From NCBI RefSeq assembly GCF_932294415.1, contig NC_065543.1, positions 28,849,530-28,913,529 on the forward strand: DNA of 64,000 nt. Reading direction: 5' to 3'. This document shows, piece after piece, positions 1 through 64,000 of this stretch. Each line of letters opens with the position of its first letter. Position 1 is the first letter of the stretch. The notes under the pieces are model-generated. The model was not told where the DNA came from. It was given only the letters and a program-made list of their open reading frames with translations, and made no database searches. The position numbers and the translations under genes are program-made. This DNA comes from Quercus robur. Its lineage: Eukaryota; Streptophyta; Magnoliopsida; Fagales; Fagaceae.

Positions 1-950
1 CATATTTTTGGGTTTTACATGTTGCAAAAAATATCAATCAGTCAACAAATTACTTTGAATGAGATTCAGGAAGCATGAAGTAATCTACCAAAAAAAAAAA
101 AAAAATCTTACGATGACATAGAAGCAGTAACTTGATTTTTTTTCACTTTGCTGCAAAATATGAAACAGCAAATACCAAACCACATAACTATTTATTCCAA
201 AAAAATCACAAATAGTATGTACACATACACACAAACAGAACATAAATATACATACAGATCAAACGGACTCAAAAGCAAAATCAACTCAACAGATCAAATG
301 AGCAGTGAAGACCAAACGGTTCATCGAAAAAAATCCAAAAAAAAAAAAAATGATGAAATCAGAATCAAGCAGATCAGTAACGGAACAAAATTTACAAAAC
401 CCTAGTTAAATTTCTAGTCCCTAGAAAATCCATAGAGATTTTAATCAAATCAACAAAAAGTTTTACAGATCCAAACACACACACACACACACACAAAGTC
501 GAAGTACTCAGTATTAATCGATTGCTAATTAATCGAATCGAACCCTAGGTTTGATAAAGAAAAAAAAAATCAACTTTATGCGATTTTGATCGAAAATCTC
601 AAAAAATAAGAAATAGAAGAAGAAGAAGAAGAAAACGAACCCTAATTTTCTGAAACAAAGTTCTAATTCAATCATCTGATGCAATCTGTATATTTTTTAA
701 TGAAAAAATGCAGAAAATTTCAGATCCAATTTGAAATCATATAGATTACCTGAAAATACACCAAAATCGGCGAAGAGCGAGCAAAGCAAGCTGAGATAAA
801 GCTTTAAACTAAGCGAATGGTGATGGCTTGTAAGGGAGAGGTTTGAGGAATAAAGAGAGAAAGGGGAAACGGCAAGACCTAAGACAAAGCGGAGAGAGAG
901 AGAGAGAGAGAGCGCACAAAAGTTAAGGGTTTTTTTTTTAAAAAAAAGGG
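1..950 (-). promoter_or_regulatory. Probable promoter and 5' leader of a minus-strand gene lying off the left edge
   Basis: Read on the minus strand, 750-915 begins with a CT/GA microsatellite (about 891-912), continues as a pyrimidine-rich leader, and reaches a plausible splice donor, TTTTCAG followed by GTAATC, near 750. T-rich, intron-like sequence with GATCTG and CTAGGGTTT motifs follows to the window edge. This is the usual look of a plant 5' leader with a leader intron. No coding exon is visible, so the gene cannot be named. A 14-bp AC microsatellite lies near 477-494. The + strand ORF at 148-405 is low-complexity Lys/Asn-rich translation and is not believed. The assignment is inference only. 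Confidence 0.35.
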
Positions 951-1071
951 AAATTTAAAAAATAGAAAAAAAATTAAAAAAAAACGAAATTTAAAAAATA
1001 GAAAAAATAAATAAATAAATACTGACGTGGAAAATTGTGGGAGCTTCAAAAGCTTCGATTTTATATATATA
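951..1071 (-). mobile_element. Helitron 5'-terminal segment
   Basis: Positions 1022-1071 carry the block GACGTGGAAAATTGTGG, a short inverted motif (gagcttcaaaagcttc), then TTTTATATATATA. On the minus strand this is the 5' terminal block that recurs at about 2160-2226, 2508-2572 and 16780-16820. It directly abuts the CTAG 3' terminus of the next element at 1072. No matching 3' hairpin is seen to the left, so this copy is partial or runs out of the window. 951-1020 is A-rich filler. Confidence 0.45.
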
Positions 1072-2225
1072 CTAGTCGCTAACCCGTGCGATGCACGGGA
1101 AAACTATTAGAAAATAATAAAGCATGCATATATTAAAAGACAATTTAAGTTCATGTGTGCTTGCAAGGGATACATACCTAAATAGTTCTTGCGGTAGAAA
1201 TAAAAGCCTTATCTTTGAGATAAAGAACTGATGTAAACAAACTAACCTTACATAAAACAAATTATTAAATAAATAAATAAATAAATAAAAAACATAAAAC
1301 TGATGTCACGGGAAATTCAGCCACATAGTAGTAATATATAAATCTCTTAAAACCTAAACCTAAACCTAAACCTAAACATAAGGACTAAATATTTATGCGC
1401 CTTCTCTTGCTTTCCTGATGTATTTGGTTAAAAACATAAAACTGATGTCACGGGAAATTTAGCCATATAGTAGTAATATATAAATCTCTTAAAACCTAAA
1501 CCTAAACCTAAACGTAAGGACTAAGTATATAAACAAACTAACCTTACAAAAGCTGAACTTTATAAGCTAAAATCTATACCGTGAATTGTAGATCTTGAAT
1601 GCTATACTGTGCGTTTAGGGCTTCCTACATCTAGAGAGAGAGAGAGTTTGCAGAAATTAAAGAAAATCTCTCTATAGCTTAAGAAACACAATATAATAAA
1701 ATCAAAGAGATAAAATTTTCAGAGGACAAAATATTATAGATAATTTAAAAGAATTTTGGTTTAATTCTTGAACACCGCAACTCCATAAAATTCATACTAA
1801 TAATAATATTTTATGATAGCGCAGTTAGAATTTTGGTTTAATTCTTGAACACTGAATTGAAAATTGATTATATAAGTATTCAATGGTGAACAAAGTACTA
1901 TGTATTAATTAATATATAAAAAAAACTAACCTTACAAAAGCTGAACTTTATAAGCTAAAATCTATATCGTGCATTGTAGATCTTGAATGCTTTAGGGCTT
2001 CCTACGTCTGGAGAGAGAGAGAGTTTGCAGAAACCGTGACTTTATATTTCTTAACTTGAGAGAGGGGTAAGGTTGCTAGGGTTTTGAGGAGTTATAATTT
2101 TTATTTATTTTTTATTTTTTAAATATTATGCTGACGTGGAAAATTATTTATTTTTTAAATATTGTGCTGACGTGGAAAATTGTGGTATCAGCAAAGGCTT
2201 CGGTTTTATATATATATATATATAG

Positions 2226-2226
<1 letters not shown>
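1072..2226 (-). mobile_element. Non-autonomous Helitron, 1155 bp
   Basis: On the minus strand the element starts TCTATATATA at 2226 and ends CTAG at 1072. The 3' end has a perfect hairpin (stem CCCGTGC/GCACGGG, loop of 3, at 1083-1099) about 11 bp before the end. The flanks are A (1071) and T (2227), the Helitron A-T target. No Rep/helicase coding is present, so it is non-autonomous. Inside are two large imperfect duplications: the block with CCTAAA hexamers at about 1289-1390 and 1432-1520, and a block ending in a GA microsatellite at about 1535-1650 and 1912-2035. The TC start, CTRR end and hairpin are established Helitron features; the family assignment is mine. Confidence 0.7.
1345..1515. 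repeat. CCTAAA hexamer arrays, two copies
   Basis: Short runs of the hexamer CCTAAA lie at about 1351-1377 (four to five units) and 1494-1513 (three to four units). They sit in the same context, as part of the internal duplication of the Helitron. The plant telomere unit is the heptamer CCCTAAA, so this is telomere-like but one base short. Confidence 0.6.
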
Positions 2227-2265
<39 letters not shown>

Positions 2266-2572
2266 GTGAAAAAAAAAATACTTAAATAAAAAGAGTAGGG
2301 GTTTATATTTGTTGAAATTTTTGTTATAGAATTTTAGTTGAAGTGGAATTTTCAAGTTCTTAAAACATATATCTAATAGAGTTTTACTTAAACTAAATTA
2401 TTGTAACAATTGATAAGATAATTATATGTTAAAGAGAAATAATAAATATATAAGATATAAAACCTAAATTAAAAAGGAATCTAAAATAAAAATAAAAGGA
2501 AAATAGTGGTGACGTGGAAAATTGTGGGAGCTTCAAAAGCTTCGGTTTTATATATATATATATATATATAGA
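2227..2572 (-). mobile_element. Helitron 5'-terminal remnant between two elements
   Basis: After a (TAA)n microsatellite at about 2227-2262 comes AT-rich filler. A third copy of the Helitron 5' block then follows (GACGTGGAAAATTGTGG at about 2509, the inverted motif, TTTTATATATATA, ending GA at 2572). It abuts the CTAG 3' end of the next Helitron at 2573 with no spacer. No 3' hairpin belongs to this segment, so it is either truncated or a second 5' end of the element that begins at 1072. Confidence 0.5.
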
Positions 2573-2600
2573 CTAGTAGCTAACCCGTGCGATGCATGGG

Positions 2601-5290
2601 AAAGCTACTGAAAATGAGATCAACTCTAAAATTAGAATCATTTTGCAAGTTAGACTATAAAATTAGGTAAAAGAATTAATTTCATGTTATAGTGTAGTTT
2701 ATTATTAATTGGTAGCAGGATCACTTGCATGATCGAATTTGGTCTCAATGGATTAAGTGCAAATCCTTCATCTAGACATTCAAGTATTAGGATAAATGAT
2801 GTGTTTGTGATAGGTAAAAATTAAGATAAAAAACAATTACACATATACACAGAACCCAAAAAAAAAAAAAAAAAGTTTACGAAAGAACCTCAAATATGTA
2901 AAATTTGCCAAAAAGATACATCATATATTAATGCATAAACACATCTACATAACTTTTGAATAATCCAAGTGCAGCAACATTAGAAGCAACCTTTAGGCTT
3001 CTTCACTATTTCAATTGGCTCCTAAACAATGTCATATTTACTTCTCAGTTCTATTCATCATTCTACAATATAAAAGTCACAATCAACATGTATGCATCTC
3101 ATAAAATCGATAAGCAAGTATTTGTTCTTTGTTTTTTAATTTTCCTTCACCCTTCTCAATTTGACTAAAGAGAAACCAAAGTGAATAAAAAAAGTTTATA
3201 ATTTAAAGCTGAAAAGTTAAAGTTTACTTGTTTATGGTATTTCACACAAAGTAGATACAAAACCATGTCTTTTTTATAAGAGTTCAAGTTAATTTCAAAA
3301 CACAAACAGGTCCAGTTCAATATGATGTAGTAAGAACCTTTGAGAATGAAACTACAACATACTTCAAATAATGATGAAATTGCCCATTTTCGTAATCTGA
3401 CTCTCTTCCCTACAAATAAGAGGACTCTTAAAGTTGAAAGAACTTCCTCTTCTTTTAGTGGGTAAAACAGTAAGATCGAAAGTATTATGTGTAACAAATA
3501 TTATCATATTAAAGTGACAATAAATTGGTTAAACAGAGATATTCAACTAAACATAGATGTACCTACATCTTCTACATTATCAAGAATCAATAAAAGCATT
3601 TTCTTGGCCAAGCAAGATATCAAGACCCTTTTGATGTTATTGGGTGCCATGCTTACATGAAATCACTTTAGCACTTAAGTACTCTCCTAGAGGATCAAGT
3701 AGCTTAGCCAATTACAATGCATAGTGCCGATTGGCAATCACTCATTGTATAAATGTGCATCTCAAACATTTTGCTTTCTTCTTTTAAAAATGTGTGAATA
3801 AAGGGCCTTACCTTCGTTAAAAGAAGAGGAAGTTCAATTAAATTTTTAATTTTTTTTTTTTATGTTCATTAATTCTAGACTCTTTCCATGTCTTTGAAAG
3901 TTTTTCCTACCTTTAGTTAGAAATCTAAACATTCTATTGACAAATTGAAAGCACTCAAATTAAACTCTCATCAACAGATTCAGTAATGGTAATCATTCAT
4001 GTTAACCTCTAAAAGTTCTACAACATGACAAGTTACAATGGTATATAGCCAAGCTTATTAGAGATGATCATACAAACAAAGATGGAATGTCACCATGATA
4101 CCTGAAAACAAAGATATACAAAATGCTAAGCACACTGCCAAAGTACAATAAAATATATAGGTAACAGAAATACCTTGCAAATTTGTTTTTTATTTTAAAT
4201 ATTCTTCTTCTATAGCATATGATCTATATCAAGAACCAAGTATAACTTCTTATGGTGTAATAAATCTCCTTATTTCAAATTGACAATTTCAGCATTGTGA
4301 AGTCGTAGTCCCAGCAAATAATGTTTAAGCTTAAATGAATTACTATTTAAAAAAGAAAAAAGAAAGAAAAGATAATCACTATACTTTATGATTCTGTTAT
4401 TCTTGAATAGGAATAGATTTATAAGTTCAAAATTGGTTTACATCTCTCTAATTGTAATTTAAAAAATAGTTTCATATTAGGGGAATATTACTTAGTGAAT
4501 GAGTAGTGATACTATCTTCCATTATGTAGAGAAGGATAACCAAAATTCATAACTCCACCAAATAGTCTTATCTCAAAGAAGGTTACCTCATGAATGTAAC
4601 CCAATGCCACACCAGATTTGGCCAGCAACCTTTGCCAACAAAATGTACATGTTGTCATCTTGCAATTCTTGAAATCTTCAAACTTCAAACTGGTCATCCA
4701 AATATCTCTTTTTATTACCAATGAAACCCATCATTAGAATTTATCTTTACCTACCAAAATAAATAAATAAATAAAAATAGAATGGTTAAACTCCATTTGT
4801 TCCAATAAAAATACCTTCATTCAGTTCCATTAATGTAACAGTTCCTCATGGGAAGAGCCATTCCAAAGCTATAATAAAACCATGCAAAAGAATTATATTG
4901 ATATCTGTAACCGTAAGGCATAAACTACATCTTCTTATATGAATTAATAAGTAGCAACAAGTAAAAAACATATAAAGAACAAATCATACAGATTAAAGAG
5001 GAAATTTAAAGTCTATAGTTCATCCGGATTAATCCAACATCATTCAAAGCAAAAACCTTCCTCTAATAGAGGGAAAAAGGAAAACAAAAAGTCAACCATG
5101 AAACAAAATTGATGAAAATCTTCAATTGGGTAGTCAAAATTCTATGGGGAGTGAGGCAGAAAATCTGAACCACAAATGAGAAGGAAAACAACCTTAACTT
5201 AAAACACAAAATTCCTATATCAAAACCAATACACCCACAATACCTAAACCTAAATCACATTTAACGCTCAATAAAGGGACAAGAAAAAAA
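2601..5290. other. Interior of the Helitron-like element, unidentified
   Basis: This AT-rich stretch has no recognisable protein. On the minus strand there are short open stretches with plausible splice borders: about 4815-4870 (acceptor TTATTATAG, donor GAAG then GTATTT), 4512-4721, and 3360-3497. They could be exons of the same captured gene whose first exon is at 5293-5500, but none resembles a family I know. Nothing else is supported here. Confidence 0.3.
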
Positions 5291-5292
5291 CT

Positions 5293-5560
5293 TTACCTGC
5301 AATAGTTCCAATCATCTGATGGTGGCAGTAGACCAATAGTGAAGGCAAGACTCTGTTCTTTATCTTTGCCGATTGGAGAAGGTGGAGTTGTTGAGCTGTG
5401 GGAGAGGAGGACCGACGATGGTCTGGGTTTTGGTTTCAAAATTATATCGAGGAAGAGGATTTGGTTTGAGAAAGGGGAGTATATATATTTAATAAAAAGA
5501 AATAAATTAGATTTAAGAAGCAGAGCATCGGGTTTAGGGTTTAGAAAAGTTTTATTATTA
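5293..5560 (-). pseudogene. Captured promoter and first exon of an unidentified gene
   Basis: On the minus strand a TATATATA motif (about 5480) is followed by a leader and a short open reading stretch. It ends in a strong donor context, CTATTGCAG then GTAAAG, at about 5295. The predicted peptide near the end reads SFAFT-like hydrophobic residues then PPSDDWNYC and matches no family I can name. The position inside a Helitron-like element fits gene-fragment capture, which is well known for Helitrons. The Ty3 LTR begins just upstream at about 5566. The true start codon is uncertain and the fragment is not expected to be functional. Confidence 0.35.
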
Positions 5561-5565
5561 TTATT

Positions 5566-6360
5566 ATTATGGGGGGCAATTCGATCAATAGGCCCATTAA
5601 AGTCAGGATTGTTGGGCCTGTGGCCCATCCGAGGATGCGTATCCGTCCGAGGAGGCCAAATCCAGTCATAAGGTAATTACTGAAGGGGGGGTAATCAATA
5701 TCACAAGAGTGAGGTGCTGTATTCGATCGAGGACGCCATACTCCTCGGCACTATGCGTCTGAGGATGAACAGGGCGCGGCCTTGTGGCAGCCGGCCCTCA
5801 GAATCATGTCACCAATACAGATAGGATCACAGACCAAGGGTAAAAGGGAAAAGATAAACAAAATATCTGTAACCACAGCTGCCTCCGCATTAATGACTCC
5901 TCAACCAACTCTCTGGCCGCATTAATGTGGAGGTGATACCTGAACAGTAAAGAGGCAGCCTTACAGCCGCCCATAGGAAGTTCTAGGAGGTGCTGGATGG
6001 GACAGAAAGAAATCCTCCGAACCCAACCTACACGTGTGCGGTGAGGATGGAAGGCAAAGGGTGGTATATAAACTAAAAGAAGAACATGCAAAGGGGGGAT
6101 CAGAACAGAAAAAGAAAAGAGAGAAAAGCACAGACAAAAAGGAGGAGAGCAAAAGGAGAGAAAAAGAATTGTATTGATCACCAAAGAAAACGATTGTTGT
6201 ACCAACTTTAGACCTTTAATATATGTGAGAGTGAATCTTTTTAAGATACCACAGTTAACCTAGTTCTTTACACCCACGCTCTACAAATCATATTGTCTGG
6301 GCCTATTTACGTGCGAACCCAACACTGTTACGGTTCGTTGCAAATCGCGTCCTTACAATT
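5566..6360 (+). repeat. 5' LTR of the Tat element
   Basis: It is the direct repeat of about 15926-16720. It starts in ATTATGGGGGGCAATT (a TG start would be 5570) and ends near TCCTTACAATT. A TATA-like GGTATATAAAC lies at about 6063-6073, followed by purine-rich sequence, consistent with the U3/R boundary. The exact borders are uncertain by about 5 bp because the element sits in an (ATT)n tract. Confidence 0.9.
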
Positions 6361-6377
6361 GGCGCCGTCTTTGGGAA
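6359..6377 (+). other. Primer binding site of the Tat element
   Basis: TTGGCGCCGTCTTTGGGAA directly follows the 5' LTR. TGGCGCC is the usual start of the primer binding site in plant Ty3/Gypsy elements. I do not assign the primer tRNA. Confidence 0.7.
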
Positions 6378-6419
6378 GAGCTTGTGTTAGCTTATAGAAC
6401 TTCCGGTACAACGTTTCCG

Positions 6420-9400
6420 ATGGAAGGAGTGGAACCACCTCACCCCACAGCGGGACCGCATCAGGATGATGTTAACCTGCATCAGGCGAAGTCAAGGGGC
6501 TCTCAGCATGGTGGTCCTCGAAGGAGTCCCGAACGGAGGGAAGTCCGAGAGGGGAGTGTACGTACAACTCATACCACCAGGAGCCACTCACGAGGGAAGA
6601 GTCACGTCTCCCACGCGAAGCATGATGGGAATCTGCAACGCGAGATTGCAGACTTGAAGAAAGAGTTGCACCATGCACGGCGGGAACGTTCCCCACCTTG
6701 CTCCGAACCATCGTCTGGGGAGTCGGATGGAACTAGTTACAAGCGGAGGTCGAGAACTCCGCAAAGCGAGACTTTCTCCTATGAAGAGGAGCATCGCCAT
6801 CGACGTAGGCGTAGAAGTCCAACTAGCAGGGGCTTGGGAAACGATGCCATGAACAAAGCCCTGAGTCAAATTTCCAAGTCACCCTTTACGAGAAGCATAG
6901 ACGATGCTACCCATCCTCGGCGGTTCCATCAACCTATGTTCTCTCTGTATGATGGCCATTCAGATCCGGTGGAACATGTAAGCTATTACAGCCAGAAGAT
7001 GGCTATTCACTCCAGGGATGATGCTTTGATGTGCAAGATTTTTCCATCAAGTTTGGGTCCAACGGCGATGAGGTGGTTCAATGGCTTAAGGGCCAATTCT
7101 ATTGGATCTTTCAAAACACTGACTCGGGCTTTGGTGCTCGCTTTATTACATGCAGCCGGACTCCTCGGCCTTTGGGATCCTTGTTGACTTTGTCTATGCG
7201 AGAGGGCGAGACTCTCAAGAGTTACTCGGATAGGTACTGGGAAATGTTTAACGAAATAGAGGGAAAGAATGATCCCGTGGCTATAACCACTTTCAAAGCT
7301 GGTCTCCCAGCTGATCACAATTTGAGAAAATCCTTAACAGGTACACCTTTCACTAGTGTGCACCAGCTGATGGACAGAATAGATAAGTACAGAAGGGTAG
7401 AGGAAGATCAACTTCAGGGGAAAGGAAAGGCCAAGATGATCCCTCAGGAGAGGAGGGATTTCAGGTCGGATCGTTATAATAACAGCCGACCAAAGAGGGA
7501 CTTTGTTGGGCAGTCGGGCTCGGCGGACGCCCAGGTTGTTAATGCAGTATTTCGGGAGCCTGTTCAGCAGGTTTTAGAGAAGATAAAGAACGAGCCATTC
7601 TTCAAATGGCCGAACAAGATGGCGGGAGAGCCTAGAAAATGCAACCCGAGTTTGTATTGCCATTACCATCAGGATCATGGGCACACGACAGACAACTGCA
7701 GGAATTTATGGGACCACTTGGAACAGTTGGTCCGTGAAGGGAAATTAAAGCAACTCTTGCATCACTCCAGCGGAAGGGCGAGCCAAGCAGGTTCCGAGGT
7801 GCATGGGGACGCTTCATCAAGGCTCCCCCTGGGTACGATTAACGTTATCTTTACGGCCCCGAGAAGGACTGGATCTTGCCCTTCCAGAGTGTTGTCGGTG
7901 TCCCGATCCCCGGCTGAGGATCATTCTCAAGCAGTGAAGAGAGCCAAGAGGCGTGTCCCCTTGATTTTGGGTTTTTCAGATGAGGATCTGGTTGGGACCA
8001 TACAGCCCCATGAGGATGCTTTGGTGGTAACATTGAGGATTAGCCGATACGATGTCCGAAGAGTGATGGTTGATCAGGGAAGCGCTGTGGATGTGATGTA
8101 TCCAGATTTGTACAAAGGGCTGGGTTTGAAACCAGAGGACTTAACAACCTATAATTCCCCTCTAGTAAGTTTTGAGGGAAGGTTGGTCACTCCCATGGGG
8201 CTAATCAGGCTGCCCGTATAGTCAGGCACGGATGTGGTGGAGGTGGACTTTATTGTCGTAGATGTTTTTTCTCCGTACACGGCTATTGTGGGCAGACCTT
8301 GGCTTCACACCCTTAAAGCGGTTTCGTCCACTCTACATCAGAAGGTGAAGTACCCATCCGGAGACCAAGTGCTGGAGATAGTAGGGAGTCAGGTGGCTAC
8401 TCGGCAATGCCTAGTAGCGGCTATACAGTATCGGCCAGAAGCAGAAACCTCGGCTACGGCCGACAATGAGTTATAGCAATTAAAGTCCCCAGTATTAGGC
8501 TTAGACGTGCCAGCCAATGGGGTAGAGTGTGAAGATCTGGAAAAGGTAATTGTTGCTGATGATCCAGAAAAATTCTTCCGGGTTGGGGCCAAGTTGCCTT
8601 TGCAAGAGAAAGCGAATTTGCTGGAATTCCTTCCAGCCAATGTGGACGTTTTTGCATGGGACCCGTACGAAGCCCCAGGGGTGGACCCGAATTTCATTTG
8701 TCACTGACTCAACGTGAACCCTGCTGTTGTCCCTAGGAGGCAACCTCTTCGGCGACCATCGAAGGAGCATGCCGAGGCAATTAGAAGCGAAGTTGCCAAG
8801 CTCAAACAGGCTGGGGCTATCAAGGAAATTTTTTACCCTCAATGGTTAGCCAATACGGTGGTAGTAAAAAAGAAGACTGGAAAATGGCGGGTGTGCGTGG
8901 ACTTCACGGATCTTAATAAGGCCTGCCCCAAGGATCCATTTCCTATGCCGAAGATCGACCAGTTGGTGGATGCGACCGTGGGTCACCCTAGGATGAGTTT
9001 CTTGGATGCCTTCCAAGGGTATCACCAAATATTGCTAGCCGCCGACGATCAAGAAAAGACTGCTTTCGTGACCCCGATTGAGAACTACCATTACAAGGTG
9101 ATGCCCTTCGGTTTGAAAAATGTTGGATCTACCTACCAACGCATGATGACGAAAATGTTTAAGCCACAACTGGGCAGAAATATTGAAGTTTATATCAATG
9201 ATATGGTTGTAAAAAGTAAAGTAGTGTCCGAACATGTGGAGGACCTCACTAGTATCTTCGGGATACTGAGAAAACATAAGTTGCGCTTGAATGTTTCGAA
9301 GTGCTCCTTTGGTGTAGGTTCCGGGAAGTTCTTGGGGTACATGGTGACCCATAGAGGAATTGAGGTGAATCCAGACCAGATTAGGGCCATTAACAATTTG

Positions 9401-11791
9401 CAAGCACCTCGAAATCCAAAAAAAGTGCAGAAACTGACTGGGATGACTGCTGCGTTGAACCGGTTCATCTCCAGGTTGACTGAGAGGTGTCGTCCTTTTT
9501 TCCGCCTGTTACATAAGTGGCAATGATTCGAATGGACCGTGGAGTGTGCTGAAGTGTTCCAGCAGTTGAAAGATTACTTGTCCAGGTCGCCTATCATGTC
9601 TAGCCCTGAGGTGGATGAGGTGTTATATGCCTATTTGGCGATAACCCCTCATGCAGTTAGTTTCGTCTTGATACAAGAAGACAATGGCGTCCAAAGGCCA
9701 GTTTATTATGTAAGTAAATCCCTCCATGAAGCCGAGGTGAGATATCTGTCATTAGAAAAGGCCATACTGGCGGCGGTCCATGCAACATGTAAACTTCCGC
9801 ACTATTTTCAAGCTCACACTGTGGTTATTTTGACCCAACTGCCTCTTAAGTCCATACTCAGAAGTGCTGACTACACCGGAAGAATTGCCAAGTGGGGCAC
9901 GATTCTGGGTGCTTTTGACATCAAATACATGCCCCGCACCTCTGTAAAAGGTGAAGTCCTTGCCGATCTGGTGGCTGAATTCGTTGAGTGCCCCGAGGAA
10001 GTTAGTAGGAATCAAGATCACATGGATGAAAAATCGGTTGGCCTAATATCCGCACAAGGAGAGTCTTTATGGAAAGTGTACATGGATGGGGCCGCAAACC
10101 AACGGGGAGCAGGATTGGGATTGGTGTTGATATCCCCCAAAGAGGTCATCATCGAGAAGTCGTTAAGACTAGGGTTCTCGGCTACTAACAATGAATCGGA
10201 ATACGAAGCTTTGATAATGGGAATGAGCATGGTCCATAAAATGGGTGGAAAGGCAGTGAAATTATTCTCAGACTCGAGGTTGGTAGTCGGCCAGGTGACC
10301 GGAGAGTTGGAGGCCCGAGACCCGAGGATGCAAGGGTATCTGGACCGCGTTAGGCGTATGCGAACGGAGTTCAAGTCTTTCGACGTATTACATATTCCTC
10401 GAGGTGAAAATACCCATGCTGATTCCTTGGCAACCCTTGCCACCTCCTCAGTACGAAATTTCCCTCAGGTGATTATCGTCGAAGACTTGTGTACTCCCAC
10501 CTCACCAGAAAAGGAGGTTTGCCAAATCCATCAAGCTAGTCTGTCGCCAAGCTGGATGGAACCCATATTAAAATTTCTTGAAAGTGACATATTGCCCGAA
10601 GATAAGGTGGAAGCTGAGAAAATACGAAGGAGAGCTCCTCGGTACTGGTTATCTGAGGATAAAAAGTTATACAGACGGTCCTTCTCTGGGCCATACTTGT
10701 TCTGTGTGCCTCCTGAGACAGCAGAGTCAATCCTGGAAGAATTGCATGAGGGCATTTGTGGAAGCCATACAGGAGGAAGGTCTCTATCATGCCGAGCCCT
10801 CACACAAGGTTATTGGTGGCCAAACATGCGGAGGGAAGCGCAGGAGTACGTTAAGAAATGCGATCAGTGTCAGAGATATGCTCCGAATATCCACCAACCG
10901 GGACGAGTTCTTAACCCTCTCTCTAGCCCTTGGCCTTTTGCGCGATGGGAGCTGGACATTGTCGGCCCTTTTCCTAAAGCCATAGGAAACAAGAAGTACT
11001 TGCTGGTCGGCACAGACTACTTCACTAAATGGGTTGAAGCTGAGCCCTTGGCGAACATCAGGGACGTAGATGTGAAGAAGTTTGTCTAGAGGAACATTGT
11101 TACACGATTTGGAATTCCCCGAACTCTTGTCTCAGATAACGGACTCCAATTCGATAGCAATGCCATTAGGGAATATTGTTCAGAACTGAGAATAAGAAAC
11201 AGATATTCCACTCCAACTTATCCACAAGGCAATGGGCAGGCTGAAGCTGTTAACAAAGTAATAGTCAATGGGCTTAAGAAGAGACTGGATGACGCGAAAG
11301 GAAAATGGGTGGAAGAATTGCCACATGTGCTTTGGACGTATCGGACAACACCCCGACGTTCGACGGGGGAAACTCCCTTCTCCATGACCTATGGGGTCGA
11401 GGCCGTCATTCCCCTGGAAACTGGATTCCCAACGTTAAGGACCAGTACATTCTCTTCGGATAATAATGATGCGATGTTGGAGAAAAGTTTAGACCTGATT
11501 GAAGAACAAAGGGAGAGTGCGATGGTTCGACTAGCTTACTACCAACATAAACTCAAGCAGGGCTATGATAGCAATGTGAGGATGAGTCCGTTAGCCATAG
11601 GAGATCTGGTGCTGAGGAAAGTCCTGGGGGCCACTAAGAATCCAAATTGGGGAAAACTGGGACCTAATTGGGAGGGGCCATATCGGATCACTTCTATAGC
11701 AAGAATAGGAGCCTACTATCTAGAGGACCTAGATGAAAAACCTGTACTCCATCCTTGGAATGTAAATAATCTCAAGAGGTATTATTATTAA
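6420..11791 (+). pseudogene. Degenerate gag-pol of the Tat element
   Basis: ATG at 6420 opens gag. Gag (FPSSLGPTAMRWF, then LKSYSDRYWEMFNEI) ends in a CHYHQDHGHTTDNC zinc knuckle at about 7660. Protease carries VDQGSAVD (about 8070-8093). RT spans about 8714-9480 (WRVCVDFTDLNKACPKDPFPMP). RNase H follows (about 9620-9990), then an archaeal-type RNase H starting YMDGAA (about 10080-10440), and integrase (HHCC zinc site with CDQC; D in ELDIVGPF, D in VSDNG, E in GQAEAVN) to 11791. Breaks: one single-base frameshift near 7130, and in-frame stops at 8219, 8474, 8705, 9524 and 11087. The RT active site reads YIND instead of the usual Y-x-D-D. It is not autonomous. Confidence 0.9.
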
Positions 11792-11860
11792 TAAAAGTGT
11801 TTCAATTCAAATATTTTTTTTTTAACTTACGTCAAATCATACATCCTGTACTCCTGCATC

Positions 11861-12660
11861 CTATGATTTATATTGAAATGTTAAACAGAAACTAAGCTAT
11901 GCCAGGTCCTCGGATCGCAAACTTAGTGGAAATTAACGTCCTATGATTTATATTGAATTGTTAAACAGAAGCTTAGTTATTCCAAGTCCTCGGATCGCAA
12001 ACTTAGTGGAAATTAACATCCTATGATTTATATTGAATTGTTAAACAGAAGCTAAGTTATGCCAGGTCCTCGGATTGCAAACTTAGTGGAAATTAACATC
12101 CTATAATTTATATTGAAATGTTAAACAGAAACTAAGCTGTGCCAGGTCCTCAGATCGCAAACTTAGTGGAAATTAACGTCCTATGATTTATATTGAATTG
12201 TTAAACAGAAGCTAAGTTATGCCAGGTCCTCGGGTCGCAAACTTAGTGGAAATTAACATCCTATAATTTATATTGAAATGTTAAACAGAAACTAAGCTGT
12301 GCCAGGTCCTCGGATCGCAAACTTAGTGGAAATTAACGTCCTATGATTTATATTGAATTGTTAAACAGAAACTAAGTTATGCCAGGTCCTCGGATTGCAA
12401 ACTTAGTGGAAATTAACATCCTATAATTTATATTGAAATGTTAAACAGAAACTAAGCTGTGCCAGGTCCTCGGATTGCAAACTTAGTGGAAATTAACGTC
12501 CTGTGATTTATATTGAATTGTTAAACAGAAACTAAGTTATGCCAGGTCCTCGGACAGCAAACTTGGTAAAAATTAACCTTCTATGTTGTGTATTGAATTA
12601 TTGAATGGTAACAGAGTTGTGATAAATCTTCTAATCATAAACTTGACGGGAAATAATGCC
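11861..12660 (+). repeat. 80-bp tandem repeat with partial 160-bp alternation
   Basis: Units start at 11861, 11941, 12021, 12101, 12181, 12261, 12341, 12421 and 12501, exactly 80 bp apart. A tenth, strongly diverged unit is at 12581. Each contains TTAAACAGAA, CCAGGTCCTCGG and GCAAACTTAGTGG. Two subtypes can be read: A (TATTGAAATG, CTAAGCT) at 11861, 12101, 12261 and 12421, and B (TATTGAATTG, TAAGTTAT or close) at the other five. From 12101 on they alternate A-B-A-B-A-B, a 160-bp higher-order unit. Tandem arrays downstream of pol are usual in the Tat lineage. Confidence 0.9.
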
Positions 12661-12860
12661 CTATAACATTCATTGAGGAGTCAGAGAGAGAGCTTTGGAC
12701 GCAAGTTGGCATACAATGAAGAAGGTGGTTGAAATGAACCCATACAAAATTACAACGACAAAGTGATTGAGTGCAAAGATAACATGGAGCCGCAAGAGCG
12801 ATAAGAAAATGAGCAAGGAAGTCCTCTACTAAGTGTCTATTTAAAGTTACAAAACAGGTT

Positions 12861-15467
12861 CTACTTTTTTAATTTCAACTGGATCTGTGGGATCTGGCTG
12901 GCGGGTAGGTCTGCCTCCGAAGTTGCGATTCCATCTTTGGCTTTGGTAATGCCCCCAGTTGGTAGAACTGTGGAGTCCAATTCCTGTTGAAAACCCAGGG
13001 AGGCCGTCTTTGCCTCCGAAGCGGTGGTGATCTTGTCTGGGGAAGCTCCTGGAGGGGCCAGTCCCTCTTTAGTTGGTCTCGGTTGGCCGCGAGGAGGAGA
13101 ATTGCGAGGCAAAACCTCTTCGTTGAGGTTAATAACTGGAGAAGGAGCATCAGCCTGACGGGGTTGAAGAACTGAGGGGCGTATCGCCTCGGGATAGAAT
13201 ACGTTCTTTGGCCTACGTAGCTCAGATGAGGCTTCAACCCCAGCACGGTTAAGAGCCTCGCTCCAAGTTCTTGCGCAGTAGATGCGGCATACCTCCGAAA
13301 CCTCGGCTCTCAAAGCCTTCTCAGTTTCAGCTATACCAACTTCGTAGCCTCTCTGCTCGGCTTCGTTCATTGCCTGTTCGGCGTTGATTCTCGCTTTCTC
13401 AGCTTGCTCTTTGAACTTTTCAGCTCGCTCCCTTAGCTTCTGAGTTTCCTCTAGGTGCTTCTTAAGAGCAAGAGCTTGCTCCTGAGTCTTCTTCAGCTCG
13501 GCATTCGCCTCGCGCAGAAGCCTTGCTTGTTCCTCGACCTGCTTCTGGTAGCCTTCTAATGCCGACTCAGCGCTCTTGCGAGCTTCCTCTTCAACCTGTA
13601 GTTTTTTCCTTGCATCAGCCAAGTCCTGTTCAGATTTGGACAAAGTCTGTACAGCCATTGCCCGTCTTTTCCTTTCGCCATCTAGCTGATCGGAGCAAGC
13701 ATTGAGCATCTCATCTAGCTTGAAAGTATTTTGGATGATCTGTAAAAAAAAAGGGGGGGGGGGGGTTAACACTATAGTCAATTAAAAGTTCCTATTAGTG
13801 AGTAACAGTCATAGAATGAAAAAGGATAAAAGATAGTTTCTTACCATTCCCAAATTTTGTTTGTTGTCGAGGATGAGTTCATTCTTCCTCATATTCTTTA
13901 TCTCGGCCATGTCTTTCGAGAGCAATAAGGCTTCCTCTATGGCCGAGGCTACGTGACACCCAATGCCGCCGTTAAAGTCCCTTATAGAGGCATCATCTCG
14001 CAGGGGCTCCCCACCGTGCATAGGTACTGGCAACCATGCTTGTGGCTCAGGATGTGGGGAATCAGATTTCTCTTGGCCCCGTGGGGCTTAGTGCTTGGTT
14101 TTCTGCTGCTTTGCAGCTCGTTGGACATCCTCCTCTCGAGTGGGACGAGACTTACTCGTATCCGCCACCTCTTTGCCCTTCTGTTCTCTGCGCTTTTTCT
14201 GCTCAGCAGCGTTGGGAAGCGCTGGTTGTAGGGATGACCGAGAAGGGTGGCGAGGAGCAGGAGGAGAAGACCTAGCTAGAAAAGATGAAGCCTGGGATGG
14301 TATTGTTTTTGTAGGTACATTCTTTCCCGGCTGACCTTCCATCAGCTCCAGCAAGCTTTTCTGGGGTTTTCTTTGTATCCCCATCTCGTCAGGGTCTTCC
14401 TCGGGGCTTGTGAGTTGATCAAAAACCCCGAAATCGTCCGAGGACTCAGATACTGTTACAACGGTTTCCTCGCCTCTTTCCTTTTTCCTTCCCCTTTTTA
14501 TTCCCTTTTTCCTGAAGGAAGGTGAGGGTGAAGAAGTTCCCGCCGAGACGCTGGCTACGAAAAGAGGCTCTGTGCGAGGTGTGTGCTAGGGAAGCGGAAT
14601 ACCCTCTGGAACAATGAACCCTTCGTAGGCAACACTGATACGGTGAAGCCGAGGATCGCGTGCCCTAATCACGCACTTCGGTGCCTGAAAAGCAAAAGAA
14701 ATGGGGGTATAGCCGAGAATTAAGTGTGCTGCCCGGAGCTAACCGTCAGCCTCATTCACGTATATTTCAGCCTTCAATAACCTATCTAGGCTCACCTTAT
14801 TGACCAACCTGAGATTGGGCTTCGTGTAGCGTCTATCTGCAAAACCGTTGATTCTAGAGTTAAAATTGTAGGAGTCAAAAATAATAAAAAAGGAAAAAGC
14901 GAACGAAATGTGTTCACGAACTAAATAGTATAGATCTATGACTACGCGCCCACCTGGTGTTCCCTCCACTGTCGGACAGGGCAAACCATCATGCCATTTC
15001 CCGGAGAGAATAAGGAAATCCTCCTTTAGGTTCTTATTTGAGGTGGGGAGGCACTGAATTAGCCTTACTTCAGGGTATCTCGATTTGAGATAATATCCCT
15101 GGTCAGCTAAGCGATGGAGGTTGTACACCCAATTCACGTCATGATAGGTTAGCTTTAGGTCCATTCTCTTATTCAGAGCGTCTATGCTTCCCAAGACCCT
15201 GAACATATTTGGAGCACACTGGGTGGGGGATAGCCTAAAGAAGTTGAGGTAACTCCTAGTAATACTACCCATGGGGATAGTCATCCCGCCCTCTATAAAG
15301 GCGATCATGGGGATAACTACTTCCCCAATTTGCCTGGCATCAACCCACTCCCCTTGGGAGGCATACCTCATCCCTACCGTTGGGGGGATTTTATACTTAG
15401 AGCGAAAGTTTCTAATACCTTCCTCGGACTCAACGAGACATCGAAATGGATTCTTTTGTTTCCCCAT
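12861..15467 (-). pseudogene. Antisense multi-exon gene of the Tat element
   Basis: It lies between pol and the 3' LTR on the opposite strand. Likely exons: 15467-14954 (ATG at 15467, about 171 codons, ending CCAG then GTGGGC), 14836-14744 (after TTTTGCAG), 14684-13845 (after TTTTCAG; donor GGGAATG then GTAAGA), and 13739-12861 (after TTTTACAG, 293 codons with stop). The first part (VGMRYASQGEWVD, GSITRSYLNFFRLSPTQCAPNMFRVLGS) resembles proteins annotated as putative gypsy-type transposon. The middle is basic and Ser/Pro-rich. The last exon is a long coiled coil (KKTQEQALALKKHLEETQKL). Stops lie near 14590 and 14093. The 14744/14684 junction is out of phase as I draw it, so one border is wrong or damaged. 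Its function is unknown. Confidence 0.6.
13744..13765. repeat. A9-G13 homopolymer pair
   Basis: Nine A then thirteen G, just upstream of the last antisense exon acceptor (on the minus strand C13 T9 ACAG), so it forms part of the polypyrimidine tract of that intron. Long G runs are prone to base-calling error. Confidence 0.7.
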
Positions 15468-15906
15468 TTTTCTAAAAAACTTAGTAGAAAGGACTATTGG
15501 GTTTGAAACGAAAGTGGTAAAAACTTTAAAAGGACTTACAGGTTCAAATGAAGGACCTCGGACAGCGTACGATTATTTGTAGTCACCAGGAGAATAACGA
15601 AGGCTGGAGAAAGGCAGGTTTAATGTATGAGCTCTGGAACCATCATCGAAAGTAAAGTATAGGTTTAATTAGGAAACGCCTTTATAGTCATGTGAGGTTT
15701 GTGAGCGGTGAAGTTCCCGCTCACAAAACAAGGGAAGCCTTCTGCCGTTTGATTTAGATCTCACCGTCGAACGTGGGAGACAGGGGCGTTGTCAAAATTT
15801 AATGCTGCCAAAATCGAGATGCTGAAGCGTCAGGGGCATGCCCCAAAACACGCATCGGTACGGGCTTGTGACGTCAAAATCCACCTTCTCTCCCGAGGAG
15901 TCGAAA

Positions 15907-15925
15907 AGTAGGATTTTGAGGGGCT
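15907..15925 (+). other. Polypurine tract region of the Tat element
   Basis: GTAGGATTTTGAGGGGC lies immediately before the 3' LTR; the purine-rich GAGGGG is the usual place of second-strand priming. Confidence 0.55.
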
Positions 15926-16721
15926 ATTATGGGGGGCAATTCAATCAATAGGCCCATTAAGGTCAGGATTGTTGGGCCTGTGGCCCATCCGAGGATGCGT
16001 ATCCGTCCGAGGAGGCCAAATCCAGTCATAAGGTAATTACTGAAGGGGGGATAATCAATATCACGAGAGTGAGGTGCTGTATTCGACCGAGGACGCCATA
16101 CTCCTCGGCACTGTGCGTCCAAGGACGAATAGGGTGCGGCCTTGTGGCAGCCGGGCCTCAGAATCATGTCACCAATACAGATAGGATCACAGACCAAGGG
16201 TAAAAGGGAAAAGATAAACAAAATATTTGTAACCACAGCTGCCTCCGCATTAATGACTTCTCAACCAACTCTCTGGCCACATTAATGTGGAGGTGATACC
16301 TGAACAGTAAAGAGGCAGCCTTACAGCTGCCCATAGGAAGTTCTAGGAGGTGCTGGATGGGACAGAAAGAAATCCTCCAAACCCAACCTACACGTGTGCG
16401 GTGAGGATGGAAGGCAAAGGGTGGTATATAAACTGAAAGAAGAACATGCAAAGGGGGGATCGGAATAGAAAAAGAAAAGAGAGAAAAGCACAGACAAAAA
16501 GGAGGAGAGCAAAAGGAGAGAAAAAGAATTGTATTGATCATCAAAGAAAACGATCGTTGTACCAACTTTAGACCTTTAATATACGTGAGAGTGAATCTTT
16601 TTAAGATACCACAGTTAACCTAATTCTTTACACCCACACTCTACAAATCATATTGTCAGGGCCTATTTACGTGCGAACCCAACACTGTTACGGTTCGTTG
16701 CAAATCGCGTCCTTACAATTG
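15926..16721 (+). repeat. 3' LTR of the Tat element
   Basis: It is the direct repeat of 5566-6360 at an offset of 10360, differing at 26 positions by my count with no indel. It is followed by (ATT)n sequence continuous in character with that left of the 5' LTR. Confidence 0.9.
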
Positions 16722-16893
16722 TTATTACTATTATTATTATTATTATTTTTATTATTATTATTATTTTTAATATCGTGCTGACGTGGAAAATTGTAGAAGC
16801 TTCAAAAGCTTCAGTTTTATAATAATAATAATAATAATAATAATAATTGGGAAAAAAATTATAAAAACATTCATGCAATGCAAGGGCTAAATA

Positions 16894-17259
16894 CTACTTC
16901 CTCCATCCTAGTTTATTTGTCCTTTATTCTATTTTGGAATGTCCCAAAATATTTGTCCTGTTTCTAAAAATAGAAATCATTAATTTACTAATGTTCCTGT
17001 TATGCTCCTATTTTATTTTCAAAATTATTTAAAAAAAAAACTGACAAATATTTTAAAAAAAAAAAATCAATCGAATTGGGGCACCTTTTTAGTTATCTCA
17101 TTAAGAATAACTCTTTAAAAAAAAAAAAGTTAATAAATTTACTTTATGGTAGTTTTGAAATCTTATACATTTTTATAAGGCAGACAAGACATTAAATGAT
17201 GTTTTCTTAAAAATTTTGACTTTTCAAACAAGACAAATAAATTGGGACAGAGGGAGTAG
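16894..17259. mobile_element. Stowaway-like MITE, 366 bp
   Basis: The terminal inverted repeats start CTACTTCCTCCATCC at the left and, on the other strand, CTACTCCCTCTGTCCC at the right. TA dinucleotides lie on both sides (16892-16893, 17260-17261). The terminus and TA target are those of Stowaway (Tc1/Mariner-type) MITEs. The element is AT-rich, foldback and non-coding. A related, more degraded copy is at about 54458-54690. Confidence 0.8.
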
Positions 17260-17319
17260 TAAAGAATGAATACATGAGAATCAATGCATTTGACTAATTA
17301 ATGCATGGCAGTTAATTAA

Positions 17320-18097
17320 GGACAAAATTTAGCTACAATATTGGTTGTAGCCATAAGCTACAACCTTACTTAATGTTTTTTTATTTGAGGTAAATTTTGA
17401 CAAATCTACCATTGGATTATATTTTCTTCTTGTATCCTCCATGCTTACAAAATTTCTATAAAATTAAAAATCAATAACTATGTCATCAATAATTGTTTAA
17501 ATTGCAAGTTTTTTTAGTTTAAAATTATGCATAAAATATAAGCTTATAGATCATATAGTGGACAAAATTGCCTTATGCCCTTTTCACCCAAATTATATAG
17601 CCTTATGCCCCCTTCTCAAACTAATTAGGAAAATGTCCCTCTTTTGAAACTCGACTTTCTCAAAATCGAGTTAAGCCTTATTGTGACGTTTATTGCCTAT
17701 AACTCGATTTCATGGAGATTGAGTTACAAAACTCCACTATAGGTCCTTAAAACGTCACTATAGGTCCTTAAAAACGTCACTATAGGGCTTCAGAAATTTT
17801 TTTTTTTTTTTTTAACTCAATTTTGAGAAAATCGAGTTACAAAAAAGGGACATTTCCTTATTTAGTTTGGGAATGGAGTATAAAGCTATATAATTTGGGT
17901 GAAAAGGGTATAAGGCCATTTTGTCCATCATATAGTAAATAATATTCAATTGACATAAAATTTGACATGTATAGTAAGAGCATAAATAACATGCAATTTA
18001 ACAGTTAGATTTTCAAAATATGTATGTAGTAATGTTTATTTTATTGAGTAAGATTGTAGCATTAGGTTGCAACTAATTTTGTAGCTAAACTTTGTCC
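17320..18097. mobile_element. MULE-type foldback element, outer copy
   Basis: The left terminus GGACAAAATTTAGCTACAA and the right terminus (reverse complement GGACAAAGTTTAGCTACAA) form inverted repeats of roughly 35-50 bp. The flanks are gttaattaa (17311-17319) and attaattaa (18098-18106), a 9-bp duplication with one mismatch. Duplications of 8-11 bp are usual for Mutator-like elements. It is non-coding and hosts the nested element at 17560-17926. Confidence 0.7.
17560..17926. mobile_element. MULE-type foldback MITE, inner copy, 367 bp
   Basis: It has inverted repeats of about 130 bp, starting GGACAAAATTGCCTTATGCC on the left and GGACAAAATGGCCTTATACC on the right (other strand). The flanks are a perfect 10-bp duplication, ATCATATAGT, at 17550-17559 and 17927-17936. 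Internally it carries several versions of the near-palindrome AACTCGATTTTGAGAAA/ATCGAGTT and a short tandem repeat of ACGTCACTATAGG at about 17730-17790. It is nested in 17320-18097. Confidence 0.85.
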
Positions 18098-18106
18098 ATT
18101 AATTAA

Positions 18107-18782
18107 TACATGCAAACTTTTGATTTTGGTGAGGTGAAATGCTAAGCGAAGAGAATCTAGTTGCCTCTTAAAAAATGTGTCACTTGAATCTTAAATTATA
18201 ATCTATAGCTAAGGTTCATGCTAATATATAGGGTAAAACTTAAGACCAGTACCTTCATTATACTAAATCTGTTGCAATGATAACATGTGATCAAAAATAG
18301 ATATATGTCACCATCACAATGGATCCAACTTTACTAATAAAATAATTGGACAAAAATCAAGTACATGTATACTGCAATTAGTGGAATATAAAGTAGAACA
18401 CAAAATATGATATTAAAGATTTTCATTCCCACATCACTAAGTACTAAATAATTTTCTCAAAAAAAAATAATGGTCATTTAATGGAGACAGAGACAGAGTA
18501 GGAAATAGGAGTAACTTCCAAAACAAATATTTAAGTTCCGAATAAAGCTACGGCCACAATATTTTCATAACAATTTTACAACAAAGTCTAAATGACAAAC
18601 TTTTAAGAGTTACCGGTTATGCGGTTATGCCTGCCCCTAGGCTTGTGAAATTGTTTTATAAGAGAGACTACTCTTAAAACCTGCATAGATAGTTGCAGTT
18701 TCCATCTATGTATTCAATGCTCTTTACATAATACTGCATACAGAAACACCCCCTTGTTTGTGTTCTCATTAAAATTAACATC
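18107..18782. other. Upstream region of the lipid-transfer protein gene
   Basis: AT-rich sequence without ORFs. A fragment at about 18545-18585 (AGCTACGGCCACAATATTTTCATAAC) resembles one end of the hAT-type MITEs seen at 30160 and 60138. A clear TATA box cannot be fixed; ATAATACTGCATACAG at 18729-18744 and TTTTATAAGAG at 18654 are candidates. Confidence 0.4.
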
Positions 18783-21700
18783 ATGGCTTCCAACAAACAG
18801 CATATTATAACATTGCTTGTTTTGTTCTCGTTTATTGTGGGTTTCTCTCAAATAACTTCGGACGTGTTTAGGCCGGCAGCTTCAGGGGGTGTTGAATCAT
18901 TCCCATGCTTGAAGAACCTCGCTCCTTGTCAACCATACTTGAAGGGCTCCTATGTTGCACCGGCAATATGCTGTGAGCAATTGAAGGTGACAATCACCAA
19001 TGATCTCAAGTGCCTCTGCGACATATTAGCCCATAATGACCTCTTGAAGACTTTCAACATTACCCCGGTGGAGCTCATGAAGCTTCCTAAGGAGTGCGGT
19101 ATTGATATTAAGCAGTCAGCATGCAAAGGTTTTTCAGATCTCCTTCTCTCTTTTTTGTTTTTGTTTTTAGTTCTGCTTAATTAGAATTCAGTTTTATATG
19201 GCTATTTTTGGTGGTATTAGTCTTTATTTCCTGGGTTAGAGTGGCTTGCATTTGAATTATTGATGTGCTTTGTGGGTTTTTATTTTTATTTTTTATACAT
19301 CAATAGTTGGTGTGAGAATTTTGAACCTTAGATATCTTTGTTAGAAATATTAAAATGTGTTAATTGAATTACAAGACTTTTAGCTGTTTCGTGAGTTATG
19401 ACATGTAAATTGATTTGTTTTTATTTGAATATATAGTTTTGATATTATTTAATTTTTTTGGTTGATTTTTTTAATAAGATGATTTTGCGTTTAATCTTGT
19501 ATATACAGTGTCATCAAATGCTTGCCTGTCATTATTTGTCGTCATCATCACCATAATTTTCTAATATTTTAAAGTTTCTGATGTCACAAAATTCAAAAAA
19601 TTTGTTCCAAATTTTACCATTGAACTTGTATTTGAAAAGTAATAGATGTAACTCATTAAAGTATGGATCTGGACTGGTCAGTATCAACTTATGAGTCTCA
19701 ACTTATGGATCTGAATTTTTTGTTAGAAATTTTGAATTGGTTTCATAGAGGTTCAATTTTTTATGGCCATAATTTGCCATAATGACAAATCTTTCATGTA
19801 TTATGAATAGACAATTTTTTTTAAGATTTACTGTATCCCTAAACTTACTGTGTCATTAAATTTATTGTTTTTACAGTCTCTTATAAAGCCATTATGTTTT
19901 TCTTTTACTCTCTCTTTTAGCCTAAATTTAGGATGAAAGCTATCAAATTCTAGGCTTGATTGATTGATGTCATTCATAAAAGTTTTTAATGGAATTTTAA
20001 TGTTTGATATTCTCCCAGTTGAGATTTAGTTAATCAAGTATCGGATACCTATTTCACATATTTATTTTCTGAACTGCATGTGGAGTTCAAGACTAGATAG
20101 TCAAATATTGAAATTGGCACAAAAAGATTCTACTTAATTTTCTCTCATTTTGCATGATTTTTTAGGAGTAATTAGTCGCAAGCTCACTCGATGCATGAAA
20201 AATATAATTATTTTGTAATGTGGTATAATATATAATTTATTTTCTAAAATTTATTAAAGATAATTTCTTCTTCTTAACAATTGAACTATTTTAAAAAGTT
20301 TTTCCATTTCTTTATCTCTACAAATAGATCATTCTATTATTTTGGATTTTTTTTTTTTTTTAAGAAAATTGGGTGTGTTTGATTGATTCTTTTTGGAAGT
20401 GATCTATATTCTTCAAACATTTTGTATAATGCTTTATTTTTTTATTTTTTTTTTTTGTAAAACAAAACTTTTTCATATTTCAAATTAATGATTTAGATTT
20501 CTCATTCTCTTACGTATAAAAAAAAAATATTCTCATACTCTTAAGGAGATTATCATAATAATCAAATCTCATCACATATTTAGAATTTATATTACTCAAA
20601 TAACTGAAAGGAATTTTCAAATACATAGATATCTAGATAGTATTCTGATATAAACTCAAATTCTTAGTTCCAAAAAATCTAAAAATTAACTCAAAAATGT
20701 ATAGTTATAAACACCAAATAATCCAAGTGATGCTACGTAATAAAATAGCATATGAGAATGAGAAGAAAATAAAAAAGATAACAAATTAAAACACAACCAA
20801 ATTACATCATACCAAAGTAGATTTCAACACAAAAATTCATCAACCTAGAACAAAGATGCAATAAAGAATTAAAAATCTACCAAAAGTAGAGCAAGAGTAT
20901 TTACCTTTTTTTATGGGCAAAATATAGATTAAATGGAAAAGAAAATAGCAATTTTTATAGTAAATAAAATGGTGAGAAGAATAGTCAAAATAAATGGAGG
21001 ATGAAGGATGAAGGAGTTATGTTACAATATAGAGTAATAGGGAAATAAAAAGATAAAAGTGATAGGGAAATGTTGGAGGAAGTATAATTGTAAGACGAGA
21101 GAAAGTGTCAAAAATAAGTGATTGATGTGGCACAACAGAAACAAATTTATTTTATTTTTACTACAGTCTATTCTATACAATATTGCGAATTTGAATGCAC
21201 ATGCCTTTTTTACCCTCAATCCTAGATCTCGGGTTACTGTTTTTCTTTTTTGATATATTCTACATTTCATTTGGGATTGAAATGCAAAGCTTTTTGTTAA
21301 AAACTTATTTGTGGAATGTTGTTTTAAGTATAGCTGTATATAGTTGGGAGAGACAAATTTCAACCCTGTAAATATAGAAAGTAGGACTTTAAAAACTTGT
21401 ACATAACTAACAGCCTTGTAACTCAATTGGTTAGAACTTCTTGGTGACACATCTAAGGTCCAAACTTTCCATCCCCTTTGTAATTATTGAATTATAAATA
21501 AATAAATAAATAAATAAATTGTACATAAGAAAAAATTAAAAGGTAAAAGAAAAAACTGTTACCAAATTATTTTTCTCTCAAATCCTTGCTTTAAAATGGA
21601 CCTCCATTTGATCCGGATCTTGTTGTCCATTACCATAGATTTTGTACATAAAATGGACCTCCATTTCAACCCTGTAACAGTCTAATTACCATAGATGAAT

Positions 21701-22392
21701 AGTTTGGGCAATTGGGAAAGGTCCAAAAGGATTAACATGGGATCGATGTAATTAGACTATAATGTTGAAGATGACTTCATCGAAGGCCTAAATTGTACAT
21801 CAATTCTTTTTAGTTTATCTGGTAAGTTTTTTTGGCTAATATTATATGCATGTTATGGTTGTTTCATCTGACACTTTTTTTTTTTTTGTTCTTTCTCTTT
21901 TATTACAGTTGCACCCCCGCCTGGATCTTCCACCAATGGTAAGTCCCCAGATTTTCTTTATTACTAGTTGGATGCCAGTGAAGTACATATTTTTTGGACC
22001 TTTCTCCCTTGCTTTCGAGTACAAATAATTGTGAATTTCTGCGATGATCAACTTAGGTTTTTGATTCACAGGAAATTTGAAATTTTGGGCCTAAGAACTC
22101 ACAATTAGTAGAAATGTTCTTATCTTTCGAATTGCTTTTAATCTTAGTTATAGTTACATGTTTTATTTGAAATAAATTTTTTTTATGCCCGGTGTTTGAA
22201 TACAAGTCGTGTAAACAAAATGTTGAAATTAGATTTGAACTTTTTTTTTTCTCTTTCTTAATTTAATTTTATAATTTGATTTCTCTATCAGGTTCTTTCT
22301 CACACAACTCTACACCTTCAAGCAGTCTAAAAAGTGCAGCCTATGGGATCACTTTGGTCTATTTGGTTTGGCAATTTTCTTTGTGGCTGTAA
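18783..22392 (+). CDS. GPI-anchored non-specific lipid-transfer protein, 3 exons, 158 aa
   Basis: Exons 18783-19128, 21909-21938 and 22292-22392, all with GT-AG borders and consistent phase (477 nt). Residues 1-26 are a signal peptide (IITLLVLFSFIVGF). Then comes the complete eight-cysteine motif at C42, C49, C63-C64, C77, C79, C105 and C114, spacing 6-13-CC-12-CxC-25-8. Exon 2 adds a Pro/Ser linker (APPPGSST). Exon 3 ends in a small-residue stretch (SSSLKSAAYG) and a hydrophobic tail (LVYLVWQFSLWL), as expected for GPI attachment at the plasma membrane outer face. Proteins of this class bind lipids and act in cuticle or suberin lipid export. The first exon also stays open to 19184 if unspliced, but only the spliced form gives a GPI signal. 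The exact family member is not assigned. Confidence 0.85.
19129..21908 (+). other. Intron 1 of the lipid-transfer protein gene, 2780 bp
   Basis: It runs from donor AAAG then GTTTTT to acceptor TATTACAG. It is AT-rich throughout with poly-T tracts (for example 20350-20362). It contains a SINE with target duplication at 21407-21518. No host coding sequence is seen; the minus-strand ORF at 21022-21450 is a shadow crossing the SINE. Confidence 0.7.
21407..21518 (+). mobile_element. tRNA-derived SINE with 10-bp target duplication
   Basis: An A-box-like CTTGTAACTCAATTGGTTAG and a B-box-like AAGGTCCAAACTTT about 40 bp downstream are followed by an (AAAT)n tail. The perfect duplication TTGTACATAA flanks it at 21397-21406 and 21519-21528. 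It lies in intron 1 in gene orientation. The head resembles the SINE piece at 60108-60137. Confidence 0.7.
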
Positions 22393-23109
22393 TTATTTCA
22401 GCAACCCAGGCTTGATAGATTAGAATATAGTCCCGGAGTGAATGCCATTTTGGTACAGAGTCAGAAAAGCGAGCTGTGGTGGTAGAACTACTCTAGCATT
22501 TAAGTGGATCTTCCTAAATTCAGTTGAGGTTTGTTTGTTCCAAATCTTGTATAAGCCCTGATAAAGTACGTGTTGACCTACAAGTAAACTAAAAACACTG
22601 AATTCCATTCCTATAGTTGAATAATGAGGACAAAGAAAGAACTATTGGAAAAGTTTTGGAAGTTTTTTATATTATTTTATTGGGTTTTATGCAAAAATAA
22701 GAAATGAGATGTTGGATGTATTGTAAAATGAGTTGGTAAAATAGATAAAGTAGCTTTTAGAGTGTAAAATAAATATTTTTTTAGAAACCTGGATGCGAAT
22801 GCTCTAAGGGGGCGAAGGATGTTGGTAGGTGTTTATTTATTTATTTTAGGATAAATTACAAAGTTTGTCTATATCATTTACACCATATATCAATTTGATT
22901 TCTATCATTTCTAATGTCGTGTCAATTTAGTTCTTATCATTATCCTTTGAGTAGAAAAGGCTGATATGTCAAATAGAACAATAAAAATATTTTTCATATC
23001 ACATCAAACTACCAATTGTATTACTACATGAGATTAAAAAAAAAAAATTTAAAAAACCCAAATTAAAATCGTGAGATCGATATCATCTCTCTCAAATCCC
23101 TAACACACA

Positions 23110-23171
<62 letters not shown>

Positions 23172-23400
23172 CTGCATTTCCTTTTCTCAAAGATCCCTTA
23201 CTTCCAATATCTTCCTCTGTTTGGTTCTAAGAAAACAAGTAAAAACATAAGAAACCAAAAACTAATCTTGCACTGGAATTTGTTATTTTCAGTTACTATC
23301 ATATCACAATTCCTCTAATTAGAATATGCTCAGAGCTTGATTTAGCTTTTATTATTGTGAGATTTCGTTGCACTTAGATATAAGATTCACATCTTTTTTT
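22393..23400. other. 3' flank of the lipid-transfer protein gene and simple repeats
   Basis: The 3' UTR probably runs to about 22700. A short repeat-like block (AAATTACAAAGTTTGTCTATATC, mentioned by position 22854-22990) resembles the end of a dispersed element but has no partner here. Microsatellites (TC)n at 23112-23147 and (TA)n at 23147-23170 follow. No gene is seen. Confidence 0.4.
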
Positions 23401-23401
23401 T

Positions 23402-23423
23402 GGGGGGGGGGGGGGGGGGGGGG
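23402..23423. repeat. G22 homopolymer after a T run
   Basis: About nine T are followed by 22 G at the 3' side (minus orientation) of a LINE remnant. Compare 35132-35159 and 55710-55740. Confidence 0.7.
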
Positions 23424-23429
23424 TCAAAA

Positions 23430-23755
23430 AGGGCTACTTATATATTAGAAGCAACAAGTCTATTACAAAAAAGTGTTAGCTTTATCACTAGCTAACAGAT
23501 ACTCCACCATCGGCGGTGGTTCCACAAAAACTACAAAAGAGAAATTACGTCTAGCCCCAACTCTAACTAAAGCATATACGCAACGATTTGCTTCACAGTA
23601 GGTGTGTTCAACCCGTTTGTTGGGGATGGCTCTCAGAAGGGTCCAACAGTCAGTCAAAAGAGGCTCCATTAGCATATTGGCAAAATCATTATTCATTAGT
23701 TGAACAACACTCTTAGCATCCAATTCAACAATAAGGCTATTAAGATTGAGGTTCT
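23430..23755 (-). pseudogene. LINE RNase H C-terminal remnant
   Basis: The minus-strand ORF 23723-23463 reads MDAKSVVQLMNN, then CEANRCVYALVRVGA, then FVEPPPMVEYLLASDKAN. This is the typical end of the plant L1-type RNase H domain (RVT_3), with the EANR-x-x-x-x-L motif. It is 5'-truncated at about 23755. No tail can be read because a G22 run stands at the 3' side. Confidence 0.7.
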
Positions 23756-23958
23756 TGTACTTTTGTTATTGCTTATAGTAGGCTTTGTTGACTCATTCTA
23801 TGCTTTCTCTATACATGTTCTTTCTTAAATAAGTGTTTTTTAAGCGTTTTACAATTTTGTTAAAAATTGAGCCCTTGTGGCAGTCCATATGGACTCCTAA
23901 ATGTTGCCCAATTCAATAGCACCACAACCATATAAGAAGGAAATAGAAATTTTTGAAA

Positions 23959-24805
23959 GAGTTTAGCTTACTTCCAGTACTTTTTTAACTGGAATCTACT
24001 TTTATTTTAACTAGCCATGAACCCGCGCGTTGCGCGTAATAATTATTTTTATGGTAGTTTTATTAAAAAAAAATTACAATTTAAACTAATCTAAAAATGA
24101 GTAATGTATTTCGTAATTATATTTATATTTATTATAGGAACAATCATAAATGTAATAAAGAAACAATCCAAAACATCAAAAAAAATAAACTAAAAAAAAT
24201 TAATAAAACTTAACAATGATTAATTGAACCAATATTAGGATAAAATTTTGTTTTTGATAATCTATTAAGGTTATTTTCTTTGTAGAAATTATAATTTTGG
24301 CCACCCAAAACATATTATCAAATAAAAAATTATTAGAAAAATCTAAGAATTAAATTGCTTAAAAATAAAATTTGTCACCTATCTGATTATTTTTGTTTGG
24401 CTAACATTTGCTTTTCTTTAAATAAATGGCATTATAGAGTACTTCTAATACAACTATTAAGAGTACTTTGTCCGCCACAAAGGATTAGAAAATAAACAAA
24501 AATTAGTAGTCTCATAGTTTAACATCTAAATTGAGCACTATAAAAAATCATGCTATGTAACAAAATAAATATTAAATTATCTAAATCATGCTATGTAATA
24601 GAATAATATTATATTTTTATATGCTATATTTAATTCTTTAAAACGCAATAGGATAACATTTAACAATCAAAGAGAATAAAAAAAAATAACAACAATTTAA
24701 AAAACAAAACAAAATTGCATTAACCCAAAATAGAGTTTTAAAGAATATAAAAAATTATCAACCTAAAGTAGAGATGCAAGAAAAAAAAAATCCACCAAAA
24801 AATTT

Positions 24806-24840
<35 letters not shown>

Positions 24841-25573
24841 AAACCATTTTTTTTGTGAGGGAAAACTATGCATAGAATAAAAGAGATAGTAACAAATTTA
24901 TAGTAAGAGAGTGTGAATAAGAAGAGACAAAAATAAAAGGAAGATGAAAGGAAAGAGGAAGAATGAGATTAATATAAAGGGTAGTGGGGAGATGAAAAGA
25001 TAAGGGGGGAGATGAAAAGGTAAGGGATGGAGAAAGATTGAAGAAGTAGTGGGGAGATGAAATAGTCAGGGAGAGAGAAAAACTGGGGAAGTGTAAATAT
25101 TAAAAAAAATAAATGTTAAAAGCAATTATAGGAAAATTGAAAAAAAAAAAAACCTAAAGCTGAACTGAAAAGACTTTGGGTTGGGCTTAATAATGGAACT
25201 AAATAAATAAGAGGTGGGCTGGATTAATTATATAGATTTATTATAGGGTGATAGTGGAAGTAAATAAATAAGTAGTAGGCTAGATTTGTTATAGGATGAT
25301 AATGGAAGTAAATAAATAAGTTGTGGAAACCATTTTAAAATTGTAGGACAATTTTTTTTTTTTTTAAATGACGTCGCAGCTGATGTGACGCAACGTGAGA
25401 GCAGCAGCATTAAACACTACGTTTCAGCTTTTAGTAATATATAGATAGATGAGAGACTGCTACGTCACCCACTAACTATATAAAAGATGGAGATTGAAAC
25501 TCACTACCACTAGTTATTGTATATTTAAAAAGTTCATGTCTAGTTAAAAAAGTACTAGAGGTAAGCTAAACCC
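23959..25573. mobile_element. MULE-type MITE carrying a Helitron
   Basis: The terminal inverted repeats are GAGTTTAGCTTACTTCCAG at the left and, on the other strand, GGGTTTAGCTTACCTCTAG at the right, about 35 bp long with few mismatches, continuing AGTACTTTTTTAACT on both sides. The flanks TTTTTGAAA (23950-23958) and TTTTTGTAA (25574-25582) form a 9-bp duplication with one mismatch. The paralog at 47996-48215 has a single TTTTTGTAA there. Without the Helitron the MITE would be about 180 bp. Confidence 0.75.
24011..25449 (-). mobile_element. Non-autonomous Helitron, about 1.4 kb, second family
   Basis: The minus-strand 3' end is CTAG at 24011-24014, with a GC-rich hairpin CGCGC-GTT-GCGCG at 24024-24036. 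The 5' end is TCTATATATTACT near 25445, or TCTATCTATATATT at 25449. The flanks are A (24010) and T. It differs in end sequence from the Helitrons at 1-2.6 kb. It is AT-rich with a GA microsatellite at 24808-24836 and no Rep/helicase coding. Confidence 0.65.
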
Positions 25574-25642
25574 TTTTTGTAATACATGGAAAACAAAGCA
25601 AAAGAATGACTGTATGTAAAAAGGTAAAGGAGGAACAGAGTT

Positions 25643-28600
25643 TTTTTTTTTTTTTTTTTTGATTGCCAAACATATAACTAGTTTCATTGATACGGACCAA
25701 GGTCCATTAAAAGTACATCATTTTGAATTTGGAGTTCAATAACAGGGGGAGTGTCCTCCACCCATATAACACAATCAGCAACATGCAAAGCATTCCTAGC
25801 AAGTAAGTGAGCAGCCCTATTGTTATTCCTTTTGACGTGATCAGCCCTCCAGGACTTGAAGTGGCTAAGGCACCTCTGTGAGCCTTCAACCACCTTTTGG
25901 ATGACTGAAGCTGGGAAACCAAAACCATTTAGCGCAAGCATTACTAGCTGAGAGTCCCTTTCCACCATAATGTCCCTCAATCCCAGGTCCCAAGCTAACA
26001 AAATACATGTTTCAGCAGCTTTTGCTTCGGCTTCTAAGGCTCCCCAAGGCGCAGCAACCTTCTTACATAATGCCCCCATCATCTGTCCTTTGTCATTTCT
26101 AATGACCACCCCAAGACCACAGCACCTTTGCTCCTTAAACACAACTGCATCAACGTTTACCTTATACTTACCTTGAGTAGGAGGAGTCCAATGTTTAACT
26201 CGAGTGGCTGGCTGGGTTTTTTGGCCCACATTCAGACAAGCCGCTCGAAATTCTTCCATATAAATCCTTGCTTCCCCTTCAATGGTCTTTCCATTCTTGC
26301 ATTTACCCCCAAACCTGACAGCATTTCTGTTGTTCCAAAGCAGCCACACCGTGACAGCAAACTTCTCCCAATCCTTCTCACCTGAGGAAGCCATTAGCAA
26401 CCACACCACATCGAGGAATTCCTTTGGGGGGCAGTCAAGTCTGTCTAGCTTGAAGCTTGTCTCACTCCAGGCTTCTTTTGCTACTTTACACCCCCAAAGA
26501 ATATGACCCGATGATTCACACTCCCCACAAAGGTCACACATGTCCTCCTTAATAACCTTCCGGTGCACTAAACATTGTTTCGTGGGTAAAGCATTTTTGC
26601 AAGCCCGCTAAAAGAAATGCTTAACTTTGTTTGGGCACTTTAAACTCCATCCAAGCTTCCAAATGGCTTCCATTTTTGATGTATCGGAGCAGCACGGGCC
26701 ACCTCCATTTTCCTTTGAGACCTCAAGGTACCGGACTGCCACCCTGTATGCACTCTTAACGGAAAAGATGCCATTGGGGGTTTTAGCCCAAATCTGGGAG
26801 TCAGCTGGTTTCATAGAACTAATAGGAATACTCATGATGGACTCAGCCTCAAAGGGAATGAAGAAACTCCTAACCAAATCACCATTCCATTCAGCTTTGT
26901 CATGAACCATCAGGTTGGCTACATTCTCCCCATAGACCAATGCAAGCTTGGGAGAAATAATTCTACCTGTCATCGTAGAAGGAAGCCAAACGTCATTCCA
27001 TATTTTGATACTCTTTCCGTCACCCACACACCATCGAATCCCATCCCTTAACACAGGTATGGTTGCCATCAAGCTTCTCTAAATATAGGAGGGTCTTTTC
27101 CCCACCTGGGCATCCAAAAAAGAGGAATTTACAAAATACTTCGCTTTAAGCACTCTGTGGAGAAGGGAGCCAAGACTTTGCTGAATTCTCCACCCTTGTT
27201 TAGCTAGGAGTGCAAGATTGAAGGCTTTCAAGTCACGAAAACCCATGCCGCCCTCCTTCTTTGATTTGCACAGGTTTTCCCACGAAACCCAAGCAATCTT
27301 CCGAGCCTTTTCTTTCTTTCCCCACCAGAAACTCCCAACCAAAGAGTTTATTTCCGAGCATAAAGAATCAGGCAGCTTGAAGCAATTCATGGTGTAGGTA
27401 GGAGTAGCTTGTGCAACCGCCTTTATTAGGACTTCTCTACCGGCATTAGACAAAAGCTTCCCCTTCCACCCTGCTATTTTCTTGCTTATCTGGTCTTTAA
27501 TACGGTTGAAAGCCTTTTTCTTTTCCCTACCCACCATCAGGGGCAAACCCAAGTATTTCTCGTGATGTTGAACAATCTATGCCCCAAACATGTCCTTCAC
27601 CCCACTTTGGATGTCAGCCCTTGTATTCTTACTAAAAAACAAGGATGTTTTATCCCTATTAATCTTTTGCCCTAACTCCTTCTCATAGGTGTCTAAAACC
27701 TCAGCCACCTGCTTGCATTTCTCCATTATAGCTCTACAAAAAATTATGCTATCATCTGCAAAGAAAAGGTGTGAGATCGATGGTGCAAGTTTGCTCACTC
27801 CCACCCCCTTTAACAGCCCCACATCTTCCTTTTTTCTGATCAGTGCAGATAGCCCTTCCGCACACAAGAGGAATAAATAGGGAGAAATAGGGTCGCCTTG
27901 GCGCAACCCCCTCATAGGTGTGATTTTCCCTTTAGGTTCCCCATTGATGAGTACCTAATAGGTCACCGTGGTCACACACATCATAACTAGGGAAATCCAT
28001 CTCTCACAAAACCCCAACTTCCTCATAACGATCTCAAGGTACTTCCATTCTACCCGGTCATAGGCTTTGCTCATGTCCAATTTAATGGCCATTAAGCCTT
28101 CCTTCCCTTTTTTCCTTTTGCCAATAGTATGCATAGTTTCGAAAGCTACCACCACATTATCTGTTATGTGTCGCCCTGGCACAAAAGCACTTTATGCTTC
28201 ATTAATCACCTCATGTAGAATTTTCTTCAATCTATTTGCCAACACTTTCGAAATTAACTTATAGATCACGTTACATAGGCTAATTGGCCGATAGTCCGTT
28301 ATCTTTTGTGGGTTTTTGATCTTCGGAATTAGACAGATATATGTATTATTAATATCCCTAGGCATCACCCTTGTGTTAAGAGCTTGCAATACACAATTGG
28401 AAACACTACCACCAACAATATTCCAATAGTTTTGGTAAAAAATGGGAGACATACCGTTAGGCCCGGGAGATTTTGTGGGGTGCATTTGTCGAAGCGCTCG
28501 CCACACTTCTTCCGCTTTAAAACTTCCCAGTAGCTCATTGTTCATCTCAGGGGTCACCCTCTCGTTCACTGCCTCCAGGCTTGCTCCAAAATTTGAAGGA

Positions 28601-29530
28601 TGGTCTATACTGAATATTGATGAGAAATAATCCAGGATGATCTTCTCTGTCGCCCCTTGCTCCTCCTGCCATATACCTCCTTCATCCATCAAACCCCCTA
28701 TTCTGTTTTTCCACTATCTTTGGCTGGCTGAAGCATGGAAGAATTTTGTATTTCTGTCTCCGTGTTGCAACCAAAGTACCCGAGATCGCTGGTTCCACAT
28801 AATTTCTTCCCTGATGTAGAGCTCATTTAACTCCTTGCGGACTGCACTTATCTCCGCTGTTGTATCGTGAAGCATGTTAAGGGACTCAAGTTGTTGGAGG
28901 CGATCTTGTTTTTGCTTTAAATTCTTAGCCACATTCCCAAATTTATTCTGATTCCACCCTTTCAGGTTGCTTTGACACCTTTCAATTCTTTCCTAGATAG
29001 GCATATCTGAGTCCTCTATATACGAATTCCAAGCCATGTCTACAATTTCTTTGCACTCAGCCTCTCTCACCTACATTGCTTCAAACATGAATCTTTTCTT
29101 CTTTTTCTTTTGCTGCTGCAACTTGTTCAGGGACAAAGCCAGCAAACAATGGTCCGATGTTGACATCGAAATATGGAAGACTTTAGCCTCTGGAAAGAGC
29201 AGGAGCCAAGCTTCATTAGCCACCATTCTGTCTAGACGGAGCAGTGTGCGTTGCTCCCCATGCCGTCCATTACACCAAGTAAATTTCTGCCCCACAAAGT
29301 CCAAATCCACCAAACCACATCTGCTAAGGACTTCACGGAAACTCCTTATCTGATTTGCATCTCTCTCCCTCCATCCCAACTTCTCATTTGGATGCAAAAT
29401 CTCATTAAAATCTCCACAAACTACCCACGGCATCTCACATTGGGCATGCAGAGCTTCAATCAATTGCCAAGAGCTCTGCCTTTTGCTCGTATCCGGATGC
29501 CCATAAAACCCGGAAATTCTCCACGGACCG
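25643..29530 (-). mobile_element. 5'-truncated L1-type LINE, 3.9 kb
   Basis: It begins on the + strand with a T20 tract (the poly-A tail, 25641-25660). It is flanked by a perfect 15-bp duplication, AGGAGGAACAGAGTT, at 25628-25642 and 29531-29545. Only ORF2 remains, truncated inside the endonuclease domain at the 29530 end. The inverted paralog at 48088-48089 shows the uninterrupted target. Confidence 0.92.
25684..29525 (-). pseudogene. LINE ORF2: endonuclease, RT, zinc domain, RNase H
   Basis: Domains in minus-strand order: endonuclease C-half (VVCGDFNEI, TSDHCL) at 29525-29071; RT (KSPGPNGMSPIFYQ, PISLCNVIYKLISKVLANRLK, KLDMSKAYDRVEW, RQGDPISPYLF, FADDS) at about 28692-27600; thumb and linker to 26608; zf-RVT (CDLCGECESSGHILWGC) at 26560-26470; RNase H (VNVDAVVFKEQ to NRAAHLLARNAL) to 25684. 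All open segments lie in one reading frame. It is interrupted only by stops near 29068, 28985, 28711, 28189, 27952, 27574, 27073 and 26587, with no frameshift that I can see. Confidence 0.9.
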
Positions 29531-29650
29531 AGGAGGAACAGAGTTAACTAAAATCAAAGTGAGAGGAGAATGGGAGCAAGATTGTCAATTATTAGAAAAC
29601 GAAAATTACGTTATCTGGTGCCGCTTTAGAGTTCTTACACGTGTGCTTTT

Positions 29651-30155
29651 TAAATTCCAGGCTCAATGGCGCAAAAGAAAACCGGGTATGTAAATATTTT
29701 TTATTCCAAAACATAAACGATGGCATGCCCATATCAAACCTAGAACCCCTATGAGTAGGAGAATCCAGTAGCAAACTCCAATGGAGTCTTTTTCTTCACA
29801 TTTATGGCAGAAACAAGTCCCACATCTACATTTAAATCAATTATGTCAAGAATAAGATCAACTGTGTAATATGCTATGTTTGCTTATCCATGAAATTAAG
29901 ATAGACAAAAATAGACAAGGCAAAAATATTAAAAACCTCAGATATATAATAAGAACATAAAATTTCGGGACTAGAGGCAGTCAATGGAGGATTAGTGATA
30001 TTCCCTATAATACGAATTATGGTTTGAGTATCTCATCCCCCTCATTAGATTATGTTCTCCTTAAGGGGAAGTTAAATTGGGCTCACTCTACTTTAGATTG
30101 TACTTGTTGGTAATGTATTTTAGTCTAATAAGATCTATATATATATATATATATA
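29651..30155. other. Intergenic sequence, unidentified
   Basis: There is no believable ORF and no repeat I can pair, other than a (TA)n run at 30138-30155. Confidence 0.4.
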
Positions 30156-30157
30156 GA

Positions 30158-30322
30158 TAAATGTTACGTCCACAACATTTTTACAACAAATTACAGATGG
30201 TTAGTTGTTATTAGGTCAAATTTAAACTTAATACTAAGATTACTTTTTTAACCCAAAAATAACAACCTGTCACTTAGGATTTGTTGTAAAAATATTGTAG
30301 ACATATCATTTCTCATATATAT
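30158..30322. mobile_element. hAT-type MITE, about 165 bp
   Basis: The inverted ends are GTCCACAACATTTTTACAACAAAT on the left (reported here only as positions 30171-30194) and a near-identical reverse complement at about 30285-30310. Both sides run into (TA)n, so the target duplication cannot be read. The end sequence is like that of the element at 60138-60321, which has a clear 8-bp duplication. Confidence 0.6.
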
Positions 30323-30985
30323 ATATATATATATATTCAAATAGTATCAACTTAATGAATTGCAATTTGTGTTGCATGGGCTTGCGTGACACGTATGGGA
30401 CCTTTCAAACCAGTTCTGGTTGTCATCTCAGCACAACAATGTAGGCCGACACCAATTCTATCAATGTCTCCCTTTAAACTATCCCTATTGTATTCATTTG
30501 TTTGGGTATGTTTGATTTAAGAATTAAAGTGAATCAAATCTAATAAAATATACCATATTTTCTATATTTTTGGAAAAGAGAAAGAGAACTATATATTGTT
30601 CGAGGAGAATGATGTTGCAAATATATCAAAAGTTAATATTACTAACGAAGTTTCTAGGACATGTATTACTAAAAAAAACCTAGTTCATGTCTAATTGTTT
30701 CAACAGGGAAAAGATATATGATTATTTCAATAGGGAGGAAATATGATGTGATGGAAATATAAATCATAAAAAGTTATGATTTCATTATATAATCGAGTTA
30801 CAGTACTACAGTTTTTTTTTTTTTTTTTTTTTGGCTAAATATAAGGTTACTATTATTATCTCAATCCAAATTCAACGTTTCAAACAAACAATTATCTATA
30901 ATACATTATGGTCACACTTCTATAAAAGCAAATAAAAAATATGCATAACATAAAATAACAATATTTAAAATGGTCATAGCAAATA
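30323..30985. other. Intergenic sequence, unidentified
   Basis: AT-rich with a (TA)n run at 30317-30337 and a T22 tract at 30812-30832. No gene or paired repeat is recognised. Confidence 0.4.
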
Positions 30986-30987
30986 CC

Positions 30988-31204
30988 TGAAGTTCATGAA
31001 GAAGCAACGTGGTTTTTGGATGATTTTCTTGCAAAAGAGAGGGTCCAAAAACTGGTTGCAGTTCAAGCCAGGGCATTGAATGTTGAGCACCTTGGCGTCA
31101 ATCTTGGCTTGGCTGTATTTGGCTATTCAGTCATCCTCATCATCTCCTGAAGCATCAGCTTGAACATTCAAGTCATTCACTTTGTAATTTTCATTTGAAT
31201 TACC
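30988..31204 (-). pseudogene. Fragment resembling an RBR-type E3 ubiquitin ligase exon
   Basis: On the minus strand an acceptor-like ATTATTACAG (about 31213-31204) leads into an open stretch with an acidic run (ASGDDEDD), then a TGA stop at about 31129. After it, in the same frame, comes KIDAKVLNIQCPGLNCNQFLDPLFCKKII. The Cys spacing and CPG-x-x-C-x-x-x-LDP-x-x-C pattern resemble the IBR part of plant RING-between-RING ligases. The stretch ends in a donor-like CTTCAG then GTATTT near 30988. With the in-frame stop and no neighbouring exons it is a pseudogene or a captured fragment. Confidence 0.4.
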
Positions 31205-31213
31205 TGTAATAAT

Positions 31214-32750
31214 TTATGAGAAACAGCGTTATAACCACCAAACTATGTCATCCATTACTGGATAATCAATACCAAAAAAAAAAAATCCCTAATGGAAGGC
31301 ATGATTTTCATCAACAGCCATCATTAATTTTCGCAATGATGGTTGCACCTTCAGCAAAATAACTCAAACAAGGAGCTTTGCTTCAGTCCAACAAATGGTA
31401 ATTTAAACTTCAGTTTGTACCATTCTGATTTCGCAATGATCTTTAATCAAAGAAAAGCTTTTTTGGAGCTCAATTTGCAGAGTGGATCAATGACATTGCT
31501 TGAACATTGTTTCCTAAATTATCTGCATAAGATGCATGACAAGGTGTTTTACACTAATTCCTGATAACAGGCCCCTTCTTAAAATGGTCATTTTATATAA
31601 TTTTATTTTGGGACTAAGTGACATCACCTCCCCACATAAACAAGACGCTGAAGCAAGGTCATGGGTTGGTCTCTGTCGCAAATAATCAAATTATATTAAA
31701 CAATTTCCGTAGTCTCCTTAATTTGAGCTGTATGCCTTCTAAAGAATCTACTCATGATCATCTTTCTTTCCAATGATCCATCAAAACACCCTGCTTTTCG
31801 CTACAATTAAGTTTCAGCCGGGAAACTGTTACTGATAGTTAGGTATTTTGAACCATGAATACGGTTGGTGCTACCTAGCTGGTCCATAGAACTTCTTTAC
31901 CTTGATTAGGCATTTAGTGATCAACACTATTGCATAAAAGCCACTCCAGGCTCCTCCTTATGGATGATCAATCCACTAAGTTGGAAACAAAGATGGAGGA
32001 GAAAGCAATCACATAGGAGTATCCCCATGCCCACGGGTAGGTATGGTTAAGGCACCATTATGTGTGTGGTGGACACATGATATTTTACATGGCCAGAACT
32101 GCGGGAAACCATGGTAGATGGTTTTGTCGGTGTCCACTGTGTTTGGTATGATAGATTTTGTTAACTATTATGATTGGTACTATATGCCCAATCTCTGAAA
32201 TATTTTCTATTATTAATTTTTAAATATTTATTTTTTGGTGACGGTTGTACAAACCACAAGAATGATTTCATTTGGGTCACAGGACAACCAGTAGTAGCAA
32301 GAAATCTCCAGCATCGCATTGGTCACACACACCTGAAGCACGTACATCATCTCCACTAGCTCATAAGGGAGTGCAAATGAGGATTATAGAATTATGTATT
32401 TTTGTGTTATTATAAAAAGGTCTTGTCCAGTGTACAAAACTCTCATTTTTTGTGGGGTTGGGAGAGGTGATTTATACTAATGGTAATTGTATTTAAATAT
32501 ATAAAACTAATGTAATTACCTTTAGACTTTTTATTTGACATTTTTATATGTATTAGGATGTAAGATTTAATATTTATTTTAAAAAATGAATAACCCATCC
32601 AACAATATTTCCCTCTTATTGGAAAAAAAGGCATTCTACAAGAATTCATAACCACACTTAAAATATATTCAACATGATAACCTTTCACTAGATTTTTTAG
32701 CATCATTCCAAATGTAAATTTTCAAATGGATGCATTCTATCACAATGCAT
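31214..32750. other. Intergenic sequence, unidentified
   Basis: Mixed-composition sequence with only short ORFs (for example 31343-31564), none with recognisable content. No inverted or direct repeats were noticed. Confidence 0.4.
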
Positions 32751-32751
32751 T

Positions 32752-33873
32752 TTGTTCAAATTCTGTGGTGCAACATTGGGGTGGTGTGGCTGTGTGGGTG
32801 GTGTTTGGGGTGTTGCTACCATGGATAATGATTTAGAGAGGTTTCATAGTCGTGGGTTGGGTGTATGGTGGATGATAGTGATTGATGGATTTTATGATAG
32901 GATTTTGGGTGGGATGGGTGTATGGTGGATGATAGTATTGATAGAATTTATGAGAGGATTTCAACTGAACTGTCTACCAATTTGAAGGCGGAGGTTGGTC
33001 AGAAACTTGATATTGGGGTGGTGTGGCTATGTGGGTTGGCTTTGACTGACTGTGTGGATTGTGGTGTGGTGCAACATTTTCTGAGTTGGCTTTGACTGGG
33101 CTTGATGGGGAGGAACCAATTTGGGTGAAGCCATTGATGGTGTTGATACCAGCGGCTAGTGGGGGGGAAGATTTTTTCTTTAATGACAATGAAAGCAGAT
33201 CACAAAAGCAACAGTCTAGCTGGGTGATGAAAAGATTTAATGGGTTTGGGAAATATATGGGTGTGAGGACTGATGGTTTTGAGGAGGCTATCATGGAGTT
33301 GATGAGTGCTATGGAAGTTAATGTGGAAGATGATCTTTGAAGGTTTTACTCCAAAGAAAATAATAGGTAGTTCAGGAACTAGAGGGCATTGTGAGTTGAA
33401 GAAACACAATCCACACAGCCATCCTTGATAGTGTTACAAAAGGAGAAAAGGAGGGCAATAGGATGGTCAAATTGTGTGATTCGCGATCTTTCAAAAATGT
33501 AGTAATTAATACTGCCTTTACACCAACGGCTAATGGGAAGGAAACCGCTAAAAATGTGGATCGAGATATTAGGGATACATCACAAGTCAAAGATCACCCA
33601 GAATTAAATGAGCGTTTTATTTTTAAAATGGGGCCGAATGGGAAATATGTGGTGAAATGGGCTGATGTGGAGGAGTTGAGCCCAATGAGTGATGTGGAGC
33701 CCATTAGTGGTGAACCACATAGTTTTGTCCCTCAATTTCCTACTGTGGGCCAAGCATCTTAAAAATTTTGGAGACTTATGGAGCAGCAGCACCACTCCTC
33801 AACAGGCCCAACAACAAAGCCCAATCGGTTAGAGACTAATATCACCATTCCTTTGGAGCCTCAAATGCAAGAT
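32752..33873 (+). pseudogene. LINE fragment, region upstream of RT, left part
   Basis: Open pieces 33059-33340 and 33463-33762 contain SSWVMKRFNGFGKYMGV followed by FEEAIMELMSAME, a pattern common in plant L1 polyproteins between the ORF1-like region and the endonuclease. 32855-32970 holds an imperfect duplication of a Gly/Asp-rich stretch (GGTGTATGGTGGATGATAGT twice). The sequence stops at 33876 where the Harbinger element begins and appears to resume at 45751. Confidence 0.5.
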
Positions 33874-33929
33874 TTAGGGCTTGTTTGGTTTAGGGGTGTT
33901 TTGAGTCATATGACTGGAAACTCATAACT

Positions 33930-34830
33930 GAGTTTGAGAATTACGTGGGACCCATACAATTTTGAGTGTTTGGCTTGATTTCCTTTCCCTGTTTTCATCA
34001 CTCAAACTCAGTTTGGTTTGAGTGAGAGTGATAAAAACCGAAAACACCAAATTGGTGTTTTCTATTTCTGAGTTACATAACTCAGTGGCAAGAATGTAAA
34101 ATTTCTGACCTCGTGAAGCCCATAGCTTATGTATTGTCATGTCAGCTCAGACCTATTTTGATATTACCATTGCAAGACCATTTCTCTTTCTCAGTTCCCT
34201 CAAAATTTTTCTGCCAAAAATTTTCCCCCTTTCTCACTTCCCTCTCACATTTCATTACTCCATCAAATCGAAGCACGAAGTGGGTTTGAAGTCATTTCTC
34301 TGCACCTGGGTCTAAACTGAAGTGGGTTTGAAATCCTTTCTCTGTCCGTTGAAAAGACCATTTGAACGCAGCTCTGTGATCTTCTCCCAGGTGCGTATAT
34401 CTCTGTCTCCCTCTCCATTGTCAATGGCCATTGTATGATTTGGGTATTGTGGTATAATTTCTGTTTGGTATTGGTGAGTGTGTTGAAGTGGTTTTTCTCC
34501 ATGGACTCATCTTCGATCTTTCTTTCTTTTTATACTTTCTGTTTTACTAATCTGCACTTGGGTCTTTCTTTTCATTATATGTGTTTTATTGAAGTGGGTC
34601 TTTCTTTCTTTCTTGTGGTATGAAATTTATGTGACCCATTTGTTTAATTGATGAACTGAAATTGCCATTTGTTTGATTTATTTTCCTACCTTTAGAGATT
34701 CTTTCATCATCGACAACAAATAAGATATCAAACCTTGAACACACCTATAACAAGTAACCCAATCTAGAAGTCAAAAGAGTTCACTACTTGAACACGGGAA
34801 TGGGTCAGATAGGGAATACTTAAAAAAATG

Positions 34831-34871
<41 letters not shown>

Positions 34872-35400
34872 CACTGATTATCTTCACTCTCAAAAATTGA
34901 AGGGAACTTATCTCATTTTCTTTTCTTTTCTTTTTTCTTCGTGTTCTGCTATTTTGGATTGGCCGAAGCTGTGTATGTAGTGTATCTTATATGTGTAATT
35001 TTTTATACAACATGACAAACAATAGTTAGGAAATACTTCCATTGCTCTCTCTTTGGTTGCTGAAAGAACAGATGATGTATATATGAATTTTGCATATAAG
35101 TCTTGAGTGGAGCACTTTTTCTGTCACAGTTCCCCCCCCCCCCCCCCCCCAAAAAAAAATTGAAACTTAATTGTACTCCTTCTTACCTACAGTTTCTTGG
35201 TCATCATTTTCTTTTCTTTCCATAACTTGTTTCTTTACTAACCATATAAATATTGGAATAAGAAATGGAATTCATAAGAAATGCTACTTTTGCCAAAACT
35301 TATTGCAGCAGCAATGGGTTCCTCTTCCAATAGAAATGAAATGGCCAATTCATAGAACTATATATATATATATATATATATCTTCGCAATTGTGTTGGGA
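33930..35400. other. Left non-coding arm of the Harbinger element
   Basis: Subterminal sequence contains repeated gagttt/actcaaac-type words that are mirrored near 45580-45720. It also has an A33 run at about 34837-34869, a C19-A9 homopolymer pair at 35132-35159 and (TA)n at 35362-35383 just upstream of the SANT gene. No ORF is credible. Confidence 0.5.
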
Positions 35401-35412
35401 TATTTGTATTAG

Positions 35413-36463
35413 ATGGCACACGAATCTCAAAATGCTAAGGACAAATTGTGGCCTCCCCACATTGAAAAAATGTTCATTGATCTTATGGTGGATGAACAAC
35501 AAAAGGGGAATGTGGAACATGGTATTTTTAAGGGTCCAGCTTGGCTATCAATGATGAATGCCCTAAATGAGCAAACGGGGAAGAGTTTTCACCCTAAGCA
35601 ACTGCATCAGAAGCGTAATAGGCTTAGAAGTAAGCAGAAAAAGTGGACCCAGCTTTTGAGCCATACCAGATTGGGGTGGGATGAGACAACCCAAACAATT
35701 ATTGCTTCGGAGGAGGTGTGGGTGAATGTGACTGTGGTATGTTAGATTTACTACCCTAATTCCTTGGTAAAATGTTCGTAATTTTCTATTTTGTATTAGT
35801 ATGAGTTTGATGTACATCTTCTCATTTCAGGTTGATCCTAAAGCAAATGCATTGCGGAAGAGTGGATGTCCTAACTATGACAAACTACGGCAGCTGTTTG
35901 TTGCAAATGCTGCAACTGGTGCCTTTCAAATTTCATCAAACACACTAGCCCTAGATAGTGATGAAGAGCGTGCCCTAGAGAAGGAAATTGCCAATGAGGC
36001 TCGTCATACCCAGTTGGGTGCTGATGATGAGTACAATCCTGACATGGAGGGCATAACCCAGGATGATCCCCTTGCTACGGAGCAAACCCAACGTGCGGAC
36101 AAACGTCCCATTGAAGAGCCTACTGGCAAGGGAAAGAAGGTTGCCAAGAAAACGGATAAGGCTAGTGAGATGACCATTGCTCTTCAAGAGTACACTGCGT
36201 TGGCAAGGGAATGGTTTAACAAGAAAAAGGGCAAGTCTATGGGTAGCTCCAACCATGTTGCACAATCTGCTAGTGGTGGCAATCCTTGCTCCCTTGGGAG
36301 GGCTTTAGAGGTGCTGAACCAATACAATGATCTTAATGATGACACCTACATTAACATCTCCGAGGTTCTCCAACAAAAAGAGAGACGGGTAGTGTTCATG
36401 GGCATGCTAGAACATAGGAGGAGGAGGTGGATGGAGCGCTATGGGCATAACCCAAAAAATTAA
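35413..36463 (+). CDS. Harbinger Myb/SANT-like DNA-binding protein, 2 exons, about 318 aa
   Basis: Exon 1 is 35413-35736 (108 codons; donor ACTGTG then GTATGT). Exon 2 is 35831-36463 (after TCATTTCAG), in phase. Residues about 8-125 resemble the Myb/SANT-like DNA-binding domain of PIF/Harbinger-associated proteins: WPPHIEKMFIDLMVDEQ near the start, KQLHQKRNRLRSKQKKW and then LRKSGCPNYDKLRQLF across the splice. The rest is acidic, then Lys-rich (KGKKVAKKTDK). In related elements this protein assists transposase binding and nuclear entry. No disabling change is visible, unlike in the transposase next door. Confidence 0.75.
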
Positions 36464-38199
36464 TGGACATGTTGATTATTGTGATTCGGATGTGAATCAC
36501 TTTAGTTGTAGCTTTTAAGGACTTTTGTAGTGTGCGTAGAAGATCTTGGACTTTTGGTTGTATTTGCCTTGTTCAGCTGAACACTTTTACTTAAAGCTGT
36601 TTTTGTTATAATGGTAATTGTTGTGAACTATGCATGTGGATTTGACATGATTAGCATATGTTAGTATGTGTGCTTTCTCACTTGGTGATCTCTACTTGAT
36701 GCAATCTACATTAGTATGTGGGTTTGGTAATTGTTGTTATGTACTTGGTGTTTTTTTTAGTATTGTATCATTTCTATGGTAATTGTTTTTTAGTACTTAC
36801 ATTATAAAGAGAGTTGTGCTATCATTATTGCAGCATCTTCAGTACCACTTATTACTCCTTTTGTCAGTTTACATATTGCAATGAATTGGTACTGATGCTT
36901 TGGTTTTTGTAGGGTATAGGGTAGAATGGTCTCCCCCAATGATCCTTTCTGGACCTTCGATTTTGACGATGCTTACTTTGACTCTGACGATGATGACATG
37001 GAGAGTTTTGGATGCGGTGATGATATGGATGTCAGCGACTGTGATCATGACATGGATGTCAATGATTGTGATGATGACATGGACACTGGTGCAGACACAA
37101 ATTCAGACTATGACAGTGAGGATGATGAGTTTTGGATTGTATTTCCACTTGTTGGCGAGATGGTGGCTTATTTCCAACGGCATTACGACAAGCGCCCAAT
37201 GTGTACTAGCATTTTGAGTGAGAAAGACTACATGGCTGAAGTGAGGGATGGCAATCCTACCAATTTTCATGACATGTTCCACATGACATTGGACTTGTTC
37301 TATCATTTGGTGGATGAGCTGAAACAGCATGGATACTTGAAGGAAGGGAAGGGGCGTGTGGACGTGCAGGAGGCTATTGCCATATTCTTGTACATTGTCG
37401 ACCATAATACTCGGATGCGACCTGTGAGTGACAAATTCCAACATTCCACTGAAACTGTTAGCCGCAAGTTCCATAAGGTGTTGCGAGTTGTCCACACCTA
37501 TGCCAACATTTAATCAAGCCCGATTCGAATGTGGTAGGCCTTCCAGAGCATATGCAGTCGAATAACAAATACTACCCTTGGTTCGAGGTAAATCATTTCA
37601 TAATACAAGTTCTTTCAATGAGTATGTTCGCACATATTACTATTTTGTATTCCTTCATTCACATATAGAGATTTTGTTTACAAATAATTGGCTCTCTTCA
37701 ATGTAGAGAAACATAGAAGCTATTGATGGAACGCATATTAGTGCTCGGCCTCCAAGTGAGAAAACCCAACCTCACAGGAGTCGCAAGAGCTTGATTACAA
37801 CCAACATTATATGCGCATGCGACCATGATATGAAGTTTATGTATGTCCACTCTGGTTAGGAGGGAAGTGCCCACGACTCAAAGGTCTTCGAAGAAACTAT
37901 TAAAGACCTGAAGCATGGATTCCCATGGCCACCAGAAGGTATGTGTCTTCATGTTGCTGATCTGTTATGTTCTAATCTAATTTTAAATTCTGTTCATATT
38001 GCTGTTCTGTCCTAATTTTTTCTGTGCTGAATTCTGTTATGATCTAGTTCTGTTTGCTGTTTTTTCATTCTGTTCTGTTGTAATTCTGAATTCCAGTATG
38101 TTTTCTATTATGTTTTGATCTAATTTTGAATTCTATTCATATTGTTGTTCTATGCTTAATTCTGTTCTGTTATAGTTCTGAATTTTGTTTGCTATTTGT

Positions 38200-38520
38200 T
38201 CATTCTGTTTTCTATTCTGTTCTGTTCTAATTCTGCATTCTATTCTGTTCTGTTCTAATTCTGCATTATAATTCTGCATTTTGCATTAAAATTCTGCATT
38301 TTTCATTAAAACTCTGGGTTGTACATTCTAATTCTACATTCTGCATTAAAATTCTGCATTTTGCATTCTGCATTAAAATTCTAGGTTGTGCATTATAATT
38401 CTGCATTCTGCATTATAATTCTGCACTCTGCATTAAAATTATGCATTCTGCATTATAATTCTACGCATTATGCATTATAATTTTGCATTCTGCATTATAA
38501 TTCTGCATTCTGCATAATGG
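38200..38520. repeat. Irregular minisatellite in a transposase intron
   Basis: Loose tandem iterations of ATTCTGCATTAAA / ATTCTGCATTATA (13-14 bp) preceded by TTCTGTTCTG variants. The units vary in length. Confidence 0.75.
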
Positions 38521-38554
38521 AAAATAAAATGGAGCATCTAAATGGGAAATAAAA

Positions 38555-39144
38555 TGGTGCACTAGCTGCTGCACTATGCACTGAGGACTTTAGCTCAACA
38601 CTTTACTGTGCTGGCTTTTTATTCCTTTTGTCTTCTTTTGCCTTATTTTCCTTTATGTAGGTTCCTATTACTAATTGAGATATGTTATTCTTGTAGGGTC
38701 CTATTACTTGATTGATTCGGGGTACCTCATTGGGAAATCGTTTCTTCCACCACACAAGTCCACCCGATATCATGCTCAAGAATTCAGGAGGAGCAATAGG
38801 CAACCGGCATCAGGGAAAGAGTTGTTTAACTATAGACACTCTTCATTGCTGGTGCACTAGCTGCTGCACTATGCACTGAGGACTTTAGCTCAACACTTTA
38901 CTGTGCTGGCTTTTTATTCCTTTTGTCTTCTTTTGTCTTATTTTCCTTTATGTAGGGTCCTATTACTAATTGAGATATGTTATTCTTGTAGGGTCCTATT
39001 ACTTGATTGATTCGGGGTACCTCATTGGGAAATCGTTTCTTCCACCACACAAGTCCACCCGATATCATGCTCAAGAATTCAGGAGGAGCAATAGGCAACC
39101 GGCATCAGGGAAAGAGTTGTTTAACTATAGACACTCTTCATTGC
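38555..39144 (+). repeat. 295-bp tandem duplication within the transposase gene
   Basis: Copy 1 is 38555-38849 and copy 2 is 38850-39144, both starting TGGTGCACTAGCTGCTGC and ending CTTCATTGC. I see about two differences (GCCTTATTTT/GTCTTATTTT and TAGGTTCC/TAGGGTCC), so identity exceeds 99%. Each copy contains an intron end and the exon reading SYYLIDSGYLIGKSFLPP. Confidence 0.92.
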
Positions 39145-39208
39145 GCATGGTAATTGAGAGGAGCTTTGGAGTCCTTAAGGCTCGCTTTCCCATCTTGAGT
39201 TGCATGGC

Positions 39209-40300
39209 TGATAGGCCATAAACTGAATGACTCCTTGTGATAGAAATTAATTAATTAATTAATTAGTCAAATTATTAATTAATCAATTTATCATGCAAAC
39301 GCGTGGTAGCACAAACAAATCACCAATAAACTAATTATGCAGCGGAAAATAAATAACACGGTGATTTGTTTACGAATGGGGAAAACCTAACAGCAAAAAC
39401 CCCACTGGGTGATTTTCAGGTTACCACTCCCGAAACTCCACTATTATTACAACAAGCGGTTACAAATAAAGGAATCCCAAGTACCTTACCAACCTACAGT
39501 TGAACCCTTACCTCAATACCCAATTGGACTTATTTTGTAGTGACAGTTTCCCTTTCTAATGCACAGCTCCCAAGTACGTAACTAACCAATTTGATGCGCG
39601 GATCCCAGTACGCGGCTTACTCCTTTGCACGAATCCAAGTACGTGACTAACACCACAGCAAACCCTTGATTGTTGTAGTTGATTTGCAGCAGCTTCACAT
39701 AGAAACACCAATAAGATCTTTAATGTTGGTGTAAGAGACTTTGCTTGGTTACAGAACCCAAAGGCGTACAAGAAACGCAGCAAGAACTCTTTCTTCTGTA
39801 GGAGGAGGCTAAGGTTTCAAAAAGAAAACCTTATGAAGCTCTCTAGGGTTAGGTTTTTCTTTTTTTCACCTCCTTTTAAATAGGAGCTTAATGGGCTCTC
39901 CTATTCCAAATAGGTTTACACAAACCTTGAGCTTTCCTAGTCCAATAAGAATTATGCAAACCCACAAACCTTGGGTTTTCATAGTCTTATAAGGATTATA
40001 CAAACCCATAAACAAATAGCCTTTTAGAATAAAAACGTTGCTAGCTATAATCTGAATCTCGTAAGCTCGATAGATCAAGACATCTGTCAAGCTTTAATGA
40101 ATCTGGACAGATCGAGCTTCTGTCAAGGAGGTATCGAGACCTATAGATTGCACTTTTCTTGAGCAGTTCTTGAGTAATCTTCATGTCTTCAATTTAACCA
40201 CTTGTAATGATCATCTTGAACCTACTTAGATTTACCCAAATACAAGTAAAGTGTGTTTTGTCAAAGGATATGTCAATTACATAAAAATATGTCCCTAACA
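39209..40300 (-). repeat. 3' LTR of the Copia-type element
   Basis: 1092 bp, a direct repeat of 43367-44453. It holds several TCGAG/ATCGAG words near 40068-40138 that also occur as a cluster in the internal region. Confidence 0.9.
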
Positions 40301-42418
40301 ATCTCCCCCTTTGGCAATTTGTGACAAAACCACAAGAATACATTGAATGTCCTAGAATACATTCTACTCAAGATTACAGAATAAATAAGTCTAGTCTAAA
40401 AGATCTGAACCTTGGAAGTTGCTGCAAGAAGAAGGTTCGGAATCTTGACTTAGCTTTAACTTGTCTTTCCTGAAAGGCACTAAACAAAACACATCAAGGT
40501 ACCATGTGGAAAATAATGACAAGTTAAATAAACAAGAAATATGTGTATAAAGAGAGAAAAGAAACAACACATGTGAGATAAAAAGTGAAACACATACATC
40601 ATCATCAAATATAGAAACAACACATGATGTATGTAAATGGTTACAAAACCAAAAGATACACAACATAAGAAAAATATATCAATATCTATGTGTATCAAAC
40701 TAACTCTCTCCCTTAGTTACATCAAAATTTTCTTCACTTTAACATGAAGTTCTCCCCCTAAGTCTATTACTCCCCCTTAGGAATGACATTCAATTCTCAA
40801 ATTTCTCCCCCTTTTTGACACGATTGTCAAATGGCATAAAAAGCCAAAAGACATGACAGGAGACAAACAAAAAACTGACATAGAGAGAACGAGGAGAACA
40901 AGGAACCATAGACCTACAAGAAAAAGAGAAACAAGATGCTATGGACACAAAGATAAAAGAAAGATGCAAAACATGTGAAAAACAATGCATGCAAGAGGAT
41001 CTCGATCGATCGAGAGGTGTCGAGCCATCTGTCAAGGAAGGTATCGAGAAAAAAGGTCTTTGACAGATACAGGTATCGAGGAGGTGTCGAGGAACAAATC
41101 ATCAGATACAAGAACAAAATCTCGATCGATCTAGCAGGTATCGAGAAGCTATCGAGGAGGCAGAAGCATTCTCGATCGATCCACCAAGTGTCGAGAAGCT
41201 GTCAGAATTGCGATAAGAAAAAGCTGAAGAAGCTCGACAGACAGCAAGGTATCGAGGAGGTGTCGAGCTAGCTTTTAAAAACAGTTTTTCGTGATGTGAA
41301 AAATACAGACATGAATGCAATCCAACATGCAACTCACCCAATGATCCAATCAACATATTTAGCTCTCAAAATCATCTCTCAATAACAATTTTAAGCACAT
41401 GGATCTTCAAAAAGAAACACACACACACACTAAACAAGTCTAACCAATTTTATATTTCAAAAACAAGTCAAGACAATTTAGTGAGCATACATTAACACAT
41501 ATAAAACCTTGTGATGGTCAAATCACATTGTACCTGCACATGTATCAAGAATAGCAAAGAATATTGCGTATTGTGTGTGAAAAACATCACAAGATTGCAT
41601 AAGTGTATACATGTTATGACGATTTGAGATATGAGAAAATCACTTTAACTCACACACAATCATAACTGCTTGATGGGGACTATCACCTTCGAGGTACATC
41701 CTATAACTCCCACACCTCCTAGAATACATGCTTGCAGTCATATTTAAAGCATTTTTTTTATCTTTTTGCTTTTGATATTTTTCTTTGCATATTTTTTTCT
41801 TTTAAGCATATCATGCATGGTCATATAAAAGAGAGAAAAGAAATACCCAATGATATTTGACATTCCAATTTTGCTATGCCTAAGCACACAAATGTCATTA
41901 ACACTGCACTTTTACTATGCCGAAGCATACAGGTGTCATATTATGATTGGCAGGTAACAATGGTGAGATGGTTATTTATGCCTTTCTTTTAGGATCTTCT
42001 AGTCCTTTCTGTCAAAAAGAGTGATATGAGTGTTAAGTATAAGAGACAACTTAATCTTACTCATCACAAACACGAGCCACAAAGCTCACTTGCTTAGTTG
42101 TGCATAGAAATGCTCATCTAAGCTACAAATGATATAAACTTTAAAAAATTTTGTTTCAATGGCTAACCAAGGTACACAAGTACCAATGTACACAAAACAC
42201 ACACTGTTTTTGTATTTTTCTGATTTTTCATTTTTTTTATATTAAAAACAAAATAAATAAAACTGAAAAAAAACAAAAACATGTTAAACAAATAAAAAGA
42301 AAGCATAAAACAAGATGCATATGCATGAAAGCATGATTCCAAAAAGAAATAAGAAATCAAGAAAGAAAGTTCAACTTTAAATAGAAAGAATTAAAGCAAA
42401 AGACAAACAAAAAGACAA
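40301..42418 (-). other. Non-coding interior of the Copia-type element
   Basis: No pol-like ORF in any frame. The first 520 bp hold four CTCCCCC tracts (minus-strand GGGGGAG): 40303, 40751, 40771 and 40803. At about 40998-41275 a dense cluster of TATCGAG, TGTCGAG and TCGATCGA words occurs. The remainder is AT-rich. Confidence 0.6.
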
Positions 42419-43300
42419 TTAAGTCTTAGGATCTTTTATCACCCACACAGCACGATTATTTGGCTGTGAAGATGAAAATGCACGTGTCCTAGTGTGACTA
42501 CTAAAGGACATAGAGGAATTAGAATTCCCCTGAAATTGAGTTAAAAAGCTCATAACTTTTAATAACTCAACAAGAATTGGTACAGAACCTTTAGAGAAAG
42601 GATGAGACCTATTGGACACTCGCTTATGAGGAAACAATTTGAAACAATTAGGACGAGTATGACCTAAAGCACCACAATGGTGACAAACATGAGTAGTTTT
42701 ATAACTACTCGGTTTCCTAGGAGGTCTAACCTTGGAGGTTGACAGAGACCTTAACTTAGGACAATTTGGCCTAATATGACCAACAATATGACAATGATGA
42801 CAAGTGGAGACAAATTCAAAATTTTTATTCTTCCTAGGAGGAGTTTTAGACATAGGTTTAGAAACTTCCATGTTAACATCAGAATTTTTACCTTTGTCTA
42901 TCCTAGAAATATTAACCTTCAACTCTTCATTATTCCTTTTAAATGGAGGAATATAAAAATTCTTTTCTTTTGAGTTAGGCTCAACAACAAGTTTGGCACT
43001 AGTCAATTTTTCAACTTCATTTTTAGATTCAACTAGTTGCTCTTCCAAACTTTTAATTTTGTCCACCTGAGATGAAATTTGATTTTTAAATTTCTCATTC
43101 AAATTATTAGCTTCATCCAATTTTGCAATCAAATCATCTTCTTCAAGCTTGACCTTTTTAAAATTAGCTTTTAATTTTGTAGAGCATTCAAGAGATTTCA
43201 TACAAAAATTATAAAGCTTGCAATAGGCATCTTGAATATCATCATCATCATTCAATATAAGATCATGCAAATCAAAACAATCAAGAGTTTTCCATGACAA
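42419..43300 (-). pseudogene. Copia gag C-terminal part with two zinc knuckles
   Basis: 293-codon open frame. Residues 30-110 form a coiled coil (LKANFKKVKLEEDDLIAKLD, SLEEQLVESKNEVEKL). Two CCHC knuckles follow: CHHCHIVGHIRPNC and CHHCGALGHTRPNC. The LNDDDDIQD start and coiled coil resemble the downstream half of Sirevirus gag. The gag N-terminal part is missing next to the PBS, and the frame ends DPKT before protease would start. It was probably left by internal deletion. Whether it is expressed is unknown. Confidence 0.75.
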
Positions 43301-43366
43301 CAGAGGTCAATGGATCACACAACAAAGATTAAAACCTAATCAGAGTGTGTCTGCTTTGATACCACT

Positions 43367-44453
43367 TGATAGGCCACAAACTGAATGACCCCTTGTGATA
43401 GAAATTAATTAATTAATTAGTCAAGTTATTAATTAATCAATTTATCATGCAAACGCGTGGTAGCACAAACAAATCACTAATAAACTAATTATGCAGCGAA
43501 AAATAAATAACACGGTTATTTATTTACGAATGGGGAAAACCTAACGACAAAAACCCCACCGGGTGATTTTCAGGTCACCACTCCCAAAACTCCACTATTA
43601 TCACAACAAGCGGTTACAAGTAAAGGAATCCCAAGTACCTTACCAACCTACAGTTGAACCTTTACCCCAATACCCAATTGGACTTGTTCTGTAGTGACAG
43701 TTCCCCTTTCTAATGCACGGCTCCAAAGTACGTGACTAACCAATTTGATGCGCGGATCCCAGTACGCGGCTTACTCATTTGCACGAATCCAAGTACGTGA
43801 CTAACACCACAGCAACCCCTTGATTGTTGTAGTTGATTTGCAGCAACTTCACATAGAAACACCAATAAGATCTTCAATGTTGGTGTAAGAGACTTTGCTT
43901 GGTTACAGAACCCAAAGGCGTACAAAAAACACAGCAAGAACTCTTTCTTCTGTAGGAGGAGGCTAAGGTTTCAAAAAGAAAACTTTATGAAGCTCTCTAG
44001 GGTTAGGTTTTTCTTTTTTTCACCTCCTTTAAATAGGAGCTTAATGGGCTCTCCTATTCCAAATAGGTTTACACGAACCTTGGGCTTTCCTAGTCCAATA
44101 AGAATTATGCAAACCCACAAACCTTGGGTTTTCCTAGTCTTATAAGGATTATACAAATCCATAAACAAATAGCCTTTTAGAATAAAAACGTTGCTGGCTA
44201 TAATCTGAATCTCGTAAGCTAGATAGATCGAGACATCTATCGAGTTTTAATGAATCTTGACAGATCGAGCTTCTGTCGAGGAGGTATCGAGACCTATAGA
44301 TTGCACTTTTCTTGAGCAGTTCTTGAGTAATCTTCATGTCTTCAATTTAATCACTTGTAATGATCATCTTGAACCTACTTAGATTTACCCAAATACAAAT
44401 AAAGTGCGTTTTGTCAAAAGATATGCCAATTACATAAAAATATGTCCCTAACA
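43367..44453 (-). repeat. 5' LTR of the Copia-type element
   Basis: 1087 bp, bordered by the PBS at its left edge (43351-43364, minus orientation) and by the target copy ATGGC at its right. Confidence 0.9.
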
Positions 44454-44758
44454 ATGGCAAACTATAAGGAATCTCGACAACGTTTGATTTTTTCTGCGTG
44501 TTGTGCATTACACAATTTTATACGCATCAATAATCGTAGAGATGAAATGTTTAACTCATGGGAGAACCTTGACGTTGATAGAAATGATGTACAAGCTGGG
44601 AACAATGGGAATTCTCCTGAGTCGAGTGCAAGTGTTGAAAGGAGGCATGTGAGGGAGATGTCTGATGTGACGAAGAGGGCAATGGGTGAGTTTAGGGATG
44701 ATGTGATTGCTCGCATGTGGGAGGAGTACGCGCGATGACGGGGTTGATGGTGGGCACG

Positions 44759-45740
44759 TATACGGATTCACCGCTTTTTGTTGGGATTTGTTGTATAGAG
44801 TTATTACCTCCGCCTGTGACTTTTTGTGGTGACTTTTGTATAAAGTTAGGTACTGTGACTAGAAGTCCCTTAGATACATGATGCATTATTTTTCATTATG
44901 ATGCATCTTTTTGTAAATTTACATTAACTATAACAATGGTTACATGTTATGGCTTAATGTCAATAACCCATTGACATTTCCAATGTAATTCCTTTTGGCA
45001 ATGTAAAAATAGGTGGACATGCTTATATGCAATTGGTTGTACTTACTTTTTGCCTCATATGTATTGCAACCTTTACATTTTCACTACTACAAGCAAGTAG
45101 TAGCTAGTCCTCTGTTTCTGTGGCAACTAGTGCTATCTATTGCACTGGTGTGGCAGCTACTACGAATAAAAAAATGGTATTTTTCAGTGGAGCACAGATT
45201 ATACAATAAACTCTACTTTTGTTCTTATGGATCATCAAGTCTAACGCAGTGGAGGCGGGGAAGTGAGGGGCAGAAACACAACTGGCGAAGTGAGGGATTG
45301 GAGAGCTAAAGATCGGAGGTGAGATCATGAGACGCTGCTATGGTATTTTCCAACAAGAACCTTAAGCCAGGTCCAAATGCTGAGAGGAACTGGGGTATTT
45401 TCCAACCAGAGTTCACTCCGATTTATGATGCTGGGCTTTTGCGCACACAGGATTGATATTTGTGTTTCATTTTGGGTTTTGTGAAGTTAGGGACAGTGTT
45501 TTGTTGTGGAAAGGGCATGAAGAAGAGAGAGAGAGACAACGCGGGTAGGCTTGTAATCGTTCTGAACACCTGATCTGCAAATTGATTTTTGTGGGACCCA
45601 ATGAGTGACATAAAGGTGAGTGTTTGAATTGAAATGCCCACTGAGATATTCCACCCAAACAGAGTTATAAGAAATTGGGGTATTTTTGAGTGATAAGTGA
45701 TGAGTGATGAAAATTGAGTGATTATTTTTTTTAAACCAAA
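44759..45740. other. Right non-coding arm of the Harbinger element
   Basis: It follows the transposase stop. A subterminal GTGGGACCCAATGAGTG (about 45592) mirrors GTGGGACCCATAC at the left arm (about 33945). The ORFs here are spurious. Confidence 0.5.
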
Positions 45741-45750
45741 CGGGCCCTTA

Positions 45751-46500
45751 GTTCTCTACAGAGGACAAACCTCTTCCCACATAGAATCACCAAACACAAA
45801 AGGCGATAGTCCCGTTGAGCCGATCTTTATTACCATCAAGGAAAATATAGTGGAGTTTTATAAGGATCTTTATTCAGAGTCAAGTATCTGTAGGCCCTTG
45901 CTGGATGGAACGAAATTTTCTATTTTGGAAGACGAAATGTCTTGCTGGATGGAAAGATGTTTTTCAGAGGATGAGGTGTTTGAAGTGGTATCCAACATGA
46001 ATCCCCTGTTGTATGTGCCTCCATGGTATGGGTTTGGTTCTAGGCAGAGGCAGTGGATTTTTTCATGTATTTCCACATTTCATTTTTCTGTGCTTGTTGT
46101 GGAGGCCCTCAACCAGATGTTAGAGAGAGCTAGAATTTGAGACAAGGGGACCCTTTATCCCCTGATTATTATGGAGGCCCTCAGCCGGATGTTTGAGAGA
46201 GCTTGAATTGGCAACTTTGTTTTAGGTTTTCAGTGCGTGGAAATTCTAGGGGCTAGTTAGAGATCTCTTATCTTTTATTGGCAGATGATACTTTGATTTT
46301 TTGTGGAGTGAATCCAGAGCAAATTTGGCATTTGAAAGTAGTGTTTGTCTAGTTTCAGATTGTATATGGTTTAAAATAAATTTGGGGAAATCTAAACTAG
46401 TTCCGGTTGGAGATGTACAGAATGTTGAAACTTTGGCTATAATTTTAAGATGTAAATTGGCATTGTTACCCATGACTTATCTAGGGCTTCCTTTATAATG
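45751..46500 (+). pseudogene. LINE fragment, RT region, right part
   Basis: Open pieces read NIVEFYKDLYSES and WMERCFSEDEVFEVVSNMN (typical of the region before and at the start of plant LINE RT). After a gap comes a damaged copy of the FADD region (about 46270), then GLKINLGKSKLVPVGDV-like sequence and LPMTYLGLPL (46300-46498). The central RT core is missing. It appears to be the continuation of 32752-33873 across the Harbinger insertion, but no overlapping frame proves that. Confidence 0.6.
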
Positions 46501-46504
46501 CAGG

Positions 46505-46920
46505 AGCATAATCAAAAGTTATTTCAATATTTCATTTTAGATTTTCAGTGGATAATATCAGATTGTAACGTAGTTATTTGTTTAGTTTGGATTGAAATTT
46601 GAGTTTGGTTAGGATTAGTTGTTCATCATTATCCTTTGTTTAGGATTATCAGATTAGTATTTGAAATTGTTTAGGATTTGTTTAAGAGTGTTTATCCTTA
46701 TCTTTGTGATTCCTGGAAGCTGCATATAAAGCTTTGAATGATTTCTTTTGTATGGACAGACTATTATTATTATTATTATTGAGATTATTGCAGAGATTGC
46801 ATAGTGTTTGTTTGGTGGTGATTCCAAACACCTTAGGTGGGAAGCCTAAGGTTCTATGTTAGGACTAATCTAGGTGGGAAGCCTAGGTTGTCCTACATCA
46901 ATTTGGTATCAGAGCTCAAT
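46505..46920 (+). mobile_element. Copia-type LTR plus PBS remnant
   Basis: A perfect initiator-Met primer binding site, TGGTATCAGAGC, lies at 46904-46915, two to four bases after a CA end (TCCTACATCA). The preceding 350-400 bp has LTR features: a TATA-like GCATATAAAGC at about 46722 and a (TTA)n stretch. The LTR start is not certain. The internal region is lost; a MITE follows at once. Confidence 0.55.
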
Positions 46921-47093
46921 TCGAGATACAAATTATTTTACAAAATTTTTTACAAACTACTGATGTGGTGAGTGATTATTGATAAATAAAAATGTGATAT
47001 TAATGGTGGGCCTAAATGAAAACCAATAAGAGGTTGGCCATATCAACATTTTATAAAAATGTTGTAAAATAATTTGTGCCAGAGCATTACTCC
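46921..47093. mobile_element. hAT-type MITE, about 170 bp
   Basis: The inverted ends are ACAAATTATTTTACAAAATTTT at about 46927 (given by position) and, on the other strand, ACAAATTATTTTACAACATTTT at about 47083. No clean target duplication was found. It begins inside the truncated retroelement after the PBS. Confidence 0.55.
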
Positions 47094-47130
47094 TCTTAAA
47101 AATACTTCAAATATTTAATGCACCTAGCAA

Positions 47131-47386
47131 TGCATGTCACATCATGCTGGGCAACTGGAAAAAAAAAAAAAAAAAAAAAAAAAAATCTAAATCTAATGGC
47201 TGAATTTTTTTTGCTTTTATATAAAAATTAAAACCTTTCATCATTCCAATGTTAGCCACGTGAGGGAATGCACATCACATCATGCTGGGCAGCTGAAAAA
47301 AAAATTGAATCTAATGGCTGAATTTTTTTTGCTTTTATTAAAAAAATTAAAACCTTTCATCATTTCAATGTTAGCCACGTGAGGGA
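47131..47386 (+). repeat. 138-bp tandem duplication
   Basis: The block beginning CATCATGCTGGGCA, containing TCTAATGGCTGAATTTTTTTTGC and ending TTAGCCACGTGAGGGA, occurs at about 47131-47268 and 47269-47386. The main length difference lies in the A tract (28 A versus 9 A). Confidence 0.85.
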
Positions 47387-47769
47387 CTTAGGAATTCAAA
47401 AGGAGTAACAAAAGAAAGAAAGAGAACACATAGCAGTAGTATTCAGCGAAAAAGAGGAATTACAGAGTAATCTCCTTCAACGGAAAAAAGAAAGAGAAGA
47501 AGAAAGAAGAAGAAGCAACAGCATACGACGAAGGCATGATCGGCAACTGTGTTGGCAACCTGCTGGCTGCTGCTTCAACTAGGCGCAAAACCTGTTTCGT
47601 TGTCTTCTTCTTCTCTATTTTTTTTTTTCCCCTTACAAATCCCTTTGTTCAAGATTTGAAATTATCAAATCTCCTTCTGATCTTTGTTCTTCTTCGTGTT
47701 CTTTCGTTTCTTCTAGATCTAATCATAACTTCATACCGGTGTATTGGCCAAAATTCACCGGAAAAGCTG

Positions 47770-47808
<39 letters not shown>

Positions 47809-47995
47809 AAAGAAACCGTCCAAACCTCAAAAACTGGTCACGGTTCACAGAACCGAGCGGTCGAACAACAGTCCGTGCATGTCCCTGCTTTTTTTGCATG
47901 TAACGGTTCTTCACCCTAAACAGACCGTAAAGCTAAACGGTTCGAGGTTTTTCGATCGGACCATATGGTTCGGTTCGAGTTTCAAAACCTTGAGT
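47387..47995. other. Unidentified sequence with an A37 tract
   Basis: The + strand ORF 47536-47919 is hydrophobic and then poly-Lys through an A run (about 47770-47806), so it is not credible. GGTTCG words repeat near 47827, 47940 and 47970, suggesting a dispersed element, but no ends are seen. Confidence 0.35.
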
Positions 47996-48215
47996 GTAAG
48001 AACTCTAAAGCGGCACTAGATAATGTAATTTTCTTTTTCTAATGATTGACAATCTTGCTCTCATTCTCCTTTCACTCTGATTTTAGTTAACTCTGTTTCT
48101 CCTTTACCTTTTTACTTACCTTTATTCTTTTGTTTGTTTTCAACGTATTACAAAAATTTCTATTGCTTTCTTATATGGTTGTGGTGCTATTGACTTGAGC
48201 AACATTTAGTGACAT
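47996..48215 (-). repeat. Inverted paralog holding the empty target sites of two insertions
   Basis: Its reverse complement matches, without interruption, 23893-23958 + 25574-25642 + 29531-29650. The junction AACAGAGTT|AACTAAAATC (48088/48089) lacks the LINE, and TTTTTGTAA (about 48149-48157) lacks the MITE and its Helitron. Identity is roughly 85-90% by eye. Confidence 0.85.
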
Positions 48216-48960
48216 GAAAAGAGGCTAAGGGTTTTGTTATAGGGACTAAGTTTTATTTTATTGGGCCAAATTCTAAAAATAGGACATTTTTTGAAAAGCT
48301 AAGATGGCCATGACCCTTGTAACTCTACCTCTATATTAGAAAAATTTTAACACTACTTTTATAGAAAATATAAAAAATTATCCAAAAAATTAATTATTTT
48401 ATCATTTTTTCCTAAAATATTTATAAAATGAAATGTTAATAAACTATAAACATCTTAAACCAATGCCTTTTGAGTGGTTATTGCTAGTTTCCCTTTATTA
48501 TATAGCTGCCACTCAGTTTTATTAGGTTCTAAATTTTAGATTTTTTAAGAGGCAAGATTTTACAAGTTGAGGGGGCCTGAGTGTAAATTTTTGTACATTT
48601 AAGGGGAAAATTAAAAAGTGAGGGGGCCATAGCTCTGCTAGTGACAAAATCAAAATATCCTTGTCCTCAATTAAAAATTTCAAGAAAAAAAAAAAAAAAA
48701 TCTTAATTCGTTACATAGGCCTTGATCTCATGAATCAATTTAACCAGCAAAAATTAACATCCAAAGATTTGCTACAACTCTATTTTTCTTTTTGTTATTT
48801 CTATCTATTAAATAGATTGACAAGTGCACAGATATTAAAAAAAAAAAAAAAAAAGTACAATCAACTCCAAAAAGAAAACCGATTACAAAATTTTCCGAAT
48901 TAAGGAAAAAAAAAAAGAAGACCAAAAACCAATCAAAAGAAAACAACAGGTGGCCCTAAT
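48216..48960. other. AT-rich intergenic sequence
   Basis: Poly-A tracts at about 48685-48700 and 48838-48854. No gene. GAGGGGGCC words at about 48570 and 48620 hint at a degraded element. Confidence 0.4.
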
Positions 48961-48962
48961 TG

Positions 48963-49163
48963 CTAAGTTATATAAACATTAAAAAATATTGTGAGAAAAA
49001 AAGAAAAAGAAAAAGAAATGTAGGAGCATCTGAATGCAGAAGCCGCATAGAGAAATGAAATCACGGCAAGTGCAAGCATAATCTGCTCCTCTCCATTTCG
49101 GCAACGTAAAGGGCTGTATACGCTATCCATTTCAAGCGCATCAGCTATGCTAACTAATTGCCT
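48963..49163 (-). CDS. Hypothetical terminal exon, minus strand, 66 codons, unidentified
   Basis: A poly-T tract and TTTAG acceptor (minus strand, 49165-49164) lead into a 201-nt frame ending in TAG at 48965-48963. Its first 50 codons have coding-like composition: SIADALEMDSVYSPLRC, NGEEQIMLALAVISFLYAASA. The latter is a likely membrane segment. The last 16 codons (SFSFSFFLTIFF) look like low-complexity read-through. There is room for only a very short upstream exon before the SURF1 promoter (an ATG at about 49230 could precede a donor). I do not recognise the family; it may be a captured gene fragment. Confidence 0.3.
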   Translation of the reverse strand, partial: RQLVSIADALEMDSVYSPLRCRNGEEQIMLALAVISFLYAASAFRCSYISFSFSFFLTIFFNVYIT

Positions 49164-49348
49164 CTAAAAAAAAAAAAATCTACATAACACCAAAAAAAAA
49201 AAAAACCCAACAAAGCTTTATCATCATATTCTTATGCATCTAAAAGTAAAACTAGTCTAAAACTCAATCTCAGACACACAGAGATAAGCACATGAGTAAG
49301 TCTTCAGAAACATCTATGAATGACCCATGAGAGGCGCCTCTGCTGAGT

Positions 49349-49608
49349 CTGCTCTGCTATATATATACTAAAACCCTAGTTAGTACTGCTATATTTTTTT
49401 AGTCCCTATATTATATGGGCGGGCTTCAGAGGCAGGCCCATTTATGACATATGGGTTTTCTGTTAACTATGATCCGACCCGGTAAGGCCCATTAAATATG
49501 CCGAGTAATGAGTCCAAGGAAAGCCCTCCATAAACCCTCTCCTCAGAAAGAAGAGAAGAGAAGAGAGGGAGTGAAGTAGAGAAATGAAGAAATGAGATCA
49601 AGTTGAAG
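49349..49608 (+). promoter_or_regulatory. SURF1 promoter and leader: telo-box and site II elements
   Basis: A TATATATATA run lies at 49359-49368, a telo-box AAACCCTA at 49371-49378, and GGCCCA (reverse of TGGGCC, site II) at 49435-49440 and 49486-49491. A purine-rich leader with GAAGAGAAGAGAAG (about 49548) runs to the ATG at 49609. Site II plus telo-box combinations are established in promoters of plant nuclear genes for respiratory-chain and ribosomal proteins, which fits a cytochrome oxidase assembly factor. Confidence 0.6.
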
Positions 49609-49714
49609 ATGGCCATTTCCAGAAAGCTTTGTGAGCTCAGTAGAAATGGTGGAACCCTTAAGAGGAAGTGGGTCCCACTACCAACACAGCCTCACAAACT
49701 ATCTTCTTGCTTCT

Positions 49715-49745
<31 letters not shown>

Positions 49746-52700
49746 CTCCACCATTTCGTCCATACCTGAAGCCCAATCCCAAGATCACGGTATGTATGAC
49801 TGTATGTATGTATGTATATTGTCCATGTAGCTGTGTTTTCTTCTTGGGTTTAGAGTTGTTTTATTAATTGAAGGCTTATTTGTTTTGTGGTTTTGATATA
49901 GGGAATGAGAGTTCTAGGTCCAGATTGTCTAAATGGTTGCTATTCCTTCCTGGAGCTTTCACTTTTGGCCTTGGCACTTGGCAGATTTTAAGAAGGCAGG
50001 ACAAGGTAATTAATTCTAATACATTCTCTATCTCTCTATTTTCCCTTTCCAAATTTGTAGACCCAGACCCAGATATCCTAGGTTCAATTCTCTTGGATTA
50101 CCTGATGGACGGTTCTGACAGGTGGGGTCGTGTATCCGTGGTTTTGTCCTGAGGGATGTGTCCAAAGGACCCATCATCAAACAAAAAAATTGTCTCTAGT
50201 CTTTTCTATTAATATTTTTTTTTTTTTCCTGCCCATTAGTATGTATGTTATGTTGTGCTTGTTTTCCTTTTTCATTTTAAAAAATTTTGGATTTTTTTGG
50301 TTTTCCATATTTACAAATTTTCAGAAATGTGTTGGACATACACAGCAGTTGGTGAAATGTTGCAGATTCATGAATTTTTTTTTTTTTTTTCAAATACGTA
50401 AATTTAAATGCCTGATGCCTGATCAATACACATGACATGGCTATGTAAGTGTTTTCTCGCAATTTACTTTGTCAAAAAAATTACTTTAAAAAGAAGAAGA
50501 AAGAGATAAGTACTAACATTTTGTTAGGACACACACTGTTCTTACATACATATATAGAAGCAAATAAATGCTAACATTTTACTTATACCTTCAGCCTTGC
50601 ACGTAGAAGATGGCAAGATGCTTTAGTAAATTCCGCACACTAATCATTGCATATGAACAGAGAGTGAATCAATGAAATCTAAGAATAGAAATTTACTCAT
50701 TATTGCCTATGATCGGGACCACTCGAACAATGATCTTAAGAAGCCAGATTTCATCTCTAGAACAGTTGACTCCTTTTCATTAAACATTCACTTCCTTCTC
50801 CCTCCATATGGTCCACTTTAAACAAAGGTGGTGCCATTATAAGTAAGAGAGCTTCTATGTTTGCTAGACCAGCTACAAAAACCAAATAAATCATCTATCA
50901 CTCTCTTTGGCATCACCAGTCACCACTGTTCTCTGAACATAGGGGGAAAAAATGAGAGCCCTTAGCTTAGGAGCAACTTTGCAATGAAGAAGCAAATGGT
51001 CTACTTTTTCACTATTACGTTTGCAAATACAATATTGATTTACAAAGTGATACTCTTTTAGTTAGAATTTCCCCCAAGGCTGCTCTCTGGTTCCTAAAAC
51101 TAGGAGTCAGCACTTTTGTTTTTATCGAATTTTGAGCCAGTTTGGTAATGCTGTAGCTTTGCAAAAGACATTGTGAAGGAGTTGCTGCAAAGATCTTTCT
51201 GTGGTGTCTTAAGGGGTTCTATAGGGATTAATTTTTTCTTGGAGAAGCATTTGTTGCGTTAAGGTGCCTTCAAATATTTCATTCTTTTGCATGAGCTGTG
51301 GCATTGGATAAAATCGTAATGGTTGATCATCTTCAAAACCATGATGTTGATTATTGATTGGTGTTGCATGTGTAAGAACAGGAATCCATTGATCACCTTT
51401 TACTCTGTTGTATAGTGGCAAGAGATATTTGGTCAGTTGTATTTTCAATGTTTGGAGTATCATTCTTTTGATAGGTAATCAGAGAACTATTATTAATGAG
51501 AAAAAATGAAAAGTTCAAGTTGTTCCTGATGATGAACAACAAGAAACAGATGAAACAAACAGCAAAACAAAAGATAGGGAAATCAGAAAGATAATCTAAG
51601 GGAAAACATAAACTCTAAAAGAGACAAAGAATCAGGGGATTTCAATTACTAAGCTGTTGATGAGGGGATTTCAACTTCAGCAAATACCTAAAGCTTGGAA
51701 TGCTGTCACATTATGTGTCTTCTAGACAATTTGGCAAGAGGGAAACAGATATATGGTTAGTTGTATTTTCAATATTTGGAGTATCTTAGATCATGCAGAG
51801 GAGCTTAGTTCAATTACTAAGTTGTTGACAAGGGGATTTCAACTTCAACAAATATCTAAAGCTTGGAATGCTGTCACATTATGTGTCGTCTGGACAATTT
51901 GGCAAGAGTGAAACTGTATAACGTTTGTTTGTGTCAAGTGCCCAACACCTGATGTCAAACAATCCTTGCTAAGATGCCATGGTTCTCTTAGGCAATATCC
52001 AATTACCAATCCTGTTCCTTCTTAGAGTTTTAAATAGGTTGCGGTTGAGTTTGTGGTTTACATTGTGGAGAAGTCTTGTATTATATATTCTTTCTCTTGT
52101 TTAAAATAAAATTATTTTAACTTTCAAAAAAAGAGTTTCTGTGACTTTTCCACTAAAACATTGTTTGGTAAATATTTGCAGAGGCAGCAATATGTAACAT
52201 GAATTATTTACTTAATGTTCAGTAAAATATATATTTAGAAGGCTTGTGAATGCTTGGTAGGATGAAAATAGATAGCATAAGATGTTTGGAGAAAAATTTA
52301 AAGCATTATCATAGGAATTTTGATGCAGAACAGAAGTAGAAAAATAGGAAATAAGGAGTGACAACAGGAACAACTCTTATGGATCCTTAAGAGTGGTTGG
52401 TAGAAGCATTGATATATATAGACTTAAATATACATATTTATTTTTATTTTTTTTCTTTATTATTATTATACTTTTTATCGGTAAACATCAATTTTATTCA
52501 AAGAAATATAAGTGCAGCACAGCCACAGTACACAGGCAGAGTACAAGGGCTGTCAAAAGTCATATGAAAGTACATAAATCCAAAAACTTTAGTATATCAG
52601 AGAACGAATGACTAATGCTTCAGCAGATTACTTACTTCAGCAGATTATGATATTTATGCCTAATGCTTTAGGAAGCTTCACCCTGCCATTCACCTTTTGA

Positions 52701-55700
52701 CCTTGCACATTGCATATATGCTTCTAAGCTTATGTGTGTCCTCACAACAAACAGTATTTTTTTATTTTTTGGACAATATGATGGGTTGGCTCATTCTTAT
52801 TGTGTCAAATTTATGTTTGTGACCATATCTGTATCCATGAGATTTAGTTAACAAAACCACCAAAAGCTTTGAGTCAAAGACTAAGTTGATTTGAGTTAAG
52901 TGGACAATTATGTTTGACAATGTTTTATATGTTGCAGATAAAAATGTTGGAATATAGACAGAATAGATTGAAAATGGAACCTCTGATGCTTAACAATGTA
53001 TCTCCATCAAATGGAAAATTGGATTCTCTGGAGTTCAGGAGGATAAGATGCAAAGGAGTTTTTGATGAGAAAAGATCAGTCTATGTGGGCCCACGTTCAA
53101 GAAGCATTTCAGGAGTGACTGAAAACGGCTACTATGTAATCACACCCCTTTTGCCCATCCCCAACAACACTGAGAGGTATATGCAGCAGGAGTTTATTAG
53201 CTTCATTAGTCATTGTAACGTAACTTGCTACAATTTATCATACTTGCTCTCTTTCTTTGAAGTGTGTTATCCAATTAAGTTAAGTTGTTAGAGAGGGATT
53301 TTCTATATTTAAACTATGCTTGAGTTGTATTCTTTTTCTTTTACAATGTGTTAACCAATTAAGTTGTTAGAGGGGGATTGTCTATATTTAAACTATGTTT
53401 GAGTTATAATCCTTTTCTTTACAATAATTTCTCACATCTGATGTCCAAATTTTTTCATGGAATAAATAAATAAATAACATTGTACTTTTTTTTATTTAAT
53501 GATTTGACAATACAATGGGAGATAGGGATTTGAACCTTGGTTCTCCTAACAAAGGAGAGCAAGCTATGCCACTAAGCTACAAGGCTCTTGGTAATCATAA
53601 CAATGTATTTATTGTATTAAGTTTTAGTTTTCAAAGTTTAGTTAATCTGGTTTATATTCACTGCATTTACTGGGTATACCAACATATTTAATCGTATGCC
53701 AATTCTTTCAGCATCATCATCTATTACTTTTGCAACTCAATCATGACTTAAATAGACAATTTGTATGTATTACAAGATATAAACTAATAAACATTATAAC
53801 AAACAAAACTTCCAATATGACAATGCAGATTGGCATAGTAAGTTTCTGGTCAAAAAACCTAATGATGAACTCACAAAAGTTAAGCTTACTTAAAAAAGAA
53901 ACTATCCTGCACCCTATTGTAATATATCTATTAAGTTTTCTCATATTGGCTTGAAACCAAGCTCAAAGAAGCTGTTATATTCCACTAGCATCTTCACACG
54001 CACTATGCATGTGTACACAGTTTTTTTTTTTTTTTTTTCAAATAAAAAATATAATATTATTAAGTCTTAATCACAAGTAGTTATAGTTTATGTATAAAAC
54101 ATGTGTCCTGATTTTGTGGAAGTTAAATTTTTTACATTTACTTTTTTATTTGTTTTATTCTATCTTTTTATTTTAAGAATGTGGCTTTTTAATGTGTGCA
54201 GAGTATATTTGGGGCTTGTTAGTGGGAGTAGAATTTCATGGACAGTTTTTAATTTCTCAATTTACCAGTATGTCCTTAATATGGTTATTTTTTGGAAGAA
54301 TACAAAAATGGACACTAAAGCGTTCTATTCCAACTATATATATATATATATATATATGACCTTAGAGAAACGAGGGGGGGAAAGGGATTACTACCTGACT
54401 AGTATTTTTTTTAAAAAGAGAGAGAAACTAAATAGAAATAGCAATTAATGCTATTGTGTCCAAATTGTTGGTCCCGTATTCCATTTTGGGATGTCCCAAA
54501 AGTTTGTCCTCTCTAAAAAGTTAATAGATAAATTTCCTAACTTATCCTTTATTTGAAAAGTAAATGCCATTCTTTCACTTAAGTTTGGATTAATGAGGAT
54601 AGTTTTGGTAATTTGTAAGACAACATTAAAAAGGCGTTCCCTCAAAAAATTTGATTTTCTAAACAAGACCAACAATATGGTTGGGGCAGTTTGGGGTCGA
54701 GGAGACAAGGCTTTGGAGGAGGATGATAGCTATGAAATTTGGGAAAGAGAGGGGGGGATGGACTTCCCAAGTTGGGTAGGGGTTCACATGGTTGTGATCT
54801 TTGGAAAAACATTAGAATGGGTTGGGAAACCTTTAGTCATTGTACTGGGTTTGTGAATGGGATGGAGAATTGGGTGCGATTTTGGCATGACTGTTGGTGT
54901 GGTGACCATCCACTTAAAGCGGTCTTCCCGGTTTTGTATGAGAAGTTGGGATGTGAGGTTCCTTCGTGAGGCTTTTGTAGAGTCATCTTTGGTGAGGCAG
55001 GGTGTGGGGGAGAGGAGTTGGGATGTGAGGTTCCTTCGTGATTTTAATGATTGGTAGGTGGCATTAGTAATTGAGTTTCTCGAAATTTTGGAGACTAACA
55101 CCCTTCAACAAAGAGTGGGGAATGTATGAGGTGGAAGTTGAAAAAGAATGGGGACTTCCATATCTATTCTTATTATAATAAGCTTAGAGGTTCTTATTCT
55201 GTCATCATCCAATGGAAAGGCATTTAGGGGGTTAAGGCACCTAGACGGGTTTCCTTCTTTGTTTGGATTGCAGCATGGGGAAAAATACTCACTTGTGATA
55301 ATTTGAGGAGAAGAGGATTTTCTATTGTGGATTGGTGTTATATGTGTCAGTATATTGGGGAGACTGTGGATCATCTAATGATTCACGGCAAGAGGGCTTA
55401 TCTATCGTGGAGCTTTGTTGTTAGAACATTTGCAGTCTCTTGGGTTTTACAAGGAAGGGTGATAGACCTGCTATTTGGATGGAGGAATTGGTTGGGGAAG
55501 TACTTGTGTGATATTTGGAATTTGAAAGGATTGTGTTTGATGTGGTGCATTTGGAGGGAGTGTAATAATTGTACATTTAAAGATGTGGAGAGTTTGGGGA
55601 ATCAACTCCTTGCCTCGTTTATGGGCTCTCTGTTTGATTGGTCTCGGGCTTGGGGACTCACATCTAGTGATTCCCTTCCGATGTTTATAGATTTGCTTCT

Positions 55701-58700
55701 TCCTTGTTCTTTTTTTTTTTTTTTTGGGGGGGGGGGGGGGAAATTACACTTTGCCCACCTGTGATTTGCTCGAAAAACAATTTACCTACCTGTGGTTTAA
55801 AAAATGGCACTTTACCCACCTATGATCCTATCTGTTAACAGTTTGTTGCCCACCTGTGGCCTTGCCATTACTCTAACACAATTTAACTTAAAAACATATT
55901 GGCAAGTGAATCAAACACACTGAAAAGCCAATATCATTACTGAAAAGCTTTGAGCACTTTGCAGTTTCTGTTGTACAAAGAGAAGCTAACATAGTAGAGG
56001 CTTCGATTTTGTTGATTGGTGCATTTTGTGCTGTTGTAATGGGGAGTCGGCGAATCATTTGCTTCTCCATTGTGATAAAGCTTATCTGTTGTGGAGCTTG
56101 GTTTTTAGATCCTTTGGGATTTCTTGGGTCTTGCCAAGATCGGTTGCAGATATGCTTTTCGGTTGGTGGAATTGGTTTAGAAAGCACTCATCTGGCGTTT
56201 GGAATCTAGCTCCGTTGTGCCTAATGTGGTGTATTTGGAGGGAGCGTAATTGGCGTACTTTTGAGGATAGGGACAATTCCGATGACCAATTGCTCGCTTA
56301 TTTTAGTGGCTCTCTTTTTGATTGGTCTAGGGCTTGGGGACTCACCTCTAGTGATTCTATCCCTATGTTCCTTAGTTCTCTTCTCTGTAATTAATTTGCT
56401 CTTTGTTGTCTCCGTTTGTTTTCTTGTTTTTTTTCTTTTTCTTCTCTCTTTTTGTTTGTTTCCTTCTCTGTATTCTCTGTTCTGCCTTGTGTTTTCATGA
56501 GGTAGCTTCTTAATATATATCTTTCTTACTTATCAAAAAAAAATAGTAGCTTCATATGTCATATGTATTCTAGTTAATCTTTGATTGAATTTTTTTATGT
56601 GAACTATTGGACAGAGCAGTTCCAATATAAAAAGCTCCGATTCATATTCAATCTTTAAAAGATTCTCTACAAATTCATATTCAATTTTTTTTAAGCATTG
56701 ATTTTAAACAAAGTCCTTCTCATTTCCTTTACCTTCTCTTCCTTTATCTAACCCCACCTAAACCAAGTTCTCTGGTTTTAGAACTTACCCACATAATGAA
56801 ACCCAAAAAACTAATTTTTAAACCCCAACATTTTTAATTTTATACCCAGGATTCTTGGGGTTTCTTTCTTTTCCCTTCATTTTGAGGTCTGTTTTCTCTT
56901 TTGTTTATCTAATTGTTGGTATTCACAGTTTGATTTCTCTGTAGGAAACTTTCTCTTCTTCTGGGTACATGTTTCCCAGATCTGGGTTCGTGTCCTAACT
57001 TCTGCTTTTATCAATATCCTTTGAGTTGTCCTCATTCTCTTTTAATTTCTTCATCGTCACAGTCGGACTACAATTAGTTTTTTCTTTTCCACTTTCTTTG
57101 CCTTTCTTTCCTAACAGTTTCCAGAGCTTGAATCAGGCTTCCCAAGCATGTATCAGCTTCACCTTCCTCAGTCTTGGGCATCAATTTCTGCAATTTCTAA
57201 CACAGAATTCAATAGAAACAACATGGAAAATTACCATCAATTTCTTCAATTTCAAAAAAAGAAAAAATTAAAAACCCTAGGTTAGAGAACATACTTGGAA
57301 TTTCACTCCAGAGGGGTATTCCTCAAACTCTGTCACAAGGGTTTTGATCAGAATGGTAATCGAAAGTGATTATGGAAATTTCACTTGATGATCTTCATGG
57401 AGTGGCTGAATCCAACAAGAGAGAGTGAAGAGTGTGGCATCAGGTTTCTTTCTCTTGGTTTTAGTGTGTTTGATTCACTTTCTAAAATGTTTTTAAGTTA
57501 AATTGTGTTGAGTAACGGCAAGGCCACAGGTGGGTAACGGACTGTTAACAAATAGGACCACAAGTGGGTAAAGTGCCATTTTTTAAACCATAGTGGGCAA
57601 AGTGTAATTTCCCTTCTTCTTTTTTTTCCTTTTTATTGTACATCTTTGCTTCTTTGTGATCTTTTCTCATGAAGTGGTCTTTTTTCATTGACATTGAACA
57701 TATAAAAGATATATGGGATGGAGGTAGTAAAATATTTCTTGACATTGAACATATGTTAGATGCACCTATCATAGTGATATGTGTTCCCACTGGTGATCAA
57801 AACAATCCAGTTAAAAGGGCTCTTTGATATTATTGATGTGTCAAATATTGGCTCAAACAGTTTGAAATAACTTGTTGGCTTAGATTGTATCCTAGATTTG
57901 GGAGTTTTCTCAACAAGCAGTGTTTTGTACCATGAAAAATTAAAGTAGGGTTCTACTGTCTTGGAGAGGAAAATTTTCAAGGTTTTATTGTCTTGACTGA
58001 TTGATGATTTGTTGTATCAGCTAAAAGTATATTGAAAATTTTTCTTCCAGCATGCAGTCGCCAATTTTGGTTAACAGAGGATGGGTTCCTCGTAGTTGGA
58101 AAGAAAAGTCTTTGGAAGATTTACAATCCAGCGAACTTCCTTCCAGTACAGCAACCCCATCTGTCAAAGATAGCGAAAGCAGCTCTTGGTGGAGAATTTG
58201 GTCTAAGAAGCCCAAAAATATTGAGGTTTGTTTTGGTAGTTACTTGATGCCTTGTTCAGGTGGGGCATATCAAAGATACAATCTAAATTTTTGCAACTTA
58301 CAGGTCAATGCCCCTGCTGTCATTCCTTCAGAAGTTGTTGGAGTAGTTCGTGGGAGTGAGAAGCCTAGCATATTTGTTCCAGCAAATGATCCAAGCTCCT
58401 GTCAGTGGTTCTATGTTGATGTTCCTGCATTGGCTCATGCTGCTGGACTTCCTGAGAATACTGTCTACATTGAAGACATAAACGAAAATATCAATCCAAG
58501 TAACCCATACCCGATTCCAAAAGATGCTAATACCTTGATTCGCAGCTCAGTAATGCCACAGGACCATCTTAATTATACATTCACATGGTATGCTTTTGCA
58601 TCTTTAGATACACCAAATTTCGGATGCACTTGCAATCCCCTTCTGAAAATACTGGTTTGCTGTTACTGCATTCATAATCATTCTTTATTCATTTATGCCT

Positions 58701-59525
58701 TGATCTCAGTTTATATTGTTCATGATTGTTCCAAGAATGGAAGGAGTTCATCTTCCAATTGTTATGTTTGTTTACCATTTTGTGGACCTATATATAGGCC
58801 AGCAGTGCCACTATGATATTTCCCTGGTCAATTGGGAAATAATCAAATTAATTTGATTAGTTAATTTTAACATATGATGAAAACTGGTCAACAAATTGTT
58901 AGTGAAAAGAACAATCTGTTCTGTGAAAGGTTCATACTAAGTTATGCTAGTTGCATGTTAAGCAGCTACCAACTTACCATAAACTTCTCAAAGCCATAGA
59001 TGATTCAAAGCTTTCATATACGTATTCTGGAAAGGGTAAAATGCTTACTCCGTTCTGTGTATATCTATATTTAAAGAAGGCATAATTTAGATATTTGTTT
59101 TAAGTTCTATGGAAACATCTTTATGTAAAGCAGAAGCTAGTGTTACTACAAACATCGTTTCTGTCAATCAAACTATCAAAATGTTTTGATCACTGTAAAT
59201 CAATGGAAGAAAAACATGCTTGTGGGTTTTGGTTGATGTGGGAGGCACAAATCCCAAAATGTATTTTAGCATTTTATTGCACTCTTCTACGTGCTAGTTG
59301 TTTACTTAATTATATAATATGTTGAAGATATGAAATCCACACATATTTCCTCAAGCAACAGGCCAACAGAATTATAAGATAATTCTCTCACAAGGTTGAG
59401 AAATTCTGGGACATACTACACTACCTTTTCTGATGTCATGTTTTATTCTGCTCAGGTACTCTCTATCTGCTGCTGTCACGTTTATGGCTTACAAAAGATT
59501 AAGGCCCAAAAAGAGTCGGAGATAG
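49609..59525 (+). CDS. SURF1: SURF1 family cytochrome c oxidase assembly protein, 6 exons, 350 aa
   Basis: Exons 49609-49789, 49902-50005, 52938-53176, 58051-58225, 58304-58587 and 59456-59525 (1053 nt) join in phase with GT-AG borders. SURF1 sits in the mitochondrial inner membrane and assists heme a handling during complex IV assembly. Seen here: a basic, Ser-rich N-terminus with eleven consecutive Ser from an AGT microsatellite (targeting region); first membrane helix at about 72-88 (WLLFLPGAFTFGLGTWQI) followed by LRRQDKIKMLEYRQNRL; the SURF1 core with FRRIRCKGVFDEKRS, then ILVNRGWVPRSW; and a second helix near the C-terminus (YSLSAAVTFMAY) before a basic tail. The length is usual for plants. 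The start codon is the ATG at 49609, the first before the basic leader. Introns 2 and 3 are swollen by transposons. Confidence 0.92.
49716..49747 (+). repeat. Coding (AGT)n microsatellite in SURF1 exon 1
   Basis: About nine AGT triplets, then AGC TCC, read in frame as poly-Ser inside the presumed mitochondrial targeting peptide. Confidence 0.9.
50690..51060 (-). pseudogene. LINE zf-RVT region remnant
   Basis: Minus-strand translation gives pieces such as VDHLLLHCKVA, PKRVIDDLFGF and an interrupted stretch before KWTIWREK. This is the order found after the RT in plant L1 LINEs (zinc-binding Cys/His region, then W-x-x-WR). There are several stops and frame changes. Confidence 0.5.
51641..51908 (+). 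repeat. 168-bp imperfect tandem duplication in SURF1 intron 2
   Basis: TTCAATTACTAAG through AATTTGGCAAGAG is present at about 51641-51733 and 51809-51909. The intervening ATATGGTTAGTTGTATTTTC block resembles 51424-51463. Confidence 0.75.
53453..53594 (-). mobile_element. tRNA-derived SINE, minus strand
   Basis: On the minus strand an A-box-like CTTGTAGCTTAGTGGCATAG at about 53585 is followed by a B box, GGTTCAAATCC, at about 53545, then an A/T-rich tail ending in (AAAT)n-like sequence. The internal promoter spacing is as in tRNA-derived SINEs. Clean target duplications were not found. Confidence 0.65.
54458..54690. mobile_element. Degraded Stowaway-like MITE
   Basis: The left inner end ATTGTTGGTCCCGTATTCC and right inner end GACCAACAATAT are inverted. 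CATTTTGGGATGTCCCAAAA is nearly the same as in the MITE at 16894-17259. The outer termini are worn. Confidence 0.5.
54690..55709 (+). pseudogene. LINE 3' part, C-terminal zinc domain
   Basis: Sense to SURF1. It reads GCDLWKNIRMGW, NWVRFWHDCWCGD, then [36 protein letters not shown] and FDWSRAWGLTSSDS. These are hallmarks of the post-RT region and terminal zinc domain of plant LINEs without an RNase H. Frames are broken, and a roughly 72-bp stretch (SWDVRFLR) is tandemly duplicated near 54945-55030. The 3' end runs into the T16-G15 pair and the foldback element. Confidence 0.7.
55710..55740. repeat. T16-G15 homopolymer pair
   Basis: It lies at the junction between the LINE 3' end and the foldback terminus. 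Same composition pattern as at 23393-23423 and, reversed, at 35132-35159. Confidence 0.7.
55738..57613. mobile_element. Long-TIR foldback element with an internal LINE tail
   Basis: The left end GGGAAATTACACTTTGCCCA and right end (other strand) GGGAAATTACACTTTGCCCA begin inverted repeats of roughly 180 bp. The repeats run past CCACCTGTGG, CCTTGCC and ACACAATTTAACTTAAAAACAT. Target duplication cannot be read beside the G run. It might be Mutator-like, but I see no transposase. Confidence 0.7.
55988..56540 (+). pseudogene. Second LINE 3' tail, inside the foldback
   Basis: Homologous to 55330-55709: GESANHLLLHCDKAYLLWSLVF, MLFGWWNWF, CLMWCIWRERN, then FDWSRAWGLTSSDS and a stop at about 56393. 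A 3' UTR and a short A9 tail (about 56536-56544) follow. It is a separate insertion of the same LINE family. Confidence 0.7.
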
Positions 59526-60038
59526 CATTTTCTCATCAGTGGTAACTTTTACCAATCATTGTTCTTCCTCTAGATCTCATCCATGAATTTGATTTAGGAG
59601 AACATGGGGAAGTTAAATCCACTTCCCATCAATACTGTCCTTTTGAAGAATTTTACTGTCTTCATCAAAATCAGCAGAATTTTAACTGTTGACAATATTA
59701 TCTTTTTCATAAGGTCTTAGTTGACAGGAAAATGTTTTGTGGATCAGCTGCTTTCATCATTAAATAAGCTTACATGAGGGCAGTCGAGTCGATGGAAAAT
59801 AATGTTTTATTTTCTGTTTTGATATAGTGAAAAGTCTCTCTTACAAATCTTGCATAGAAGCTGTTTTTCTCTACCTTTTCTTTGTTTGGTGTGACATGAT
59901 GTACTTTCCAATTTAACCGAGGATTCCATTGGCCCTATATAGAGATAAATTGTGATTAAAGTAGTCTAACAATATGGAATTAGACTTCATTGCGTGGAAA
60001 GGTGTACAATTATGAAGTTAGCTTATGAAGTTATATTG

Positions 60039-60080
<42 letters not shown>

Positions 60081-60100
60081 CAGAAATCATCTATATCACC
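59526..60100. other. SURF1 3' UTR and downstream sequence
   Basis: No ORF. A (TC)n microsatellite is at 60043-60075. The polyadenylation site cannot be fixed. Confidence 0.4.
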
Positions 60101-60362
60101 TTGTAGCTCAATTGGCACCACTTGGTGACTTCAACGAAGTAAAGCTACTACATCCATAACAATTTCACAACAAATCCTAAGTTGCAAGCTGATATTGGTG
60201 GATAAAAAAAGTGATGTTAGTAGTGGCTCTATATTATAACCAATAAAAATTTGCTACTTTGGATTTTTTTTTTTTTTTTTTTTTTTAAGTTGTGAAAATA
60301 TTGTGTACATAGCATTACACTTTCAACAAAAATATCCAAGGTTCAAATGTCTCCAACTCATT
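60100..60362 (+). mobile_element. tRNA-derived SINE split by a MITE
   Basis: The first part (60108-60137) has the A-box-like CCTTGTAGCTCAATTGG. The second part (60322-60362) has the B-box-like AAGGTTCAAATGTC. The inserted element at 60138-60321 lies between them. The head is like the SINE at 21407. Confidence 0.55.
60138..60321. mobile_element. hAT-type MITE, 184 bp
   Basis: The ends are AGTAAAGCTACTACATCC and, on the other strand, AGTGTAATGCTATGTACAC. Inside them CACAACA-like and TTTTCACAAC blocks are inverted. The 8-bp flanks TTCAACGA (60130-60137) and TTCAACAA (60322-60329) differ at one base. An 8-bp duplication is the hAT norm. Confidence 0.7.
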
Positions 60363-63300
60363 GTAAATAGCGAAACATGTTTTGAATTTAAAAAGTGGAG
60401 AAGAGAGGAAAAAATGTGGGATGGGAGAGGGGTGTGTTTTGAAATTGATTATCCTTTCTAAAAGCTGAGAAGGATTACAAACAAAGAAGGCCAGCATGAA
60501 CCACTTGGCACATTCTCGGTAGAGTGAATAGATTTTGCCTCTTTTAAGTGGCACAAGGGGGTGGAGCTGAGGTCTAGATTGTTGTAGCTCCATTTCGTGT
60601 GATAGTCCCTGCCCTGCAATGATCAAAGTATAAGTAATGTTGAGCAATTTTGGAAAAAATTGTGGAGTGAGTGGGTTAGTAACAAAAACTTAATGTAATT
60701 TGGTAAAGTGGACAATATATACTCTCAAACCCGAACTGTGAATAATGGGGGCCTGAAACGGTCAAACTCGCTTTTTTGAATTGTCGCCTTGGAGGACTGG
60801 TGTTTCAGTTGTCCACAATGTTGTGGTAAATAACTTGTTGAACCGTCTTCATGAACTTGATATTGAAGCTTTTTATGCCATCGCTTGGATCCTCTGGTGT
60901 TTGGGAAATTAGGCCGAAGTTGAATAACAAAGACCATGTCCAAATAGACTTGGTTGAGATTTTGTTGCTTATGCCATGGAATACATGGAAATTACACTCA
61001 TCTGTTAAGTTCGTTGACCTAAGAATCTAGAGCATTGATCTTGCAATATTTGCAAAAGAATTCATGTTTCAGTTTCTTGGTTAGAAGTTTTCCCCATTAT
61101 TCATAGCATCTTGTCGCTCCTGATGTATAATCTTAATGTTTCTATAATAAATTTTCTATCAGTGATAACTAAAAAATGGAGAGTTGGAGTTGATGTAATT
61201 TTTGTTTGACCTCTTCTACAAATATATAAAATCTCACAATATTTTCATAACAAACTGAAATATTTTCCAACTATGACTCAAAATAAATAAAAATAAATAA
61301 AAAATAAAAAATAAAAACCTTGAACCCACTACAACTCAAAACAAGCCTATTGAGCAAATGTTATAAGATTTTGTTATGACTAAAAACTTTCCCATTTTTT
61401 AATATTATCTGGTACTTTTTTATTTTACTAGATTTCTAATGAAGTGTCACTCAAAAATTAATAATGACGCAAAAGATATGGATAAAATATAAGCAACTCA
61501 TCATCTTTAAACAAATCAAAACTTTCTCATCTTTGAGTAACTTCTAAGCTAGACTCAACCCTAACACAACTCTATTGATACAACCCAATTTTGACATGTT
61601 TTGACACTAGAAATTTACCAACAAATTTATGAACCATGACAATTTAATGTTTTTTTTTTTTTTTTTAATTAGGAGATTTGACTTCACTTATACTTCATTC
61701 ATATTTTATATACACACATATATATAATAAATCAAGAATATTTTGGAAGGAATAAACATTTTCTGTAAGGCTCTTATGAATAAATCAAACATTTTCTAAT
61801 TTTCACCTTATAATGGTTGGACTTTGCTGGGTTTTTAAGCAGCATCATTTTTCTTCTAGAATTATGACTCTGTATGGAGGAAAAATGGCATTTGCCCTTG
61901 ATTTACTTGAATTAAAAAAGAAGTTAACATGTGTTAGGAGTCAAAAAACGTGTGTCAGGAGGAATAGTCTCATCACTAAGTGGTCTTGTCTAATAACTCT
62001 AGTCTTGGCGTATGGGTTACAGTCTTGCCACTTGCGTTTTTTGAAAAAAAAAGATATTTAAAAAGTTAAAAAATAAAAAAAGATGCCGTATGGGTTAGTC
62101 ACTGTGTCTTGCGGAATAAGAAAATAAACTGGAATAAAATGGAACAAACTTCTTAGATTTGCACTAAAGTAAAATTGGGGAAATTTTTCAGATTTGTGTG
62201 TGAAAATAAAATAAAATAAATACTTTTATTGGATGATATGTATAAGAAATCTGTGCTTTGAACTTTGACTGGAATAAAATGTCAAGGAAGACTATCAAAA
62301 ACTTATCTTGACACATTTGCTAGTTTGGATGATATGTCATTTTCAAAAAGCAAACTGCTTCCAGCCAGAATCTCTCTATGATTATAAAAGCTGCTGCCAG
62401 CAGCAGCCGGAACCTCTCTATGATTATAAATGGGGAGTTGTTCTTTCTTGACGGGAGACGGGGGTGAGATCTGTCTCTCAAAACCAGCAAGTCTAATACC
62501 TTTGAATCATTTTCACTCTTCTTTCATCCATCATAAAAAATCTTCACTTTCATTAACTTGAATATTTCTCATGCCTTTGGCAGCACAATTAAAACCCCAG
62601 CAGTTCCCTAACATCACAGTTAACATTATCTATCATTGGCATGCACCACCAAAGTTATGTTCTCCCCCTCTAACTCACTTACCTTCTCTTCCTTACATTT
62701 TGGATTCATCTCATTAGCTGTAATTAATGTTTATCATGTTTATTTAGTTGAACTGTGAAGCCTTATGTTATTGTGTAATAGAATTTATATGCAACTATGT
62801 TAATCTCACTTGTTACTGGAGACTTCTTATTTGGCTAGGATAAATAGTTATTTTGTTGTTTCTGAACATATAATCTTAGTCTGGCTAAGCTCTTTATATT
62901 ATTTTGCTATTCCTGTTACTTTGCTATTGAAACATATTTACTTGAATTCATTTGAGCAAAGTTGATTACAACTACTAAATACCTTTGTTCTAGCTTTACT
63001 GGAACTTTGCTTGAGTTTCATTTAAAATGTTATTTAAACTTTGTAAAGAATGTCGCAAAAATCTCAATTTTGCTAAACACGTTGATCCTATTTTGCTAGC
63101 ATCACTAGATGTACATTCATTTGATTGCTCTTATCTTTTGACATGGTTTAATTTGGCACTAATGTAAACATTTACATATCAAGCTCTAATATCCTCTTGA
63201 CTACTTCGCAACTAACCTTAATGCTATTGTATTGTTGCTTAATGCTTTATGTTACAACTATTCTATATTTCTTGTTTCATACCACTTGTCAATCACATTA

Positions 63301-63700
63301 TTTTTATTGTTCAAGGGAAAGCACAACAGTAGCGGCCAATGGGTGACCCTATTGGCATAAATTCCGTACTCAACTCCTACCCTCAAGATCGATTCTAACT
63401 CTCAACGTATCAAAGCATGACATGTGTTCAAGCAACAAAAATCATCTCAAACACCTATTATCTAAATGGATTAGATGGACCTCCCCAAATCAACTTTTAT
63501 AAAAATAAGCCAAAGGGAACCTAGGCATGGCTGAAGTTGGTGAGCTACTTAGAAGCTAGTGGGCTACTATTACTAGATTCTTCCTGAACTTATGTTTCAT
63601 TATTAGTATAGTGGCCGATCTTTAGGCAATTAGATATGGGCTTCAATTAGCCTAGAATAGGGGTTTTAAAGAAGATAAAATTAGAATCTAACTCCCAACT
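60363..63700. other. Intergenic sequence, mostly unidentified
   Basis: Near 60770-61020 the + strand gives broken pieces (LHELDIEAFYAIAWILW) that could be a worn LINE remnant. 61214-61260 resembles a hAT-type MITE end. The ORF at 61813-62061 has no recognisable content. No other feature is supported. Confidence 0.35.
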
Positions 63701-63769
63701 AGCTAATTACTTAATATTTGATTGTAGGTGACTTCTGAACTAGTCATGGATAGTCTCGCGAAAAGACTA

Positions 63770-64000
63770 GCAGATAGAGGGAGCATTCAACGAATATGAA
63801 TAATACTGATAGAAATAAAGATCAAAATATCCACGAGATGAAGTGGAATTGCATTAAGATGAAGAATCCAAGCAGGAATTGCAAATAAAACTGGGAAAAC
63901 AAAGAACAGCTCTTCAGTTCAGAGCTGAAATTAAGATAAAATTACATCAAAACTGCATGCCTATTTATAATCGCTAACTAAACTAACAAATTATTACAAC
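63770..64000 (-). mobile_element. Possible LTR fragment at the window edge
   Basis: On the minus strand TATAAATAGGCATGCAG (about 63954-63970) followed by about 200 bp of mixed sequence resembles the U3-R part of a retroelement LTR. The partner and ends lie outside the window, so this is tentative. Confidence 0.2.

Follow-up and report, generated by a model that had tools for sequence, protein, structure and literature searches.

In the window (the whole 64,000-base stretch of DNA analyzed here), an uninterrupted 220-bp sequence on the forward strand, copy E (47994-48213), is a paralog of an interrupted sequence, copy A, and is empty at both sites at which copy A carries an insertion. We are highly confident that a sequence on the contig containing the window (C39) underwent dispersed duplication, that a MULE-type MITE, joined by a Helitron, and an L1-type LINE then entered copy A, and that copy E was cut by a hAT-like element.

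Copy E corresponds, in reverse complement, to three pieces of copy A that are collinear and all on the reverse strand (88-93% identity). The first piece (29531-29980) matches copy E over 29531-29640, and its remainder to approximately 29980 matches a further paralog, copy B; the middle piece (25574-25642) lies between the MITE and the LINE and carries the LINE target duplication (TSD); the last piece is 23897-23958. When 47900-48320 was compared with the window (blastn, E<=1e-3), the query matched itself and three other places only, all inverted and collinear: 29640-29531 (92.7%, 110 bp, E 1.5e-42), 25642-25574 (88.4%, 69 columns, E 3.2e-19), and 23958-23897 (91.9%, 62 bp, E 2.7e-20). The three-piece match of the original prediction was thus borne out by blastn, while its span of 47996-48215 is corrected to 47994-48213 and the start of the leftmost piece from 23893 to approximately 23897. 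After each element and one TSD copy were taken out, the joined pieces of copy A aligned with the reverse complement of copy E continuously across both junctions. As a control, 290 consecutive 220-bp blocks, covering 63,800 bases of the window's 64,000, were searched for inverted matches (E<=1e-6). Such matches were present in 15/290 blocks, including those of the E/A match itself; three inverted matches were found only for the block starting at 47961, and these were collinear. As predicted, a single window holds the empty and the filled sites and fixes the borders of both insertions, on which the alignments and TSDs agree.

The 220 bp were then used as a query against the window's own genome (786 Mb). 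Since the search tool scores the best candidates only and skips very common words, all copy numbers given here are lower bounds. The core proved to be low copy: with 7/7 candidates scored, the search gave seven places, which belong to five loci that all lie on C39. The loci are copy A (three pieces), copy E, copy B (C39:36250715-36250925, 92%), copy C (C39:8078392-8078611, 74%), and a partial copy D (C39:29750282-29750347, 82%), which covers query positions 159-213 only and spans neither insertion site. Copy B runs uninterrupted through both sites and has neither insertion. Copy C also spans both without either insertion; its MITE site is clearly empty, and its LINE site is continuous but blurred, a C-rich expansion making it poorly alignable. 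Dispersed duplication of a low-copy, apparently non-coding sequence on C39 would have produced at least five loci: besides the window's copies A and E, these are B (36.25 Mb), C (8.08 Mb), and the partial D (29.75 Mb).

Paralogs without an insertion are termed RESites (Related to Empty Sites) and show past mobility, according to passages of PMC2213677 and PMC4486113, both of which cite the RESite strategy of Le et al. Copy E is a RESite as those passages describe it, being a paralog of the insertion flanks without the element, which shows past mobility together with the TSD. Copies E and B, which match both flanks, run on across the site, and lack the element and one TSD copy, have this character at both sites, and copy C has it clearly at the MITE site and in blurred form at the LINE site. 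Copy E is particular in being the empty counterpart of two insertions and in occurring in the same window as they do; this is convenient but not new in kind.

The gap between the last and middle pieces of copy A is filled by the MULE-type MITE (23959-25573), which is approximately 176 bp without the Helitron and has terminal inverted repeats beginning GTTTAGCTTAC. Its two ends align over approximately 44 columns (local alignment), and it is flanked by a 9-bp TSD, TTTTTGAAA on the left (23950-23958) and TTTTTGTAA on the right (25574-25582), the two copies being alike at 8/9 positions. With the right arm as a genome query, 766 first-look candidates were obtained, of which the best 40 of 766 were scored. 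Among seven other copies fetched, the 9-bp flanks agreed at 8/9 positions in four and disagreed at the borders as called in three; the two arms adjoined (1-2 bases between them), with no Helitron, in 6/7. Plant Mutator-like (MULE) MITEs have 9-bp TSDs, terminal inverted repeats, a length of approximately 180 bp, and high copy numbers. The window MITE shares all of these features, but differs in holding a nested Helitron.

This non-autonomous Helitron-like element lies inside the MITE on the reverse strand (24011-25449, TCTATC...CTAG). It shows the TC...CTAG ends, a CGCGC-loop-GCGCG hairpin near the 3' end, and a position between A and T (A^T target) with no TSD, in keeping with the TC...CTRR ends, 3' hairpin, and A^T insertion of Helitrons. 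The six MITE copies without the Helitron represent Helitron-empty sites and thereby place the element at 24011-25449, between A and T; judged by the same copies, base 25450 is target and lies outside the Helitron. Both the TSD and the Helitron-free copies agree with the prediction that this gap is a MULE-type MITE with a 9-bp duplication and a Helitron inside. The MITE would have entered copy A, with its 9-bp TSD, after copy A split from the other copies, and the Helitron would have followed, inserting into the MITE between an A and a T.

The other gap, predicted to be an L1 LINE with a 15-bp duplication, does contain a LINE on the reverse strand (approximately 25643-29530), and its TSD is 13-15 bp long. 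Four of its ORFs were run against domain profiles, and three had matches: Exo_endo_phos (1.9e-7) and RVT_3 (RNase H; 6.3e-19) were above the cut-off, and RVT_1 (reverse transcriptase; 1.6e-5) and zf-RVT (6.1e-6, just below) were below it. Since the endonuclease match is partial (profile positions 119-225 of 225), the element is 5'-truncated. Its poly-A tail appears as poly-T at 25643 on the forward strand. The TSD, AGGAGGAACAGAG, starts at 25628 and 29531 (25628-25642 and 29531-29545); 13 bp are unambiguous (25628-25640 on the left) and identical in the two copies (13/13), and 15 bp are reached by counting the TT shared with the poly-T. In the sense orientation of the element, the site reads AGTT^AACTCTG, which loosely fits the L1 endonuclease preference and would favor the 15-bp reading. 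Plant L1-clade LINEs with RNase H have an endonuclease, reverse transcriptase, zf-RVT, RVT_3, a poly-A tail, and a TSD, and are usually 5'-truncated; the window LINE has the same features, with no notable differences. Independently of the MITE, it would have entered copy A by target-primed reverse transcription. The integration mechanisms proposed here are inferred from the element classes.

The predicted order of events is supported. Copying before the arrival of the MITE agrees with the empty site in copy E and with copies B and C, two further empty paralogs, and the later arrival of the LINE agrees with the empty LINE sites of copies E and B, that of copy C being blurred. These sites give good support to the reading that the MITE and the LINE arrived only after copy A had split from copies B and E. 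The nesting and the Helitron-free copies similarly lend good support to the view that the MITE is older than the Helitron, as had been predicted. The evidence sets no relative order between the LINE and the MITE, since the TSD copies, identical at 13/13 positions for the LINE and differing at 1/9 for the MITE, provide too little information. DNA transposons can excise, and the MITE may accordingly be imagined to predate the duplication and to have been precisely excised from copies E, B, and C. However, three independent losses without a footprint would be required, and the explanation is inapplicable to the LINE because L1 elements are not known to excise. We regard it as exceedingly improbable.

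The left border of copy E coincides with the 3' end of a high-copy non-autonomous hAT-like element, of which a 5'-truncated copy occupies 46924-47992. When the 395 bp to the left of copy E were used as a genome query, 261 first-look candidates were obtained, and the best 40 of 261 were scored. The 39 other scored copies matched up to query positions 389-394 (window 47988-47993), and 38/39 ended at 391-394 (47990-47993); the remaining 15 rows were short secondary pieces. The family is approximately 1.7 kb long with the ends CAAGGTTTTCAGACC...GGTTTCAAAACCTTG and has terminal inverted repeats and 8-bp TSDs, the latter in 7/7 examined copies (7/9 fetched), six being exact (one of them in a G run) and one having a single mismatch. 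The presumed 8-bp target duplication in the window is AGTGTAAG (47993-48000), which reads CGTGTAAG in copies A and B. A second copy of AGTGTAAG was not found; the window hAT-like copy is without its 5' end. Its truncation point, 46924, adjoins sequence that looks like an LTR end plus a primer-binding site (TGGTATCAGAGC). An LTR-like piece is present at 46500-46923. With a hAT-like end at 47994, copy E's left border is best explained as the scar of an insertion. Copy E lacks a part of the core that is still common to copies A and B, and this upstream part would have been lost by deletion. Copy E would thus have kept its empty sites while its left side was cut down by a hAT-like insertion, the 5' part of which was lost later.

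The 220 bp were originally predicted to be the copied unit. This does not hold because copies A and B share approximately 0.3 kb beyond the core (29641-29974 in copy A), and the border at 47994 is a hAT-like end. Copies A and B are 83% identical over 29531-29910, which includes the core piece, and 96% identical over 29926-29974. At the site corresponding to 29910-29926, copy B has an inserted element of approximately 338 bp (L009:8113-8450) that is absent from copy A; the family of this element is high copy (3497 first-look candidates, best 40 of 3497 scored). Copies A and E are separated by approximately 18-24 kb and face in opposite orientations, as they would if a 220-bp unit had been copied as a local inverted duplication within this 20-kb stretch. 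However, copies A and B have additional sequence in common, and a hAT-like element delimits copy E on the left; both facts argue against this explanation, as do the distances. With gap columns left out, the raw counts of core differences are 21/217 for A-B, 22/220 for A-E, and 16/216 for B-E, so that the three copies are nearly equidistant (23-24% from copy C), and copy E is no closer to copy A than to copy B, 7 Mb away. Nothing in these near-equal raw distances suggests that copy E is a local inverted offspring of copy A, and we consider such an origin unlikely. Dispersed duplication remains the preferred reading.

At the other border, the homologies of copies A, B, and E stop within approximately 4 bp of one another, at GCAACATTT(AG), and copies C and D run past this point with sequence common to both. 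In copy B, the right border is formed by an end of a high-copy element (546 first-look candidates, best 40 of 546 scored), at which 6/7 fetched copies of the element aligned while their flanks were unrelated. A genome search matched the 139 bp beyond copy A's left border nowhere else, and a piece of a second LINE follows them. This second LINE (RNase H piece, 23472-23756) might have produced copy A's border, but it was rejected as the cause because its family reaches only to 23757 and so falls 139 bp short: none of 37 other genome matches extends past 23757, and among 11 close relatives (79-91%), eight match exactly up to that base. The RNase H end of the second LINE (23472-23757) lies next to copy A in the same orientation as the first LINE, and a palindrome, AGTCCATATGGACT, is located at copy A's border (23882-23898). 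A search for partner terminal repeats in the right flank of copy E and the left flank of copy A gave best values of 14 and 13, respectively (shuffles, for copy E only: median 13, maximum 17). Since the three homologies stop so closely together and the next 139 bp of copy A have no other match, the right border (48213) may be an end of the copied unit.

The nearly common stopping point would also fit a shared core that is mobile in its own right, has a fixed end at GCAACATTTAG, and entered loci A, B, and E in separate insertions. We regard this as quite unlikely. Copies C and D continue beyond the end with mutually shared sequence, the border of copy B is the end of a different high-copy element, the genome search found five loci only, and the other end of copy E is unlike that of copies A and B. 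With five copies on one contig, three of which lose homology at nearly the same base, there is also a slim chance that the core is an undescribed low-copy mobile or recombining unit spreading within one chromosome.

A coding origin of the core was also considered and rejected. No Pfam match above the cut-off was found for the ORFs tested beside the copies, at window:47440-47916, L009:6734-7165, L010:5114-5662, and L013:798-1265. When ORFs at least 40 residues long were compared by tblastn among copies B, C, and D and the window, only short matches (approximately 28-50 residues) between B, C, and D were found at or near the core, and those between C and D fell in several reading frames of both strands, as expected from plain DNA similarity.

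In plant genomes, the order of events is read from the nesting of transposons, and the present case differs in that a paralog is added as a pre-insertion reference. It is a standard RESite and an ordinary nested-transposon history. As a clean worked example, it shows how a single paralog delimits two insertions and, together with the nesting, establishes part of the sequence of three events. Its usefulness lies in annotation and in testing the annotation of nested repeats, and it does not change the view of element function.

The window contains several other features. An LTR retrotransposon (5565-16721; 797-bp LTRs, 96.7% identity) has RNase H and integrase matches and contains a nine-copy array of an 80-bp tandem repeat (11857-12599); a distant relative (67% over approximately 5.9 kb) is located near copy B. 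Direct repeats of 1094 bp (95.3% identity, approximately 4.15 kb apart) at 39209-44455 resemble the LTRs of a second LTR element, and immediately upstream (38555-39144) is a tandem pair of 295-bp units (99%). A lipid-transfer-protein-like ORF (LTP_2, 2.7e-13) is present at 18732-19181. SURF1-like exons are found on the forward strand at 52890-53288 and 58025-58813 (region 52890-58813) and flank a LINE-type zf-RVT piece (55228-55761).
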